From the IMG/VR virus record IMGVR_UViG_3300036770_007034, positions 1 to 64,000 of that record: DNA of 64,000 bases. One strand, 5' to 3'. The notes under the pieces were generated by a model. That model was given only the letters and a program-made list of their open reading frames with translations. It had not been told where the DNA came from and ran no database searches. Both the position numbers and the translations under genes were made by a program. This document shows, piece by piece, positions 1 to 64,000 of the stretch; the first letter of the stretch is position 1, and each line of letters begins with the position of its first letter. This DNA is from a virus.

Positions 1-239
1 ACACCAACGAGTTCGTTAGCAATAACAGTAGGCATGACTCGACGGATCACAGGCAGGATCACACGGTTCAGTGTTGCGATGTTACCTGAAACTGTAGAAC
101 CAGCACTTGCGTTCTCTTTCAGGTACTTGCGGGTGTTTTCGAGGATAACACCCATTGTTGAGCGGCGAGCACCATTCAAACCTTCCATGAGGGCTTCTTT
201 GGTCTCGTCCCAACGGCTTTCTAGTAGTTCTTGTGACAT
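1..239 (-). CDS. 23: Major capsid protein gp23, N-terminal part (runs off window)
   Basis: Only the first 79 or so residues are present; the gene continues beyond base 1. The reading begins MSQELLESRWDETKEAL and reaches VMPTVIANELVG, the conserved N-terminal segment of T4-family gp23, the hexamer-forming shell protein cleaved by the gp21 protease during head maturation. A GGAG ribosome binding site lies a few bases upstream of the ATG (complement of 237-239). It is last in the minus-strand run 20-core proteins-21-22-23, the T4 order. The call rests on this motif and on gene order; the cleavage site itself is not diagnosed here. Confidence 0.9.
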   Translation of the reverse strand, partial: MSQELLESRWDETKEALMEGLNGARRSTMGVILENTRKYLKENASAGSTVSGNIATLNRVILPVIRRVMPTVIANELVG

Positions 240-264
240 AATGTCTCCTTCTTCTTCCTAAGAA

Positions 265-1365
265 TTAAAGCCCTGCCAGGCGTTTGAGGTCGATGACGTT
301 GCTCTTGTTAGAGGTGTCTTCTTCCGCTACAACCTTTGCAGATTTATCGCCGGTAACTTCGGTGACGCTCTCTGTGATCGCTTGACGGCTTTTCACAGGA
401 CGATTGTCAGCCAAAACTGCTGGCAGATATTTTTCGAAAGCGCCCTTGAGACGGGACGTTTGGACGTTTTCGAGCAGATTCTTCATGACTTCTCTCTTCT
501 CATCGTTGAGAGGAGCGAGCAATTCTTCCATAGCGTTTGCACGTTCATTGGATTCTTTGATCATTCGAATCTCGCGTTCCTTTGTTTCAACGAGGACTTT
601 CGCCTTCTCGCTGAGTTTGATGGCTTCGGCCAACTTCGCATTTTTATCTGCGATCACAGCACTGAGCTTACGGATTTCTGCGTTCTCATTGAGATGAGTT
701 GCACCAAATTCGGCAGCATATGCTTCGAAAATACGACGACCAAAATTGTTCTCGCGAGCAACTTGGATGTCTTCTTTGAGTTGACTTAGTTCAGCCTTGA
801 GATGCTTGGCAACACTTTCGCCCAACTTAGCGGCACTTTGTTTCACGAATCGTGATTTGAGTGCTTCAAGTTGGCCACGTGCTTCGCGGACTAGACGGAC
901 TTTGGTATCAACTGCATCCTGCTTGTCTTGTGCGAATTCACGGATCTCCTGTGCAAGAGCTTTCACAACAAACTTCTCGAGTTTATCGATTGATTCATTG
1001 TGTTGCTTGCGATCTTTGCGCAGTTCGCCAATTTCTTCAGCAAGTTTAGTAACCATAAAGTCGTTGAACTTTGTGGCTGATTCTTTCATCTTGCTTTGGA
1101 ACTTGACGCGGTCTTCGGCCAAGGCTTGCTTTTCAGCAGCCACAGCTTCTACTTCTGCGCGGAGACCTTCTGTAACCATGCGATCTAGGGCTTCCACCAT
1201 CACTTGCTTGTCATGCTCATAGCGTTGTGCAAACTCTTCTCTGAGTTCTGCACGCACCACCTCACGAGCTTCGTTCAGCTTGGCTTCCCATTGTTCCGAG
1301 ATTGCTGTACGAGTTTCCTCGTTGATTAGGTCGCTATCTAGTAACGGTTTGATGGCATCTAGCAT
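265..1365 (-). CDS. 22: Prohead core scaffolding protein gp22
   Basis: A 366-residue, charged, almost entirely helical protein rich in Glu, Lys and Ala with long coiled-coil character, as expected for the T4 gp22 scaffold that fills the prohead and is degraded by gp21. The start MLDAIKPLLDSDLINEETR and the position directly between gp21 and gp23 support the name. An AGGAG ribosome binding site precedes the ATG. No catalytic motif is present, as expected for a scaffold. T4 gp22 is shorter, about 270 residues, so this one is longer than the T4 protein. Confidence 0.88.
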   Translation of the reverse strand: MLDAIKPLLDSDLINEETRTAISEQWEAKLNEAREVVRAELREEFAQRYEHDKQVMVEALDRMVTEGLRAEVEAVAAEKQALAEDRVKFQSKMKESATKFNDFMVTKLAEEIGELRKDRKQHNESIDKLEKFVVKALAQEIREFAQDKQDAVDTKVRLVREARGQLEALKSRFVKQSAAKLGESVAKHLKAELSQLKEDIQVARENNFGRRIFEAYAAEFGATHLNENAEIRKLSAVIADKNAKLAEAIKLSEKAKVLVETKEREIRMIKESNERANAMEELLAPLNDEKREVMKNLLENVQTSRLKGAFEKYLPAVLADNRPVKSRQAITESVTEVTGDKSAKVVAEEDTSNKSNVIDLKRLAGL

Positions 1366-1374
1366 GCGTTTCTC

Positions 1375-1998
1375 CTAAATCTTGAGATCTCTGATCAGAC
1401 GAGTCACCTCGTCCTTTAGATATCTCTGTACCTTGTTGTCCTGTCCAGCTTCTCTAGCCATTTCTAGAACTTGATGACCGTATTTCATGTTCATCAAACC
1501 TTCGTATATGGCTTTGGGATATGCGTTTGGCGCACTGGGTTGGGCAACAACATCGACAGTGACGATTTCAAAGTCACTGACATGTCCATTGGCCTCGTTC
1601 ACGTTTCCGGAACCGCGGCTTGAAACTCCTAATTTCACACCACTTTCAAGCATGGTGCGCACCAAATTACCCATTGGTGTTGGAAGTATCTTTAGTTTAC
1701 CAAAACCATTAGGGCCATCCATCCACATTTCTGTGATCATATGGCTTACACGGTCTAGGTTGATTTTTAGGTCATCGGGGTGATCTACTTCACCAAGAAC
1801 TGAATATCCACCGGTGATCTGTTCGTTCAGTGTTTTCACTGCACGCTCGATCTCATTCACAGGATACACACGCTCGTTGGCGTTCTTGACTCCACCCTGG
1901 ATGCAGATACCTTTCATATAAAGGTCCTTACCTTCGACGCCCTCAACAACAATGCGAGCAGCGTCGAAAGTAAGGTGTTCTTTTAGGTAAAGAGCCAT
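1375..1998 (-). CDS. 21: Prohead core maturation protease gp21
   Basis: A 207-residue serine protease of the T4 gp21 type, which degrades the prohead core and trims capsid proteins before DNA packaging. Visible landmarks are NANERVYP near residues 39-46, the catalytic His region GEVDHPDD (His73) and the nucleophile region GVSSRGSG (Ser126/127). Length fits the family. It is followed 9 bases later by gp22 and preceded by the acidic core protein, so it is co-transcribed with its substrates. No late promoter core was seen directly upstream, so expression probably depends on read-through from the promoters at 2895 and 3209. Confidence 0.92.
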   Translation of the reverse strand: MALYLKEHLTFDAARIVVEGVEGKDLYMKGICIQGGVKNANERVYPVNEIERAVKTLNEQITGGYSVLGEVDHPDDLKINLDRVSHMITEMWMDGPNGFGKLKILPTPMGNLVRTMLESGVKLGVSSRGSGNVNEANGHVSDFEIVTVDVVAQPSAPNAYPKAIYEGLMNMKYGHQVLEMAREAGQDNKVQRYLKDEVTRLIRDLKI

Positions 1999-2016
1999 AC
2001 CCGGAACTATAACCTA

Positions 2017-2862
2017 TTAATAAGGACTCTTGGTGTTGACACCAGAGGCCTGTGCGAGATGAGGCTTAGGAGCAGGTCCTTGTTTAGGACTTGTCGTGCC
2101 ACCCATGTCTTTAGCTGTAGGAGCAGGACGGCCTTTTTCTTCGCCACCAGCATCTACGTTTACGGGCTTACCATCCATGCCCTTAGCACCGGAGTTGGCA
2201 GCAACAGTAGACTTAGTGTTGATACCACCTTCTTCGCTAGTGACTGGCTTGGGAGCAGCCTTGAGGTCGACGTTTTCCATCATACCTTCTGTTTCAAACT
2301 CTGTGTCCATGGTTTCTTCTTCGGCTTCGCCTTCGTCGCCGGCTTCGCCGTCAACTTCGACATCCATGTCCATGTCCATCTCTTCTTCGCCGTCTTGTTC
2401 GCCGCTCATAAGAGCTTCAAATTCGGCCATGAGCTCGTCGAGCTTGTCTTCGAGATCGACAACGCGATCTTCCAGCTCTTCATTTCCGCCTACGTCGTCG
2501 TGATGATCGTCATCACCTTCGGCTTCCATGCTCATTCCTTGTTCTTCAGATTCGATGTCATCGATCAGATCGTCAGCTTGGTCTCCGCCCAGTTCTGTTT
2601 CTTCCAGGCTTTCGTCCATCTTCTTATCTTCTTTGTCATCGTATTCGATGTCTTTAGTGACTTTCTTGCCAGCTTTTTCAGCTTTCTCGTCTTCGTCGTG
2701 GGTTGACTCCTCTTCGATGACTTCTTCTGTCACTTCTTCTTCAGCCATGAGTTCTTCATAGATTCCACGGCTCTTTTCTACTACGATCTCATGGAAGAGA
2801 TCACGAGCTTTTTGCTCTTCATCGTTGATCACGTATTCGATCAGTTGTTCAAACTTGTTCAT
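2017..2862 (-). CDS. Acidic prohead core protein (gp67/gp68-like)
   Basis: The start at 2862 (MNKFEQLIEYVINDEEQKA) is chosen over a longer reading to 2919 because a GGAGG site sits 8 bases before it. The 281-residue product has an ordered N-terminal segment of about 45 residues ending in HEIVVEKSRGIYEEL, then a very long Glu/Asp-rich tract, then a Gly/Pro-rich tail. The N-terminal motif recurs, from memory, in head-core proteins of marine T4-like phages. Placement between the portal and gp21 matches T4 genes 67 and 68. Inferred role: internal scaffold or core component removed by gp21. I cannot say whether it descends from 67 or 68. Confidence 0.75.
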   Translation of the reverse strand: MNKFEQLIEYVINDEEQKARDLFHEIVVEKSRGIYEELMAEEEVTEEVIEEESTHDEDEKAEKAGKKVTKDIEYDDKEDKKMDESLEETELGGDQADDLIDDIESEEQGMSMEAEGDDDHHDDVGGNEELEDRVVDLEDKLDELMAEFEALMSGEQDGEEEMDMDMDVEVDGEAGDEGEAEEETMDTEFETEGMMENVDLKAAPKPVTSEEGGINTKSTVAANSGAKGMDGKPVNVDAGGEEKGRPAPTAKDMGGTTSPKQGPAPKPHLAQASGVNTKSPY

Positions 2863-2894
2863 TGAGGTTCCTCCAAAGTAGTGGCTCTGTTGAA

Positions 2895-2902
2895 TATTTA
2901 CG
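2895..2902 (-). promoter_or_regulatory. Possible T4-type late promoter
   Basis: Minus-strand octamer CGTAAATA, a 6/8 match to the T4 late element TATAAATA, about 33 bases before the acidic core protein start. It lies in the 119-base gap between that gene and the small gene at 2982 and touches an 8-bp hairpin. Weak match, but its position and the conserved TAAATA core agree with other copies in this window. Confidence 0.45.
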
Positions 2903-2923
2903 ATATGTGACAAAAACATATCG
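2901..2923. other. Perfect 8-bp hairpin between head genes
   Basis: CGATATGT (2901-2908) and ACATATCG (2916-2923) form a perfect stem around a 7-base loop. It sits between the small gene ending at 2982 and the late-promoter-like element at 2895. It has no following T run on the minus strand, so it is not a clear terminator; it may be a processing or mRNA-stability element. Confidence 0.5.
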
Positions 2924-2981
2924 GTTTATGGGGTAAAAGTGGTAGAAAACGATGAAGAAACTGAGCTAAAGCCAGTTTCCG

Positions 2982-3200
2982 TCAGATAGCAGGTTGGGCG
3001 GGAGGGCTGTACTGTTTCTTTATCTGTTTGAGTTTTTCTTTGTACTCATAGGTACGTAGGTCGTTCATCCTGCGCAGTTTGTTGATCTGGCGCAGTGTGA
3101 GCTTGGTCTTGCGCAGTTCTCCCAAGCGAGGTTGGGTGTTATCATCCTCTAGATCTTGATAACCTGCAGGGTCTTTGTGGAAGAATTCAAAGAGCAACAT
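2982..3200 (-). CDS. Small basic protein in the gp67 position
   Basis: A 72-residue protein starting MLLFEFFHKDPAGYQDLEDDN, with a Lys/Arg-rich helical second half containing LTLRQINKLRRMNDLRTYE. I recognise the pattern, from memory, as a small conserved protein sitting between portal and prohead-core genes in marine T4-like phages, but know no function. T4 has the 80-residue gp67 here, which is acidic, so simple equivalence is doubtful. It has its own late-promoter-like element 8 bases upstream, which would give a very short leader. Confidence 0.7.
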   Translation of the reverse strand: MLLFEFFHKDPAGYQDLEDDNTQPRLGELRKTKLTLRQINKLRRMNDLRTYEYKEKLKQIKKQYSPPAQPAI

Positions 3201-3208
3201 AGTGCTTT

Positions 3209-3216
3209 TATTTATT
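3209..3216 (-). promoter_or_regulatory. T4-type late promoter (AATAAATA)
   Basis: Minus-strand AATAAATA, 7/8 match to TATAAATA, overlapping the portal stop codon and ending 8 bases before the ATG of the small gene at 3200. A start 6-7 bases downstream of the element would give an almost leaderless message for that gene, with downstream core genes following. Confidence 0.6.
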
Positions 3217-4993
3217 AGATCGTGGGCGTTGGCAGAGGTGCTGCCGCTGCTTGTCCACCTATGGCAGGAGCGCCAGGTCCTGCTCCACCGGGTATACCGC
3301 CAGGAGCTTCTAATCCAGCACCGATCTCTTCTCCTGTGGTGATATCAGATTCAATATCAGCCGGACTCACGCCCACTGAACGTAGATCTTGTCCGGTAGT
3401 GGTAGTAAGTTCTGGCTCATCGCGCTCTTCATTCCAGAGATCGGAGTTTTCCTGGATCTCTTCTTCGCTGAGTCCTAGGTAGCGTTTCATCAGGAATCGC
3501 TTGCTCATGTAAGGCAGTTGCTCCAGTCCTTGGAATGCTGTCATGCGAGTGGTATCAAGCTCAGCCTGGCGATAAGAGGCAAAGTTCTGTGGTGGTGCAA
3601 ATTTGATATTGAACAGGCCGCTGTCAATGTTGAAACCGCGCCAGCGCAGGAACATCTTGAACTCATCATCGAGCTTCTGTACTATCTGCTTCTGCAGGCG
3701 CTCGCAGTACTGATTGAAACGATATTCTTGTATCAATGCTGTGCCTACCCGACCGTCGTTCATGGGCCGATCTGAGTCATCTGGGCCTGTGGGCAGGTAT
3801 GAACTGGGCACACGCAGACCACGGCACATCTTGTTGTTGAAGTACTTGAGGTCATCAATCTGACCTAGGTTCTCACCGCCCGGTAGTGTTTCTACTTTGG
3901 ATCCACGACCTTCTGCTGTCTGTGGAAAGAAGTAATCTTCGTTGATGCTCAGTGGATTGTATGTGGCGTCTAGCACATTTTCACGGCCGCCTGTGTTGCT
4001 GGGAATCCTGCGCTGATGTATCTCGTTTTTCACACGCTCTACGAACTGCATGGCTAGGTGCGATGGCATGTTGCCAACGTCAATATAGAACACTCTACGC
4101 TCTGGCGCACGTTGCACACGATAGATCAGGATAGCATCTTCTAACAGTTCTTTTTGTTTGAATACCTTGAAGATCATTTCCAGCACTGACTGTCCAAAGG
4201 GCCAGTAGTAGTCCAGTCCTTCGCTCAGGCTGAGGTGAACCACGTGCTTGGCATCGATACAGGTCTCGTTCACTGATTTCTGGAAACGGCTCTGACCCGA
4301 CGAGTTAGGTGCGTTGGGAGCAGTGTAATTGTAGGGCTGATTGTAGCCACCCGAAGGAGGCTGTGTGTTGTAATCGTTGGTGGTCTTGGCAGCTATGGAC
4401 AGATTCTGGAAGTTGGGATTGATGTCGCGGATCACATACTGCTCAGGACGCTTGCCCTGGCTCTCGTTCACGATCACACGAGCCACTTTGGTCATGTCCA
4501 CCCAGTACATCTCGAATGTCTCTGGATCGCGCACAAACACCTGATCACCGTATTTCAGCACGTTGCGGAACATCTTGAACATGCGCTGATCCAGCTTGTT
4601 GAGCTTGGTCCATTGTTGCAGTTGCTTGCGGATGATTTCTACTTCGTGATCAGTGGGCTTGTCTGAAAACTCGATCTCGAACGGTGTGTTGTTGGCTTCG
4701 CAGGTCTGTGTGCTAAACTCTGCCAGGATGTCCAAACAGGCATTGATCTCCGAATCGCCATCCATGTTTTCGTACTGATTGTAGCGTTCCAATCGGTTGG
4801 GATGGCCGGTGTAGACTTCGGGCAGTCGGCTGGCATAGTTGCGGAAAGCAAACTCTGTTTCGGCCTGACCAGCGGTGCCGTAGCCAGTGCCGTAGCTGGG
4901 CCCTCGTGGTATGTTGCCCGAGATTGGACTCATCTGGCCTGCTGTGTTGGCCACTTTGAAATACTTTTTCCAGCCTTTTTTGTCTTCTGCCAT
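3215..4993 (-). CDS. 20: Portal vertex protein gp20
   Basis: A 592-residue portal protein: forms the dodecameric ring at one capsid vertex, initiates head assembly and conducts DNA. Family hallmarks seen include NMDGDSEINACLDILAEF, RDPETFEMYWVDMTKVARV, HVVHLSLSEG, WPFGQSVLEMIFKVFKQ, RAPERRVFYIDVGNMP and GPDDSDRPMNDGR. The C-terminus is a Gly/Ala/Pro-rich tail of about 45 residues. Length is close to T4 gp20 (524) with that tail added. It is the first gene of the head cluster after the tape-measure gene, 16 bases apart. Confidence 0.95.
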   Translation of the reverse strand: MAEDKKGWKKYFKVANTAGQMSPISGNIPRGPSYGTGYGTAGQAETEFAFRNYASRLPEVYTGHPNRLERYNQYENMDGDSEINACLDILAEFSTQTCEANNTPFEIEFSDKPTDHEVEIIRKQLQQWTKLNKLDQRMFKMFRNVLKYGDQVFVRDPETFEMYWVDMTKVARVIVNESQGKRPEQYVIRDINPNFQNLSIAAKTTNDYNTQPPSGGYNQPYNYTAPNAPNSSGQSRFQKSVNETCIDAKHVVHLSLSEGLDYYWPFGQSVLEMIFKVFKQKELLEDAILIYRVQRAPERRVFYIDVGNMPSHLAMQFVERVKNEIHQRRIPSNTGGRENVLDATYNPLSINEDYFFPQTAEGRGSKVETLPGGENLGQIDDLKYFNNKMCRGLRVPSSYLPTGPDDSDRPMNDGRVGTALIQEYRFNQYCERLQKQIVQKLDDEFKMFLRWRGFNIDSGLFNIKFAPPQNFASYRQAELDTTRMTAFQGLEQLPYMSKRFLMKRYLGLSEEEIQENSDLWNEERDEPELTTTTGQDLRSVGVSPADIESDITTGEEIGAGLEAPGGIPGGAGPGAPAIGGQAAAAPLPTPTI

Positions 4994-5000
4994 GGTTTGT

Positions 5001-5008
5001 TATTTACC
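5001..5008 (-). promoter_or_regulatory. Possible late promoter for the portal gene
   Basis: Minus-strand GGTAAATA in the 16-base gap between the tape-measure stop and the portal ATG at 4993. It has the TAAATA core only (6/8). Transcription from it would start at or next to the ATG, so function would imply a leaderless transcript; moderate to weak support. Confidence 0.35.
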
Positions 5009-5009
5009 G

Positions 5010-7382
5010 CTAGTTCATGCTGGTTCTCAGTATCTTGGTACTGATATCATTGTTGGTGCGCATGAGGCTTACCAATTCATTGAGGCTGGAGATCTGCTGA
5101 TTCATCACGTCCAGTTGCTGACCAATCTTGTCAGTCATTCCGGTCATTTCCACAGGAATGCTACGTCCATTGGGCAAGGGCACTATGGCCTCTGTGCCAT
5201 GCAACATGGCGGTATATCCTGAACGAGGACCCGATGAGATGCCACCGTATTGATATCCTCGGCCGCCTGTAATCTGATCAAAATGGCTGCGCAGTTGCGC
5301 GGCTGTGCTGTATCTTTCCAGCCCATTTTTGGCTAACCAATCTCTTGGTACCAATCTACTCAGCGGTGTGGATCCCGGAGCTTCCAGTATCTTGGCAGCG
5401 GTACCATAGCCCATCATGTGCGCCATGTACTTGGCGGCATCGGATGTGCTGAGTCCTCTGCGAGCCAGCAGTTGTTCGTTGCTGGATGTGAGCTGTTTCA
5501 TGGCCTCAGTCTGCAGATTGACATCAGCTTTCATGTCCTCAAAGGTTTTGCCTTTGAGAGGACTGCCTGGACCTGCGTTGGCTACCAGGCTTTCAAAAGT
5601 ACCTTTGGTAATCTGGTAAAGTCCAAAAGCCGAAGTAGCTTGTTGACCAGCACGAGCCTGATTACCTATATTCCTGCCACCGCTTTCTAATTGTGCTATA
5701 CGACTGAGATAATCTCCTGATGCGCCTGTACCGCCTTGACCAAATGGTCGACCGGTGGTGCCAAATGCTGGAGCTCCCGGGCTTTGGCCAGTACCACCAC
5801 CGCTGACAGCGATACCTTGATTTTTGAGTTCAACATTCAGTTTGTCATTGATATAATTGATACTCTTGCTAAGAGCCCTGGTAAACATCTCTACATGACC
5901 AGCGGCATTGGGCAATACCTTGCTGACTACTAATTTGTCTAGCTGTTGTGCAAAGTTCTGTAGATTCTTCTGTGCTTTTACTGTTTCTTCTGTGAGTTTG
6001 TCCTGCGCACCCTGGGCACCTTGTTGTTCTTTTTTAGCCGCTTCTAGACCTTCGGCGGTCTGTGCCACACCACTGCGGAAACGGAAGATATCATTGTACA
6101 TGCCATCATACACGGTACCTAGCTTACCAAGACGTGCTTGTATCTCTGGTCTCAGAGCTGCGTTCTGATCCAGCGCCATGCGCACTCGAGCTATAGCTTC
6201 TTCCTGGGTGATGCGATTGTTGTAAAGATCTCGGGCGATCTGCGGGCCAAGGCCTCCGGTGGCTATAGCAAACGCTTTTGATGCTTCGGTGGCCGTGTTG
6301 GTCATGGCATCCGCAAAGCCTTCGCTCAGCGTGCGTCCACCACGTTTCTCTAGATATCCAACTGTGCCTTCGATCTGCCTGACGAGATCTTCGCCACCTC
6401 GGGCCATGGCCACTTGTTTCTGCGCCTGCAGACGTATGTCGGCGTTCTGTCGTTCTATCTCGGCCTGTATTTCGGTTCTTTGAGCTCCTGTGAGTCTGGC
6501 CAGCTCGTCGATGTTTTCGATGTATCGTTTGGCAGATTCAGCCAGAGCGTTCTGATCCGTGAGTTGCATGCGCAGGATCAGTCGATTCTGATTCAGGAAC
6601 TTGGCATAGAACTCTCTTTGTTCTGAAAATCCAATGCCCATCTTGAGGAATTGGTCTTCAAATTTTACAGAAGCTTCGGAAAGTCCAGTCAAGGCTTTAG
6701 CACCTTGCAGGGTAGTACCACCCACAGCTGCCAAGGCTTCGCCGTTCCTGACCACTATAGCAGAAAACTGCTCCATGCTGAGGCCAGAACGGACGGCCAT
6801 GTTAGCAAAGCCCTGCATGCCCTCAGCACCAATGGCACCTGCGCTTGCTACTTGTTGGAAAGCAGTGACCGCACGTTGCAGTTCACCTGTGACAAACGTG
6901 CCGTATTCAGCAAGGAGCTTTCCGGATTCCTCGCCAAAGGCTTTTATCGCACCGCCTAAGCCTTTGACCAGGGTTCCTGTGACCAGTCCTATGACAGCAC
7001 CACCAGGGCCAAACATCAATCCTGCGCCAGAGATGGCTGTGCCAAGCATTTCTACTGCTGAACCTACTGTTTTGGCACCTTTGCCAAAGACCACACCAGT
7101 GGAACGTATGGCAGGATTTAGGCTAGTGAAATCTTCTCTGTTGGCACGAGCTTGCTGGGCGCTGTCAAGGAAACCGCCTATGACCTGCTTGGTAGTGTCA
7201 TAGAGCTTTTTGAAACCTTTTTCGGTGTCATCAATGGCTTTGGCCTGACCTTGCTGTGCGGCTGTGTTGGCCGCGGTGGCCTGATTGAGTTTGGCAAAAG
7301 TCTGAGCCGTGACTACACCCTGGCGGCGCAGTTCGTCCAGAGCCTCTCGCAATAGTTGTGCTGATCTTTCTAATTCGTCCAT
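5010..7382 (-). CDS. Tape-measure-like tail protein with lytic transglycosylase domain
   Basis: A 790-residue protein. The N-terminus is coiled-coil; residues about 116-150 form a Gly-rich hydrophobic stretch typical of tape measures; then long helical, Gln/Ala-rich sequence to about 520. Residues about 555-700 carry an SLT-type lysozyme-like domain: the likely catalytic Glu is Glu566 in IAQLESGGRN, followed by TSAFGLYQITKGTF. The C-terminus contains MLHGTEAIVPLPNGRSIPV, a motif frequent in tape measures. Inferred role: sets tail length and locally degrades peptidoglycan during DNA entry. It may replace T4 gp29 plus the lysozyme part of gp5. A late promoter lies just upstream, divergent from gp26. 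Confidence 0.75.
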   Translation of the reverse strand: MDELERSAQLLREALDELRRQGVVTAQTFAKLNQATAANTAAQQGQAKAIDDTEKGFKKLYDTTKQVIGGFLDSAQQARANREDFTSLNPAIRSTGVVFGKGAKTVGSAVEMLGTAISGAGLMFGPGGAVIGLVTGTLVKGLGGAIKAFGEESGKLLAEYGTFVTGELQRAVTAFQQVASAGAIGAEGMQGFANMAVRSGLSMEQFSAIVVRNGEALAAVGGTTLQGAKALTGLSEASVKFEDQFLKMGIGFSEQREFYAKFLNQNRLILRMQLTDQNALAESAKRYIENIDELARLTGAQRTEIQAEIERQNADIRLQAQKQVAMARGGEDLVRQIEGTVGYLEKRGGRTLSEGFADAMTNTATEASKAFAIATGGLGPQIARDLYNNRITQEEAIARVRMALDQNAALRPEIQARLGKLGTVYDGMYNDIFRFRSGVAQTAEGLEAAKKEQQGAQGAQDKLTEETVKAQKNLQNFAQQLDKLVVSKVLPNAAGHVEMFTRALSKSINYINDKLNVELKNQGIAVSGGGTGQSPGAPAFGTTGRPFGQGGTGASGDYLSRIAQLESGGRNIGNQARAGQQATSAFGLYQITKGTFESLVANAGPGSPLKGKTFEDMKADVNLQTEAMKQLTSSNEQLLARRGLSTSDAAKYMAHMMGYGTAAKILEAPGSTPLSRLVPRDWLAKNGLERYSTAAQLRSHFDQITGGRGYQYGGISSGPRSGYTAMLHGTEAIVPLPNGRSIPVEMTGMTDKIGQQLDVMNQQISSLNELVSLMRTNNDISTKILRTSMN

Positions 7383-7409
7383 AATCTACGCCGATAAGTA
7401 CTGCATCTA

Positions 7410-7417
7410 TATTTATG
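7410..7417 (-). promoter_or_regulatory. T4-type late promoter (CATAAATA) for tape-measure gene
   Basis: Minus-strand CATAAATATAG: seven of eight positions match TATAAATA. It lies 28 bases before the tape-measure start at 7382, the spacing seen for other good copies here (16365, 24065). It occupies the 46-base divergent gap shared with gp26, for which no plus-strand equivalent was found. Confidence 0.75.
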
Positions 7418-7428
7418 GTGACCAAAAC

Positions 7429-8277
7429 ATGCCAGAAAATGCCAATCCGCTGAAGCGATTCTTCCGCCAACCAGCGATCTATATCAAGCTGCCTTCGGGC
7501 GGCCAACACTGGGCCCCAGGTTCACTGGAGATGCCTCAGAACGGTGAACTTGCCGTTTATCCCATGACTGCCATGGACGAGATCACATATCGTACCGCAG
7601 ATGCTCTGTTCAATGGCCAGGCCGTGGTCAGTGTAGTGCAGAGTTGTGTGCCTGCTATCAAAAATGCCTGGCACATACCCAGCATGGACCTTGATACCAT
7701 CCTAGTCGGCATACGTATTGCCAGCTATGGACACGAGATGCAGTTTGATTCAGACTGCCCGCATTGCCAACAAGAAAACACCTTTGGTCTGGATCTGCGC
7801 ACCATCATGGATGGCATCCGGGCACCGGACTACACACAGACCATACGAGCCGGGGATCTTGAGCTGTATTTCAAACCTTTGGACTACGAACAGATCAATC
7901 GCAATGCCATGGTGCAGTTTGAAGATCAGAAGCTCCTGGAGATGTTGCCCAGAGCCGAGATGGCCGAAGAAGAAAAAGTGCAGAGACTCACGGCAGCATT
8001 CCTCAAACTCACGGACATGACTATGGGAGCACTAAGCCAGAGCATTGCCATGATCCGGGCAGACACCGAAGTGGTCACTGACGCTGATCACATCGAAGAA
8101 TTCGTAAAGAACTGCGATCGCGATGTGTTCGAACGCATACGCAATCATATAGTAGATATCCGAGAGCAGAGCGAACTCAAACCTTTGAAGATACGCTGTC
8201 AGAATCCCGAATGCCAGAAAGAATACGAAACACCGTTTACATTGGATGTCTCAAATTTTTTCGCATCCGCCTCCTGA
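7429..8277 (+). CDS. 26: Baseplate hub / tail assembly protein gp26
   Basis: A 282-residue protein matching the T4 gp26 baseplate family (Pfam T4_baseplate). The start MPENANPLKRFFRQPAIYIK is chosen because upstream residues in the same frame lie inside the divergent promoter; GGTGA precedes the ATG. Other landmarks are YPMTAMDEITYRTADALFNGQ and a four-Cys zinc-ribbon-like arrangement, Cys110/Cys113 (CPHC) and Cys257/Cys262 (CQNPEC). T4 gp26 acts in hub assembly; being next to the tape-measure gene suggests a chaperone-like role. A canonical slippery heptamer lies five codons before its stop, so a longer 354-residue product is likely (see 8253). Confidence 0.85.
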   Translation: MPENANPLKRFFRQPAIYIKLPSGGQHWAPGSLEMPQNGELAVYPMTAMDEITYRTADALFNGQAVVSVVQSCVPAIKNAWHIPSMDLDTILVGIRIASYGHEMQFDSDCPHCQQENTFGLDLRTIMDGIRAPDYTQTIRAGDLELYFKPLDYEQINRNAMVQFEDQKLLEMLPRAEMAEEEKVQRLTAAFLKLTDMTMGALSQSIAMIRADTEVVTDADHIEEFVKNCDRDVFERIRNHIVDIREQSELKPLKIRCQNPECQKEYETPFTLDVSNFFASAS

Positions 8278-8492
8278 CCTCTGATTCTGAGCGTATCGTC
8301 CGGATAATCGAAGGTCAAGACAAAGAAATCAAAGCTATCCGAGAAGATCTGCTAAGACTATGCTGGTATATGCGAGGCGGCGTCACATACGAAGAAGCAT
8401 CCAATATGAGCTCTGCTGAACGTGAAATAATCAATGGTATTATCAAAGAAAATCTTGAAACCACTAAGAAAACCGGAATGCCGCATTTCTAA
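8211..8492 (+). CDS. gp26 -1 frame extension (gp51-position small protein)
   Basis: An ORF in the -1 frame of gp26, overlapping its last 67 bases. The only ATG (8211) lies inside the gp26 zinc-ribbon codons without a ribosome binding site, and no ATG or GTG occurs between the gp26 stop and residue 54. Frameshifting at 8253-8259 would attach 77 residues (from FRIRLLTSDSERIVRIIEGQ to the end) to gp26 residues 1-277. The C-terminal part, RLCWYMRGGVTYEEASNM and IIKENLETTKKTGMPHF, looks conserved, from memory, downstream of gp26 in marine T4-like phages. In T4 the hub gene 51 occupies this place; homology is not shown. Confidence 0.7.
   Translation: MPERIRNTVYIGCLKFFRIRLLTSDSERIVRIIEGQDKEIKAIREDLLRLCWYMRGGVTYEEASNMSSAEREIINGIIKENLETTKKTGMPHF
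8253..8259 (+). promoter_or_regulatory. Candidate -1 ribosomal frameshift site A AAT TTT
   Basis: In the gp26 frame the codons read TCA AAT TTT TTC, so the heptamer A AAT TTT fits X XXY YYZ exactly. Slipping back one base leads directly into the overlapping ORF ending at 8492. ATCCG (8265-8269) can pair with CGGAT (8301-8305) downstream, a weak 5-bp stimulatory stem. The placement near the end of a tail-assembly gene beside the tape measure mirrors the lambda G/GT arrangement. Confidence 0.65.
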
Positions 8493-8494
8493 CT

Positions 8495-8992
8495 ATGAAT
8501 TTTGAACAAGCACAACGAGACATCACAAACTGGATCACAGGGTTCGTCGAAAAGCCCAACGCCAAGCTCAATGGTTGGCCACCTTGTCCGCATGCCCGCA
8601 AAGCACGGCTAGACGGACAGTTTGAAATCCGACAGGGTCGGGTAGATCCTTACACCGATCTTAGGCACGTGGAGATGGGAGATAAGATGGTGTTTGCTTA
8701 TGTGTATGAACCCGACAAGTTTACTGCCAAAGAATTCAATGATCAGATACAGGCAGTAAATGCAGGATTCCTAGTGCCGCGAGACATCATAGCTTTGGCA
8801 GATCATCCCGACGACAAAGAAGAGATCATGGATGTGATCATGAATCAAGGCACTTGGACCATAGCATTCGTGCAACCTTTGAGCAAGCTCAATCATTTTG
8901 CCCAACTCATAGCAGGTCGAGGTTATTACAATGGCTGGCCCGAAGACTATCTCAAAGCATTGTTTGAATTCCGGAAGGATCCTAGACGATGA
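8495..8992 (+). CDS. Conserved hypothetical protein, 165 residues
   Basis: I do not recognise a function. It starts MNFEQAQRDITNWITGF three bases after the previous stop and contains LNGWPPCPHARKARLDG near residues 25-40, where the CPHA motif could bind a ligand or metal, and WTIAFVQPLSKLN near residues 127-139. No signal peptide or membrane segment. It overlaps the next gene by four bases (ATGA), so three genes from 8495 to 9761 are translationally coupled. I have a weak memory of similar proteins in marine viruses and bacteria. Confidence 0.75.
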   Translation: MNFEQAQRDITNWITGFVEKPNAKLNGWPPCPHARKARLDGQFEIRQGRVDPYTDLRHVEMGDKMVFAYVYEPDKFTAKEFNDQIQAVNAGFLVPRDIIALADHPDDKEEIMDVIMNQGTWTIAFVQPLSKLNHFAQLIAGRGYYNGWPEDYLKALFEFRKDPRR

Positions 8993-9429
8993 GTTATCAA
9001 TTTGCTCGCATCGATCTTGCCAAGACCACTTACACAGAATCCGTGAAGTGGACTTATCTCAGTAAAACCGATTGGCAAATCAACAAATGCCTGGACATCT
9101 ATCGCACCTACTGCATCTACAAACATTTCAGTTCAGTGATGCCTATATTCACTTCGAGATTCCGCGATCCCATGGCCGATGTGATAGGCTACTATGATGG
9201 TGGCAATATGGTAGCGTTCAGCCTCATACGCAGATATGATGACAAGAATGCCATCTGCGATCAGTTCGCATGGACATACCATGACCCTAAATTACGATTA
9301 GGAATCGAAACTATGAAAACAGAGTGTGCCATATACAAGGCTCGAGGTTTTGACTATCTCTATCTCGAACAAGCACATCTCTACAAACAAGAGATAGAGG
9401 GATTTGAAATACTAGGACCAATGACATGA
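8989..9429 (+). CDS. Possible GNAT-fold acyltransferase, 146 residues
   Basis: Starts by ATGA overlap with the preceding gene. The pattern DVIGYYDGGNMVAFSLIRRYD, then an acidic strand region and KTECAIYKARGFDYLYLEQAH, resembles the strand-helix order of GNAT acetyltransferases, but no clean acetyl-CoA loop (Q/RxxGxG/A) is visible. Function therefore is only a guess. Soluble, no signal peptide. Its partners on both sides are also unknown, so context gives no substrate. Confidence 0.7.
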   Translation: MSYQFARIDLAKTTYTESVKWTYLSKTDWQINKCLDIYRTYCIYKHFSSVMPIFTSRFRDPMADVIGYYDGGNMVAFSLIRRYDDKNAICDQFAWTYHDPKLRLGIETMKTECAIYKARGFDYLYLEQAHLYKQEIEGFEILGPMT

Positions 9430-9761
9430 GCGACTTATACACTATCTGGGCAGACAAAGAAGGCGATATCTCTGATATTGATTGGGTAAATGGCATGAAG
9501 AGATTCTTTGATCATTTGATCTCAGAGGACAAGATGATTACCTACAGGATCACACGATGCAAGATGGGATTCCGGAGCATCGCCAACATGCCGGAATGGA
9601 TGATCATCATGGAGTTTGAAGATATGGCACAGATGGAGAGAGCGTTCCAGCGTGTGGCCAAGAAACAAGGAGAACTCGAAGAGAAACATCAGAGCTTCAA
9701 TCAGTTTGTTTCGGGCAACATCCAGCATGCACTATTTCGTGATTGGCCCGATCAGCTTTGA
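9426..9761 (+). CDS. DUF6614-like small protein
   Basis: A 111-residue protein, MSDLYTIWADKEGDISDIDWV, with YRITRCKMGFRSIANMPEWM and a C-terminal helix FQRVAKKQGELEEKHQSFN. The layout (short N-terminal strand with IW, helix, YR-TR strand, helix) resembles the small ferredoxin-fold-like family I know as DUF6614; function unknown. It overlaps the previous gene by ATGA and is the last gene before a structured noncoding segment. Confidence 0.7.
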   Translation: MSDLYTIWADKEGDISDIDWVNGMKRFFDHLISEDKMITYRITRCKMGFRSIANMPEWMIIMEFEDMAQMERAFQRVAKKQGELEEKHQSFNQFVSGNIQHALFRDWPDQL

Positions 9762-10050
9762 GTCTTAGGAGAACTTCTACGAAGTTCTATTCATTTCGCT
9801 TCGCTCATGAATGATTGTTTTTACTAAAACGAGCGAAGCGAGTATCCAGTATCATCCAGATGTAATGGTCACACTTAGCCCGTTTCCGGGCTAAGAAGCG
9901 TTTAGCATCATCCGAGTGCTAACAGTCACACAGCGTTATGGCATTACAGAGGCGGTCGTCCGGTACCTCGAGCCACGTCTTATTACGACGGCGGTTAGTA
10001 AATGTACGCTATCACACATACTAACGTGCAGGTTTTCCCTGCTCTTTTTT
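9762..10050 (+). ncRNA. Highly structured noncoding segment, candidate phage small RNA
   Basis: No credible gene. The segment holds in order: a perfect hairpin 9770-9788 (8-bp stem, loop TAC); stem ATTCAT/ATGAAT (9789-9794 with 9807-9812) whose 12-base loop is complementary over 11 bases to 9831-9841, so a pseudoknot or a larger hairpin can form; hairpin 9875-9894 (TTAGCCCG/CGGGCTAA around TTTC); hairpin 9902-9922 (TTAGCA/TGCTAA); stem 9994-10000 with 10019-10025; then an intrinsic terminator. An imperfect repeat (ATCATCC...GTCACAC) occurs at 9851-9874 and 9908-9930. The remaining gap to 10198 shows only a weak 5-bp stem at 10179-10199. A strand-specific transcript is inferred from the terminator direction. 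Confidence 0.5.
10028..10050 (+). terminator. Intrinsic terminator
   Basis: GCAGG and CCTGC pair around loop TTTTC, followed by TCTTTTTT. It ends the structured segment and the plus-strand unit that starts at gp26. Short 5-bp stem, but a good U tract. Confidence 0.7.
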
Positions 10051-10198
10051 GCCTTTTGTTATCTGTTCAAACAACCAAACCGCGGCATTTTGCGATCTTC
10101 GTCCTGTAAAGGATAGTGGTTGAGTGCTCGCTGGCGCGGCGAGGCTTCCATCCCTGTGATCCGTGATCCAGGTCTAGGACACCCGATTTTGGCCGGTG

Positions 10199-10639
10199 TT
10201 AGCCGTTGCTGCCTAGTTTGCCTTTGATATGTGAGCCATGTACTCGAACCTGTATGTGACCATTGTAGTATTCGTCTGATTCCAGTACCCTGCGGGCGAA
10301 TTGTTCTCGAGCCTCTATGTAACTGCATTCAGCCTTGCTTCGGCAGTAATACAATATCTCGCGTGTGAAATTCTCTATGCCTAATGCTTCTACGTCTCGA
10401 GTGAGTTCCGGGCTTGATCCATAGTAGGTCTGCCAGTCACTTTCAATCTTGCCTCTGATCTTCTTGCGCTTCTTCTTGCCGTTCTTGAGTTTTACTGTCT
10501 TGTACGTGGTCTTGCTAAACTTTGATAATTTTTTGCCAATATATTTCCTGCCAGTTTGTTTATTGGTTATGAGATAAACAAATCCAGCATATTCTTCGGG
10601 TATTTCTGTGATTTCTTGAGATTCGTACAGCCATGTCAT
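10199..10639 (-). CDS. GIY-YIG-like nuclease domain protein
   Basis: A 146-residue protein, MTWLYESQEITEIPEEYAGF, with VYLITNKQTGRKYIGKK at about residues 21-37, a GIY-YIG-type signature in which the first element is VYL and the second YIGKK. A Lys-rich insertion follows (about residues 48-64), then SDWQTYYGSSPEL and a Glu-containing helix. T4-like marine phages commonly carry such a free-standing protein; it may be a homing-type or DNA-processing nuclease. I see no adjacent intron or split gene that it would mobilise. It converges on the structured segment and follows the radical SAM gene by 23 bases. Confidence 0.75.
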   Translation of the reverse strand: MTWLYESQEITEIPEEYAGFVYLITNKQTGRKYIGKKLSKFSKTTYKTVKLKNGKKKRKKIRGKIESDWQTYYGSSPELTRDVEALGIENFTREILYYCRSKAECSYIEAREQFARRVLESDEYYNGHIQVRVHGSHIKGKLGSNG

Positions 10640-10662
10640 TGATCATATAGTTACCTAAAATG

Positions 10663-11541
10663 TCATTTCAGTTCAATATTTCGTTGCCATTGATTGGTAA
10701 AACTAGTTCCTTCGTCCTTTGATGAGCAATTCCGTTGGCACACCGGCTCTGGATTAGACGTCGTCCAGGACTGTTGTATTTCAACAAAATCTACCGGAGC
10801 CTGATGCGCCAAACGATTTCCTAACCAACAACACGGATGCAGTCGGCCATAGGTATCAATATAAGCACTTTTTTCATTTAGAGCATAACAGTTTATCGTC
10901 GTCGATTCCACACGAGGTAGTTGCCAGCCGATAGGATAATCTAATCCTTTCACCGGAGTACGTTTGCTGACTTTGGCCCTGAACCAAGAAAAACCCATCT
11001 TTTGTGCCAATGCTTGGGCTTCGTCAACTTGATGCTGATTGTGTCGATAGATCAGCATGTCCCAATGTGCTTTGCCACCGGCTGCGATAAATGCTTCGGC
11101 ATTGGCCATGACTTTGTCCCAGTTTACATTTACTCGATAGATGGAGTTAGTGTCTTCCAGTCCATCAATGCTGAAAACCACATAATCTTGTTCGCGATTT
11201 ATTATACTACCTAATTCGTGCCACCAAAAAGTACTTTGTAATCCTCCATTGGAGTTCATGCCCAGTATGATATCAGGATTGATTTCACGGAATGCACGAT
11301 AGATATCCAAGGTATAATAACCTGCAGCCGGATCACCATAGTTGCCGCACATATACATCTTGTCAAGAGATCTGATTTGATCTTCATCGAACACATGCAG
11401 GATCTGATCCATAGTGAGATGATGGCGATACTTGGGATCAAATTCAGGATTGATCTCTCGGGGACACAACGGACAGGCAGCCTGGCACACATCGGTGCTC
11501 TCTAGATGCAGGACTTGGATTTCACGCGACATCGACATCAT
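10663..11541 (-). CDS. Radical SAM enzyme with C-terminal Cys cluster
   Basis: A longer reading to 11625 is open, but the likely start is one of the Met codons at 11541-11532 overlapping the end of gp46. The cluster-binding motif C-x3-C-x2-C is at residues about 19-26 (TDVCQAACPLC), so the protein binds a 4Fe-4S cluster and cleaves S-adenosylmethionine. CGNYGDPAAG and VFSIDGLEDTNSIYR are core-barrel motifs. The C-terminal part has CYALNEK, HPCCW and CQRNCSS, a SPASM/twitch-like second cluster. Substrate unknown. It lies between gp46 and the GIY-YIG gene, far from the five radical SAM genes at 49-57 kb. Confidence 0.85.
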   Translation of the reverse strand: MMSMSREIQVLHLESTDVCQAACPLCPREINPEFDPKYRHHLTMDQILHVFDEDQIRSLDKMYMCGNYGDPAAGYYTLDIYRAFREINPDIILGMNSNGGLQSTFWWHELGSIINREQDYVVFSIDGLEDTNSIYRVNVNWDKVMANAEAFIAAGGKAHWDMLIYRHNQHQVDEAQALAQKMGFSWFRAKVSKRTPVKGLDYPIGWQLPRVESTTINCYALNEKSAYIDTYGRLHPCCWLGNRLAHQAPVDFVEIQQSWTTSNPEPVCQRNCSSKDEGTSFTNQWQRNIELK

Positions 11542-13285
11542 TGTTGTATGAAGTGAATCCGCCTTCCTTGACCACACGCAAGATGTTTTCCACTCGCCCG
11601 GCCAGTTCATCTCTGTGGCTGACAAGCCAGATCGATTTGTTGCGTTCCCGGCTCATCTTCTTCAGTAGGGCCAGCGAGTTTTCGACACCTTGTGTGTCCA
11701 TGCCCGAGTCGACCAGTTCATCAATGAATAGCACATTGATAGGATGATACAGGCTTTCCCACACATCACGGAAGGCCCAACTCATGCTCAGGATCAATCT
11801 GTTGCGTTCACCGCGACTGAGATTATCAAAATCAAGATCTCTTCCTAGTTCGGTGATCTCTACCGTGAGATCATTCTGGAATATGACCTGATGTGGCAGG
11901 CCAATGCGATCCAGATAATGTGTGAGTCGGTTGTTGAGATAGGAAAGATTCTGCTCGATGATCTTTTTCCTGATGAACGAATCTTTGTTGGTTAGCAGTT
12001 TGAGCAGGAAGTCTTGATGCTCAAATACTCTGGTGAGTTCGTTTACAGTATCATACGTGACTTCCTGCAAGGCCTGTCCACGCATGTCATCGATCTGTTC
12101 GGTGTAGGGATCGGTCTCTGCGGATCTGTTGGCTAAGTCTTTCCTCAATCCATCCAAGCTGTTCTTGTGATTGAGTGCTTGTTCGAGATCATCATAGAAT
12201 ACTGTAGGGGCTGTGCCCAGTTCACCAAGATCGTCGATCTCATTGAGGTGTTCGTGCCGTTGTGTATCATTGCTCAACAGTTGCAAGGAGATCTCTTGCA
12301 GATTCTTTTGCTTCTCTGCTAGGATCTCGTCCTGCTTTGAGTCATGTAATTCTTGCCCGCAGGCATGACAACGATGCTCTTTCAGCGCATCGATATCCTT
12401 CTTGAGTTTGGCACTGTCTTTTTCTAGTTTCGAATTGTCTTGATCGATCTGTCGGATCCATTTCTGATGCTCGTCGATCTGTTTTTTCTTGAGATGATAG
12501 GCTTCGAGATCTCTGTGTGCTTGTACTTCGGCCTCGATGTCGATGTGTTCTAGGGCAGATATAGCAGTTTCAAAGCCTTTGACATCCTCGGCTTGTTTGT
12601 TGAGCCAGAGAGTGCGACGCTTTTCCAAGCTGGCGATCTGTTCTTCGATCCGCTTGTTAGCCTCCTGGACCGCTCGGATGCGCATTTCTTCTTGGCTGAT
12701 AGCATCCTTGGTAGCACGGTTTAGTTCTTTGATTTTCTCAGCACGTTCAGAAAGCAAGGTGATACCCAGCAGTTGCTCGATGATGGCACGCTGGTCGTTG
12801 GCCTTGAGACTCAGGAACGGTTCGGTGTAGGTGTTGAGCGCCAGGATGTGTTTGAACATATCGTGGGTCATGCCCAGGATCGACTCTATGGCTTCTTGTG
12901 TTTCTCGGCTGTCGCCTTGTGCATCATCTGTGGCTTGTTGTTCTTCATTATTGACATAAAACTTGAGAACATTGGGTTTGCGACCACGTTCCACGCGGTA
13001 GTCTTGCCCATTCACTGAAAAGTCAAGACTCACCAACATGGCTTTGCCATTGGTCTTGTTGATGAGATTATCTCTACGGATGTTAGTGAGTGCTTGACCG
13101 TACAGGGCATAACTGAGCGCATTGATGATGGTGGTCTTGCCTGTACCGTTCCTGCTACCATCTCCGCCAAGATCCAAGTTCTCACCCAGGACCAAGGTAA
13201 GATCTCGTCGATCAAAATTTACACCTTGCGTAGCATTGCCCACGCTCATGAAGTTTTTGACTGTGAGATCTTTTATTTGGATCAT
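11522..13285 (-). CDS. 46: Recombination endonuclease subunit gp46 (Rad50/SbcC-like ATPase)
   Basis: A 587-residue SMC-type ATPase that works with gp47 in DNA-end resection, recombination-dependent replication and host DNA breakdown. Walker A is at residues about 44-52 (GSRNGTGKT); the zinc-hook CHACGQ lies in the middle of the coiled-coil arm; the ABC signature LSRGERNRLILSMSW and Walker B NVLFIDELVDSGMD are near the C-terminus. Length is close to T4 gp46 (560). In T4, 47 and 46 are close neighbours; here a split glycosyltransferase-like gene lies between them. Confidence 0.95.
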   Translation of the reverse strand: MIQIKDLTVKNFMSVGNATQGVNFDRRDLTLVLGENLDLGGDGSRNGTGKTTIINALSYALYGQALTNIRRDNLINKTNGKAMLVSLDFSVNGQDYRVERGRKPNVLKFYVNNEEQQATDDAQGDSRETQEAIESILGMTHDMFKHILALNTYTEPFLSLKANDQRAIIEQLLGITLLSERAEKIKELNRATKDAISQEEMRIRAVQEANKRIEEQIASLEKRRTLWLNKQAEDVKGFETAISALEHIDIEAEVQAHRDLEAYHLKKKQIDEHQKWIRQIDQDNSKLEKDSAKLKKDIDALKEHRCHACGQELHDSKQDEILAEKQKNLQEISLQLLSNDTQRHEHLNEIDDLGELGTAPTVFYDDLEQALNHKNSLDGLRKDLANRSAETDPYTEQIDDMRGQALQEVTYDTVNELTRVFEHQDFLLKLLTNKDSFIRKKIIEQNLSYLNNRLTHYLDRIGLPHQVIFQNDLTVEITELGRDLDFDNLSRGERNRLILSMSWAFRDVWESLYHPINVLFIDELVDSGMDTQGVENSLALLKKMSRERNKSIWLVSHRDELAGRVENILRVVKEGGFTSYNNDVDVA

Positions 13286-13827
13286 GATAATTTTTCTTGA
13301 AGTTCGGCTACCTCTTTACTGCGGAGGACCATCAGATTTTGAAAGTTGTGTTCTAGCTTGTGCTCATTATCTTTTAAGTATTGCACGATTTCCTGTAATG
13401 GTCTATCGCAAAATTTTCTAATTTGGGCAGACACTGATAGAAATCTATCTCGCGCATTGGATATGTCGTCGTAGCTTTCATCGACAAAATCGTCAAAGGT
13501 CATAAACCCTTTTTCTTTGAGCAGTCTCAGAGTTCCTGCGGAACCTACGATGATAAACATTCGTTTACAAGCAATTGGGCGCAGAGTTTTTTCAGAAATA
13601 TAAGGATACGGATAATCAAACGTGGTTTCCACCACTATATCACATGCTATTTTTTGATAAACAGTGGATTGAAATCTATTCGTCAAATCATTAGGTGGTG
13701 TATCTACTAGATGATGCCTAACAGTACGACTCAATGGAGTGGCATCTATCATATCATCCGATATGAATCTATCATTGATTCGAGAAAATGGGTCAACCGT
13801 TAGACAATTAAAAATTGGCATTATCAA
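13282..13827 (-). CDS. GT10-like protein, C-terminal fragment of a split gene
   Basis: Open frame of 181 residues with no good start: the longest reading begins at a TTG, and an ATG at 13821 lacks a ribosome binding site. It carries the C-terminal block shared with four other proteins in this window: a TTFDYPYPYISEKTLRPI segment, then MFIIVGSAGTLRLL and GFMTFDDFVDESYDD. The other members have about 330-395 residues, and the fragment at 13808 supplies the missing N-terminal half in a frame offset by one base. Removing one T from the five-T run at the junction (complement of about 13810-13815) fuses both. Probably a glycosyltransferase of fucosyltransferase-like fold when intact. Confidence 0.6.
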   Translation of the reverse strand: MIMPIFNCLTVDPFSRINDRFISDDMIDATPLSRTVRHHLVDTPPNDLTNRFQSTVYQKIACDIVVETTFDYPYPYISEKTLRPIACKRMFIIVGSAGTLRLLKEKGFMTFDDFVDESYDDISNARDRFLSVSAQIRKFCDRPLQEIVQYLKDNEHKLEHNFQNLMVLRSKEVAELQEKLS

Positions 13828-14368
13828 ATAAAGTAGCTGACAAAACTAATCTTGTAGGATCTATTGATTTTATAGCATTGAAGACAGCATGTCGATGTGT
13901 TCGTTTCATATGCATCATGCATAGTCCTTGAAATTGTATCTGTTCGAACTCTGTAGGTATGTTGATTATCAGTTCTGGGTCATGATGTAGAATGCTCAAA
14001 AATGATTCTATCACGATCGGTCGATCCTCAGGATGAAATCCTGCAGAACAGAGTAGATCAATTTCTTGAGAAATGCCAAAATGATTGGTATAGATGATAA
14101 AAGTACTAGGAGAGATTCCTAGTTCTTCTATCACGCCAAAAAAATTCCTAAGATTTATACCGACTTTGCACTCTCTGATATAATAATCGGTATCAAAATG
14201 TTCCACCAATATTTTTTCATCTGGAGAATAATATTCTCTGAAGCATGCCGATAACCTCGACCGTAGCACATCAAAATCATGATCAAACTCCAGAAAAGAT
14301 AAATGATCAAGTAGTTTGAATTTTTGATTCAATATTTTCATTGCCACGTCGGGGATTTCTTTTTTCAT
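13808..14368 (-). CDS. GT10-like protein, N-terminal fragment of the same split gene
   Basis: A 186-residue frame starting MKKEIPDVAMKILNQKFKLL, overlapping the gp47 end by four bases. It ends LSATLFDNANF then TAA, exactly where homologues continue. Its segment GLCMMHMKRTHRHAVFNAI lines up with FLCPNNIIGGKRRHRLELL of the protein at 62732 and FLFPNRKIRPHRRYLILEL at 51003, so it is the N-terminal domain of that family. The stop follows an AAT TTT TAA sequence; a one-base indel in the T run, or a +1 slip at TTT TAA, would restore a protein of about 365 residues. Sequencing or assembly error is possible. Confidence 0.6.
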   Translation of the reverse strand: MKKEIPDVAMKILNQKFKLLDHLSFLEFDHDFDVLRSRLSACFREYYSPDEKILVEHFDTDYYIRECKVGINLRNFFGVIEELGISPSTFIIYTNHFGISQEIDLLCSAGFHPEDRPIVIESFLSILHHDPELIINIPTEFEQIQFQGLCMMHMKRTHRHAVFNAIKSIDPTRLVLSATLFDNANF

Positions 14369-15381
14369 AGCGTCCTGTAAATTTCCAACAACAATTTAGG
14401 ATCGTAGAATTCACTTTCGATCTTGGTGATCTGATCGATCACGATCTGATCCACTGATTCAAATTTCACATCTCCGGGTGCCATGTCTTCTTCTAATGCC
14501 GATCGCTTGTTGGGTATAAGAGCCATCTCACGTAATCCATGCTTCTGTATGAATGTCTCTTTGATATAGTTGGCTTCTTCATAGCTGATTTCGATGTCTA
14601 ATTGTACACGAACATGCATGTTGGGCCGGAGGATCTTATCGGCATTGTCTATGACATGGCTTAGATCCCAGACATTGTAGAGAGGCTGATCAGGCCAGGC
14701 ATGATATTCAGGTTCGGCCCCCCATTCCAGGATCATAGCACCACGATTGACATCCCCGGCGTCGGCGAAGTTGTGCGGGAAGGCATTGCCAATGTAGTTG
14801 ATATTGTTTTTGTGCTGGCGCAGATGGAAGTGTCCACTAAAGACCTTGTCATATCTACCAAAGTGTTCTACTTGTATCTCACCGTGGTCGGGCATCTCTA
14901 CCATGGCGTTCATCTTGAAGTGCGGTAGCTCAAAGTGTCCAAACATGTACTTACTGGACATCTTCTGTATGCGTTTGTGATCATCACCTACTAGCCACGG
15001 TGCTATGATCACATCACCTTCTTGGAACCAGTCATTACAGATATGGATGTTAGGTATATGCTTTGCCCAGGCAGCACCGTGGATATCACGCTTGTCTCTG
15101 TAGTAGAGATCGTGATTGCCGGGAATGAAGAAAAACTGCGAGAAGTTTGAACTCAGCTTTTCTAGAGCCTGCAAACTGAAGTTCAAGGTCTGTAGATTGA
15201 TCGATGCGCGATGATGGTGCCAATCGCCTAAGAACATGCCGGTCTCGCAACCGTGCTGTTTGCCGGTCTCAATGATCCAATCTACAAATTTCTCGCAGTC
15301 CTGATTGTGCAACAGGCTATTCGATTTCAGTCCAAAGTGGATATCAGTGAAAACGATAGCCTTCTTGAATAAGTTGGCCAT
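14365..15381 (-). CDS. 47: Recombination nuclease subunit gp47 (Mre11/SbcD-like)
   Basis: A 338-residue metallophosphoesterase that partners gp46. Metal-binding motifs are clear: TDIHFG (Asp13, His15), GDWHHHR (Asp53), GNHDLYY (Asn89, His90, Asp91), and HFGRYDKVFSGHFHLRQ further on. Length equals T4 gp47 (339). Downstream genes overlap by four bases, so gp47, the split gene and gp46 form one coupled unit behind gp55. Confidence 0.95.
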   Translation of the reverse strand: MANLFKKAIVFTDIHFGLKSNSLLHNQDCEKFVDWIIETGKQHGCETGMFLGDWHHHRASINLQTLNFSLQALEKLSSNFSQFFFIPGNHDLYYRDKRDIHGAAWAKHIPNIHICNDWFQEGDVIIAPWLVGDDHKRIQKMSSKYMFGHFELPHFKMNAMVEMPDHGEIQVEHFGRYDKVFSGHFHLRQHKNNINYIGNAFPHNFADAGDVNRGAMILEWGAEPEYHAWPDQPLYNVWDLSHVIDNADKILRPNMHVRVQLDIEISYEEANYIKETFIQKHGLREMALIPNKRSALEEDMAPGDVKFESVDQIVIDQITKIESEFYDPKLLLEIYRTL

Positions 15382-15393
15382 TGATTGATTGTA

Positions 15394-16275
15394 CTAGTCT
15401 TCAGGGGTAATGTCAACTGGTTTGGCTTTGTCCGAATTTGAGAACTGACGTGTCCAGCTAGGATTCAATCCGTTCATCTCTAAGATGTCATCTCGGATGT
15501 TCTGCATCTTTTTCTCGATGTTCAACACACGAGTGAAACTGTTAGTGATGGCTGCTGTATAATAAGCAAACGGGTTTTGACTCTTTGATTCGTCGAACTG
15601 CAAACCGATCTGGCTGAGCTGTAGCAAGGCTTGACCTCGCATTTCTTCGTTGTAAGTGTATCCACGCCAGTTTGACCTTGTGGCATATCTTTCGCACAGT
15701 TTGATGAACATGTGAGCCAATTTATTGGTCATTTTGCCATGATCTCTGTTGAACTCTCCTGTGTCTAGATCACCCTTCCAGTGGCTTTTACCCACCACAA
15801 AAGGCTTCTTTTCTTCGTCCAAACGATAATGCCAAAACGGAGGAAAGTTCAATCTCACATGGTTCATGTCTAGCACAGGCACATCTACTAGTTCTTCTAA
15901 ACCATCTGGTTCAGTGTCTTCGATGTCTAGCAGATCTTCTAATCGTTGCTTTTTGGCCTGTGCTTTGGTGGGTTTCTTGGGTGCTTTGGGTATGTGATCC
16001 CAGCAAGTGATCCGGAATACCAGATCGGTGTGCGGAATTTTCTTTTCGTTTACTTCTTCGCCGGTCTCGCGTTTCAAGCGATCTGCACGATTGCGTCGTG
16101 CTTCGGCGATGGTACGCTGATTGATCTTTTCCACTGACGGCAGGATGATGTCATATTGATGATCGATTTTGGGATCTCGATATGAGCAGTAGGTGTTCTT
16201 GCTTAGATGTATTTCTTTGAGGATATCTCTGTTGTTGAGATAGTTTACTTTCTTTGTTGGAGCGATTACGGACAC
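15394..16275 (-). CDS. 55: Late-transcription sigma factor gp55
   Basis: The phage sigma factor that directs host RNA polymerase to TAAATA-type late promoters. The conserved part is in the C-terminal half: CERYATRSNWRGYTYNEEMR, LQFDESKSQNPFAYYTAAI and FTRVLNIEKKMQNIRDDI, as in T4 gp55. At 293 residues it is much longer than T4 gp55 (185), because of an N-terminal region of about 160 residues rich in charged and Pro residues. The start is GTG at 16273-16275, with AAGGAG eight bases upstream. It is driven by a host-type promoter at 16301-16328, fitting a middle/early role before late genes are switched on. Confidence 0.9.
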   Translation of the reverse strand: MSVIAPTKKVNYLNNRDILKEIHLSKNTYCSYRDPKIDHQYDIILPSVEKINQRTIAEARRNRADRLKRETGEEVNEKKIPHTDLVFRITCWDHIPKAPKKPTKAQAKKQRLEDLLDIEDTEPDGLEELVDVPVLDMNHVRLNFPPFWHYRLDEEKKPFVVGKSHWKGDLDTGEFNRDHGKMTNKLAHMFIKLCERYATRSNWRGYTYNEEMRGQALLQLSQIGLQFDESKSQNPFAYYTAAITNSFTRVLNIEKKMQNIRDDILEMNGLNPSWTRQFSNSDKAKPVDITPED

Positions 16276-16300
16276 AGATGGTTCTCCTTATGTTGTAGTT

Positions 16301-16328
16301 ATTATACTACATTTGGTGCCTTTGTCAA
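16301..16328 (-). promoter_or_regulatory. Near-consensus sigma70 promoter for gp55
   Basis: On the minus strand TTGACA (16323-16328) and TATAAT (16301-16306) are separated by 16 bases; both hexamers are perfect. The predicted start is about 16294, followed by AAGGAG and the GTG of gp55. It would drive gp55, gp47, the split gene and gp46 with host polymerase early in infection. Confidence 0.85.
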
Positions 16329-16364
16329 ATCATTGACATCATTATGTTAGCCGTTTTAGTTGCC

Positions 16365-16372
16365 CATAAATA
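16365..16372 (+). promoter_or_regulatory. T4-type late promoter (CATAAATA)
   Basis: CATAAATACC lies 17 bases before the ATG at 16389, with an AAGGAAC ribosome binding site between. It opens the plus-strand baseplate module and stands back-to-back with the early promoter of gp55. Confidence 0.8.
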
Positions 16373-16388
16373 CCACAAGGAACACAAT

Positions 16389-18128
16389 ATGGCCAAAGTA
16401 ACCCCTGTAGCACCCGGTGGACAAGGACTGCCCGCTGGAGTCACGCAAGATCCTATCAGCGGAATACTGATCTATCGCGGTCAGCCCATTCCTGCAGGAT
16501 CCTATGAAGGTGTACAAAAGATAGTCGATGCCATCAACAATCGCCGTCCAGTCACGTTCCAAGACTATGATCGTAATGTGGGTGCAGTCACCCGTACTTA
16601 TGACCCTATAGCGCAGAGCCAGGCAGTAGGGCCTGCTAATCCAGATACCGTAGTGGTACCAGCCACTGAGCGCAACCCTGCTCGAGGCGTGAGAGACAAT
16701 CCCGCCAACCCGCCCAATACCGCGGCACCGGCACCCGCGGTAGATCCTACAGAGATTGTAGCCAGACCCAATCCACAAGGCAATCCGCCCGATCCCACCA
16801 TTACCGATCCTGCCGAAGGACAAGTCTCCGAAAGCGTCAATCCTGTGTCTACCGTGGTAGACACAGACGCACAACCAGTGGACGAAGTTCCGCTGGCTTC
16901 CTTGCGCCGAGCGCCTGAAAACAATTTCGTGTTTGATCCTGATACTGGTGAACTCCTGCCAGCAGATTCTGCACAGGCCGAGTTTATCGTAGAAGAGCAA
17001 GAACGCATACAAAATCGTGCTCCCTTGGCCGTGGGCGGAAACTTTACCGAAGTGTTTGATGTAGAAACCGGGCTTTACAACGTAGAGAATCTTGACACTG
17101 GTGAGATTATCGCCACAGGACTCACTGAACAAGAAGCTATCGTTCGTGCCCGAGAAGCAGCCACGGGCGGCACAGGATTCAGAGGCAGCGAAGGAGATTT
17201 TGGAGACACCGGTCTTACACCGCAACAGATCCGAGTACAAGAAGCACAGCAACGTGCTATCAACGCCCAGGCCGCTCTCACTAGAGCAAGAGATCAGGCC
17301 ACTTTATCCGAACAACGCAAAGCATCAGGTGCAGCCATTGGCGATGGTGACTGGCGTGTACGGTTGCGCCTGGCGCCTTATGCCACTTATCTCTACAAGA
17401 CTCCGGGCAACAACACTGCCGGCATCCTACAACCGCTCAAAGATACCGATGGTGTGATATTCCCTTACACACCCAGGATAGACATACAGTACTCGGCTGA
17501 TTATAGTGCCTACGATCTCACACACAACAACTATCGTGGATACTTTTACAAAGGCAGCAAGGTAGGCGAAGTGATATTGACCGCAGATTTTACTGCACAA
17601 GACACTTCTGAAGCCAACTACCTTTTGGCAGTGATACATTTCTTCAAGGCCTGTACCAAGATGTTCTATGGCAAAGACAACGAACGTGGAGCACCTCCAC
17701 CTTTGGTGTATCTTACAGGATTAGGCGAATATCAGTTCAATGAGCATGCCTGCGTGATATCTAATTTCAACTACAGCCTGCCACCAGATGTGGACTATAT
17801 CCGCGCACGTAGCACCATGGCATCATCGGCTGGAGTCACTCAAGGCGGCAACGGCTTGTTGTGGCAGCGCAGTCTCGCACCGTCGGCCACGGCCAGCTAC
17901 AATCTTGATTCGATCTGGGCTCGCCTCACAGGAGCCAACCTGCCCAAAGGTGCGGTAAACTATCCACCTGCACCGCCTAACCTTGGACAGAACTCACCTA
18001 CCTATGTGCCTACCAAGATACAGATGACCTTGACCCTGCTGCCAGTACAGAGCCGACAGCAGGTCAGCCAGCAGTTCAGTCTCAAAGAATATGCCAATGG
18101 CAACTTACTCAAGGGAGGATTCTGGTAA
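16389..18128 (+). CDS. Baseplate-tail tube junction protein (gp48/gp54-like)
   Basis: The start MAKVTPVAPGGQGLPAG is placed downstream of the late promoter. The 579-residue product has a Pro/Asn/Thr-rich, low-complexity N-terminal region (about residues 1-300) including one DTGLYNVENLDTGEI-like element. From residue 318 there is a folded domain: WRVRLRLAPYATYLYKTP, VGEVILTADFTAQDTSEANY, FFKACTKMFYG, PPPLVYLTGLGEY and NYSLPPDVDYIRARS. This last pattern recalls the gp48/gp54 tube-cap proteins of T4-like phages. The N-terminal extension is unusual. It overlaps the gp53 start by one base (TAATG). Confidence 0.6.
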   Translation: MAKVTPVAPGGQGLPAGVTQDPISGILIYRGQPIPAGSYEGVQKIVDAINNRRPVTFQDYDRNVGAVTRTYDPIAQSQAVGPANPDTVVVPATERNPARGVRDNPANPPNTAAPAPAVDPTEIVARPNPQGNPPDPTITDPAEGQVSESVNPVSTVVDTDAQPVDEVPLASLRRAPENNFVFDPDTGELLPADSAQAEFIVEEQERIQNRAPLAVGGNFTEVFDVETGLYNVENLDTGEIIATGLTEQEAIVRAREAATGGTGFRGSEGDFGDTGLTPQQIRVQEAQQRAINAQAALTRARDQATLSEQRKASGAAIGDGDWRVRLRLAPYATYLYKTPGNNTAGILQPLKDTDGVIFPYTPRIDIQYSADYSAYDLTHNNYRGYFYKGSKVGEVILTADFTAQDTSEANYLLAVIHFFKACTKMFYGKDNERGAPPPLVYLTGLGEYQFNEHACVISNFNYSLPPDVDYIRARSTMASSAGVTQGGNGLLWQRSLAPSATASYNLDSIWARLTGANLPKGAVNYPPAPPNLGQNSPTYVPTKIQMTLTLLPVQSRQQVSQQFSLKEYANGNLLKGGFW

Positions 18129-18427
18129 TGGCCATATATCAACCAACCTCTAGCTACTTTGACACACCGGTCACGGGGGTGTATCTCAATACCTGGGTCA
18201 ATCGACCTATTCCTCGCCAGGCCGATGATGTGCTGTTCCGTATCAACACTACCTACAATCTACGTCCAGATTTGTTGGCTTATGACCTCTATGGTGACCC
18301 CACACTGTGGTGGGTATTCGCACAGCGTAATCCCAACACCTTGACAGATCCACTGGGGGATTTTCGCGACGGGGTATCGATCTATCTGCCCAAGATCAAC
18401 ACGCTGAGAGAAGCACTGGGATTCTAA
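18128..18427 (+). CDS. 53: Baseplate wedge protein gp53
   Basis: A 99-residue wedge protein that helps bind wedges together in baseplate assembly. The central motif LAYDLYGDPTLWWVFAQRNPN, with DPLGDFRDGVSIYLP following, is the LysM-like core typical of gp53. T4 gp53 is longer (196 residues); marine relatives are short like this. It sits between the gp48/54-like gene and the large hub-associated gene. Confidence 0.85.
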   Translation: MAIYQPTSSYFDTPVTGVYLNTWVNRPIPRQADDVLFRINTTYNLRPDLLAYDLYGDPTLWWVFAQRNPNTLTDPLGDFRDGVSIYLPKINTLREALGF

Positions 18428-18430
18428 CGG

Positions 18431-21301
18431 ATGTCAAGACTCACACCCGCTGAACAAGCACAGCTTGACGGGCTGATAGCACGCCGCCGTGCGCTGATCA
18501 GAGAGATCAACGAAGCCACTAGGAATCTCGAGCGCACCCAACGAGAGATTAGGACAGTAGAAGATCGCCTGCGTGTGGAAACCAATCCTGGCGCCAAGGA
18601 CATACTGGTTCAGAAACTTACACAGCTACAGCAACAAGAAAAACAGCAAGACGCACAGCTCAATGCTCTCAATCAAGAGCTCAACGAAGTAGAATCTCAG
18701 ATCGATGCTTTACAATCTCCTCGTACCAATGAGACAGCGCAGGAAAGCGCCAGCATCACTGTGCAAGATGATGCGACAGCCGCTGACGAAGGAGCTCGCA
18801 CGCAGAATCCTGTGCCTCCGGAACAGGTTCTAGATTCTAATGAACAGATAGTAGATATATCTGAAGTCAATCTGCCTCCCAGCAATGCCAGCCAGCCGCC
18901 GTTGGCCAACAACGAAGAACTTGGACTGGTAGATGGAGTCAGTACAGTGGGAGGATCGGCTCCTGTGCGCACTTCGGTGCAGACACAGCCCGGTGCAGCC
19001 ACTCCACCAGATGATGCCAGACAGCCTCCGGCCTCTACTGTGGGCGAATCTACCAGCGCATCCGTGCCTGGCCGGGCTGCCGTGGCCCGAGAGTTTATAG
19101 ATCCTATCAATTCCACTCCAAATCTCCTGGCCAAACTGGCGTCAATGACTTATACTGTGTCGATCTATCTGTTGAATCCCAATGAGTACAAACAATTATT
19201 AGTCAATCAACGCAAGTCTCTGCCGCCCAGCACTTCGCTGATCATACAGAGCGGCGGCATACCGCAGGGCAATGTCAGCGGCACCGGTACACGGAATCCT
19301 TATTTTGACGTGGACTTTTATGTGGATGATGTCAGGCTGGAGAGCCTGGTCACCGGCAAGGCCGGAGTGGGTGCGCATTCGGCCTTCAATCTTGAATTCA
19401 CTATCACTGAACCCTACGGTATCACTTTCTTGCCTCGGCTCAAAGCCGCCGTGATCAACCATCTAGGTGCCAGTGCAGATGTCAACGAGCTGAGCCAGAA
19501 TTTCCTCATGATCATAAGATTCTATGGGTACGATGATCAAGGTAATATGATCAATGGTGCCAATCTTGGAGCCACTCAGCAGGATCGCAGTGACTTCAAT
19601 GCCGTGGTAGAAAAATGGATACCATTCCAGCTGGCCAACGTCACGTACCGCATACAGAACAAGGTCACAGAATACAAGATCGAAGCCACCGTGGTTGACA
19701 GCAACGTGGCCTACAATACCATGTATGCTACCATTCCTTTCAACTTTGAGCTCACTGCCGATACCGTGCAAGCTCTCCTAAACGGCAAGGCCACATTGGT
19801 ATCTACCGGCGAGACCGGAGGTATAGAAGATTTTGTCCCTGGTGTGACTGATCGGCAGCCTGCTCCTCCCAAGGCCGCTGCTATACCTAGCAAGAGTACC
19901 TACATCGGTGGATTATGCGATGCCTTGAACCAACACGAAGAAAATATCCGCAGGAAAAATGGATATGAGATCGCCAATCGTTTCGTGATCGAATTAGAAG
20001 ATGTTCCGGGATTGAAAGATGCCAAAGTGGCCCGTCCAGGGCGCCAAGACAAATCCAGCAGTGCCATGAACAAGAATCAAGAAGCCGCTGCCAAGTATCT
20101 TGGTTCCAAGACCAGTTATCAAGCTGACATGAAAAATTTCAGCATCGTGGCTGGCACGCAGATCGTGCAACTGATCGATCTCGTGATGCGCACCAGCAGT
20201 TATATCACTGCTCAGCAGAATCTCATCTACGATCCCAAAACAGGAGTACCTATAAATCAATCTCCGGTGAGTACCGTACAATGGTATCGCATCAGGAGCG
20301 AATGTCGGCCCATTGACTATGATCGCAAACGCGAAGCCATAGCCTATGAGATCAAATACATCATTTCGAGATATCAGATCAATGATCCTCAGAGTGCATA
20401 TTTTCCTCGTGCCCGATATCGTGGCGCTCACAAAAAATATAATTACTGGTTCACCGGAGAAAATTCCGAAGTGCTCGATTTCCAGATTGACGTGAACACT
20501 AACTTTTTTGTGACCATTGGCAACGATGGCAAGACTCCGGAAAATCAAGCAGACGCACAGTTCAAGATCAAACGAACGTTCCAGGCACAGCCCGGGCAGT
20601 CACAGCAGCCGGGATCTGACCAGGCAGGTATACCAGCTGCCAATCTCGCTGACAGGCTTTATTCTCCCACAGACGTGGCCCAGACCAAGGTAGAAATAAT
20701 AGGAGACCCAGATTGGATACAGCAGAGTGAAGTATTCTATAAAGGCATAGATCTCAGTCCGTTCTTGGCTGACGGTTCGGTAAACTTTGATGCCAGCGAG
20801 GTGCTGTTTGAAATCAATTTCAATCCGGCTTCTGACTACGATCTTGGCATAGGTATCATGGACGTGAGAAATCATAATCAACGCAATCAGAGCCTGTTCC
20901 GTCCGGCACCACAGAAATCGGTTTTTTCAGCCTACAAAGTGGACAGTAGATTCAGCCAAGGACGATTCACACAACAATTACACGGCACCATAATTGAATT
21001 TGGTCTGACCGCTGGCAACACCACACCTACAGGTAGTGCCGTATCATCGGCTGGCACTGCCGCCGGTGTGCGTACCACTGGTGCTCCAGTTCCGGCATTT
21101 GAAGTACAACCAACTCCGGGACTCTCTAATTTAGAAATCAGCAACCCCAACGGAGCGATAAATTATAAGCCCAGCGGGTTATCACAGGTGTTGGATGCCA
21201 GGGCACGAGAGCGTGCAATCAGTGGCGATTCACCAAAACCTGGACAGACGGTAGTGTCAGACGATGCTATCTCTAACGCACCATTTGCTGGCGGAGCATA
21301 A
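18431..21301 (+). CDS. Large baseplate hub-associated structural protein
   Basis: A 956-residue protein, not matched confidently to a T4 gene. Residues 1-95 are a coiled coil (repeated Glu/Gln/Leu); 96-220 are a Pro/Ala/Ser-rich linker; a folded region begins at about 221 with FIDPINSTPNLLAKLASMTY and contains YFDVDFYVDDVRLESLV, FNLEFTITEPYGITFLPRL and RFYGYDDQGNM. Later parts include VQWYRIRSECRPIDYDRKR and VLFEINFNPASDYDLGIG; the C-terminal 110 residues are again low complexity. The position between gp53 and gp5 suggests a hub role such as that of gp27, but this is inference from context. Confidence 0.6.
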   Translation: MSRLTPAEQAQLDGLIARRRALIREINEATRNLERTQREIRTVEDRLRVETNPGAKDILVQKLTQLQQQEKQQDAQLNALNQELNEVESQIDALQSPRTNETAQESASITVQDDATAADEGARTQNPVPPEQVLDSNEQIVDISEVNLPPSNASQPPLANNEELGLVDGVSTVGGSAPVRTSVQTQPGAATPPDDARQPPASTVGESTSASVPGRAAVAREFIDPINSTPNLLAKLASMTYTVSIYLLNPNEYKQLLVNQRKSLPPSTSLIIQSGGIPQGNVSGTGTRNPYFDVDFYVDDVRLESLVTGKAGVGAHSAFNLEFTITEPYGITFLPRLKAAVINHLGASADVNELSQNFLMIIRFYGYDDQGNMINGANLGATQQDRSDFNAVVEKWIPFQLANVTYRIQNKVTEYKIEATVVDSNVAYNTMYATIPFNFELTADTVQALLNGKATLVSTGETGGIEDFVPGVTDRQPAPPKAAAIPSKSTYIGGLCDALNQHEENIRRKNGYEIANRFVIELEDVPGLKDAKVARPGRQDKSSSAMNKNQEAAAKYLGSKTSYQADMKNFSIVAGTQIVQLIDLVMRTSSYITAQQNLIYDPKTGVPINQSPVSTVQWYRIRSECRPIDYDRKREAIAYEIKYIISRYQINDPQSAYFPRARYRGAHKKYNYWFTGENSEVLDFQIDVNTNFFVTIGNDGKTPENQADAQFKIKRTFQAQPGQSQQPGSDQAGIPAANLADRLYSPTDVAQTKVEIIGDPDWIQQSEVFYKGIDLSPFLADGSVNFDASEVLFEINFNPASDYDLGIGIMDVRNHNQRNQSLFRPAPQKSVFSAYKVDSRFSQGRFTQQLHGTIIEFGLTAGNTTPTGSAVSSAGTAAGVRTTGAPVPAFEVQPTPGLSNLEISNPNGAINYKPSGLSQVLDARARERAISGDSPKPGQTVVSDDAISNAPFAGGA

Positions 21302-21310
21302 GGAACAGAT

Positions 21311-23659
21311 ATGGGTTGGGCAGCGCAACGGACCACGGGTACACCCCGTGAATATCAGCTAGACAAAGGCGGCAGCCAGCCAGTGGCTGGCCTGCCCTAT
21401 GTAGGCATAGTGAAGAACACTAATGATCCCATCCGGGCAGGACGTATACAGGTATGGATCAAGGAATTTGGCAACGACAATCCTGCGGATGAAGATACCT
21501 GGAAGACCATGAGTCCGGTGCTGCCATTCTACGGTACTACCGAGCAGTTTGGCACTGATACCGGAGAAGGTAGTTTCATAGGTAATAAACAGAGCTATGG
21601 TATGTGGTGGACTGCTCCGGACATAGACACTCAAGTGGTCTGCATATTTGGTGCAGGCGATCCTAATCAAGGATACTATATTGGTAGCTTGGTCAAGCCT
21701 GGTATCAATCACATGTTGCCGGCCATAGGGTCATCTAGAAACTACAAACTAGATAACTCTCCCCAGAGCGAATACTTCCGTAATGCTGGTCGCTTGCCCG
21801 TCACGGAGATCAATGACGAAAACCCACAGATCGACGGCAACCCTAGATTTTTTACCCAGCCCAAACCAGTACACTCAGTAGTAGCGGCAGAGATGCTACA
21901 GCAGGGCTTGATCAACGATCCAGTGCGAGGCCCTATCGGATCCAACGCACAACGAGAAGCACCTAGCCAAGTGTTTGGCATGAGCACACCGGGACGTCCG
22001 ATTTACGCCGGTGGACTGTCCGAACAAGACATACGCCAGCGTTTAGAAGCCGGAGCGGTACTACCTCAGGATGCCATAATCATAGCCCGACGTGGTGGAC
22101 ACAGCATCGTGATGGACGACGGTGATCTCACCGGTCAGGATCAGCTGATACGCATCCGTACAGCCAAAGGCCATCAGATCACCATGAGCGACTCTGGCGA
22201 CAGTTTTTATATCATACATGCCAACGGCCAGACCTGGATGGAATTTGGTAGCCAAGGTACCGTGGATGTGTATGCCACTAACTCTATCAACTTCCGCAGT
22301 GCGGGCGACATCAACTTGCATGCCGATCGTAGCGTGAATATCAATGCCAGAGCATTGGTCAACATCAGGGGTGAACGATCCGTGGCGATCGAAGGCAACC
22401 TCATACAAGCCAATGCCAAGCAGGCCATGCTGTTGTACTCTGACAGTTTTGTTGGTATCAAGAGCGACGGTAGCCTCAGTCTCAAAGCCACCAAAGCCGG
22501 CACCTGGGATGGAGGATCCAACATGGTACTCAGCGCAGGCTGTATCGCTCTCAACAGCGGCGATGCGCCTGATGTTCCGGAACCGGCCAAGATCACTTTG
22601 CAGAATCTGCCAGACACTACTTTCGAACCCAACCGAGGGTGGGTAGTGCAACCGGGTAAAATACAGACAATCGCCACCAGAGTGCCCACTCATGAACCTT
22701 ATCCGTTCCATGGTCGAGGAGTCACTGCCACTGCAGATTTGCAGGACACCGGTGAGGGAATTCCTTTCCCAGCAGAAGTTGATGAGGTATTTGATTCTAT
22801 ACAAGATACAGAATTTGATGCCATCGCATTGGAACAATATGAAGATCAAGATCCGGCGGCATTTAGTATAGGCACGATCAGTCCTGAACAAGTCACAGGA
22901 ATGCTGGCACAAAGCAGTTTCAATGTGGATCAAGATGCGTTCGAAATCAGCGATGAACTCGGTGTGGGAAAATATGGATTCTCTCCAGAACAATTAGAAG
23001 CAGCCGGATATCTCAAGCCCGGAACAGTGGAATTCTATCTTACCGACGGTACAGCCACGACCACAGAGATCCTGCGCAGTCCCAATGTATGGTCGGGCCA
23101 AGCCGGAGTGACCAGCGTGGCAGCTTTGTTGAGCGATCCTCGATTGCAAGATGCTGTACAGACTGATCTTTATCAGCTATCTCTGCAAAATCTGCGTTCT
23201 CAAGGCATAGTCACAGGCGACGAAAACCCTGCCAAACTCGCTGGAATCATACAGGCCGGTAGCAAATATGGTGCAGAAACCGTGAGAGATTGGCTCAAGG
23301 GCACAGTACAGGACGAAACAATATTGACTGATCTCAACAAGCTAGGTCGCAGTGCTCAATATGCTGTGCAATTAGTAGACCAGAAAGTGAGTTCGGCTAT
23401 ACAAGGATTTAGCACAGTGCCCCTGACATCGACCAATGTCACTGCTCGCAATCTCATCGACGATGCGGTCAGCAACGTGATTGGAAATCCCAAAGTTCCT
23501 AGCCCTAATTATGTGGGCACTTTGGATTTTTACGCTAACACATCAGATGCTGATCTCACCTACACAGGTGATGATGAGATAGTGTTGGCTCGTATCAATG
23601 CTGAACGAGCACGCCGTGGGTTGCCGCCTTTAGGCCCAGGCGGCACCATCCTAACATAG
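21311..23659 (+). CDS. 5: Baseplate hub / cell-puncturing spike protein gp5-like
   Basis: A 782-residue protein. Residues about 25-115 form an OB-fold-like domain (YVGIVKNTNDPIRAGRIQVW). Residues about 260-420 form the repeated beta-helix needle (NINARALVNIRGERSVAIEG, SDGSLSLKATKAG) typical of gp5 and VgrG. The T4 lysozyme domain is absent: no GIGH-type motif or equivalent catalytic region was found, and the tape-measure protein has a transglycosylase domain instead. The C-terminal domain contains GYLKPGT, NVWSGQAGVTSVAALLSDPRLQ and GAETVRDWLKG, a module recurring in marine phage baseplate proteins. It probably forms the trimeric spike at the tube tip. Confidence 0.8.
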   Translation: MGWAAQRTTGTPREYQLDKGGSQPVAGLPYVGIVKNTNDPIRAGRIQVWIKEFGNDNPADEDTWKTMSPVLPFYGTTEQFGTDTGEGSFIGNKQSYGMWWTAPDIDTQVVCIFGAGDPNQGYYIGSLVKPGINHMLPAIGSSRNYKLDNSPQSEYFRNAGRLPVTEINDENPQIDGNPRFFTQPKPVHSVVAAEMLQQGLINDPVRGPIGSNAQREAPSQVFGMSTPGRPIYAGGLSEQDIRQRLEAGAVLPQDAIIIARRGGHSIVMDDGDLTGQDQLIRIRTAKGHQITMSDSGDSFYIIHANGQTWMEFGSQGTVDVYATNSINFRSAGDINLHADRSVNINARALVNIRGERSVAIEGNLIQANAKQAMLLYSDSFVGIKSDGSLSLKATKAGTWDGGSNMVLSAGCIALNSGDAPDVPEPAKITLQNLPDTTFEPNRGWVVQPGKIQTIATRVPTHEPYPFHGRGVTATADLQDTGEGIPFPAEVDEVFDSIQDTEFDAIALEQYEDQDPAAFSIGTISPEQVTGMLAQSSFNVDQDAFEISDELGVGKYGFSPEQLEAAGYLKPGTVEFYLTDGTATTTEILRSPNVWSGQAGVTSVAALLSDPRLQDAVQTDLYQLSLQNLRSQGIVTGDENPAKLAGIIQAGSKYGAETVRDWLKGTVQDETILTDLNKLGRSAQYAVQLVDQKVSSAIQGFSTVPLTSTNVTARNLIDDAVSNVIGNPKVPSPNYVGTLDFYANTSDADLTYTGDDEIVLARINAERARRGLPPLGPGGTILT

Positions 23660-23665
23660 TAAATA
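23658..23665 (+). promoter_or_regulatory. Possible late promoter for gp25
   Basis: AGTAAATA, overlapping the gp5 stop and ending five bases before the gp25 ATG. It has the TAAATA core but little room for a leader. Weak. Confidence 0.35.
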
Positions 23666-23669
23666 CAGT

Positions 23670-24044
23670 ATGGCTACTTTTATCGGATTCAATACTATCG
23701 ACCAATATAAGAAATTCGTGCTCACGGATTTTGCTCTGATCAAGCGCGATCTCTTGAACTACCTCAACATACGCCAGGGAGAAAAACCCGGCCGGCCAGA
23801 CGTAGGCACCACGATGTGGAATCTCATATTTGAACCACAGACCGAAAAAACAGCAGATCTGATCATACAAGAGATACAGCGTATCGTTGGACAAGATCCT
23901 CGTATCTTCCTTTCTGATGCTGTGGCCTATCCTCAAGACAACGGTATCTTGGTAGAAGTGGAGATCCAGACAGTGCAAGGTCAAGATGCACAGCGCCTGG
24001 CCGTGTTCTTCGATCAAGAATCACGCAGAGCTTCCTACGTATAA
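23670..24044 (+). CDS. 25: Baseplate wedge protein gp25
   Basis: A 124-residue member of the GPW/gp25 family, the wedge component that joins the inner baseplate and initiates sheath assembly. Typical elements are NYLNIRQGEKPGRPDVGTT, LIFEPQTEKTADLIIQEIQR and DPRIFLSDAVAYPQDNGILV. Length is close to T4 gp25 (132). It lies 10 bases after gp5 and before gp6, the order seen in T4-like marine phages. Confidence 0.93.
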   Translation: MATFIGFNTIDQYKKFVLTDFALIKRDLLNYLNIRQGEKPGRPDVGTTMWNLIFEPQTEKTADLIIQEIQRIVGQDPRIFLSDAVAYPQDNGILVEVEIQTVQGQDAQRLAVFFDQESRRASYV

Positions 24045-24064
24045 ACTGCCCAGTTTATCTGGCA

Positions 24065-24072
24065 CATAAATA
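24065..24072 (+). promoter_or_regulatory. T4-type late promoter (CATAAATA) for gp6
   Basis: CATAAATACT, 17 bases before the gp6 ATG, identical in sequence and spacing to the copy at 16365, with GGAAAG between as ribosome binding site. Confidence 0.8.
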
Positions 24073-24089
24073 CTCGAACGGAAAGTATT

Positions 24090-27000
24090 ATGGCCAAGAC
24101 CACGAGACAAACTGCTATTTTTGGCGTAGAAGACTGGAAAAGGATCTACCAGACCTATCGCGAAGCTGACTTCCAAAGCTACGATTTTGAGACTCTGCGC
24201 AAGAGTTTCATCGACTACATACGCCTGTACTATCCCGAAAGTTTCAATGACTACATCGAGTCTAGTGAATTCGTGGCCTTGCTGGATGTCATGGCTTTTA
24301 TGGGTCAGGCCTTGGCCTTCCGCAATGACCTAAACATCCGCGAAAACTTCCTGGATACCGCCGAACGACGCGATTCTGTGATACGTCTGGCTGATCTAGT
24401 ATCGTATACTCCCAAACGCAACCAAGCCGCCCAGGGATTCCTCAAAGTGTTCAACGTGAGCACCACAGAAAATGTGATCGATTACAATGGTGTAAATCTA
24501 TCTGGAGTCACAGTGAACTGGAACGATGCTACCAATGCCAGCTGGCAAGAGCAGTTCACTGTTATTATCAATGCCGCTTTGGTAGACAGCCAGCGATTTG
24601 GTCGTCCTGGTGCGACTAAAAATATCTTGGGCATACAGACCGATGAATATACCGTGAACTTGGTCCCGGGTTATCTACCGGTAATCCCTTACAATGCCAC
24701 TGTGGATGGAACAGCCATGGCTTTTGAAGCAGTGAGCTCTACATTCCAGGACCGAGATTATGTGTATGAACCCAGTCCAAGACCTGGCGGCGAGTTCAAT
24801 GTGATGTTCCGCAATGACCGGTTGGGTTTTGCCAGTCCTAACACAGGATTCTTTTTCCTGTTCAAACAGGGCAACCTACAAGATCAAGACTACAATCTCG
24901 GCGAGCGTATCTCTAACCGAGTGATCAATGTCAATATTGAAGGCATCAACAATGACGACGTATGGCTTTATCAACTCGACGAAGTAGGGCAAATCGCGCA
25001 AGAATGGACCAAGGTTGACAACATCTATGCCGCAGCCGTGGAGCAATTATCTCCAGACGCACGTAAATTTTTCTCAGTGACCAGTCGTACCAATGATCAG
25101 ATCAATCTCAACTTTGGCGACGGTGTGTTTACAGAGATTCCTGTGGGTATCTTCCGCTCATATGTTCGTGCATCCAACGGATTGCAATACATTATCAATC
25201 CTGAAGAGATGCAGGCCATACAGATCTCCATCGGCTATGTGAGTCGCACAGGTCGATTTGAAACTATTACTTTCACCTGCGGATTGAGCCAGCCAGTGAG
25301 CAACGCTGCCAGCCGCGAGAATATCGCCGATATCAAACAGCGTGCTCCTGCTCGTTATTACACACAGAACCGCATGGTCAACGGTGAAGATTACAACAAT
25401 CTTCCTTACACCTTGTTTGGTACTATCATCAAGAGCAAGGCAGTAAACCGTTCATCTATCGGTACCAGTCGCTATCTTGACCTTGTTGACATCACGGGCA
25501 AGTACAGTTCTACCAACATCTTTGCCAGCGATGGCCTGATCTACGAGAATACCGAAGTTCCTACATTTACTTTCACCTTCGTGGATCAGAACGATATTGC
25601 CAATGTAATCATCAACGAGCTAGAACCCGTGCTGGCCAGTCGTGGAATGTTGGAATTTTACTACAACAATTTTCCTCGTCCTAATCTTGTGCCTATCGGC
25701 ATCGAGTGGAATCAGAGCACCACATTGGCCAACGAGACCACAGGATATTTCCAGTTTATCGCCAGCGGTGCTCCAGCTCCTATCGGTTCTAATACCAGCG
25801 ATAACAAAAAATACATCACACAAGGTGCCCTGGTCAAATTTGAACCTCCTGCAGGATATTGCTTTGATGCTAACAATAGACTAAAACTAGGTCTGCCCAC
25901 ACAGCCCAATGACAAGATCATACTATGGGCCACTGTTTCTGCGTTGATATTAGATGGTACCAACTTTGGCAATGGTAATCTGCCCGACGGTACCGGTCCA
26001 GTGACACTGAACAATTTTATACCATCAGAAGCTATCGCCACGCAAGTAATCGCCAAATTCATCACAGATCTTCCCACAGACGTAGAACAGCAGATCAAAG
26101 ATCAGATTGAGCTCTACAGAGATTTTGGTCTAGGATATGATTATCTCGACGGTGAGTGGTATGTGATCACATCTACTAATCTCAATCCTGCCACTACATT
26201 CAGTCTGGCCAATGCACAGAATCAATCCGGTCAAGGTCTGGATAACTCCTGGCTAGTGGCATTTGAGACCGATGGTGTCACGTATACAGTGACTTATCGT
26301 TCATTGGAAAGATTCTTTGCCAGCATCTTGCAGACACGCTTCTTCTATGATGGGTCGCAGGCCGTGTATGATCCTCGCACAGGTACCGTGATCAATGATT
26401 TCATCAATGTGCTCAAGATAAACACACAACCTGATACTTCGATAGCGTTGAATAATGATGTGATAATGGACATCGTGGGTCAGCCTATCCAGAGCGACGG
26501 ATTTGTTGATGACTTCCGTGTGCGGGTAAGTTTCAAAGACTTTGACAATGACGGTGTGCCAGACAATCCTGACTACTTCCAAGAGTTAGTAGCTCCTGAC
26601 GTGAATCCCAATCAAAAACTGGTGTTCCTGCAACAGACTGTAGACTTTGACAATCTCGAGCGTTATGTACCATTGGCCGAAGGAGTAGTACTAAGCGAAT
26701 TTGCTACAGAAGATGCTATCGAGCTAGTCAAAGATGAATATGCCAACGGGCAGATTTTTTATGCTTATGAAGAAGAGTTATTTTACGAACTTGAGATAGC
26801 TTATACCGGAGTCCGTACACTCAAAGAGATTACTGGACTGCTGGCATATACCGGCCGCCAAGATCTCAGTTTCCAGTACAGACACAATGCCCCACTGAGT
26901 CGTAGGATCGATCCTGGTACTACTAACATCATCGATATCTATCTGGTCACTCAAGCCTACTACACTGCCTATCAGAATTACATCAAAGATAGCACAGGTA

Positions 27001-27497
27001 CGATCCCCGAACCCGAACCTCCCACTATCGATGAGCTTACAGCTTCTTATTCCAGCCTGAATCAGTACAAGATGATTTCAGACAACGTGATCTTGAACTC
27101 AGTGAAATTCAAACCTCTGTTTGGTATCAAGTCTTCTCCAGAACTGCGTGCCACTCTCAAAGTCGTGCGCAATGGCGGCAGCACAGTGAGCGTGAGTGAG
27201 ATCAAGAGTCGCATGGTCGCAGCCATCAATGAATACTTTACCATCGACAAATGGGATTTTGGTCTTACATTCTACTTCTCGGAATTGGCAGCATATCTGC
27301 ATAGAGAACTAGGCGATATCATTTCTACCGTGGTGTTGGTACCCGAAGATCCTCTCAAGAGCTTTGGAGACCTGTACGAAATACGTTGTGCCGCTGACGA
27401 AATATTCGTGAATGCTGCCACAGTAAATAACATTGAAGTGATTGATGCGCTCACTGCCAGTGAGCTCCGTACAGCACCTAACAGCGGCGTAATCTGA
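24090..27497 (+). CDS. 6: Baseplate wedge protein gp6
   Basis: A 1,135-residue protein of the gp6/BaseplateJ class, which forms the inner ring joining the wedges. The N-terminal block SFIDYIRLYYPESFNDYIES and ALLDVMAFMGQALAFRNDLN is a strong gp6 signature, as is RENFLDTAERRDSVIRLA. The C-terminal block contains ELRATLKVVRNGGSTVSVSE, FYFSELAAYLHRELGDI and LYEIRCAADEIFVNAAT. T4 gp6 has 660 residues; the extra length is in beta-rich central insertions, including an Asp/Asn-rich DFDNDGVPDNPDYF segment that looks like a calcium-binding loop. Confidence 0.92.
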   Translation: MAKTTRQTAIFGVEDWKRIYQTYREADFQSYDFETLRKSFIDYIRLYYPESFNDYIESSEFVALLDVMAFMGQALAFRNDLNIRENFLDTAERRDSVIRLADLVSYTPKRNQAAQGFLKVFNVSTTENVIDYNGVNLSGVTVNWNDATNASWQEQFTVIINAALVDSQRFGRPGATKNILGIQTDEYTVNLVPGYLPVIPYNATVDGTAMAFEAVSSTFQDRDYVYEPSPRPGGEFNVMFRNDRLGFASPNTGFFFLFKQGNLQDQDYNLGERISNRVINVNIEGINNDDVWLYQLDEVGQIAQEWTKVDNIYAAAVEQLSPDARKFFSVTSRTNDQINLNFGDGVFTEIPVGIFRSYVRASNGLQYIINPEEMQAIQISIGYVSRTGRFETITFTCGLSQPVSNAASRENIADIKQRAPARYYTQNRMVNGEDYNNLPYTLFGTIIKSKAVNRSSIGTSRYLDLVDITGKYSSTNIFASDGLIYENTEVPTFTFTFVDQNDIANVIINELEPVLASRGMLEFYYNNFPRPNLVPIGIEWNQSTTLANETTGYFQFIASGAPAPIGSNTSDNKKYITQGALVKFEPPAGYCFDANNRLKLGLPTQPNDKIILWATVSALILDGTNFGNGNLPDGTGPVTLNNFIPSEAIATQVIAKFITDLPTDVEQQIKDQIELYRDFGLGYDYLDGEWYVITSTNLNPATTFSLANAQNQSGQGLDNSWLVAFETDGVTYTVTYRSLERFFASILQTRFFYDGSQAVYDPRTGTVINDFINVLKINTQPDTSIALNNDVIMDIVGQPIQSDGFVDDFRVRVSFKDFDNDGVPDNPDYFQELVAPDVNPNQKLVFLQQTVDFDNLERYVPLAEGVVLSEFATEDAIELVKDEYANGQIFYAYEEELFYELEIAYTGVRTLKEITGLLAYTGRQDLSFQYRHNAPLSRRIDPGTTNIIDIYLVTQAYYTAYQNYIKDSTGTIPEPEPPTIDELTASYSSLNQYKMISDNVILNSVKFKPLFGIKSSPELRATLKVVRNGGSTVSVSEIKSRMVAAINEYFTIDKWDFGLTFYFSELAAYLHRELGDIISTVVLVPEDPLKSFGDLYEIRCAADEIFVNAATVNNIEVIDALTASELRTAPNSGVI

Positions 27498-27498
27498 T

Positions 27499-30400
27499 AT
27501 GGCCAACCAAAGAATAAGAACCGTAGACTTCCTGCCTGAGATATTCCAAACGCCGACCAATCGGCAGTTTCTCAGTGCCACTCTTGACCAGTTAGTCCAG
27601 AATCCCAAGCTCAAGCAAACACAAGGTTATATCGGACGCCGTGTGGGACCTGGCGTGAATCCCAATGACAATTATGTACTTGAGCCCACACGTACTCGTA
27701 CAGATTATCAGCTAGAACCTGGTGTGGTATTCCTGGCGCCCAACACTAACAATGTGGTCGATGCTATGACCTACCCCGGTCTTATCGATTCGATCGCGGT
27801 AAAGGGTGGTAATGTACAGCGCCAGGATCGATTGTTTTCTAGCCAATATTACAGCTGGGATCCGTTTATCGATCTTGATAAGTTTGTAAACTTCAGCCAA
27901 TATTATTGGTTGCCCGAAGGCCCTGATTCAGTAGATGTGTTTTCTGCCGCTGTACCACTTCGCGATGACTTTGTGGTCAGTCGTACCAGCACCGGATATA
28001 CATTCAGCGGAGTCACAGGGACCAATCCTACTCTTACCTTGGTCAGAGAAGGCAACTATACATTTGATGTCAGACAGACCGGCTTCCGGTTCTGGATACA
28101 ATCTGTTCCTGGTGTATCAGGTGTGCTACCCCAGACTCCTAATCAAAGCAGCCGTGAAGTGCTTGGTGTTACCAACAACGGCGATGACAATGGCGTGATT
28201 ACGTTTGACGTGCCTGCCAAGTCTGCACAAAATTTCTATTATCAGTTGGCAGATGCTGGTCAAGTTGACTTTGCTACAGATATACAGTTTGATGATATCA
28301 ACAATCGTTATCTCAGCGAATTCATAGAAGAATATGGTGGCATAGATGGTGTCTCAGACATCAATGGTCGCACAGTAATATTCCTCAATGATGCCGGTTG
28401 GTTCTTTACTGGACTGTATGATGCCAATGGACAACCGTTTGATTCTGTGCCCTATGATGAAACAGTTGAGATCACCCTTGAAAGTCAGAAGTACAGTGTG
28501 TGGCGAATCAATCTAGTATATGATGATCCGTTGAACCCTTATATCAAGCTCACTGTAGATCGTCCAGTTGATAATCTCAGTCGCTTGTTGGTACTATACG
28601 GAAATCAATACTCTAATATCAGTTTCTACAAAGATGCCAGCGGCACCTTTGAACGAATTCCTTTGATTACCGCCAACCTTGATGTACTATATTATCAAGA
28701 TGCCACGAATCCTGATTTCTTCGGTGTGATTCGATTGGTAGATCAAGCCGGGGATCAAACACTGGACATCGACGAGATCATCGGCAAGAAAACATATACC
28801 AGTCCTAATGGTGTGACATTTACCAACGGACTCAAAGTACAATTCCAAGGACTGACCAACCCAGCTAGTTACGAAGGCAAAGAATATTATGTGGAAGGTG
28901 TGGGCACCGCGATACAGCTAATACCTGTCAGCAAGATGATCACCCCTGAAACCTACACACGCTCGGCTACTATTCCCTATGATTCTCTGCCCTATGACGA
29001 AGGTGGGTTTGATGACACTCTGAATGCACCTCTAGATCAAGATTACATGACTATCAATCGTGCTAGTTTTGGTTACAACGCCTGGAGCAGATCAAATCGT
29101 TGGTTCCATGCGCAGGTCATAGCAGACACCGCCCGATACAACGGTATAGATCCTTTCTTAGACAATGATCAAAGAGCCAAACGTCCTATCATTGAGTTCC
29201 GCCCTGACCTCAAACTGTTCAATTCAGGAACCTTAGGGATTGATCCTGTAAACATCATAGATTTCCGAGCCACAGACGCCCTAAGCGATATCAATGGTAC
29301 CATTGGATATTCTGTGGACGGCTATTCGTTCATTGACGGGAGCCGAGTGATATTTGCGGCAGACCGAGATCCAGAAGTCAGAAACAAAATCTACCAGGTC
29401 AACTTTATAACCCCGACAGGATCCGGCACGCCTATAATCGATCTACAACCAGCCAATCTCGAGACTCCGGACCAGTTGATCAATGAAATGGTAGTGGTCT
29501 TGAGTGGCATCACACAGCAGGGCAAGAGCTACTGGTTTGATGGTGCGACCTGGATTGAAGCACAACGCAAGACCGATGTGAATCAACCTCCATTGTTTGA
29601 TGTGTTTGATGAAAACGGAGTGAGTTATAGCAACTCTACGGTATATCCAGCAACCAGTTTCCGTGGCAGCAAACTTTTCAGCTATGCCATTGGCGATGGA
29701 GTGACTGATCCTATAGTAGAACAACCACTGAAATATCTCACCATCAACAACGTGGGAGATATCATATTTGACAACAATCTCAACATAGATACTTTTACCT
29801 ATGTTGAAGATACAGTAAGCGTGACACTGGATATCAATGATGGTGTGGTCCGTCAATATATTGATCGAGTGAATTTCCGCAAACTGTTGGGTTGGCAAAC
29901 AGCCAATACCACTGTGACATCTCGACAGAGTTTCTCTTTTGATTATCAAGGATCTGAACAATTGATACTGGATATTCCTGTAGACACTACATCTACAGAT
30001 ATTCCAGTGAAAGTATTTGTAAATGCGATCTTTGTTGATCCTACGAACTATACCTATGTCGTCAACAGCAATGGATCTACCACTATCACATTTGTGTCGC
30101 CTCCAGCGGCTGGCTCCAAAATTGAAGTCAGTGTGGTCAGTGAAGTGGCCAGTAGCACAGGCTTCTACAGCGTTCCTCTCAATCTTGAAAACAATGCTGT
30201 CAATGAAGATATCATACAGCTCACTCTGGGTACCATCCGCAATCACTACGGATCGATCTGTCAGAATCTGCAGACATTCCAAGGACAGATCAATGGCCAG
30301 AACAATAGCAGAGATCTAGGCAATCTCATACCCTACGGTTCGATCATACTGCAACAGAGCTCACCGCTCACGATGACTGCTTCGTTTATCAACAGCCAGA

Positions 30401-33400
30401 GATTTGATTTTTTCCATGCTATCGAATTTGCGGCCAAAGAATACACCAAGTACAAAAATCTCATAGTCGATGCAGTGATCAAGAATGATTTCCAGAACAT
30501 GACCGCGGCTGAGATACTGGATGAGTGTATAGACACGATCAACCTCGGTAAGACCGAGCTGATGCCATTCTATTGGACAGATACCTTGCCTACTGGTGGT
30601 GCGTTTGATGTGACCACGTACACAGTGACTCCAATCACTACCAATGTGTTTGATACGCTTTACACTTATGATTTCACTTCAGCTAACTACCGTGCGATAC
30701 TAGTTTATCTCAATGATGTGCAGTTGATTGGCAACGGATACGAGTACACCGTGGCCACAGATGGCCCACGTATCACTATCAATGTACCATTGTCAATCGG
30801 CGATGTGATCACCCTACGTGAATATACCAGCACTTTTGGTAACTTCGTACCTTCTACTCCCACTGTGTTGGGATTGTATCCTTCCTATGTACCTGCGATA
30901 TTTCTTGATGATACTTATGTCACTGACAAATTAGTGATACGTGGGCATGATGGATCGATCACTGTGGCCTATGAAGACATCCGAGATGAAGTGCTGTTGG
31001 AATTTGAAAAACGCATATTCAACAATCTCAAGACCCAAAGTAATCCTGTCCCTCTGCAATACTCTGATGTTGCACCAGGACAGTTCCGTACCACAGAATA
31101 CACACAATCCGAAGTAACCAGCATCATGGGTGTGAGCTTCTTGGCCTGGGTCGGTGCAAATAAACTGGCCTATAGAGAGCAAGACTACATTCCAGACAAT
31201 CAGTTTACCTGGAACTATACTGCCAGCGAGAACAAACTCACAGGAACCACTCTGCTAGGCGCCTGGAGAGGTATCTACAATTACTTCTATGACACTGATG
31301 CTCCTAACACCCGCCCATGGGAGATGCTGGGTTTCAGCCAGAAGCCCACATGGTGGGAAGATCAATACGGCCCAGCTCCATACACTTCTGGTAACTTGGT
31401 GCTGTGGGACGATTTAGAAGCAGGCCGTGTGATGGATCCCGCGGGATCTTATGTCATAGAAAAATACAAACGTCCTGGGCTTACCTCAGTGATACCTTCA
31501 GATTCAGAAGGCAATCTCCTGCCACCATTCGATGTGATGGTCGGAGAATATGACACGGGAAGTTTCCGCAAGAGCTGGACAGTGGGCGATGGCGGTCCAG
31601 TGGAAGCATCTTTCTGGAAATCCAGTTACTGGCCGTTTGCTGTGCAGAGACTGCTGGCCCTGACCAAGCCCGCACAGTATTTTTCTCTGTTCGCAGATAG
31701 AGATCTCTATAGATTCAACGATGAATTTGGTCAGTATCTCTATGAAAATCGTTTCCGCTTACGCCCGGAGAATATCCAAATCTACGGCAACGGCACGATC
31801 AAGAACAGCTATATCAACTGGATAGTGGACTACAATCGCCAGACTGGATTGGATTCCACGGTAGATCTCAAGCGCGAGTTGGAAAATCTCGATGTGCGCC
31901 TGTGCTATCGTATGGCATCATTCTCGGATAAACAATATCTCAAGCTCTACACAGAGAAGTCAAGTCCTAACAGTCTCAACACCAGCCTGCTGTTGCCTGA
32001 CGAAAGCTATCAGCTGTTGCTGTATAAAAATCCCACACAGTCTGCCCTGACCTGGAGTTCTATAATAATCCAGCGCAGTGATAGAGGATGGGTGGTCTAT
32101 GGATACAGCACGGTGAGACCTTATTTTGAGATACTCACTAGCATACCCAATGGTAATTTCCGCACCTTCACAGTGAACGAGACTACTATACGTGTGGCCA
32201 ATGATTACAGCAATCAAGTCACTCGTGTACCTTATGGCTATGAATTCTCCACCGTGAGTGGTGTGGTGGATTTCTTGTTGAGCTACGGAAAGCTCATGGA
32301 GTCTCAAGGCATCACTTTCCAGGACATAGAGCGTAATCGTGTGTTGAACTGGGATCAGATGGCCTACGAGTTCATGTACTGGAGCCAGCAAGGATGGGCA
32401 CCTGGCAGCTTGATCAATATCAACCCAGTGGCCAATACTTTGCGTATTGAGCGACCAGGATTCGTAGCTGAGCCGTTGAGCACTACAGCGCCCGAAGACA
32501 TCTTGCTGAATCAGAATAAGAATTCACTGCAAAGCCAGGATTATGTGGTTGAGCGTTTTGAAAATGAATTGGTATTGAGAGCCGTAAACAATAACACTTT
32601 CAGCTATCTTGGTGCCAAGTTCACACAGTTTGAACACATGATCGTGTTGGATAACACCAGTGTGTTCAATGACCTCATTTATAATCCCGCCACTGGCGCC
32701 CGCCAGAGTCGACTACTGTTTGTAGGCTACACCACTTATGAGTGGAACGGTACGCTGGATGCCCAGGGCTTCATACTCAATCAAGACAATATCGTACAAT
32801 GGGTTCCCAACAAAGCCTACAGCAAAGGTCAGATCGTTCTTTACAAAGATTCATATTGGTCTGCGGCCAAGATCATACCTCCGTCAGAGACCTTTGACTT
32901 CAATGTGTGGATCAAGAGCGATTACGATCAGATCCAGAAAGGCCTGTTGCCCAACGCTGCCACTAATGCTGAGAACATCCGTAACTTCTATGATGTGCAT
33001 ACTGCCAATCTTGAGAGAGATGCAGATCTGTTTGCATTTGGTCTTATCGGATTCCGTCCACGTCGCTACATGCAGAATCTCAACTTGGATGATATCAGCC
33101 AAGTCAATCTCTACAGCCAGTTCCTGGGTATCAAAGGTACCACTCAGGCCGCGGAAATATTCACACGTGCCAACCTTGGCAAAGAAGTAGCTGAATACGA
33201 AATATTTGAGAACTGGGCCATCCAGCGTGCCATCTACGGTGCTAATGCCAACCGCAGTTATTTTGAACTGAGGCTGAATGAAGCTCTGATGCTAGCCAAC
33301 CCTAGCACTATCCAAGTGATCGAACCTGGTGAATTTAGTGATGCAGATCAGACCGTGCAGGTAAACCAGATCTGGAAAGAAAGCTATCCGATCACTTCTT

Positions 33401-36400
33401 CCGACATCCTGCCTACCAACTTTCTCAATGCCACCGACGTACTGCTGCCCAGTGCAGGATATGTAAACTGGGACGATGCTGACATCAAGGTGTTCAGTTT
33501 TGCAGACCTCACTCCTATCATCAATGACATCGAAAATATCGCAGTAGGTACCAGCGTCTGGGTAGCCAAAGATAACAGTTATGATTGGAATATCTATCGT
33601 AACAATCTAGTGATATACACCATAGATTCCGTGAGAGACAATCTCAATGGAACCTGTACCTTGACTTTCGCAGGACAACACGGTCTCACTGTGAATCAGA
33701 AGATCGTGATCAAGTACTTTGGTCTTGGTGTGGATGGTGCCTATGATGTATTGAGTGTACCAAGTCTAAAAACAGTGACTATAGCATTGTCATTGGGAGG
33801 TGCAGCCACTACAATCACTGGTACAGGTGTCTGCTTTGTGCTGGAAAGCATGCGTGTGCGCCAGGCCAGTGATGTGTCATTGTTAGAATACAGCAATAGT
33901 CTCTTACCGGGTAATCGCGCCTGGGTCGATGACGATGGCACTGGCCACTGGGTGGTGTACGAAAAAATCAATCCCTTCTCTACACCAGCAGAACTTATCC
34001 CAGAACAACCCGAAGCAAACAGCCGATTTGGTTCTGCTATCACACAGGGATTTGGAAATCTTGGCGCCCTGATCGGTGCGCCCGGATTTGACAATGATGT
34101 GGGAGCCGTTTATGCTTTTACCAAGGGTGGCACTAGCACCTATGTAGAAACTGTGTTGTTGACCATGGGAGCAAATAATTTTGTGAACTACGGTAGCGCA
34201 GTGGCTTCTGGTGGGTCTCAATGGGGCATCGCAGGCGCGGCCAACTCATGGGCCAAACAAGGCTATGCAGTCACTATCAATCGGAATCCTGACAGCGGTA
34301 ACTACGTGCAGGCGCAACTGCTCACAGAAGTTCCTTATAGATTGTATACCGCCAACGGGGACGGATCCACAGTCGCATTTGATCCCACAGGCACACTAGG
34401 CGCTATTTCAGATCCTGAACTACTGGGAGTGGTAGTAGGCGATACTCCTCAGGTTTATGGAACTAACTGGACTTACTCGGCACCTAATGTAATATTCTCT
34501 TCGGTGGCCACACCTTCTGGTACCGAAGCCGCACCACCAGCCGGCACAGATAACGTCAAGATATTCTATTATGATGAATATGGCCATGGATTAGCAGTAA
34601 GCCAAGATGAACGTTGGATATATGTAGGTGCTCCTGCGGGTAATCGTGTGTATGCCTACAACAAAGTGGATGTCCAGACCCAAGTAAAGAACTTTGTAGG
34701 TGACGGTGCTACTGATGAATTTTACATCGCTGATGTGATCATTGTGGATGATGATTCGGCAGATGGCGGTATTGGTGCTCAACAGATTGGTGTCACGGTA
34801 AACAATCTTCCCAAACAAGCCGGTGTTGATTACGAATACAGTAACGGTTCTGTGATATTTACAGCACCTCCAAACACTGATGATACCATACGTATCATCC
34901 GTCTGCAGAGCAAAACATTCTTCCCTACCACGGCAGAAACGGTATTTGCGATCGAAGATCTCTACACTGCGACCAATATCTATAGCTTCAGCGTGTATGT
35001 GAATGATGTGTTACAGCGTCCTAACATGGACTACACTTTCAATTCCGGTAATAAGACTATCACTTTCGTTTCTGGCGGTGTCATAGGCACCGTATTGGTG
35101 GTATCACGCACTTATTTCCAGTATGTTGATTATTTTGACATGCCTAGCCCTGCGCTGTCAACTGCCAGATTTGGACATGCACTATCATCAACCACAGATG
35201 GTCGTCAGGCCTTGATTGGCGCACCAGATGCCACAGCAGATTCCAAACTGTTGGCCGGTCAGATTTACGTGATAGATCGTAGTGTAGAACGTTTCACAGT
35301 GACTGATACTTCAGTGACATCTTATACTACTCTGCGTAATTTCAACGGCCCAGCCACAGTCAAGATCAATGCTACATTCTTGATACCAGACAACGGCTTC
35401 AATAACAATGGTCAGTTTACCGACGATGGAGTAAACACTGTGACCATTGATGTACCATTGAACATTGGCGATTTTATCGAGATCGAAACCAACACATTCA
35501 AACTAGTCCAGGCCGTGGCATCTAATGCTCCTCAGGCCGCTGCTAATTTTGGTCGTGCGCTGGATCAGTGCCCAACAAACTGTAGCCTTTACATAGGTCA
35601 GCCCAATGATTCCTCTATCGTGCCACAGGGCGGTAGTGCAGAGAGATGGATCAATCAAAACAGACTATATGGCATTATCTCAGGAGTAAATCAGAATCCC
35701 ACACTCACTCCAGGAGAAAGCATCCGTATCAATGACGTGGATGTGCTAGTATCTACACCCACTGCTTGGACATCAGCCATTGGCTGGTCGGCCAATGTGT
35801 TCGTGATAGATGGCACTGCGATCTATCGTAGTATCCGGGCAGTTCCTGTGTCAACTAGCATCGATGACACTTCTTATTGGCAGCCATCTAGTTGGGTAGA
35901 ACTCTATGTCGGAGATATCACTACAGCCAACATACCCAATGTCTCGGCCACGACCAGCAATGGATACATCACACTGAGTATCGCCAATGCAGATGCGGCC
36001 ATACCTTTCACACAGTTAGTAGTACTACCTGGTTTAGGTGATACTTTCTATGAACTGGGTCTGGAGCCGATGTATTATACCCAAACTATCACGGCGCCGA
36101 ATCCTGTGGCCTATGCGCATTTTGGTGCCTCAGTTGACATCAGCGATGATTCACGCACGCTAGTGGTCGGATCGCCACAGGGTACAGCGTTCAAACCCAC
36201 TACCTTTGACAACGGCATCACTTACTTTGACAGCAAAGCCACAGAATTCTTTGATCCTCTCAGCGAAAGCGGAGTGGTGTTTACATATGATCTGCTGAGC
36301 TCGGCCAATGGTAGCATACGAAATCCCAGCAAGTTTGTGTTCGGACAACAAATATACGATGAGGATCTCAGATCTCTGGATGAATTTGGCACGGCGGTGA

Positions 36401-39400
36401 GTTATAACAATGGCATCCTACTGATAGGATCTCCACAGGATGATCTCGGCGACAGTGTTGGAGATTTTGGTCGCGTGGCACAGCTCAATAATCCTGACAA
36501 ACTAGCCGCATGGGATATCGTGTATCGCCAGACTCCTATAGTAGACGTGAATCTTATCAATTCAGTGTTCATGTACGATAGGTTAGAAAGCAAGGTCACA
36601 CAATATCTCGACTTCATTGATCCATTGGCTGGTAAGATACTAGGTGCCGCCCGTCAGAATATAGATTATCTAGGAGCCATAGACCCTGCTGCCTATAACA
36701 CAGGTCCTGTAAACAATTATGGCGATCAATGGGTAGAAACACATCTGGGAGAAATCTGGTGGGATCTGTCGACCTGCAGATTTATCGATTATCACCAGGA
36801 TACTATCGCTTATCGCAGTCGTCGTTGGGGACAACTGTTCCCAGGATCTACTGCCGATGTGTATCAGTGGATAGAAAGTCCGGTGCCGCCAGCTCAGTAT
36901 TCTGGCCCAGGCACACCATACAGCACGACCAGTTATTCAGTGTCTAGCAAACTCAACAACGATGGTTTGTTCGCCACACGTTATTTCTTCTGGGTGAGAG
37001 GATTGAGAGATGTGGCCACACGTGCCAAAAAGACCCTGAGTGTGCAGGCTATTTCTCAATACATTGAAAATCCTCGCAGCTCGGGTATACCTTACATGGC
37101 AGCTATAGCATCGGGCACTTTGGCTCTATATAACTCTCGTAATAACATCAGTGCTCAAGACACTATCTTGCATGTGGAGTTTGATAAGATAGCCAACAGT
37201 GACAATGTACACATTGAGTACGATCTCATAGCTGCTGGTGAACCGAGCAGTTTCTTGAGTGGTGGGTTATATCGCAAGATGCTGGACAGTTTCTGCGGTG
37301 AAGACACCCTGGGCAACAAAGTACCAGATCCTAATCTTTCACCTGCGGATCTTTATGGCGTATATTTCCGTCCACGCCAGAGCTTCTTTGTAGATAGATT
37401 CCTGGCCCTCCAGAATTATCTCGAGCGTGCTAATGCTATCTTCGCTGCATTCCCGATCAGTGACAGCAGACCATTCAACCTGCTCAACAGTTCAGAACCC
37501 GAACCCACATCTGCATCTGGCGAATGGAACAAACGGGTGTTGACTTATACTGAACTGACTTATCAGGATCTTGGTCAAGTTCCAGTGGGCTACCGATATC
37601 TAGTGGCATCAGATTCAACCAATGATGGTCTATGGACGATCTATACCGTGGTGCTAGGTAATGCTCTGTTAGGGTCGCCTAAAGAACTTTTATTGACCCG
37701 TGTTCAAAATTACGACACCCGCTTATACTGGGAGTATATCAATTGGGTACAGCCTGGTTATAATGTAGGAACTAAGCCGGTAGCAGAAGTTTCTACTTTC
37801 AACGATTTACAGAGACTCACAGTGCCCGAAGGCGCCAGTGCCAAGGTCACACGCAATAGTTTTGGTAAGTTCGAGATCTATCAGTATCTCGGAGGCGAAT
37901 GGCTTCGTGTAGTGCTCGAAGATGGCACGATCGCCATCAAAGAAGAGATATGGAATTATGTTGTAGGAAGATTTGGTTTCGACATCGAGACCTTTGATAG
38001 CCAGAGATTTGACCAGTTTCCTGCTATAGAAACACGCCAAATCTTGCGTGCTATCAACGAAGAATTACTCACTGGAGAGTTAGAGATCTTCCGTAATGAA
38101 CTCCTGATGCTGGTGTTTGAGTTTATATTGACCGAACAGCAAGCACCAGATTGGTTGTTCAAGACCAGCTTGATTGACGTAAATCACAAGATCCGAGATC
38201 TCTTGCCATATCAGATCTTCCGTCAAGACAATCAAGATTTTGTGTTAGACTATATCAAGGAAGTCAAACCTTATCACGTCAAGATCAAAGAATTCAATCT
38301 CAAGTACGAAGGTATCGACACCTATGACGGCAACGTCACAGACTTTGACTGCCCGGCATATTATGACACTGCACTACAGGCATTCGAGGCTCCTGCCCTT
38401 GATGATAGCGATCCACCAAAATATAGCAACAGCGAACCCAGCACAGATCCTATATGGTATGAATTGCCTTGGAGTCAGTGGTTCCAGAATTACACCTTGC
38501 AGATCCAAGGAGCCGATGTATTAGAAGGTGGTGTGGGTTATACAGTAGCACCCGAAGTGTTGATTGGTGAGGCCTGGGCCGCCAACACAGCATTTACAGC
38601 AGGACAACAGATATATTTTGCCCGTAATCTTTACACAGTGACACAATCAGGTGTGAGTGGAGTCACTGGTCCTGTGTTTACCAGTGGCAGTGATGTCAAT
38701 GGTACCATGACTATAGCCTATGCTGGTACTCGTGCGCTGGCCGTGAGCCGCGTAAACACTGCTGGACAAGTGGTAGAAATCATCGTAATTGATTCAGGAT
38801 CAGGATACATTACAACTCCATCACTTACCATCGTCGGCGGTAATGGCACTGGTGCTCGAGGCGTACCGGTACTTGGAAATGAGTTAGTAAGAAACATATT
38901 GACCACGATCAAATATGACCGTTACGAGTATGTGAGCCAGGTTGTTGATTGGCAACCTAACACCAAATATCTCGAAGGACAGTTGGTTCGTTTCCGCGAT
39001 CAAGTATATTCTGTCGACGAAGTGGATGACAGCACAGAGCTAGACAGTGGTCCTCAATTCAATCCTGCTGATTATACCTTGGTAGATGAGTCCACGCTGT
39101 CGGCAGCCGATCGTGTGATCGGACTTTACACTCCTGATCCCAACGAACCAGGGCGTGAGCTTGCTCTAGTAATCAACGGTATAGACTATCCTGGCGTGCA
39201 GGTGCAAGGTCCAGGATTCGATCAGAATACCGGATTTGACGTGGGCAACTACGATATCAATCCGTTTGACAACATCGACTTTGGCCCAGAAGGCCTGCCT
39301 ACATATGATGAAGGTATCCTGGATGCGATCTATCAGAGTTCATTTGATGACATCTATCTAGGCACACGCACCACAGATATCAATGTAGATGGTGGTGCTT

Positions 39401-42006
39401 TTGTGGATACCTATGAAAGCCACGCACCGGAAGAATTAGTGCCTGGTATAACCTACGACACATTGGATTTCCGTGTGTACACTCGTCCAGGATCTGATTG
39501 GTCAGGCGACGGGCATGGGTTCAACATCAAGCAAGTGAATCTGCTCTATACTACTGCGTCCAACTCTGTTTATTTTGGTGATTTGATGGCCCATGCAGTG
39601 GCCGTGAGATTGATAAATGTCACTAACTTGGTATCTCTGAATCCTGGGCAGTACGTGATAGATTGGCCACGCCAACGTGCCACAGTGCTATCTGGTGCAG
39701 CCGACAATGATATCGTCGGGGTGATAGTGTATGGAGTAGGTGGCGGTAGCCAGCTGTTCAAGGAGAGCTATCCTGGCCAAACCGTGGGAGACGAGCTGGT
39801 CATACCTGTAGGTACCGCAGTAGATTGGGCCACTAACACCATATACTCACAAGGAACCTTGGTGCGATTCAATGGAAACGTATATCGTGCCAATATCACG
39901 GCTAACAGCGGATCTTCGTTCAATATTCTGCTATACACTATTGTAGACAGTGATAGTATCATACAATCACTGCTGGTGTTGGTCAACGGCGAAATCATTA
40001 CCAACTACACTTATCAGAGTTATAACGGCTGGCAAACCAAGATATTATTCGATGACACCTATGGACAGGATGACTGGGTAGTGGTCACAGCACTCGGAGC
40101 AACCACTCCGCAGAAGAGCTGGAGCTTCCCATTGACTCAGTACTTTACATTTGCCAATGATAGCACGGATGTTTTCTTGCTAGATAACAGTCTCCAAGGT
40201 ACCAACAACATAAATCTCATAGTAGAGAGAGATGGCCAGAGACTGCGGCCTCCTGAAAGCGTGGAATATTTTGGTGATGGTTCCAGCGCAGGCCCTTATT
40301 ATCTGCCCACTCGCGGCGAGATCAATCAAGGTCTGATTTCAGACAATGATGTGATAGTGTTTGTGGATCAACAGCCGAAGATACTCAGTGTTGATTTCAC
40401 TGTAAGTCCTTGGGATGGTAGCTCGGACCGCTATGTAGAATTCCAGACCGCTCCAGCGGCCGGTGCTCAGATCATCATAGCAGTGACCACTTCCGCGGAC
40501 TACGCACTGAATGGTAATCAACTCACTCTGAGAGTAGGTGCAGCAGTGGGCGCCACAATCGCTGTCACCACATGGAATGACACACAAGAACAAGGTCTTC
40601 TTACACAAGTATTTGTTGGACCAACACAGACTGGTGTAACTACCGGCCAACCCTATGATACTACAGATTTTGATGTGGGCGATATTACTGGCGATCCTGG
40701 TAGCTTTGACTATACTTCAGGAACAGTGATTTCTACCAACGACTTTGATACAGGCAGGATCATACTAGACAGCGAAAGATTGTGGGTCACCTTGAACGGA
40801 TGGAGATTGATTGCCGGTGAAGATTATACGGTAGAAGGATCAGTGGTGACTATCGGTGGCAGTATCATCGGTCCGGCCGATCGAGTGACTATAACATCTT
40901 TCACACAGACCGTGGTACCCGAAGCCATTGCTTTCCGTATATTCCAAGACATGCTAGGTATACAGCGTATCTATCGTATCACTCCAGAAAACACCACCGT
41001 GCTCACACAGCCCTTGGAGCCCGGAGATGACATCATCTATGTCGAAGATTCGCGTATGCTGTCAGAACCAAATCCCGAAGGCAATATTTTCGGAGTGCTG
41101 ACGATCAACGGCGAACGTATAACCTATCGCGAAAGAGATGACTGGAACAATACCGTATCTGGTCTGCGTCGTGGAGTAGCAGGCACAGCCATAGCATCAC
41201 ATGCTGTGGGTAGTGCTGTATATGATATCGGTCGTGGCGAAGCTTTGCCACAGAGATATCAGCAGAACATTATCGCAGATGATTTTATTGGTGATGGCGC
41301 TACCAAAACTTTCAACGCAGAAATTGGATTCGTGAACGACATCACGGTATTCCTGGGTGGATCTATCCGTTGCTATCTTGGATTATCGCTGGGAACGCTA
41401 GAGGAAATTCCCCAAGAAGATTTCACGATCATCAGCGTGGATCCTATCACTGTACAGCTAAACTTTGTTCCGCCAGCCGGACGAGTTTTCCAGATCGTCT
41501 ACACACCCACAGTGGGATCACCATCAGTACTCACAGTTCCGACCACAGGTGCTACAAGCCGTTGGACCGCTGCCTTCTCAGCCACAGATTTGGTGTTGCA
41601 ATCAACTGATGTGTATGACGTGACAGATTTCAATCCTGTGACTGTGCAGTTTGATGATCTTATACCTCCCAAGCGTGTGGTAGTGATCAATGACTTGAAC
41701 AGCGACACTTTCTTTATCACACAGGCTGACGTGGCCACTGATACCTTTGTGACGGACATATCTGTGACCAAACCTGTAAGAGTGAAAGTGGGTGGAACTT
41801 TATTGGCCGAAACCGCATATACAGTATCTTCGGTAAATCCGATTTCAGTGACCTTGGTAGATGCACCTCCTCTGGGAGTAGAAATACAGATATCTATCAT
41901 ACAGGCCCGGGTGTTTTATGCCCAGGGCATAGATACAGCCAGCGATGGACAGCCTTTGCAAGAGCAACAAACGCTGGCAGCATGGTTTATAGAAGGTAGG
42001 GTATGA
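27499..42006 (+). CDS. Giant baseplate/tail structural protein, 4,835 residues
   Basis: An uninterrupted 14.5-kb gene beginning MANQRIRTVDFLPEIFQTPTN, a start I recall from large virion proteins of marine T4-like phages located after gp6; T4 has gp7 there (about 1,032 residues). Visible modules include WLPEGPDSVDV near residue 135; many beta-sandwich units of the type V-Y-VND-V-Q...Y-x-F-x-x-G-x-x-I-T-F; a CBM5/12-like module near residue 1765; seven FG-GAP-like repeats over about residues 2174-2984; a helical DYIKEVKPYHVKIKEF segment near 3590; three more CBM5/12-like modules at about 3685-4140; and a RRGVAGTAIASHAVG module near 4555. No signal peptide or membrane segment. Likely a peripheral baseplate or receptor-binding scaffold; gp7 homology of the N-terminus is inference. 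Confidence 0.8.
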   Translation: MANQRIRTVDFLPEIFQTPTNRQFLSATLDQLVQNPKLKQTQGYIGRRVGPGVNPNDNYVLEPTRTRTDYQLEPGVVFLAPNTNNVVDAMTYPGLIDSIAVKGGNVQRQDRLFSSQYYSWDPFIDLDKFVNFSQYYWLPEGPDSVDVFSAAVPLRDDFVVSRTSTGYTFSGVTGTNPTLTLVREGNYTFDVRQTGFRFWIQSVPGVSGVLPQTPNQSSREVLGVTNNGDDNGVITFDVPAKSAQNFYYQLADAGQVDFATDIQFDDINNRYLSEFIEEYGGIDGVSDINGRTVIFLNDAGWFFTGLYDANGQPFDSVPYDETVEITLESQKYSVWRINLVYDDPLNPYIKLTVDRPVDNLSRLLVLYGNQYSNISFYKDASGTFERIPLITANLDVLYYQDATNPDFFGVIRLVDQAGDQTLDIDEIIGKKTYTSPNGVTFTNGLKVQFQGLTNPASYEGKEYYVEGVGTAIQLIPVSKMITPETYTRSATIPYDSLPYDEGGFDDTLNAPLDQDYMTINRASFGYNAWSRSNRWFHAQVIADTARYNGIDPFLDNDQRAKRPIIEFRPDLKLFNSGTLGIDPVNIIDFRATDALSDINGTIGYSVDGYSFIDGSRVIFAADRDPEVRNKIYQVNFITPTGSGTPIIDLQPANLETPDQLINEMVVVLSGITQQGKSYWFDGATWIEAQRKTDVNQPPLFDVFDENGVSYSNSTVYPATSFRGSKLFSYAIGDGVTDPIVEQPLKYLTINNVGDIIFDNNLNIDTFTYVEDTVSVTLDINDGVVRQYIDRVNFRKLLGWQTANTTVTSRQSFSFDYQGSEQLILDIPVDTTSTDIPVKVFVNAIFVDPTNYTYVVNSNGSTTITFVSPPAAGSKIEVSVVSEVASSTGFYSVPLNLENNAVNEDIIQLTLGTIRNHYGSICQNLQTFQGQINGQNNSRDLGNLIPYGSIILQQSSPLTMTASFINSQRFDFFHAIEFAAKEYTKYKNLIVDAVIKNDFQNMTAAEILDECIDTINLGKTELMPFYWTDTLPTGGAFDVTTYTVTPITTNVFDTLYTYDFTSANYRAILVYLNDVQLIGNGYEYTVATDGPRITINVPLSIGDVITLREYTSTFGNFVPSTPTVLGLYPSYVPAIFLDDTYVTDKLVIRGHDGSITVAYEDIRDEVLLEFEKRIFNNLKTQSNPVPLQYSDVAPGQFRTTEYTQSEVTSIMGVSFLAWVGANKLAYREQDYIPDNQFTWNYTASENKLTGTTLLGAWRGIYNYFYDTDAPNTRPWEMLGFSQKPTWWEDQYGPAPYTSGNLVLWDDLEAGRVMDPAGSYVIEKYKRPGLTSVIPSDSEGNLLPPFDVMVGEYDTGSFRKSWTVGDGGPVEASFWKSSYWPFAVQRLLALTKPAQYFSLFADRDLYRFNDEFGQYLYENRFRLRPENIQIYGNGTIKNSYINWIVDYNRQTGLDSTVDLKRELENLDVRLCYRMASFSDKQYLKLYTEKSSPNSLNTSLLLPDESYQLLLYKNPTQSALTWSSIIIQRSDRGWVVYGYSTVRPYFEILTSIPNGNFRTFTVNETTIRVANDYSNQVTRVPYGYEFSTVSGVVDFLLSYGKLMESQGITFQDIERNRVLNWDQMAYEFMYWSQQGWAPGSLININPVANTLRIERPGFVAEPLSTTAPEDILLNQNKNSLQSQDYVVERFENELVLRAVNNNTFSYLGAKFTQFEHMIVLDNTSVFNDLIYNPATGARQSRLLFVGYTTYEWNGTLDAQGFILNQDNIVQWVPNKAYSKGQIVLYKDSYWSAAKIIPPSETFDFNVWIKSDYDQIQKGLLPNAATNAENIRNFYDVHTANLERDADLFAFGLIGFRPRRYMQNLNLDDISQVNLYSQFLGIKGTTQAAEIFTRANLGKEVAEYEIFENWAIQRAIYGANANRSYFELRLNEALMLANPSTIQVIEPGEFSDADQTVQVNQIWKESYPITSSDILPTNFLNATDVLLPSAGYVNWDDADIKVFSFADLTPIINDIENIAVGTSVWVAKDNSYDWNIYRNNLVIYTIDSVRDNLNGTCTLTFAGQHGLTVNQKIVIKYFGLGVDGAYDVLSVPSLKTVTIALSLGGAATTITGTGVCFVLESMRVRQASDVSLLEYSNSLLPGNRAWVDDDGTGHWVVYEKINPFSTPAELIPEQPEANSRFGSAITQGFGNLGALIGAPGFDNDVGAVYAFTKGGTSTYVETVLLTMGANNFVNYGSAVASGGSQWGIAGAANSWAKQGYAVTINRNPDSGNYVQAQLLTEVPYRLYTANGDGSTVAFDPTGTLGAISDPELLGVVVGDTPQVYGTNWTYSAPNVIFSSVATPSGTEAAPPAGTDNVKIFYYDEYGHGLAVSQDERWIYVGAPAGNRVYAYNKVDVQTQVKNFVGDGATDEFYIADVIIVDDDSADGGIGAQQIGVTVNNLPKQAGVDYEYSNGSVIFTAPPNTDDTIRIIRLQSKTFFPTTAETVFAIEDLYTATNIYSFSVYVNDVLQRPNMDYTFNSGNKTITFVSGGVIGTVLVVSRTYFQYVDYFDMPSPALSTARFGHALSSTTDGRQALIGAPDATADSKLLAGQIYVIDRSVERFTVTDTSVTSYTTLRNFNGPATVKINATFLIPDNGFNNNGQFTDDGVNTVTIDVPLNIGDFIEIETNTFKLVQAVASNAPQAAANFGRALDQCPTNCSLYIGQPNDSSIVPQGGSAERWINQNRLYGIISGVNQNPTLTPGESIRINDVDVLVSTPTAWTSAIGWSANVFVIDGTAIYRSIRAVPVSTSIDDTSYWQPSSWVELYVGDITTANIPNVSATTSNGYITLSIANADAAIPFTQLVVLPGLGDTFYELGLEPMYYTQTITAPNPVAYAHFGASVDISDDSRTLVVGSPQGTAFKPTTFDNGITYFDSKATEFFDPLSESGVVFTYDLLSSANGSIRNPSKFVFGQQIYDEDLRSLDEFGTAVSYNNGILLIGSPQDDLGDSVGDFGRVAQLNNPDKLAAWDIVYRQTPIVDVNLINSVFMYDRLESKVTQYLDFIDPLAGKILGAARQNIDYLGAIDPAAYNTGPVNNYGDQWVETHLGEIWWDLSTCRFIDYHQDTIAYRSRRWGQLFPGSTADVYQWIESPVPPAQYSGPGTPYSTTSYSVSSKLNNDGLFATRYFFWVRGLRDVATRAKKTLSVQAISQYIENPRSSGIPYMAAIASGTLALYNSRNNISAQDTILHVEFDKIANSDNVHIEYDLIAAGEPSSFLSGGLYRKMLDSFCGEDTLGNKVPDPNLSPADLYGVYFRPRQSFFVDRFLALQNYLERANAIFAAFPISDSRPFNLLNSSEPEPTSASGEWNKRVLTYTELTYQDLGQVPVGYRYLVASDSTNDGLWTIYTVVLGNALLGSPKELLLTRVQNYDTRLYWEYINWVQPGYNVGTKPVAEVSTFNDLQRLTVPEGASAKVTRNSFGKFEIYQYLGGEWLRVVLEDGTIAIKEEIWNYVVGRFGFDIETFDSQRFDQFPAIETRQILRAINEELLTGELEIFRNELLMLVFEFILTEQQAPDWLFKTSLIDVNHKIRDLLPYQIFRQDNQDFVLDYIKEVKPYHVKIKEFNLKYEGIDTYDGNVTDFDCPAYYDTALQAFEAPALDDSDPPKYSNSEPSTDPIWYELPWSQWFQNYTLQIQGADVLEGGVGYTVAPEVLIGEAWAANTAFTAGQQIYFARNLYTVTQSGVSGVTGPVFTSGSDVNGTMTIAYAGTRALAVSRVNTAGQVVEIIVIDSGSGYITTPSLTIVGGNGTGARGVPVLGNELVRNILTTIKYDRYEYVSQVVDWQPNTKYLEGQLVRFRDQVYSVDEVDDSTELDSGPQFNPADYTLVDESTLSAADRVIGLYTPDPNEPGRELALVINGIDYPGVQVQGPGFDQNTGFDVGNYDINPFDNIDFGPEGLPTYDEGILDAIYQSSFDDIYLGTRTTDINVDGGAFVDTYESHAPEELVPGITYDTLDFRVYTRPGSDWSGDGHGFNIKQVNLLYTTASNSVYFGDLMAHAVAVRLINVTNLVSLNPGQYVIDWPRQRATVLSGAADNDIVGVIVYGVGGGSQLFKESYPGQTVGDELVIPVGTAVDWATNTIYSQGTLVRFNGNVYRANITANSGSSFNILLYTIVDSDSIIQSLLVLVNGEIITNYTYQSYNGWQTKILFDDTYGQDDWVVVTALGATTPQKSWSFPLTQYFTFANDSTDVFLLDNSLQGTNNINLIVERDGQRLRPPESVEYFGDGSSAGPYYLPTRGEINQGLISDNDVIVFVDQQPKILSVDFTVSPWDGSSDRYVEFQTAPAAGAQIIIAVTTSADYALNGNQLTLRVGAAVGATIAVTTWNDTQEQGLLTQVFVGPTQTGVTTGQPYDTTDFDVGDITGDPGSFDYTSGTVISTNDFDTGRIILDSERLWVTLNGWRLIAGEDYTVEGSVVTIGGSIIGPADRVTITSFTQTVVPEAIAFRIFQDMLGIQRIYRITPENTTVLTQPLEPGDDIIYVEDSRMLSEPNPEGNIFGVLTINGERITYRERDDWNNTVSGLRRGVAGTAIASHAVGSAVYDIGRGEALPQRYQQNIIADDFIGDGATKTFNAEIGFVNDITVFLGGSIRCYLGLSLGTLEEIPQEDFTIISVDPITVQLNFVPPAGRVFQIVYTPTVGSPSVLTVPTTGATSRWTAAFSATDLVLQSTDVYDVTDFNPVTVQFDDLIPPKRVVVINDLNSDTFFITQADVATDTFVTDISVTKPVRVKVGGTLLAETAYTVSSVNPISVTLVDAPPLGVEIQISIIQARVFYAQGIDTASDGQPLQEQQTLAAWFIEGRV
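32794..32930 (+). repeat. CBM5/12-like carbohydrate-binding module
   Basis: Within the giant protein: W-x-x-N-x-x-Y-x-x-G-x-x-V-x-Y-x-x-x-x-Y-x-A, seen as VPNKAYSKGQIVLYKDSYWS. This pattern is typical of chitin-binding-type modules. Recurs at 38554, 38941 and 39814. Confidence 0.5.
34018..36450 (+). repeat. Seven FG-GAP-like repeats, probable beta-propeller
   Basis: Inside the giant protein, seven blades share an FG-x-A/S...IGxP pattern: SRFGSAITQGFGNLGALIGA (34021), NYGSAVASGGSQWGIAGAAN (34190), GHGLAVSQDERWIYVGAPAG (34579), ARFGHALSSTTDGRQALIGA (35164), ANFGRALDQCPTNCSLYIGQ (35542), AHFGASVDISDDSRTLVVGS (36115) and DEFGTAVSYNNGILLIGSPQ (36380). Seven copies match an integrin-alpha-type seven-bladed propeller. 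Long beta-sandwich insertions separate several blades. Confidence 0.65.
38554..39915 (+). repeat. Three CBM5/12-like modules near the giant protein C-terminus
   Basis: Motifs WAANTAFTAGQQIYFARNLY (about 38574), WQPNTKYLEGQLVRFRDQVY (about 38950) and WATNTIYSQGTLVRFNGNVY (about 39826) share W-x-x-N-T-x-Y/F-x-x-G-x-x-V/I-x-F/Y-x-x-x-x-Y. Such modules bind polysaccharide in bacterial chitinases; here they may contact host surface glycan. Confidence 0.55.
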
Positions 42007-42176
42007 AAGACAACATAAATATATCCATGGACCAAAACATGGAAGAAAACAAGCAATCTCAACCTGCTGTGAGCCCGGAATCACGTCCCAACGAGCGAGG
42101 TAGTTTTGCTGTGATGGGCCATGTAAAGATATTTGACCCTAACACCAAAGAAACTATCGTGGAGACCCGAGCATGA
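42003..42176 (+). CDS. 57-residue protein resembling the N-terminus of the next gene
   Basis: A short frame directly after the giant gene (its ATG overlaps that stop), MKDNINISMDQNMEENKQSQ, ending GHVKIFDPNTKETIVETRA. Its last 17 residues match VKIFDPNTQEIFVDKK at the start of the following protein, suggesting partial duplication. It ends by ATGA overlap with that gene, implying coupled translation. A late promoter lies inside its first codons (42014-42021), so the effective start may be a later Met (42027 or 42039). The first half is Gln/Glu/Asn-rich and probably unstructured. Confidence 0.55.
   Translation: MKDNINISMDQNMEENKQSQPAVSPESRPNERGSFAVMGHVKIFDPNTKETIVETRA
42014..42021 (+). promoter_or_regulatory. 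T4-type late promoter (CATAAATA)
   Basis: CATAAATATATC a few bases after the giant gene stop. It would serve the virion gene at 42173 and perhaps a shortened form of the 57-residue frame. Confidence 0.7.
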
Positions 42177-42775
42177 TGCAGGTACCAGTAAAGATCGAAG
42201 GATTTGTAAAAATTTTCGATCCCAACACTCAAGAGATTTTTGTGGATAAAAAGAATGCTATCCACTATGAAAATATCTCGGTAAGCATGGCCAACACCCT
42301 GGCCAACAAGACCATTGGACAGATCTATGTCATGGCATTTGGCAACGGTGGTAGCTCTGTGGATCCCACTGGCGTGATCACTTATCTTCCGCCCAACACC
42401 ACTGGACAGAATGCGGATCTTTACAATCCTACTTACGCCAAGGTGGTAGATAATAATTCAGCAGCCAACACAGATCCCAGCAGAAACAACATGACCATCC
42501 TGCACACTACCGGTCGTGTTTATACAGATATCCTAGTGAGCTGTTTGCTAGACTACGGTGAACCTGCCGGACAACAGGCCTTTGACAACAGCACCAATTT
42601 CAATGGTGAATACGTTTTTGATGAGCTGGGCTTGAAAACTTGGAACGGTAGCCCTACAGATCTACGGTTGATCACACATGTGATTTTCCACCCGGTACAG
42701 AAGAGTTTGAACCGACAGATCCAAATAGACTACACAATTCGCATACAGACCCTAACAAATCTGAGTGCTACATAA
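42173..42775 (+). CDS. Virion structural protein, 200 residues
   Basis: Begins MMQVPVKIEGFVKIFDPNTQ and continues KKNAIHYENISVSMANTLAN, FGNGGSSVDPTGVITYLPPN, RVYTDILVSCLLDYGEPAGQ and HPVQKSLNRQIQIDYTIRIQ. I recall this as a strongly conserved structural protein of marine T4-like phages, adjacent to baseplate and fibre genes; no T4 number can be assigned with confidence (gp8 and gp9 are the missing baseplate candidates). All-beta, soluble. The next late promoter overlaps its stop codon. Confidence 0.75.
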   Translation: MMQVPVKIEGFVKIFDPNTQEIFVDKKNAIHYENISVSMANTLANKTIGQIYVMAFGNGGSSVDPTGVITYLPPNTTGQNADLYNPTYAKVVDNNSAANTDPSRNNMTILHTTGRVYTDILVSCLLDYGEPAGQQAFDNSTNFNGEYVFDELGLKTWNGSPTDLRLITHVIFHPVQKSLNRQIQIDYTIRIQTLTNLSAT

Positions 42776-42778
42776 ATA
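42771..42778 (+). promoter_or_regulatory. T4-type late promoter (CATAAATA) for tail fibre
   Basis: CATAAATATG overlaps the TAA of the preceding gene and lies 57 bases before the fibre ATG at 42828. A second element follows at 42796, so the fibre gene appears to have tandem late promoters. Confidence 0.75.
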
Positions 42779-42795
42779 TGAGTATATAAAGATAT

Positions 42796-42803
42796 GGTAA
42801 ATA
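42796..42803 (+). promoter_or_regulatory. Second possible late promoter of the tail fibre gene
   Basis: GGTAAATA, 24 bases before the ATG and inside a 5-bp palindrome GATAT/ATATC (42791-42805). It has the TAAATA core only. Confidence 0.4.
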
Positions 42804-42827
42804 TCTCTAAAGCGGAGTGAGAACACA

Positions 42828-44261
42828 ATGGCATATACGATCAATCTAACTGACGGTACGATTTTCGCGGTAATCGCGGATGGTACTATCAACACCGATT
42901 CCAGCATGACCCTGGTGGGTAAAAACTATGCGGGCTACGGTGAATTCCTTGATGAGAACTTCATCAAACTGTTAGAAAACAGTTCCAATACCACAGCACC
43001 AGGTGCACCGTTAGTGGGCCAGCTCTGGTGGGACAAGACCAATAATCTAATGAAGGTGTATACAGGTACAGCCTTCAAGGTAATATCAGCTGCCACAGCC
43101 AGCGCTTCTGCTCCTACCAATAATGTCACTGGCGATCTATGGTATGATACAACAAATGCTCAGCTCAAAGTTTGGAGCGGATCGGCATTCATCCTAGTAG
43201 GACCTGCGTTTACCGCTGGCACAGGTACTTCGGGCGCGATTGTTGATACTATCACGGATAGCTCTCCTGGAGCAGACCATGTGGTAGTAAAGATCTTTGT
43301 AAACAATACCATCGTATCCATATTCTCCAAAGACGCTACATTCACTCCTGCCGCGGCCCTTTCAGGCTTTGCTACCATAGGACCTGGTCTCAACATGAGT
43401 ACCACGGTTTCGGGCGCTGTGTTCAAAGGTACAGCCACAGATGCTGAACAACTTGATGGACTTGATTCCACAGCATTTATGCGTACCAACACTAATACCT
43501 CAACCACCGGTACTATCAGTATCCTCAATGACACTGGTTTGTATGTGGGTGGTGATAGTGATGCTCGACTTTTTGTGACTGGCACAGATGTATATCTGCG
43601 CAATCAGACACAAGACGGCGACATCTATATCCAAGTAAACGATGGTGGTTCAACTACCAATGCTATCACTATCGATGGCGCCACAACAAATGTCACACTG
43701 AATGCAGGATTGACAGTGGGAGGAAATATTTCTTCCACTGGTGGATCAGTAAACTTTGGTACCGCTGCAATCAGTCTTGGCAGCATTATCAACAACAATG
43801 CCAATGGTGTTGGTAATATCGGTAGTTCAACCACTTATTTCAACACTATATTTGCTAAAGCAACGTCGGCTGAATATGCTGACTTGGCAGAAAGATTTGA
43901 AGCAGATGCTGCATATCCTGCAGGCACTGTAGTGATCCTGGGCGGTGAGAAAGAAATCACCGCCGCTATGGAAGATGCCACAGATGAAGTATTTGGTGTG
44001 ATTTCTACTCGCGCAGCCTTTACTATGAATGGTGCTGCCGGTAGCGATGAAACCCATCCACCAATCGCGATGACAGGCCGAGTTCCTGTGCGTGTGGTTG
44101 GTAAGGTACGCAAAGGTGAACGCCTGGTGTCAGCCGGCAACGGCCTGGCCCGTGCCGCTGCTCGCAATGAATGGACTGCTTATAATGTGATTGGTCGTGC
44201 ATTGAAAGATAAAACGACCGAAGACGAAGGCACAGTAGAAGCCATCGTCACGATAAACTAA
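42828..44261 (+). CDS. Tail fibre protein with chaperone-like C-terminal domain
   Basis: A 477-residue fibre-type protein. The N-terminus MAYTINLTDGTIFAVIADGT is followed by two repeats of a short unit, LVGQLWWDKTNNLMKVYTG and GDLWYDTTNAQLKVWSGSA, a repeat common in marine phage fibres. Residues about 130-330 are Gly/Thr/Ser-rich beta sequence. The C-terminal 130 residues (KATSAEYADLAERFEADA, MTGRVPVRVVGKVRKGERL, AYNVIGRALKD) resemble the peptidase-G2/fibre-tip domain class that assists trimer formation. GGAG precedes the ATG. Probably a receptor-recognition fibre or short fibre. Confidence 0.75.
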   Translation: MAYTINLTDGTIFAVIADGTINTDSSMTLVGKNYAGYGEFLDENFIKLLENSSNTTAPGAPLVGQLWWDKTNNLMKVYTGTAFKVISAATASASAPTNNVTGDLWYDTTNAQLKVWSGSAFILVGPAFTAGTGTSGAIVDTITDSSPGADHVVVKIFVNNTIVSIFSKDATFTPAAALSGFATIGPGLNMSTTVSGAVFKGTATDAEQLDGLDSTAFMRTNTNTSTTGTISILNDTGLYVGGDSDARLFVTGTDVYLRNQTQDGDIYIQVNDGGSTTNAITIDGATTNVTLNAGLTVGGNISSTGGSVNFGTAAISLGSIINNNANGVGNIGSSTTYFNTIFAKATSAEYADLAERFEADAAYPAGTVVILGGEKEITAAMEDATDEVFGVISTRAAFTMNGAAGSDETHPPIAMTGRVPVRVVGKVRKGERLVSAGNGLARAAARNEWTAYNVIGRALKDKTTEDEGTVEAIVTIN

Positions 44262-44394
44262 AAGGAATAATTGATACCCAGCTATAAAATCAGTAAATGA
44301 CGCCTGCGGTAATCCGCTTTACTAACATAAGTAAATGTTAGAACGCCGTTTTTTATAGCGTTGATGAATCAACTAATTCAAAGGGATAGATGGA
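44262..44394 (+). promoter_or_regulatory. Structured leader between fibre genes
   Basis: 133 bases without a gene. It contains GCGG-TAAT-CCGC (44306-44317), a perfect 7-bp hairpin CTAACAT/ATGTTAG (44322-44341) and AACGC/GCGTT around a T-rich loop (44342-44362). No clean late promoter; TATAAAAT at 44283 is only near. It may be a terminator or 5-prime leader for the gene at 44395, which has AAGGGAT before its ATG. Confidence 0.4.
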
Positions 44395-45372
44395 ATGACA
44401 TATTCAACCGGATCAGTAATACTAGATGACGACTATAATATTTTTGCCACAGGTAATGCTGCCGGTACTGGCGATAACAATGTCGCAAACGTAAACACCG
44501 TATGGGGAGTTGGAAATGGCGATAAAGGATATGGTCAGACTACTCTTCCGGTTCTCAGCGCAGTATCCGCAGGACAGACAGTGACAGCTACACAATGGGC
44601 TACCATGCTGAATCGTATCTCTTCAGCCGCCAGCCAGCAAGGATCTTCGATTACCGGCATCACTAACCCTGTAGCAGGCGACACAATTAGTGCTTATGCC
44701 GCTCTTTCAACTAACATCACGACAATCTACAACAACCGCTTGAACTGTGCCGCTGTAGGATCATCGATCACTTCGGGCGGTAGTACAGATCGTACTACAT
44801 CTTGGGCTACATCGGTGACATTTACACAGACGGTGACATTCGCAAGTGGCGATGCCGCTCGCTACTTTTTCAACGCAGGTGGACGTATCACACAGACGTG
44901 GAGTCGCTCAGGCGGTTCTGTGAACGACCAAAATACAGCTATCACTAACCTATGTACAGCTTGTGGTACGCTGAACTACACAGCAGGTACTGGCACACAG
45001 ACCATCGCCGGCAGTAGCTACACAGGTACTACCAAGACCGGTGGTTCTGGTTCGCCCACAGTGGCAACGACCACAGGTTACTACGATTACACCACTGCCA
45101 ACGTGCAGGTATTCACGCAATCGGCCAGTTCTTACTACGGTTATGAAGGCAACTCAATCACTGTCAACATCCTGACCAACGGTACCCAGGGTTCCAATGC
45201 TGACACAGGATCGGTGATCACTATCTACTCTACTGTAGCAAAAGGTGGTGGGTTGACCACAGTTGACGGTACTCTAAACTCTACTATCACACTGATCCCC
45301 AGCTCGACGACATATCTTACCACGACCAGTTGGGGTACACCTACATTGGCTGGATCACAATCCGGATCGTAA
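44395..45372 (+). CDS. Thr/Ser/Gly-rich virion or adhesin-like protein
   Basis: A 325-residue all-beta protein of low-complexity composition, MTYSTGSVILDDDYNIFATG, with VTFTQTVTFASGDAARYFFN and GGRITQTWSRSGG around residues 140-170, a block I associate with phage structural proteins. Two Cys in LCTACGTLNY. No signal peptide. The last gene of the structural module, followed by a strong terminator, so likely a virion-associated or decorating fibre protein. Function not assigned. Confidence 0.7.
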   Translation: MTYSTGSVILDDDYNIFATGNAAGTGDNNVANVNTVWGVGNGDKGYGQTTLPVLSAVSAGQTVTATQWATMLNRISSAASQQGSSITGITNPVAGDTISAYAALSTNITTIYNNRLNCAAVGSSITSGGSTDRTTSWATSVTFTQTVTFASGDAARYFFNAGGRITQTWSRSGGSVNDQNTAITNLCTACGTLNYTAGTGTQTIAGSSYTGTTKTGGSGSPTVATTTGYYDYTTANVQVFTQSASSYYGYEGNSITVNILTNGTQGSNADTGSVITIYSTVAKGGGLTTVDGTLNSTITLIPSSTTYLTTTSWGTPTLAGSQSGS

Positions 45373-45391
45373 TCGAAGATTTTGGAGAACA

Positions 45392-45413
45392 AAAAGGGCC
45401 TCAGGGCCCTTTT
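45392..45413 (+). terminator. Strong intrinsic terminator ending the structural module
   Basis: AAAAGGGCC and GGCCCTTTT form a perfect 9-bp stem around TCAG, followed by GTTTT. The A run on the other side makes it potentially bidirectional. It separates virion genes from the accessory operon. Confidence 0.9.
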
Positions 45414-45432
45414 GTTTTGCTACATACTCTGT

Positions 45433-45438
45433 TATAAT
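45433..45438 (+). promoter_or_regulatory. Consensus -10 box of the accessory operon
   Basis: TATAAT ends five bases before the ATG at 45444, so the predicted start is at or next to the ATG, giving a leaderless message. The region 15-17 bases upstream (TTGTTT) is a poor -35. Its location after the terminator makes it the only visible promoter for the genes from 45444 to 59806. Confidence 0.5.
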
Positions 45439-45443
45439 GGAGT

Positions 45444-45758
45444 ATGAACTTGGATCCAGAACAAATAGTCAAAGAGATCAAAAGCCGTTTTGATCATGCC
45501 ACGCAGAAGAAACTGCTCCGCGAAAAATATCACTCTAAGATGACCTTCGCCCATGCTGGCGGTATGTGGAAAGCCGGTCCGGAGTTGCTGACATTACTGC
45601 ATGCTTGCCCAGTAGAGGATTCTGTAGTGATCGAAGACCTCTATGGCAATCCTGTAAAGATCAACCCATTGGAGCTACAGCATCTTGCACATGGTCGCTG
45701 GCAAGAGCAGATGACTGCCTGGTTGTGCGAACTTGAAGAGTTGAGCCGTAATCGATGA
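45444..45758 (+). CDS. Conserved phage protein of unknown function, 104 residues
   Basis: MNLDPEQIVKEIKSRFDHAT, then FAHAGGMWKAGPELLTLLH and VVIEDLYGNPVKINPLEL, and a Trp-rich end (RWQEQMTAWLCELEEL). From memory similar small proteins are widespread in marine T4-like phages, with no known function. First gene of the accessory operon, apparently leaderless; it overlaps the next gene by ATGA. Confidence 0.75.
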   Translation: MNLDPEQIVKEIKSRFDHATQKKLLREKYHSKMTFAHAGGMWKAGPELLTLLHACPVEDSVVIEDLYGNPVKINPLELQHLAHGRWQEQMTAWLCELEELSRNR

Positions 45759-46576
45759 CCCGAGGCGCAGTACTGTTTGCTTTCAACAATGATCGCGTGG
45801 ACTACGTGAGCCAAGCGCAATGGTCTGCACCTCGCATCAATCGTCATCTAGGATTGCCTGTGACCTTGGTAACAGATGTCATGCCTGATGATGTTAGTAT
45901 GTTTGATCAAGTGATTATCCGTGAAAGTCGCAGTGGCGGTACTAGGAAATATGATCACATGAATGCTGACTCATCCGCTAACTGGTATAACCGCGGTCGA
46001 TGTTCGGCCTATGATGTTACTCCGTATGACGAGACGTTGTTGCTAGACACAGATTACATAGTAAGTTCCAGTCAGCTGTTGGCGTTGTTCAATGCTGACA
46101 AAGATATCCTATGCCATCGATACGTACTAGATGTCACTGACCGAAGAAACTTTGCCAGTGATACTAGATTCGGTGATGTAGAATTTCCCATGTGGTGGGC
46201 CACAGTCGTGTACTTCCGCAAGAGCAAGGCGGCCCAATCTGTGTTTGATATGATGCGCATGATCGAAACTAATTGGTATCATTACAGTCGTATCTATAAA
46301 TTCAATCAAGATCTCTATCGCAACGACTATGCTATCAGCATCGCACTGAACACTGTGTACGGACATTTGCCTGACGCTGTGCCCAGCATACCCTGGCCTT
46401 TGTTCACAGCGTTTTATGATGTATATCTCAATCAATTAGATGATGATCGATTCCAACTCAATTACGTTCGCATGGCCGATCATCAAGAACGCCATCAGCG
46501 CATGATATTGGCAGACTGCGACCTTCATGTAATGAACAAACCCGACCTAGGAAAGATCTGTGGCAGTAGAATTTGA
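45755..46576 (+). CDS. GT-A-fold glycosyltransferase-like protein
   Basis: A 273-residue soluble protein. The N-terminal GAVLFAFNNDRVDYVSQAQW and LGLPVTLVTD fit the first strands of a nucleotide-sugar-binding Rossmann-like domain; LLLDTDYIV near residues 90-98 supplies the D-x-D metal/sugar-nucleotide motif; MWWATVVYFRKS and a following NDYAISIAL region fit GT8-like enzymes. Predicted to transfer a sugar from a nucleotide donor; acceptor unknown. It overlaps the next gene, which starts with GTG. Confidence 0.65.
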   Translation: MTRGAVLFAFNNDRVDYVSQAQWSAPRINRHLGLPVTLVTDVMPDDVSMFDQVIIRESRSGGTRKYDHMNADSSANWYNRGRCSAYDVTPYDETLLLDTDYIVSSSQLLALFNADKDILCHRYVLDVTDRRNFASDTRFGDVEFPMWWATVVYFRKSKAAQSVFDMMRMIETNWYHYSRIYKFNQDLYRNDYAISIALNTVYGHLPDAVPSIPWPLFTAFYDVYLNQLDDDRFQLNYVRMADHQERHQRMILADCDLHVMNKPDLGKICGSRI

Positions 46577-47378
46577 ACGCGGCTATCTCATCATAGCACA
46601 GAATACTGATGCCACTGACTACATGGCCTGTGCTCGCGCATTGGCACGCAGTTTGCGTTGGCACATGCCCGACTGCAAGATATGTTTGGTCACTGATACT
46701 CCAGAGAGTGATCCGGTATTTGACATAGTCCGCCCGTTGCCGTTTGGAGATCAAAAAGGATGGGCCAATGACTGGCAAGTGTTCGCAGCCACACCATTCC
46801 GAGAAACCATCAAGCTAGAAGCAGACATGATAGTGACCAATGATATTAGCCACTGGTGGGCATGGTTTGAACATCGAGACGTAGTGATCAGTCATGGCAT
46901 GAGGAACTATCTCAATGAGTCCAGCGAGTGTCGTGCTTATCGGCGCATGTTTGATGACAACGATCTACCAGATGTCTACAATGCCATCACGTATTGGAGG
47001 CTCAGCCGCACTGCCGCTGAGTTCTGGCAGCTGGTGCGCACATTCTTTGAGCAGTGGTCCACAGTAAGGCAGACACTCAAATACTGCGACAATGTACCGG
47101 CTAATACAGACATGATCTATGCCATGGTGGCCAAGTACATGGGCACAGAACTAGTGACTCTGCCCGCGGCCTGGCCCACGATCACGCACATGAAACCTGC
47201 TGTGAATTACCTAAAGACAGATGCACGTCCATGGAACGATGAATTCGTCTGGGAATTAGTGTCCGGAGATTTCCGTATCAACACAGTATCGCAACAAGAC
47301 ATCGTGCATTATCAAGAAAAAGCATTTGCTAAACCATTAGAGGAACATTATGGACGCCTTCTGGCAAGCCGTCGCTGA
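46560..47378 (+). CDS. GT-A-fold glycosyltransferase-like protein
   Basis: A 272-residue protein starting at GTG (46560), MAVEFERGYLIIAQNTDATD. The pattern ACARALARSLRWHMPDCKIC, CLVTDTPESD, KLEADMIVTND (a variant D-x-D, EAD) and PANTDMIYAMVAKYMG resembles GT8/nucleotide-diphospho-sugar transferases. It is distantly similar in plan to the preceding gene and may have arisen by duplication. Donor and acceptor are unknown. Overlaps both neighbours. Confidence 0.6.
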   Translation: MAVEFERGYLIIAQNTDATDYMACARALARSLRWHMPDCKICLVTDTPESDPVFDIVRPLPFGDQKGWANDWQVFAATPFRETIKLEADMIVTNDISHWWAWFEHRDVVISHGMRNYLNESSECRAYRRMFDDNDLPDVYNAITYWRLSRTAAEFWQLVRTFFEQWSTVRQTLKYCDNVPANTDMIYAMVAKYMGTELVTLPAAWPTITHMKPAVNYLKTDARPWNDEFVWELVSGDFRINTVSQQDIVHYQEKAFAKPLEEHYGRLLASRR

Positions 47379-47700
47379 ACACGATTGGGTTCAACCCGAG
47401 ATACGTCAGGAATTTCGATTGTACTATGATACCCAAGACGGTCGTGTGCTGTTTTACAGCATGGAAGATGTTCCTGGGGATTATCTAGTGATTGACCGAC
47501 ACACGTTCGAACTGCATCGATTTGATATCAAAGTCAAGGATGGTAAAATCATCCGAGTGAAACACCCTGCTAGTTGGAAATTGGTGCCAGCAGACTCTGG
47601 TGAATATGCTTGTCATCCTCAAGACATTACCCTAATAGTACCACCAGCATCGGCACAGAAACAATACTGGAAAGTGGAGACCACACATGAAGAAGATTGA
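47350..47700 (+). CDS. Hypothetical protein, 116 residues
   Basis: MDAFWQAVAEHDWVQPEIRQ, then FRLYYDTQDGRVLFYSMEDV and DRHTFELHRFDIKVKDGKI. AGGA five bases before the ATG marks the start. Small, beta-rich and soluble; I vaguely recall relatives in marine phages beside glycosyltransferase-like genes. No function can be given. It overlaps its neighbours by 29 and 14 bases. Confidence 0.7.
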   Translation: MDAFWQAVAEHDWVQPEIRQEFRLYYDTQDGRVLFYSMEDVPGDYLVIDRHTFELHRFDIKVKDGKIIRVKHPASWKLVPADSGEYACHPQDITLIVPPASAQKQYWKVETTHEED

Positions 47701-48616
47701 TGTAGCAGATCTAGACTGCATCTACTTGAGCTATGACGAACCTCAGAAAGAAGAGTTCTGGGTCAAGATACGAAACATGGTACCTTGGGCCAAACGAGTA
47801 GATGGCGTCAAAGGGTCAGATGCCGCACACAAGGCCGCTGCTGAGGCCAGCGAAACAGATCGCTTCGTCCTTATTGACGGAGACAATATTCCGCAAGAAA
47901 AGTTCTTCAATCTCACATTAGAGTTTCCAGATGAGAGCTGGGAGCAGGCTACGTTCCGTTGGCGAGCCCGCAATCACATCAATGGATTGATGTACGGCAA
48001 TGGTGGATTGAGTTCATGGACGCGAGACTTTGTGCTCAACATGAAAACACACGAAAACACTGACGGTAAAGATGAGACCGTGGTTGAGTTTTGTTTCGAT
48101 CCACTATACTGGCCCATGCACGATTGTTATAGCACTACCTACCCTAACGGATCACCTTTCCATGCCTGGCGTGCCGGCTTCCGAGAAGGCGTGAAGATGT
48201 GTTTAGATCGTGGCCGCAAACCTTCGGTATCGGAGTTCAAAGACAGTGTACACAAACGCAACTTTGATCATCTCACTATCTGGCATAATGTAGGATCTGA
48301 TGTAGAGAATGGGTTCTGGGCCATAGCTGGCGCCCGCCAAGGCACATATATGACCATGTTGAGCGATTGGGATTACAGAGAAGTACAGTGGTTTGATACC
48401 TTAGAGAAGATCTGGGAGTCCACAGTGGCCAATCAAGATCCAGCCGGGGTGATTGACTTCTACCACGAACCCTTGAGTACACGACTTGATTTACCCATGG
48501 CATTCATGCCTCCGTTCCAGAGCGCATTTTTCAAAGATCATTATCGTAGCAACTGGCACAACCGCGGAGTGATGACTCGAGAAATAGATGTGATAAGGCA
48601 GCAAGAAGGATGGTAA
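47687..48616 (+). CDS. Glycosyltransferase-like protein with IDGDN motif
   Basis: A 309-residue protein with GGAG before the ATG. DLDCIYLSYDEPQKEEFWVK, VKGSDAAHKAAAEA and FVLIDGDNIP (residues about 64-73) match a GT-A arrangement in which D-G-D binds metal and nucleotide sugar. HAWRAGFREGVKMCLDRG and LTIWHNVGSDVENGFWAI lie in the second half. Similar proteins occur, from memory, in marine phages without assigned substrate. Part of the overlapping operon. Confidence 0.6.
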   Translation: MKKIDVADLDCIYLSYDEPQKEEFWVKIRNMVPWAKRVDGVKGSDAAHKAAAEASETDRFVLIDGDNIPQEKFFNLTLEFPDESWEQATFRWRARNHINGLMYGNGGLSSWTRDFVLNMKTHENTDGKDETVVEFCFDPLYWPMHDCYSTTYPNGSPFHAWRAGFREGVKMCLDRGRKPSVSEFKDSVHKRNFDHLTIWHNVGSDVENGFWAIAGARQGTYMTMLSDWDYREVQWFDTLEKIWESTVANQDPAGVIDFYHEPLSTRLDLPMAFMPPFQSAFFKDHYRSNWHNRGVMTREIDVIRQQEGW

Positions 48617-49596
48617 ATGTCAGAGTGATATCCAGTGATTGCAAAGTTTGGAATCGAGATCAAGTCATCGTAGAAATCGGCCATGCTATGTCTATCAATG
48701 AAGATATTACTATAGATCTCATAAGCGAGGGTCCGTGTTTTACTTCGTTGGAACTGAGCGAGTCGATCTCTCTGATGAGATCGTTGTATGACTATCAAAA
48801 AGATATATCAGTAAAGACCTGTAATCTGTCTCAACAAAGATGCGACGGATTCCAATTTGATGTCCAACCTCCCACACATTTTATAAAGAATACCAAAGAT
48901 AAGTTATCTAAAAATACCCAGACAAAACATCTTACTAAAAAGTTTGGATTGTTTATTGGCAGATCTAATGCACCTCGACTTGATCTGGCCAGTTATATTT
49001 GGAAAAATCACAAAGAAGACACCGTGATGACCTATCATTTTGATACAGAGATAGACTATCACAGAAACAATATTGGATTAGATGACTTAGTCAGATGGCA
49101 AAACACCAAAGATTTGCTTGACGCAGTTGATTTGATAAAGTCATCGCCACTGAAGTTTGAGGAAGTGAGATATCCTATACTCATGGACCAGCATTGTGAT
49201 ATCAGTCGGTTGTCAAAAGATTTTTTGATAGAGGTAGTGTGCGAAACATATTATACCGGAACAACTTTTTTCCCTACAGAAAAAATATGGAGGCCGATCA
49301 TGTCCGGATCTCCGTTTATTGTGCAAGGACCGAGATATTTTTTGCACAAACTAAGAGATCTTGGATTCAAGACATTCGATAAATGGTGGGACGAAGGATA
49401 TGGCGAAGATCCAGCCGCCTGGCAAATAACAGAAATAAAAAAAGTGATAAGTCATATCGCTTCTTTTGATTACGACACTATACAAAAATGGTATCAGGAG
49501 ATGATTCCATTGTTGGATCATAATCGCAAAAGATTTTTAGAACTGAACAAAAAAGATTTATCTTCTATCTACAAGGATTTATCAAAGTATGATTGA
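48610..49596 (+). CDS. GT10-like glycosyltransferase family protein
   Basis: A 328-residue member of the family repeated five times here. The C-terminal signature is TGTTFFPTEKIWRPI, PFIVQGPRYFLHKL and GFKTFDKWWDEGY, preceded by the strand LIEVVCETYY. In GT10 fucosyltransferases a comparable E-N/T-x-x-x-D-Y-x-T-E-K block binds the nucleotide sugar, so a sugar-transfer role is inferred. The N-terminal domain (residues 1-170) is divergent and could hold the acceptor site. Lys/Ile-rich and more A/T-rich than its neighbours, which suggests a separate origin. Confidence 0.65.
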   Translation: MVNVRVISSDCKVWNRDQVIVEIGHAMSINEDITIDLISEGPCFTSLELSESISLMRSLYDYQKDISVKTCNLSQQRCDGFQFDVQPPTHFIKNTKDKLSKNTQTKHLTKKFGLFIGRSNAPRLDLASYIWKNHKEDTVMTYHFDTEIDYHRNNIGLDDLVRWQNTKDLLDAVDLIKSSPLKFEEVRYPILMDQHCDISRLSKDFLIEVVCETYYTGTTFFPTEKIWRPIMSGSPFIVQGPRYFLHKLRDLGFKTFDKWWDEGYGEDPAAWQITEIKKVISHIASFDYDTIQKWYQEMIPLLDHNRKRFLELNKKDLSSIYKDLSKYD

Positions 49597-51019
49597 TCAG
49601 AACAAAGGCGACGAAGTCGCGGCTGATTTCAAGTCTAAATTTCTCAGTGATGCTGAGATAATGAAACAACGTCTGGACTCGGTAAGTCCCAGTATGTGTC
49701 TAGCCAAATGGAAACAGGTCAGCCTTCATCTTACTACAGGACATACCAACTCCTGCTATCATCCCCCGTTGCATCGTATACGCATTGAGGATATACAGCG
49801 CGGTGGTATCGGACTTCACAATACTGAGCACAAGAAACAGCAACGGAAACTCATGATGGAAGGTACCAGGCCCTCTGAGTGCCAGTATTGCTGGAACATG
49901 GAAGACAACGGCAAGCTCAGTGATCGCCATTACCGGTCGGGCGAACCCTGGGCCGCGAAAGATTTTGAACGGATAGTCAGCGCAGATTGGAGCCAAGATG
50001 TTTTACCAAGTTATGTTGAAGTCAATTTTAGTCATGCTTGTAATCTCGCCTGTAGTTATTGCAGTCCTCAGTTTAGTAGCACGTGGCAACAGGAAGTTGA
50101 ACGGCATGGCAGCTACCCCACTTCGACGCCTCATAATGATCCCGATTATTTTCGCGGCGAGCGTCGCCCTATTCCTAGTCGTGAAGCAAATCCTTACCTA
50201 GAAGCTTTCTGGGAATGGTGGCCCACGCTGTATCCAGAACTTGAGCACTTCCGCATGACCGGTGGTGAGCCTATGATGGACAAGAACACCTTCCGGGTGT
50301 TTGATTATGTGCTGATGAACCCTAGTCCTAAACTGCATCTCAATGTCACGAGCAATTTCTCTGCAGATGAGAAACTGTGGCAACGCTACAAAGGCTATGT
50401 AAAGATGCTGTGCGACGGAGAAAAGATCGAACACTTCATGCAGTACGTGAGCCTTGACGGTTGGCTTGACAAAGCCGAATACATGCGCCACGGCCTGGAC
50501 TTTGGGTTGCTATGGAATCGAGTGAATGAGTTCTTGAGCGAGATACCCGGGCGTAGCAGTCTGACATTCATCATCACTATGAACAATCTGTCGGTGACAA
50601 GTTTTGAACAGCTCATGGTCGCTGTGCTGGGATTGAGACAGATCTATTCAAACACATATCAGCGGGTGTGGTTTGATACTCCTGTGCTCCGTACTCCCAG
50701 TTGGCAGAGCATGCAACTGTTGCCGGAGAGCTATGTAGAGAAACTGGAAGCTGTGTGGGTCTGGATGATGAAGAACATGGAGACCGAAGAAAAGCGTTTC
50801 AAAGGTTTCAAAGACTATGAACTACAACGTCTGGATAGAGATATCGCCTGGATGCGAGACGGACAGAAATTAGAGCCCGACTATATCAAACGGCAAAAAG
50901 CCGACTTCTATAGATTCTTTGCAGAGCATGACCGTCGTCGTGGTACTGATTTCCTAAAGACATTTCCTGAAATGAGTGCTTGGTGGGCAGAGTGTCAATA
51001 TCATGCCAACAACGATTGA
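49589..51019 (+). CDS. Twitch-domain radical SAM protein 1
   Basis: A 476-residue enzyme with two Fe-S regions. An N-terminal twitch-like part has Cys56 (TNSCYHPPLH) and Cys98/Cys101 (CQYCWNMED); the SAM cluster motif is Cys151/Cys155/Cys158 (SHACNLACSYC), followed by MTGGEPMM, the SAM-binding GGEP. I recognise the architecture as the N-terminal-twitch radical SAM group known from marine phages and bacteria; its reaction is unknown. The C-terminus (ADFYRFFAEHDRRRGTDFLK) matches that of the protein at 51985, so these two are close paralogues. A membrane-protein-like ORF is nested at 49998-50201 in the +1 frame. Confidence 0.88.
   Translation: MIDQNKGDEVAADFKSKFLSDAEIMKQRLDSVSPSMCLAKWKQVSLHLTTGHTNSCYHPPLHRIRIEDIQRGGIGLHNTEHKKQQRKLMMEGTRPSECQYCWNMEDNGKLSDRHYRSGEPWAAKDFERIVSADWSQDVLPSYVEVNFSHACNLACSYCSPQFSSTWQQEVERHGSYPTSTPHNDPDYFRGERRPIPSREANPYLEAFWEWWPTLYPELEHFRMTGGEPMMDKNTFRVFDYVLMNPSPKLHLNVTSNFSADEKLWQRYKGYVKMLCDGEKIEHFMQYVSLDGWLDKAEYMRHGLDFGLLWNRVNEFLSEIPGRSSLTFIITMNNLSVTSFEQLMVAVLGLRQIYSNTYQRVWFDTPVLRTPSWQSMQLLPESYVEKLEAVWVWMMKNMETEEKRFKGFKDYELQRLDRDIAWMRDGQKLEPDYIKRQKADFYRFFAEHDRRRGTDFLKTFPEMSAWWAECQYHANND
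49998..50201 (+). CDS. Candidate nested gene A: 67-residue two-pass membrane protein
   Basis: In the +1 frame of the radical SAM gene. GGAG (49989-49992) stands five bases before the ATG. The product has one hydrophobic helix at about residues 7-28 (MLKSILVMLVISPVVIAVLS), a basic loop RGNRKLNG, and a second helix at about 45-62 ending KQILT. Of the 28 radical SAM codons over the first helix, 19 end in T, against 6 of the 28 codons just after this ORF; T at that position creates hydrophobic codons in the +1 frame. Size and topology resemble class II holins, but any function is inference. Confidence 0.4.
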   Translation: MFYQVMLKSILVMLVISPVVIAVLSLVARGNRKLNGMAATPLRRLIMIPIIFAASVALFLVVKQILT

Positions 51020-51992
51020 TCCAGATGTAGTACTGAGCTACCTAAGTTCAAACATCACTGATGCAGACTGGCGTATAATCTCAGTGAGAACTTTGCTAGA
51101 GCAGTGGCCAGAGATAGAAAAACAATTATCTCAAGGTCAGATTACAGCGGTGGAGAAAACCGACGAAGGAGTGACTACACTTTGGCATATAGTGACCAAT
51201 GTCCAGTATGCTCCTTGGATCCGTTCCGGGCAACTACGACTAATAACTAGCAGTGATGCTGATTCCAGCATTTCAAATTTCAATGCCGAACATTTCCTAG
51301 CAGCCACGATCGGTAGCCAAGAAGTTCGTTTGCCGCTGACATATACCGATCAAGCAAGGCCTTATACTTTTCTTTTCCCTAACAGAAAGATAAGACCACA
51401 TCGTAGATATCTCATATTGGAATTACAAAAAAGAATGTTGCTGGATCGCGCTCTCTGGAGCTGCCTCAAAGGGCATAACACACAAGGACATCCAGAACAT
51501 ACTCGTGTTTATGCAGATGGAATCAGTATGCCAGTAAAGAAGCTGGATGAAGGATATGATCCAGCGATCGCACCGGACTGGATAGATGGTGTGATATATC
51601 CCCAACAGTATCAACACACTTGGTTTACATTGGTATCAGAAACTGCGTTCGAATATCCTTACAGTTTCCGTACTGAAAAAATCTGGAAACCCATACTAGC
51701 AGGACATCCATTCTTGGTTTGTGCCAACACAGGATTCTATAAAGATCTGCGAAACCTGGGATTCAGGACATTTGATCGGTTGATTGATGAGTCATTTGAT
51801 AGTATAATAGATGGTAAGGATCGTCTAGATCGCTTGATTGATACTGTGGCCTGGTTATGCCAACAAGATCTTGCCGAATTCTGGCGAGCCTCGCGAGAAG
51901 TGTGTTTATATAATCACCAACGTGCTTTGGAACTACATAATAGTCTTGCTCAAAATTTTACTTCCCGACTACTGGAATTCATGAATGCCTAG
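51003..51992 (+). CDS. GT10-like glycosyltransferase family protein
   Basis: The longest frame begins at a GTG (50976), but ATG at 51003, MPTTIDPDVVLSYLSSNITD, is preferred. About 329 residues. Family blocks: YTFLFPNRKIRPHRRYLILE, SETAFEYPYSFRTEKIWKPI, PFLVCANTGFYKDLRNLGF and RTFDRLIDESFDSI. It lies between two radical SAM paralogues and overlaps both, hinting that the radical SAM product and the transferase act on the same molecule. Catalytic assignment is by family resemblance only. Confidence 0.65.
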   Translation: MPTTIDPDVVLSYLSSNITDADWRIISVRTLLEQWPEIEKQLSQGQITAVEKTDEGVTTLWHIVTNVQYAPWIRSGQLRLITSSDADSSISNFNAEHFLAATIGSQEVRLPLTYTDQARPYTFLFPNRKIRPHRRYLILELQKRMLLDRALWSCLKGHNTQGHPEHTRVYADGISMPVKKLDEGYDPAIAPDWIDGVIYPQQYQHTWFTLVSETAFEYPYSFRTEKIWKPILAGHPFLVCANTGFYKDLRNLGFRTFDRLIDESFDSIIDGKDRLDRLIDTVAWLCQQDLAEFWRASREVCLYNHQRALELHNSLAQNFTSRLLEFMNA

Positions 51993-53337
51993 ATTACACA
52001 ACGAAACAGACTTGGAATACAAGCGCCGAGTGATTGATATCAAATCGGAAAGTTTCTGCGGAGCCAAATGGTACAATGCCACGATCTGGCTAGGATCAGG
52101 TATGACTACCAGTTGCCATCACCCGCTGCCACACAAAGTAGAGATCTCTGAAGTTGAAACCAACCCCAAAGCATTACACAACACAGCTCGTAAAAAAGAA
52201 GAGCGCAGACAGATGCAGGCAGGGGAACGTCCCGCAGGATGCGAATATTGTTGGAAGATCGAAGACATAGGTCGAGATAACATATCAGATCGTGTATACA
52301 AGACTGTAATCTACTCAGACGAGGAACTCAATGAAGCTTATCTATTACCCCCCTCTGCGGACACAGATCTACGCACTCTTGAGATCAGTTTCGACCGTAC
52401 TTGTCAATTGGCTTGTAGCTACTGCAATCCTGCTTTCTCTAGCACTTGGGTCAAAGACATTAGAAACAATGGACCATATACCCAGTTGGTCAGCGACGGT
52501 CGTAATCACTTCACTCATGATCATGACAGTGCTCAACTTTATCGATACGGTGAAGTCAATCCGTATGTTGAGGCATTTTTCCGCTGGTGGGAAACCGACC
52601 TACATAAGACGCTTAGAGAGCTACGGATCACCGGAGGAGAACCACTCATGTCCGGATACACATGGAAACTCCTAGACTGGTTCAAGGCTAATCAAGGTCG
52701 CAGCCAAACACGTCTAGCCATCAACTCAAATCTGGCCATGCCCACAGAAGATGTGCTACGATTGCTAGACCGCGCCGAAGGTATCACTCTAGACATCTAC
52801 ACTTCTAATGAAAGCATGCCCAACCATGCTGAATATATCCGTGATGGATTGAGTTGGGGCAATTGGATGAAGAACATGCACATGCTGGCCGGTAGCCGTA
52901 GATTGCGTGGACTACATGTGATGTGTACTATCAACGCATTGTGCTTGGAATCACTTACAGAATTTTTAGATGTGATGATCAAGTTCAAAGAACAGTATGG
53001 AAGAGACTTTCCTACTTTTACTTTGAACATCCTACGTTTTCCCAGCTTCCAATCACCATTGGTATTGCCGGACAATATACGTCAGCGTCGGTGCGAAAAA
53101 TTACAAAAATGGTTCGATGATAACAAACACAATGAACTATTGCATCAGATGGAACTGAATCAAGTGCAGAGATTGATCGACTATCTCGATGTAGTCAAGA
53201 CTCCGCATAGCGATACCTTTGATCGTGCGAGCCTGCACAATGATTTCAAACGATTCTACGAACAGTATGACCAGCGTCGAGACAAATCTTTCCGAGATAC
53301 GTTTCCAGGTCTATCAGGATGGTACGACAGCCTATGA
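51985..53337 (+). CDS. Twitch-domain radical SAM protein 2
   Basis: A 450-residue paralogue of protein 1. N-terminal twitch Cys44 (TTSCHHPLPH) and Cys86/Cys89 (CEYCWKIED); SAM cluster Cys140/Cys144/Cys147 (DRTCQLACSYC); ITGGEPLM. It shares FSSTWxxx, NPYxEAFxxWW and the C-terminal YEQYDQRRDKSFRDTFP pattern with the protein at 49589. Reaction unknown. A second nested hydrophobic ORF lies over its cluster motif at 52331-52675. Its ATG overlaps the end of the previous gene. Confidence 0.88.
   Translation: MPRLHNETDLEYKRRVIDIKSESFCGAKWYNATIWLGSGMTTSCHHPLPHKVEISEVETNPKALHNTARKKEERRQMQAGERPAGCEYCWKIEDIGRDNISDRVYKTVIYSDEELNEAYLLPPSADTDLRTLEISFDRTCQLACSYCNPAFSSTWVKDIRNNGPYTQLVSDGRNHFTHDHDSAQLYRYGEVNPYVEAFFRWWETDLHKTLRELRITGGEPLMSGYTWKLLDWFKANQGRSQTRLAINSNLAMPTEDVLRLLDRAEGITLDIYTSNESMPNHAEYIRDGLSWGNWMKNMHMLAGSRRLRGLHVMCTINALCLESLTEFLDVMIKFKEQYGRDFPTFTLNILRFPSFQSPLVLPDNIRQRRCEKLQKWFDDNKHNELLHQMELNQVQRLIDYLDVVKTPHSDTFDRASLHNDFKRFYEQYDQRRDKSFRDTFPGLSGWYDSL
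52331..52675 (+). CDS. Candidate nested gene B: 114-residue two-pass membrane protein
   Basis: Also in the +1 frame of its host gene. GAGGA (52321-52325) is five bases before the ATG. Hydrophobic segments lie at about residues 24-40 (VLVNWLVATAILLSLAL) and 52-68 (ATVVITSLMIMTVLNFI), followed by a basic then polar C-terminal tail of about 45 residues (SIRMLRHFSAGGKPTYIRRL). Twenty of 25 host codons under the first segment end in a pyrimidine, partly forced by the Cys/Tyr/Asn-rich motif. It overlaps the same part of the radical SAM fold as nested gene A, but the two proteins are not obviously alike. Confidence 0.35.
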   Translation: MKLIYYPPLRTQIYALLRSVSTVLVNWLVATAILLSLALGSKTLETMDHIPSWSATVVITSLMIMTVLNFIDTVKSIRMLRHFSAGGKPTYIRRLESYGSPEENHSCPDTHGNS

Positions 53338-54671
53338 ACAAAGACAATAATCTCAGTAATTACAACTGGAAAGATCGTGTGCCCACTTATATCGGCCTCG
53401 ATCAGCTCTCTGAGCAACAACAACACAGGTTGATGCACAGCGACAGCTTCTGCATGTTGCCGTGGATCCACTTACACGCATGGCCCGACGGCAGAGCTTA
53501 TCCGTGCTGTTTAGGTAATGCTTCATTTCCTGTAGGCGACTTCAAACAAAAGTCCATGCGCGAGATCTGGAACGACACAGACATGCGAGAGATGCGTCTG
53601 AACATGTTGAACGATCGTCCGTGCCGCCAATGTAGTGATTGCTATGAGCAAGAGTCTGCTGGATTCGCCAGCATGCGCAACAACTCCAACAAGAACTTTG
53701 GCCAGCACATTGAATTGATTGACGAAACTCTGCCGGATGGATCTTTGCCAGACATGCGCCTGCATTACTGGGACGTGAGATTCTCCAACATCTGCAATCT
53801 CAAATGCCGTAGCTGTGGGTCGATCTTTTCTAGCCGTTGGTATGACGATGATGTCAAGCTCTGGGGCAAAGCTCTGCGGCCTCGTGTACAGTTCGCTGGA
53901 CGTCATGAAGAAGACGTGTGGGAGCAGATGCAAGAACACATTCCACATCTGGACCAGATCTACTTTGCTGGTGGCGAACCTCTGATCATGGAAGAGCATA
54001 ATCGTATCCTCAAGCTGTTGATTGAAAAAGGCAACACCAAAGTCAGATTGATCTATAATACCAATCTCACTGAATTGAAATACAAACGTGAAAGCGTGCT
54101 AGAGCTTTGGAAACATTTTCCACATGTATGCGTAGCTGCCAGCCTTGATGACATGGGTCCGCGAGCCGAAGTCATACGGTCGGGCACTGACTGGGCACAA
54201 GTAGAACAAAACATCCGCGATCTCAAACGCGAGTGCCCACATATAGATTTCATGATCTCTCCTACTTTGAGCATGATGAACATCTGGCACTTCGTTGATT
54301 TTCACAAGTACATGATCGAGCAAGGATTCATCGAACCCAAGGATCTCAATGTGAACATCCTTCAAGGACCACGTGGCTATCGCATAGACATGTTGCCAGC
54401 AGACATAAAGCAACGATTCCGCGCCCAGTTCGAAGAACACATTGAATGGCTGCAGGACAAGGATCCTATCCATCGAGCCATCGGCGGGTTTGAAGCTGCC
54501 ATAAACTTCATGATGGCGCAGGACAACAGCGAATTGCTACCGGAGTTCTGGGAAACAGTGAATGAACTGGACTGGGCCCGCAGTGAATCATTGCTAGAAG
54601 TGGTGCCAGAACTTGAAGAGATTGTGCAATATCGTCCAGCATCCACTAGGATACCTCTCAAGAAAAAATGA
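53334..54671 (+). CDS. Twitch-domain radical SAM protein 3
   Basis: Frame open from 53319; ATG at 53334 (ATGA overlap with the previous stop) is preferred. About 445 residues. The N-terminal twitch region has Cys40 (FCMLPWIHLHAW), Cys58/59 (YPCCLGN), then FKQKSMREIWND, and Cys97/100/103 (CRQCSDCYEQE). SAM cluster Cys154/158/161 (SNICNLKCRSC), FAGGEPLI. This is the second subtype of the array (CxLPW...CCL), distinct from proteins 1 and 2. Substrate unknown; the twitch cluster suggests a bound substrate or peptide close to the auxiliary cluster. Confidence 0.88.
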   Translation: MNKDNNLSNYNWKDRVPTYIGLDQLSEQQQHRLMHSDSFCMLPWIHLHAWPDGRAYPCCLGNASFPVGDFKQKSMREIWNDTDMREMRLNMLNDRPCRQCSDCYEQESAGFASMRNNSNKNFGQHIELIDETLPDGSLPDMRLHYWDVRFSNICNLKCRSCGSIFSSRWYDDDVKLWGKALRPRVQFAGRHEEDVWEQMQEHIPHLDQIYFAGGEPLIMEEHNRILKLLIEKGNTKVRLIYNTNLTELKYKRESVLELWKHFPHVCVAASLDDMGPRAEVIRSGTDWAQVEQNIRDLKRECPHIDFMISPTLSMMNIWHFVDFHKYMIEQGFIEPKDLNVNILQGPRGYRIDMLPADIKQRFRAQFEEHIEWLQDKDPIHRAIGGFEAAINFMMAQDNSELLPEFWETVNELDWARSESLLEVVPELEEIVQYRPASTRIPLKKK

Positions 54672-55879
54672 AAATACCCCACGATAAATTCTGTGTGTTG
54701 CCTTGGGTCAGCTTAGAGGCCAGTCCCATTGGTACAGTGAGACCTTGCTGTCTGGCCATAGACGAGATAGTGGACGATCAAGGAGAAAAATTCCGCCTGG
54801 CAGGATCTTCGTTTGATGCCATACAGAACAGTCAGCACATGACTACCCTTCGGCAGGAGTTCCTTGATGGTAAACAGCCGCAGACTTGTCGCAGATGCTG
54901 GCAAGAAGAACGAGCTGGTCGCACATCAAAGCGTATGCATACATTAGATCGTCTCAAGCATATGATAGATGATCGTCCATGGACCCAGGATGCCAAACCC
55001 TTGATGTTCTTAGATCTCAAGCTAGGCAACATCTGCAATCTCAAGTGCCGTATTTGCGGGTCGTGGTCTAGTTCTACATTCGCTACAGAAGAACTGAATT
55101 TTATCATCGATCGCGAAGAAAAGAAAACGAGTTTTCATTATCAGATGTTGCGTGATGGTGCTTGGCCCCGCAACAGCGATAACTTCTGGCATCAGCTAGA
55201 TTCTGCCATGAGCGAAGTGCGCTACATTGAGTTCACTGGCGGCGAACCTTTTATGATCCGTGAGCACTTTGATCTTCTGCGCAGACTAGTGGATCGAGGA
55301 TATGCGCATCAGATAGAAATACACTACAATACCAACGGCACACAGTACCCTGCTGAAGCCGAAGATATCTGGCGCCATTTCCGGCACGTGGAGATAGCAT
55401 TCTCTATTGACGATGTGGGAGAGAGGTTTGAATACCAGCGTACCAATGCCGGCTGGGCGGAAGTGAATGAAAACATAGAACTCTTCCGTCGCATGAGATC
55501 ACGCAATCGCAATATCACTCTGCAGGTGTGCTGTACAATCAACGTGTTCAATGTGATGTATCTCGAAGATGTGGCTAACTGGATAGTCGAACAAGACTTT
55601 GATTTCATCTACTGGAACATGCTACATGATGCCTATTACTTCAGCATCGGAACTCTGCCAGAAAAGGCCAAACGTCTGGCCCAGCAGAGATTAGAACAAG
55701 CTCGCATACCAGAACAGTTCCGCGACGAATTTGCCAGGATCATTGACTTTATGAACAACGGTGTGAGTCTAGATGGCAAGCTGTTGCGCATCAAAGCCCA
55801 AGACCTTGATTTCAAAAGGAAAGAGAGTCTGTCTACCGTGATGCCTGAACTGGCATCTTCCATAGACTATGAAGCCTGA
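54668..55879 (+). CDS. Twitch-domain radical SAM protein 4
   Basis: A 403-residue paralogue of protein 3. Cys9 (FCVLPWVSLEASP), Cys27/28 (RPCCLAID), Cys74/77 (CRRCWQEE) form the twitch set; SAM cluster Cys123/127/130 (GNICNLKCRIC); FTGGEPFM. The middle carries IEIHYNTNGTQYP and VEIAFSIDDVGERFEYQR, the strand order of the radical SAM barrel. It starts by ATGA overlap with protein 3. Confidence 0.88.
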   Translation: MKIPHDKFCVLPWVSLEASPIGTVRPCCLAIDEIVDDQGEKFRLAGSSFDAIQNSQHMTTLRQEFLDGKQPQTCRRCWQEERAGRTSKRMHTLDRLKHMIDDRPWTQDAKPLMFLDLKLGNICNLKCRICGSWSSSTFATEELNFIIDREEKKTSFHYQMLRDGAWPRNSDNFWHQLDSAMSEVRYIEFTGGEPFMIREHFDLLRRLVDRGYAHQIEIHYNTNGTQYPAEAEDIWRHFRHVEIAFSIDDVGERFEYQRTNAGWAEVNENIELFRRMRSRNRNITLQVCCTINVFNVMYLEDVANWIVEQDFDFIYWNMLHDAYYFSIGTLPEKAKRLAQQRLEQARIPEQFRDEFARIIDFMNNGVSLDGKLLRIKAQDLDFKRKESLSTVMPELASSIDYEA

Positions 55880-57164
55880 CACACTATGTATGGCTCCCTG
55901 GACTCACACTTATCTGAGTCCTCAGACCGAGCGCCGTATGTGCTGTGCCAGCCGCGAGCCTGCGCAGAACTTCCAGCAGTACATTGATACCAAGGCCGGC
56001 ACGGGTCAATATATCCCCATCACCTTAGAAGAACATTGGAACGGCGATCACATGCGATCGGTGCGCAGGCGTATGATGGCAGGAGAGACTTTACCAGAGT
56101 GCGATGTGTGCAATAGTAAATTATTGAACACCGATGTGTACCGCAGTTATTTCAATGGGTTGTTTGGACACAAGTATGAAGAAGCCATGCGCCAGACCGA
56201 TCTAGATGGGCGCACTGACATGAAGCCGGTGAGCTGGGACTATCGCTTCTCGAATCTCTGCAATTTCAAATGTCGTATGTGCGGCGATATGTTGAGCAGT
56301 AGTTGGGAAAGCGAACAGCGCCAACACAACATGATCAACTGGGCGGATCCCAAAAACAATTGGATGATTCCGTCAGTGCGTCGTGAAATAAGTAAGTTCC
56401 AAGACACCCAGATCGAAGCTGAGTTTGCAGAAGCAGTGGAAGAACACCGTGTGGAAGAGATCTACTGGGTAGGCGGAGAACCGCTAATGTATGAGCAACA
56501 CTGGCGATACATGCGACGTATCGTCGAGCTGGGCGATGGACCAAGACTATATGCTAGATATAATACTAATCTCAGTCGCGTGGATTATCGTGGCGTCAAT
56601 CTTTATAGTGATATCCTTCGACATGTTAGGGACTGGCAGATCTGCGCCAGTCTCGACGGCACAGGAGCCACAGGAGAATACATCCGTACTGGACTTGACT
56701 ATGATCAATGGCGAGAAAACTTTGCCCGAGGACTGGACATATCCCGCCATCGTAGGCAGATGCGCATCGACTTCACACTCACTCTACCTGGACTATTTGA
56801 AGTGGGAAGAATACAAGAACTCGCCGACGAATTCCAAGTCGACATCCTAGCCAAGGTGATCTTTGCTTTCAGTCCAGATATCGTCATGAGTCCTTTGGCC
56901 TTGCCTAGGTCAGTGCTAGATCGCAAGATCGACGAAGTACTCCGATCAGTATCTAGTCCGGCACTGCGAGATGTATTGGTGCAACTGAAGAATCGTCCCA
57001 CGTTTGAGGAACAATGGCCGGATCAATGGAAAGCAGGCTTGATCAAAGGAAAGCAACGCATAAAAACTCTCGAAAGCATACGTTCAGATACATACACATT
57101 CGAAGATATAATAAAGGAAGATACAGACATCTATGAGTGGTGGCAAAATATTAGATCAGATTGA
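55869..57164 (+). CDS. Twitch-domain radical SAM protein 5
   Basis: A 431-residue protein of the same subtype as 3 and 4. Cys7 (LCMAPWTHTYLSP), Cys25/26 (RRMCCAS), Cys78/81 (CDVCNSK); SAM cluster Cys131/135/138 (SNLCNFKCRMC); WVGGEPLM. Its last 30 bases overlap the next gene. A nested +1-frame ORF with a membrane segment lies at 56491-56850. Confidence 0.88.
   Translation: MKPDTLCMAPWTHTYLSPQTERRMCCASREPAQNFQQYIDTKAGTGQYIPITLEEHWNGDHMRSVRRRMMAGETLPECDVCNSKLLNTDVYRSYFNGLFGHKYEEAMRQTDLDGRTDMKPVSWDYRFSNLCNFKCRMCGDMLSSSWESEQRQHNMINWADPKNNWMIPSVRREISKFQDTQIEAEFAEAVEEHRVEEIYWVGGEPLMYEQHWRYMRRIVELGDGPRLYARYNTNLSRVDYRGVNLYSDILRHVRDWQICASLDGTGATGEYIRTGLDYDQWRENFARGLDISRHRRQMRIDFTLTLPGLFEVGRIQELADEFQVDILAKVIFAFSPDIVMSPLALPRSVLDRKIDEVLRSVSSPALRDVLVQLKNRPTFEEQWPDQWKAGLIKGKQRIKTLESIRSDTYTFEDIIKEDTDIYEWWQNIRSD
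56491..56850 (+). CDS. Candidate nested gene C: 119-residue single-pass membrane protein
   Basis: In the +1 frame of radical SAM protein 5. One strong hydrophobic segment at about residues 21-44 (MLDIILISVAWIIVASIFIV) follows a polar N-terminus; the rest is polar and acidic. The only upstream GGAG is 12 bases from the ATG, so the start is weakly supported. Host codons under the segment are T-rich (18 of 32). Weaker than nested genes A and D. Confidence 0.22.
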   Translation: MSNTGDTCDVSSSWAMDQDYMLDIILISVAWIIVASIFIVISFDMLGTGRSAPVSTAQEPQENTSVLDLTMINGEKTLPEDWTYPAIVGRCASTSHSLYLDYLKWEEYKNSPTNSKSTS

Positions 57165-58227
57165 GATCGAACTCAGGGATTTTGATACCAAATCAAAATC
57201 CAAGATCTATATCAATGTTTATGAAAACACTTTGTCAGAAAAGTGGCTGTCTTCTCTTGATGTACTGCTGAAAAATCAGTACCATCTGGAAAAAAATTAT
57301 TGTTTTTTTGGCTTCGCCGACAACAAAAGAGATGGCGAATATATCTTGGATGCTGTAAATTCCAGCATCGACGCTATCAATCGGGCCGACATTGGCTACC
57401 ACATCGACGATCATTTTGACTTGTCTACCACGCTGTATGATGGGCCCGTGGGGGAAGGTCTTCCTGGACTGAAACTCATCCATGATCGTATGAATTGGCT
57501 GCATAGGTATTTCGAAGATCTACAAGGAGTGAGCGGCCAGATATCTCAGTTCGCAAAAAAAGCTGATCCAGCAACACAATGGCACATCCGTCAACTCAAT
57601 TTGTTGTGCCATGAGTTTGAATCCTGGGCACTGAGTTATAGGAACAAGATAGTGGCTCCGCAATGGCAACGACCCAGCCAACTGATGTGTTGGCTGAACG
57701 CCCCGAGATTTGTGTTAGAACAAGACGACTATGAATTATTTGGCATTGACACTATAAACAGGCCGCTGGGCGGAGTATTTGTCGGCGTCAACAAAGCCAT
57801 CGGTAAACACCACTGGGAAGTGTTCAATGACGAAGGACGCGACAGCAGGATAGATGAATTGGTATCTACTACGCTGAGGAGCCAGACCGAAGCTGCCGGA
57901 GATTTTGACATCGAATGGGCAAACAATCCCGGCGAATTCAAATGGCAGAAAATCAAGATCGCAGAATTCCGTCAGTGGCTGATAGACAACGGCTTCGACC
58001 CCGAAGACAAGAGCCTCACGATAGGTCATCCGCAAGTGGGGCAAGTCAACTTAGAGCGCAGTTTCAAAACCACAGATTACACGACCATATGGAACACGCT
58101 CAATCAACAGTTGGACGTATGGTCGATCAAGACCAGCAATAATTATGCGGTCTATGATTATCATTGGAGCGACCCTGATTTTCAACAACGACAGATCGAT
58201 ATATTATCAAAAGGAAGACAATCATGA
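57133..58227 (+). CDS. Unrecognised 364-residue protein
   Basis: MSGGKILDQIEIELRDFDTK; YINVYENTLSEKWLSSLDVL; a middle part with HDRMNWLHRYFEDLQGVSGQ; MCWLNAPRFVLEQDDYELFG; GGVFVGVNKAIGKHHWEVFN; and a C-terminal NNYAVYDYHWSDPDFQQR. Soluble, mixed alpha/beta, no obvious active-site motif, though conserved-looking Trp, His and Asp occur in the second half. I have a weak memory of similar proteins beside twitch radical SAM genes in marine viruses. It overlaps the preceding gene by 32 bases and the 33-residue peptide gene by four, so it belongs to the same operon. Confidence 0.75.
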   Translation: MSGGKILDQIEIELRDFDTKSKSKIYINVYENTLSEKWLSSLDVLLKNQYHLEKNYCFFGFADNKRDGEYILDAVNSSIDAINRADIGYHIDDHFDLSTTLYDGPVGEGLPGLKLIHDRMNWLHRYFEDLQGVSGQISQFAKKADPATQWHIRQLNLLCHEFESWALSYRNKIVAPQWQRPSQLMCWLNAPRFVLEQDDYELFGIDTINRPLGGVFVGVNKAIGKHHWEVFNDEGRDSRIDELVSTTLRSQTEAAGDFDIEWANNPGEFKWQKIKIAEFRQWLIDNGFDPEDKSLTIGHPQVGQVNLERSFKTTDYTTIWNTLNQQLDVWSIKTSNNYAVYDYHWSDPDFQQRQIDILSKGRQS

Positions 58228-58325
58228 AATGGATACGCAATCTTATAAACAAAATCAAGTTAGAAATACGCTATCGCAAGAAGCTAAAAGAACTGCGCAA
58301 ACGAGATCCTTTTATCTATAAATGA
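58224..58325 (+). CDS. 33-residue highly basic peptide
   Basis: Reads MKWIRNLINKIKLEIRYRKK and ends KRDPFIYK. About a third of the residues are Lys or Arg, and the N-terminal half could form an amphipathic helix. AGGAAG precedes the ATG, the start overlaps the previous stop by ATGA, and the stop overlaps the carbamoyltransferase ATG. I recall small proteins ending RDPFIYK in marine myoviruses. Could be a membrane-binding peptide, a nucleic-acid binder or even a substrate of the radical SAM enzymes; none of these is shown. Confidence 0.65.
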   Translation: MKWIRNLINKIKLEIRYRKKLKELRKRDPFIYK

Positions 58326-59806
58326 AACACATACTAGGTATCAGTGCTGGGTTCCATGACGCGGCTGTGAGTGTGGTACGCGAAGATGGAGAGATCGTTT
58401 TCGCTGGGCATTCTGAACGCTACAGCAAGATCAAGAATGATCCCACGATACATCCTGATCTCTTGAAGGAATGTTGCGATTATGAGTTTGACACCGTGGC
58501 GTTCTACGAGCGTCCGTGGATGCACAACTATCAGCAATGGCGTAGTGGACAAAAGGCCTATGGTTCCTGGACTACCCGCCAAGCTATCCGTCAGCATCTA
58601 GGCGAGTGGTATCAACATCCTGCACGCCGAGAAGTCAGCTTCCGGCATCATCTCAGCCATGCTGCCGCAGGATTCCAGACGAGTACATTTGACAATGCCG
58701 CTGTTGTAGTGATCGATGCCATTGGAGAGATGGATACTATCTCCATCTATTCTGCCGGATACTCACACGACGGCAACGCTCAATATAATCTCGTATGGCG
58801 TCAAGGATACCCACACAGCATTGGGTTGTTTTACTCAGCGATAACAAAAGCCGTGGGACTCAAACCCATGGAGGAAGAATACATCACCATGGGCATGGCT
58901 GCTTATGGTACCGACCTTGGCACTGCCTGGATGCGAGATCAGTTTGTCGAGGATGTTGAAACAGCCCGGTTCAAACAAAACTTGCACATCGGATTTGACG
59001 AATACGATCTGAGTTTCACCCATGCCGAAGACATTGCCGCGTCTGCACAAAGACTCACAGAAGAGCTGATCATGAACATCATACGTCGAGCCAGGCAAAT
59101 GATCAACAGCGACAATCTCGTCTACATGGGAGGTGTAGCACTCAACTGTGTAGCGAACACTAGACTAGGACAGATATATGACAAAATATGGATCATGCCG
59201 AACCCGGGCGATGCGGGTTCCAGCCTTGGCGCAGCCGCGCTGGCTTACAGGAAACGGCTTTGCTGGCGCGATGCTTTTCTTGGCCACGATATTGCTGGCC
59301 CTTACCCTGTTCGCGACATTCTTGATCGTCTTATTACCCATCGCATTGTTGGTGTGGCTAGTGGGCGTAGTGAATTCGGTCCACGAGCACTTGGAAACCG
59401 AAGTTTATTGGCCGATCCCCGAGGACCAGACATCAAAGATCGAGTCAACGAAATCAAAAGACGACAAAAATTCCGTCCCTTCGCACCCGTCATACTAGAA
59501 GAAGTGGCTGATGATTATTTTGAAATGCCCCAAGGTTGGGCACGTAGTGATTACATGCAGATGGTAGCCAGAGTACGCAGACCGGATCTTTATCCTGCTA
59601 TCACACATGCAGATGGTACAGCCCGAGTACAGACCGTCCCTCCAGGAGATAGTGGTATCCGTAGATTACTCGAAGAGTGGTATGTACTGACAGGATGTCC
59701 AATGTTGCTCAATACTTCGTTGAACATTCGAGGCGAACCCATGGTCGATGATCGTGCTGATGCTGATCGATTTGAAAAACTATATGGCGTGGCCGTCTGT
59801 AGCTAA
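58322..59806 (+). CDS. NodU/CmcH-type carbamoyltransferase
   Basis: A 494-residue enzyme predicted to transfer carbamoyl from carbamoyl phosphate via carbamoyl-AMP to a hydroxyl, usually on a sugar or antibiotic. Evidence: LGISAGFHDAAVSVV with His12 at the N-terminus, HHLSHAAAGF (His109/110/113), NPGDAGSSLGAAALAY, and the YrdC-like C-terminal block SEFGPRALGNRSLLADPRG and RRQKFRPFAPVI. Cellular relatives have about 550-600 residues; this compact form lacks some loop sequence. Its end overlaps the convergent SGNH gene by 27 bases. A hydrophobic ORF is nested at 59178-59498. Confidence 0.93.
   Translation: MKHILGISAGFHDAAVSVVREDGEIVFAGHSERYSKIKNDPTIHPDLLKECCDYEFDTVAFYERPWMHNYQQWRSGQKAYGSWTTRQAIRQHLGEWYQHPARREVSFRHHLSHAAAGFQTSTFDNAAVVVIDAIGEMDTISIYSAGYSHDGNAQYNLVWRQGYPHSIGLFYSAITKAVGLKPMEEEYITMGMAAYGTDLGTAWMRDQFVEDVETARFKQNLHIGFDEYDLSFTHAEDIAASAQRLTEELIMNIIRRARQMINSDNLVYMGGVALNCVANTRLGQIYDKIWIMPNPGDAGSSLGAAALAYRKRLCWRDAFLGHDIAGPYPVRDILDRLITHRIVGVASGRSEFGPRALGNRSLLADPRGPDIKDRVNEIKRRQKFRPFAPVILEEVADDYFEMPQGWARSDYMQMVARVRRPDLYPAITHADGTARVQTVPPGDSGIRRLLEEWYVLTGCPMLLNTSLNIRGEPMVDDRADADRFEKLYGVAVCS
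59178..59498 (+). CDS. Candidate nested gene D: 106-residue membrane protein
   Basis: In the +1 frame of the carbamoyltransferase. AGGA (59167-59170) lies seven bases before the ATG. A 34-residue hydrophobic stretch at about 31-64 (MLFLATILLALTLFATFLIV and onward) is followed by a charged, Ser/Lys-rich tail of about 40 residues (TSKIESTKSKDDKNS). Of the 32 carbamoyltransferase codons beneath the hydrophobic part, 22 end in T and none in A, and all five Ile codons are ATT, unlike nearby sequence where ATC and ATA are common. This is the strongest codon-bias case of the four. Confidence 0.4.
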   Translation: MTKYGSCRTRAMRVPALAQPRWLTGNGFAGAMLFLATILLALTLFATFLIVLLPIALLVWLVGVVNSVHEHLETEVYWPIPEDQTSKIESTKSKDDKNSVPSHPSY

Positions 59807-60535
59807 TTGTTTTTCTGTCAGATACGGAATAAGATAATCCCGAGTCCAATGCAAGTATCCTGCAGGATTAGGATGACCATCGATTTCTTGCATGTTTGAT
59901 GCCCTAGCAACATCGCCTAAATAATCAATTTTGTCGATCATGGATTTTATGTTGGCACCGATAGAAACTTGACATAGATCTGGTGTAGGATCCATCCAGC
60001 TAGTAAAAATAAATTGGAATTTTTTCTGCTTCAAGTAAGATTCTAGTGCGATAATTTTCAAACAACTTTCATATATCTGAGCTGTTGGGGAAATAATTTT
60101 TTTGTACTGACGACAAAGTTTATCTATTTCCGAATTACCGTCGACTTGATTGAAGATAGACATAGTCGACCATACATCGTCGAACCTATAAGCTCCCATA
60201 TGATGCCAATCATGTACTATTTCTTTTTCAGTGATCACATCTGTTCTTGTAAGGCCAGACCACATCACGATTACTAGAGTATCATCGGGGTTGATTTCAC
60301 GATTAGTTTCAATTTCATTGATTACGCTATTGAAGATGTGATTGCTTCCGGCTCCGCTTTGGCTGCAATCATATACTTCGTCAAAGTTTGCTAAGTCTCT
60401 AAGATAGTAGGGCCAACTGCAAGCCACTGAATCATGATTATTGAAAGTAAAACTACATCCACTGACCAAAAGTTTTCTATACTTTGATTGATGGGTCGGT
60501 GCGAAGTCTCTCTGAATAATTCTTTTTTTCGCCAT
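59780..60535 (-). CDS. SGNH-hydrolase-like esterase
   Basis: Start MAKKRIIQRDFAPTHQSKYR at 60535 (TAATG overlap with the amidinotransferase stop); about 251 residues. The catalytic set is visible: Ser28 in VSGCSFTF, Gly/Asn in SGAGSNHIF (Asn65), and Asp219-x-His221 in DGHPNPAGY. SGNH enzymes deacylate or acylate sugars and lipids; in this context a tailoring role on a glycan is plausible. It converges on the carbamoyltransferase with a 27-base overlap. No signal peptide. Confidence 0.8.
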   Translation of the reverse strand: MAKKRIIQRDFAPTHQSKYRKLLVSGCSFTFNNHDSVACSWPYYLRDLANFDEVYDCSQSGAGSNHIFNSVINEIETNREINPDDTLVIVMWSGLTRTDVITEKEIVHDWHHMGAYRFDDVWSTMSIFNQVDGNSEIDKLCRQYKKIISPTAQIYESCLKIIALESYLKQKKFQFIFTSWMDPTPDLCQVSIGANIKSMIDKIDYLGDVARASNMQEIDGHPNPAGYLHWTRDYLIPYLTEKQLATDGHAI

Positions 60536-61563
60536 TATAGATAAGACTCTAAACCACCGCGTCGTCTGACGTCTTGGGTGCAACAACTGATACCGCCGTC
60601 CCAGAAATAACTGTGCCGCAGTTCGCAGATGATGGGCTCTATCTTGTGCTTTTTACAGAATTCAAAAACATCTCGATTATAAGCACTGAAAATCACATTC
60701 TGCTCATCTAGCACTAGGCAGTTGACATCAAACACTGTTTCAGAAACAAAACCTGTCCATTTATTGAGATAGGTATCAACAAACTCGGCGAATTGTGGAG
60801 TAGGTGTCTGTCCTTGTACATACCATCGACCGTTGAAGTTTTCTTCTTTGAACTTACCTACTTCCATGGCTGCCCATATACTCGAATCCCAAATCTTCAA
60901 TACTTCCCATCCGGGAAAGTCTGCGGCAAGATCTAGATTCACATCGTGTTTGCTGGACAGGATTACACCGGGTTTGAGGATGGCAAACACCGCATCTCCA
61001 TGTCCATCTGTGACTGCTTCATGTATGCGATACTCGGGTCCGAGCACATTGTCTACTATCCAGCGACTCTGATCCGGGCGCAAAAATTCACTGTTGTCAA
61101 AAAATACATCTCTGCCAACTCTGACTATGCAACTGGCACTGGCCCCATTTAGAATACAATCAGCATCGTAGTCATCTCCATGCGGACTGATCACTGAATC
61201 GCCGTAGGATGAGCAGATGTCATTGAGTTCTGACACTGGCAAGACTCTTAGGAGTTTTTGTCCCAGTGTTATCTGCCAATCTCTCGGAGTCAACGGAGGC
61301 AGAGGTGCCTCATGTCCTTGGGTCTGCCATTCTTGGAATTGATGGATATCCGGCAAAAAAGGTCTACGCACCACAGATCCGTATGACTCTATGGTCTTTT
61401 GTAAGTTATCGAGATCTTCGGCGGTCTCGGATAGTATCTGCTGTAGCTGATTCTTGACCTGTGCATCATTGATGAAATCAAAATACTCGGGCTCGTAAGC
61501 ACGTCCTACGATAACTTCTTCCAATGGTTGCCAGCTGGTATAACTGTTTACGATATTTTGCAT
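60535..61563 (-). CDS. Amidinotransferase (glycine/inosamine amidinotransferase family)
   Basis: A 342-residue enzyme that should move an amidino group from arginine to an amine. The N-terminus SWQPLEEVIVGRAYEPEYF is typical; catalytic His188 is in DGHGDAVFAI; the C-terminal nucleophile is Cys327 in GGISCCTQDVRRRG, aligning with the active Cys of mitochondrial AGAT (HCWTxDVRRRG). Related enzymes make guanidinoacetate or streptomycin guanidino-sugars. It lies between the SGNH hydrolase and a GT10-like gene, overlapping both, so a guanidinylated sugar is a reasonable guess for the product. Confidence 0.92.
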   Translation of the reverse strand: MQNIVNSYTSWQPLEEVIVGRAYEPEYFDFINDAQVKNQLQQILSETAEDLDNLQKTIESYGSVVRRPFLPDIHQFQEWQTQGHEAPLPPLTPRDWQITLGQKLLRVLPVSELNDICSSYGDSVISPHGDDYDADCILNGASASCIVRVGRDVFFDNSEFLRPDQSRWIVDNVLGPEYRIHEAVTDGHGDAVFAILKPGVILSSKHDVNLDLAADFPGWEVLKIWDSSIWAAMEVGKFKEENFNGRWYVQGQTPTPQFAEFVDTYLNKWTGFVSETVFDVNCLVLDEQNVIFSAYNRDVFEFCKKHKIEPIICELRHSYFWDGGISCCTQDVRRRGGLESYL

Positions 61564-62738
61564 GATTGTTGTATTCTGTTGAGCAAGGTACTTAACCTAT
61601 CTATCTTGGATGCCATGAATAATTCTTGATTCCATATGAGATCACTTCGGCAGCTGAGATACATCTGGTGGAGATTAGTCGCGCATAATCTTTCTACTTC
61701 TAAACAAGCTCGATTCCAGCGCTCTGTGGTATTTTCTATCTGATCATAACTGTGATCAATCACATGATCGAATGTTCTGTATCCCATGTTTCGTAATTGT
61801 TGTATACTACCTGCAGCTCCGACAAGAACGAAAGGCTGACAATGCTTGATAGGTTTGAATGTCTTTTCTGTGAGGAACACTCCGCCACTTTGATCTACAT
61901 CCATATGAGTTTCTATTACTACATTGAGATAACTGTCCGAGAAATGTTTGTCTACAGTACTGGCATAAAGGTTATGCGTAGTACTATCTAGATCATCAGC
62001 ATGGAATGGACAACTCTTCAAAAACTCTTTGGTAATGGATCGTAAATCTCCGAAGCTATCGACTTCTATAGGATTGTCATCTTCGGGTTCTCCCACAGCG
62101 ATATTGGGATTATAAGAGAAATAACTGTGTTGATGTAATCCAAGATACCAGAATCTCGCCATGGTTGTGGCTCTCCACCATTTGTGTGTTCTTACTAACG
62201 CAGTGAAATGGCGACTCCGAAGATTTTCGTGATAGTCCAATGCTGGACTTTTATTGCGTAGTTGATATAGGAATTCGTCATCAACAAAATGTGTGAACCC
62301 AGTGATAGATGAAGCCGCGCTGTTGGCGCTGGTAAATTGTATCATCTTAGGATCTATTTCGTGTTGCTGACATAATTGATCGAGATGCTCTCGTATGCGT
62401 TGAGGATTATCACCTTCGCTGTAAAAAAACCAAACAGTAAGACTCTTCGACCTAAGTTTTTCTTTGATCATAGTAGGCATGATAGAAAACCAATCAACCT
62501 CAAAATCAAAGTAACTGATGCTGATAGGATATAAAGTATGTCGGTCGGCCTGTGTCCAATCAACAAACTGATATTCTATTCCGCACCGATCAAGATATTC
62601 AAAAAAATGCACAGGTTCGCTGAATGGCCAGTTGACGCTGAACTGTCTCCACTCGGGGGTGTAAGGTCTAGCCTCCCATCGAGCGAGGTTGGGGTAAGGA
62701 CGTCCGTCTACAAATCGATCTATACAAAACTTTACCAC
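61548..62738 (-). CDS. GT10-like glycosyltransferase family protein, long form
   Basis: A 396-residue member of the repeated family. Family blocks in the C-terminal half: NVVIETHMDVDQSGGVFLTE, TEKTFKPIKHCQPFVLVG, LRNMGYRTFDHVIDHSYD. The N-terminal half contains FVDWTQADRHTLYPISISY and VWFFYSEGDNP, where members such as 62732 have FLFWDQEPIHLD. It overlaps the amidinotransferase start by 16 bases and the next family member by seven. Confidence 0.68.
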   Translation of the reverse strand: MVKFCIDRFVDGRPYPNLARWEARPYTPEWRQFSVNWPFSEPVHFFEYLDRCGIEYQFVDWTQADRHTLYPISISYFDFEVDWFSIMPTMIKEKLRSKSLTVWFFYSEGDNPQRIREHLDQLCQQHEIDPKMIQFTSANSAASSITGFTHFVDDEFLYQLRNKSPALDYHENLRSRHFTALVRTHKWWRATTMARFWYLGLHQHSYFSYNPNIAVGEPEDDNPIEVDSFGDLRSITKEFLKSCPFHADDLDSTTHNLYASTVDKHFSDSYLNVVIETHMDVDQSGGVFLTEKTFKPIKHCQPFVLVGAAGSIQQLRNMGYRTFDHVIDHSYDQIENTTERWNRACLEVERLCATNLHQMYLSCRSDLIWNQELFMASKIDRLSTLLNRIQQSCKIS

Positions 62739-63781
62739 GACATTGCCATAGTTGATAATTCATTCCACAAGAGATCTTCAAATCCTTGTCCGTAAAACCA
62801 TTGGAAATTATGTTCGACTATAGGGACAAGATGTCTATGTAATTGTTGTTTTTCTTTTTGGGTCATATTGTGTAAATCACTCAACAATTTTCCTATACGC
62901 ATAATCCTAGCATCGTCGTTGTATTCGTCGTAGTCTTCGTTCCAAAATTCTCCAAATGTACGAAATCCGTAGCTTCTAAGATACTCCAGGCTTCCTTGAC
63001 ATGACACCAACACAAAAGGTTGTTGCATCACGATCGGCTTGAACGTTTTTTCTGTGAGGTGATGACGCCGACCTTGATACACAGTTTCTGTTACTACATG
63101 TAGCAGACTTTGATTGGCCAAAGACCACATGTCAACTTGGTGACTGTTTCCAGCATGATGCGCTCCATGATCAATCACTAATGGCAATTCTACATGTCCT
63201 AGTGGAATATCGTACTCTACACAGAGATCTCTCACATCGCGATTCTCATAAGGGCACACCGAAGGAAAACTAATCAAGTTATCTTCAACGAGTTCTCGAT
63301 CTACTAACTCGTTTAGTAGTTCTAATCTATGCCGTCTTTTTCCTCCGATGATGTTGTTGGGACAAAGGAATGTGTATTCTGGTATTCGATCTCGGAACTG
63401 AGTATAAGTCAAGATACGATTATATCCTCGATACCAGTCTAGACAAGCCCATCCGTGGAAAAAATAATATTCACTATCCCATCCGTATCTTTCACACACT
63501 GCATCAACAAATTCACTGTTTTTTTCGCTTGTGACCAATGTAGTACGACGACTACGGAATGTGTCAGCAAAACGATCTAGCGTATCGCGATGCACATCGA
63601 GATGTATGGGTTCTTGATCCCAGAACAAAAAGTTCCGCGACATCTCTTCAATATAGGGCAGTTGGCACAGCGATTCAAAGTCAGTACGACCAAAAGGATC
63701 AAAAAAATGGCTGCATTGGCCAGGTCGAGATTGTATTAGTGGAACAAAAATGTTACTATATATTTCATCGATACGAATCAT
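62732..63781 (-). CDS. GT10-like glycosyltransferase family protein
   Basis: A 349-residue family member: MIRIDEIYSNIFVPLIQSRP; FLFWDQEPIHLDVHRDTL; YTFLCPNNIIGGKRRHRLEL; then VTETVYQGRRHHLTEKTFKP and PFVLVSCQGSLEYLRSYGF. It is the first gene of the minus-strand accessory unit (62732 to 59780). Its ATG overlaps that of the divergent gene at 63780, so its promoter must lie inside that gene. Confidence 0.68.
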   Translation of the reverse strand: MIRIDEIYSNIFVPLIQSRPGQCSHFFDPFGRTDFESLCQLPYIEEMSRNFLFWDQEPIHLDVHRDTLDRFADTFRSRRTTLVTSEKNSEFVDAVCERYGWDSEYYFFHGWACLDWYRGYNRILTYTQFRDRIPEYTFLCPNNIIGGKRRHRLELLNELVDRELVEDNLISFPSVCPYENRDVRDLCVEYDIPLGHVELPLVIDHGAHHAGNSHQVDMWSLANQSLLHVVTETVYQGRRHHLTEKTFKPIVMQQPFVLVSCQGSLEYLRSYGFRTFGEFWNEDYDEYNDDARIMRIGKLLSDLHNMTQKEKQQLHRHLVPIVEHNFQWFYGQGFEDLLWNELSTMAMSW

Positions 63782-64000
63782 GTTTGACGTTTTTTACCTA
63801 AACAAACCCACTGGATTATTTCCACATGAGCGATCTGCTGACAGCATCGAGCATGCCTGTGAAATGTCGCGCACGAGATACTTATGGGTAGTAGACGGTC
63901 ATAATGACTATTCTCGGCACGACTGGTTGTGGGAACCTGTGCCATGGGAAGGTGAGCAGACACACGTATGGCCCAGCCAGCATCAAGAGAATGGCGGCAC
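63780..64000 (+). CDS. Marine-phage glycosyltransferase-like protein, N-terminal part (runs off window)
   Basis: Open to the window end (73 residues): MFDVFYLNKPTGLFPHERSA, SRTRYLWVVDGHNDYSRHDW, LWEPVPWEGEQTHVWPSQHQ. I recall the block WVVDGHNDYSxxDxLWEPxPWE as the start of a family common in marine phages near glycan genes; the function is not established. Divergent from 62732, the two start codons sharing bases 63780-63781. Confidence 0.7.
   Translation, partial: MFDVFYLNKPTGLFPHERSADSIEHACEMSRTRYLWVVDGHNDYSRHDWLWEPVPWEGEQTHVWPSQHQENGG

Follow-up and report, generated by a model that had tools for sequence, protein, structure and literature searches.

A conserved cassette of five twitch radical SAM enzymes and transferase-like genes in jumbo T4-related phages: a possible role in glycan tailoring

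The window analysed here covers the initial 64 kb of a virus record of 87,059 bp and contains five consecutive radical SAM genes, RS1 to RS5. The real unit exceeds this array: tail genes are followed by a terminator and a sigma-70-type promoter and then by 13 overlapping genes. Glycan tailoring is its best-supported function. We estimate at roughly 0.5 the probability that the cassette is a soluble operon whose products assemble a glycan and then modify it through radical chemistry.

The portal protein is most similar (46–53%) to those of the jumbo T4-superfamily phages Phosso, Atu_ph07, PA5oct, CBB, and GAP32. By this sequence criterion, the record is a fragment of a jumbo T4 relative. The earlier note had assigned the window to a T4-like phage, which is right at the level of the superfamily, but the phage is not an ordinary T4-like one.

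The radical SAM array and its relatives

All five array genes lie on the plus strand. RS1 (49589–51019, 302 bits), RS2 (51985–53337, 295 bits), RS3 (53334–54671, alternatively starting at 53319, 419 bits), RS4 (54668–55879, 340 bits), and RS5 (55869–57164, 292 bits) match the NCBIfam model NF033640 (N_Twi_rSAM) end to end, with whole-protein scores above its curated cut-off of 170 bits. A sixth copy is located at 78,650–79,870 on the minus strand of the same record, beyond the window, and related records of 262–374 kb have 8–15 N_Twi_rSAM matches apiece. When RS1–RS5 and the sixth copy were aligned, the twitch cysteines C45, C64, C105, and C108 as well as C159xxxC163xxC166 and GGEP (protein 3 numbering) were invariant. 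Neighboring genes in and around the array overlap by 8, 20, 8, 4, 4, 11, and 32 bases. The number and position of the genes, their motifs, and the overlaps thus agree with the earlier note. The six copies are mutually distant, with 19–32% identity relative to the first aligned sequence. As their alignment was too divergent for scanning, single proteins were used as seeds.

The predicted models of RS1 (pLDDT 90.4) and RS4 (pLDDT 85.9) both contain the barrel. Comparison of these models with the PDB gave no full-length match; the partial matches are scattered over viperin, SkfB, CteB, anSME, BlsE, and MoaA, with query-normalised TM-scores of 0.38 or less. By sequence and fold, the nearest characterised relatives mix peptide modifiers (SkfB, CteB, anSME) with sugar and nucleotide enzymes (BlsE, viperin, MoaA). 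Orthologue comparison revealed additional near-invariant cysteines, namely C275 and C469 in RS1, C320 in RS2, C288 in RS4, and C259 in RS5. In the neomycin epimerase NeoN, Cys249 is the hydrogen donor (PMC10991966). The additional cysteines could be hydrogen donors of the same kind, which we regard as a lead only.

With RS1, RS3, and RS5 as seeds, three scans of viral contigs yielded 215 loci, many of them on contigs of 315–374 kb. Overall, the cassette was seen on hundreds of aquatic contigs, and the isolate collection searched gave only distant relatives. Searches of INPHARED with RS1, RS3, and three flanking proteins returned distant matches or none. Among the 164 environmental loci holding RS1 and RS5, 143 have the complete set of five with order and strand unchanged, and an RS4 orthologue was not found in 19. 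Marine contigs binned with bacterial genomes have a variant order, in which RS5 is ahead of RS4. Across the loci, the seven cluster cysteines of the RS orthologues are at least 99% conserved and GGEP is 100% conserved. Orthologues from different phages share 56–83% identity, or 45–81% in the case of RS3. The median identity to the window copy is 69% for RS1, 66% for RS2, 50% for RS3, 64% for RS4, and 73% for RS5. RS3, RS4, and the gene closing the overlapping run (G7) each fall into two identity classes, and RS3 occurs as two alleles among the phages.

A tree of 127 sequences, built with a quick method and containing several long branches, places RS1 and RS2 in starred clades, each with its marine orthologues, which are sisters of one another. 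RS5 forms one clade, RS4 is separate, and RS3 clusters with marine orthologues as well as with bacterial sequences. Because the tree keeps the RS groups apart, each with its own orthologues, the array appears from the sequences to be an old assembly of distinct enzymes, and recent tandem duplication is ruled out. The two subtypes proposed in the earlier note (proteins 1–2 and 3–5) accordingly hold only in part, as the tree unites proteins 1 and 2 as sisters but gives no single clade for 3, 4, and 5. Its term expansion, if taken as duplication, does not apply, as each copy represents an old, separate orthologous group.

The larger unit and its transcription signals

Except where noted, the features described below are on the plus strand. 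The tail region upstream includes a gene for a tail-fibre-like virion protein (S74; 42828–44261) with weak PHROG matches to tail fibre and virion structural proteins. It is preceded by the late-promoter-like motif CATAAATA (42771–42778). The next gene (44395–45372) encodes T44, a Ser/Thr-rich protein (32% S+T) and our candidate for the glycan acceptor; it precedes the cassette in 63 of 68 loci. A rho-independent terminator (45392–45413) closes the tail operon. It is followed by TATAAT (45433–45438), the -10 hexamer of the predicted sigma-70-type promoter of the cassette, just 5' of the start codon.

These signals recur in the relatives. A terminator-like hairpin together with TA[TC]AAT is present in 66 of 134 unique gaps, compared with 0.6% of coding windows. 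In aligned cases, TTTAC is located 17 bases upstream of the hexamer, which is a sigma-70-like arrangement. The first base of the hexamer precedes the start codon by a median of 12 bases, a spacing that points to an almost leaderless transcript. By analogy with T4, YATAAATA is presumably a late promoter; of 43 unique loci, 33 have it some 53 bp ahead of the tail-fibre gene. This motif was absent from the 150 bp before RS1–RS5, G45a, G46b, G7, and the carbamoyltransferase gene, and occurred once in 129 cases before the 47687 gene. Since a conserved terminator and sigma-70-type promoter precede the cassette and YATAAATA is almost absent before its genes, the cassette is probably transcribed by a host-type RNA polymerase, apart from the tail genes. 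Late co-transcription with the tail genes had been considered because of the gene overlaps and CATAAATA, and is opposed by the same terminator and promoter. A consensus TTGAC-N-TATAAT site also precedes the ORF at 15394–16275, which we take for a gp55-like sigma factor; no family match confirmed this assignment.

The thirteen consecutive genes from 45444 to 58227 overlap by 4–32 bases. The first (45444–45758) encodes a small protein of 104 amino acids. It is followed by a GT-A-like protein with an invariant DxD (45755–46576), a probable glycosyltransferase by motif, and by a probable GT8-type glycosyltransferase (46560–47378) with a profile match to glycogenin (E=0.0015). A conserved 116-aa protein (47350–47700) belongs to the cassette of one clade. 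The GT-A-like conserved protein at 47687–48616 has a DGDN motif and is a core marker of the system. Variable GT10-motif proteins are encoded before RS1 (48610–49596, with TEKIWRP) and between RS1 and RS2 (51000–51992). G7 (57133–58227), a conserved protein of no assigned family, closes the run. PDB profile searches gave nothing significant for 45755–46576, 47687–48616, the GT10-motif genes, or G7. The earlier note had described a GT10-like gene within the array, and one gene is indeed present at 51000–51992. Its GT10 nature is a motif resemblance, as neither this gene nor its relatives matched a GT10 family profile in Pfam or among the PDB profiles.

Downstream of the run lies a NodU/TobZ-type carbamoyltransferase gene (58322–59806; Carbam_trans N and C domains, E values of 1e-36 and 7e-49). 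On the minus strand, 60535–61563 encodes a clade-specific neighbor which the earlier note had called amidinotransferase-like; it matched only PHROG 25854, of unknown function, and no family match confirms the label. DegT aminotransferase and epimerase genes are also nearby. An Fe-S A-type carrier is encoded in 12 of 15 related records, the fragment containing the window not being among them.

The unit has a constant gene order, namely tail genes, small gene, 45755-type, 46560-type, (47350-type), 47687-type, RS1–RS5, G7, and carbamoyltransferase. Between these genes stand interchangeable GT10-motif genes and, in some loci, additional radical SAM genes. In loci with sufficient flank, which had been picked by radical SAM similarity, the three flanking genes for probable glycosyltransferases were present in 68 of 68, G7 in 77 of 77, and the carbamoyltransferase gene in 76 of 77. 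The amidinotransferase-like gene was found in 13 of 47 loci. Of the two companions whose co-occurrence with the array the earlier note had proposed to check, the carbamoyltransferase is therefore core and the amidinotransferase is not. Neither arrays lacking transferase genes nor copies with degenerate cysteines, which the earlier note had named as evidence against its reading, were found among the loci. Because of the way these loci had been picked, we ran a further search with the 47687 gene as the only seed. Twitch radical SAM genes followed downstream in all 67 loci with flank; the full set of five was present in 27 of 56 and a different set elsewhere. The scans from the RS seeds and from the 47687 seed share many contigs and related phages, so that the counts do not represent independent events. 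Over 1496 locus pairs, the median identity was 0.65–0.67 for RS1, RS2, and the 47687 gene versus 0.38 for the neighboring tail-region protein, and in 1471 of these pairs RS1 exceeded the adjacent T44 in conservation.

Glycan tailoring and alternative readings

The enzymes are non-redundant and ordered, retain all their cluster cysteines, and always come with transferase-like genes, which gives good support to the multi-enzyme modification pathway proposed in the earlier note. The steps may act in succession on one substrate. We infer a glycan as the substrate. RS1–RS5 would then form the tailoring part of a soluble glycan-modification operon, which is probably expressed early. The GT8-like enzyme, the two GT-A-like proteins, and the exchangeable GT10-motif enzymes would act in the host cytoplasm and assemble a short glycan on an acceptor. 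RS1–RS5 would carry out different radical steps on its sugars, for which dehydrogenation, epimerisation, and dehydration are candidates, and the carbamoyltransferase would cap a hydroxyl. No membrane-like segment was found in any cassette protein, hence the acceptor should be cytoplasmic. It is likely a phage tail protein encoded just upstream, particularly the Ser/Thr-rich T44.

Evidence from other genomes points in the same direction. In Bacteroidota and Bdellovibrionota MAGs, N_Twi_rSAM genes adjoin carbamoyltransferase and sugar-nucleotide genes. Bacterial loci with N_Twi_rSAM and the same carbamoyltransferase type also contain ABC transporter, NAD epimerase, UDP-sugar dehydrogenase, SIS, and CTP-transferase genes, and the 47687-type gene is found beside N_Twi_rSAM genes in bacteria too. 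The nearest isolate is Vibrio phage K566, whose genome interleaves two GT8 genes and one GT4-like gene with four genes for twitch radical SAM proteins (20–27% identity). Together with these bacterial glycan loci and the K566 arrangement, we count in favor of glycan tailoring the conserved RS order and cysteines, the constant glycosyltransferase trio with carbamoyltransferase and G7, the radical SAM genes behind the 47687 gene in all loci of the search seeded with it, the absence of membrane segments, the glycogenin match, the conservation of RS1 above T44, and the A-type carrier. Against it, no N_Twi_rSAM member has a known reaction and the characterised relatives include peptide modifiers. 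The GT10-motif genes, 45755–46576, and 47687–48616 have no significant family match, and tail-fibre loci of T4-like phages are general cargo hotspots. The cassette's own promoter and the preceding terminator, which set it apart from the late tail operon, weaken the link to virion assembly. A more far-reaching version is rather doubtful: giant T4-related phages might use up to five consecutive radical reactions to turn an ordinary tail-protein glycan into a sugar structure made by no known organism, from a host-type promoter and before tail assembly.

The same promoter would suit an operon which modifies the lipopolysaccharide or capsule of the infected host, for instance to keep out other phages. 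The bacterial relatives are located in surface-glycan loci, and such a role has been proposed for the glycosyltransferases of pelagimyophage host-recognition clusters (PMC7029224). However, the cassette has no membrane glycosyltransferase, flippase, or exporter, and its linkage to the same tail genes is tight and has lasted over divergent phages. We consider host surface remodelling unlikely.

Less likely still is a RiPP-like mechanism in which amino acid side chains of a protein or peptide, from phage or host, are modified directly by radical chemistry and the glycosyltransferases act independently. SkfB, CteB, and anSME among the neighbors would fit such chemistry, but the radical SAM genes are always accompanied by genes for probable glycosyltransferases. 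The sole small gene at the head of the run, 45444–45758, was rejected as a RiPP precursor, as it is conserved over its whole length, whereas such a precursor would combine a conserved leader with a variable core.

It is improbable that the pathway makes a soluble natural product or a derivative of a nucleotide sugar, for instance a compound resembling an aminoglycoside. The nearby amidinotransferase-like, DegT aminotransferase, epimerase, and carbamoyltransferase genes recall aminocyclitol pathways, but the first of these is restricted to a minority of loci, and several glycosyltransferase-like genes suggest a polymer or glycoconjugate.

Hypermodification of DNA bases on a hydroxymethylated pyrimidine is very unlikely: known phage DNA-modification pathways do use radical SAM enzymes, glycosyltransferases, and carbamoyltransferases, but a single thymidylate synthase was present in every one of 15 records (ThyX in 12, ThyA in 3), which leaves no spare hydroxymethylase, and no Tet_JBP or HMUDK match was found, with controls for both families being silent as well.

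Comparison with known systems

The chemistry of N_Twi_rSAM proteins is unassigned, and an ordered unit with constant transferase-like partners offers a concrete way to find it, with K566 as an isolate carrying a smaller version of the unit. If the acceptor is part of the virion, radical-tailored glycans would join the ways in which phages alter their own surface. RS1–RS5 share with the N_Twi_rSAM family (NF033640) the N-terminal twitch, CxxxCxxC, GGEP, and the whole-model match. In contrast to this family, which has no assigned reaction, they form five separate orthologous groups that occur as a fixed set. With the SPASM/twitch enzymes BlsE, MoaA, SkfB, CteB, and anSME, they have the radical SAM barrel in common, and most of these enzymes also have an auxiliary cluster. 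In the RS proteins, however, the twitch domain precedes the barrel, and the fold matches are partial.

Radical SAM enrichment in T4-like phages has already been published, whereas the fixed cassette appears undescribed in the open-licence literature searched. The T4-like marine phage TARA_ERS488813_N000010 was reported to have an A-type carrier besides 12 radical SAM genes (Nishimura 2017, PMC5332604). Like the present phages, it is a T4-like environmental phage with many radical SAM genes and an Fe-S carrier. Its description, in the excerpt used here, consists of gene counts, whereas an ordered cassette with transferase companions characterises the present loci. The pelagimyophage host recognition cluster, an island on the tail-fibre side with glycosyltransferases and radical SAM cassettes, resembles the present unit in its position next to tail-fibre genes and in this combination of enzymes (PMC7029224). 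That cluster is hypervariable and non-syntenic, whereas the present unit is strongly conserved in order and sequence.

Transcription signals

The gap 5' of the cassette of 13 overlapping genes (window 45392-45443) holds a conserved terminator and a sigma-70-type promoter. As the end of the -10 hexamer is 5 bases from the ATG, a leaderless cassette transcript is suggested. Elsewhere, the motif CATAAATA occurs 5 times in the window against 1.9 expected (at 7410, 16365, 24065, 42014, and 42771). All five matches are on the sense strand, directly 5' of or close to the start of structural-looking ORFs, and are candidate late promoters.

Further genes of the virus and its relatives

A single tail-region protein of 4835 aa is encoded at window 27499-42006 (+). 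On the minus strand, a further radical SAM protein, which lacks the N-terminal twitch domain (10663-11625), adjoins the gp46-like gene. The gp46-like and gp47-like genes are separated by an insertion of two ORFs (13282-14368, minus strand), one of which contains the GT10-like motif. Each of the 15 virus records G000-G014 carries exactly one thymidylate synthase, ThyX in 12 and ThyA in 3, and none combines the two.

N-terminal-twitch radical SAM genes outside the window

A second metabolic block is located at 73841-80466 of the window's own record (G000; loci L008 and L009). It encodes a sixth N_Twi_rSAM protein, a class III aminotransferase, and a sodium:solute symporter, together with proteins that look like asparagine synthase and oxygenases, the latter two types being without Pfam support. 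In bacteria, N_Twi_rSAM genes form long runs at two loci of Bdellovibrionia MAGs (L245 and L284), with about nine or more in the L245 run.
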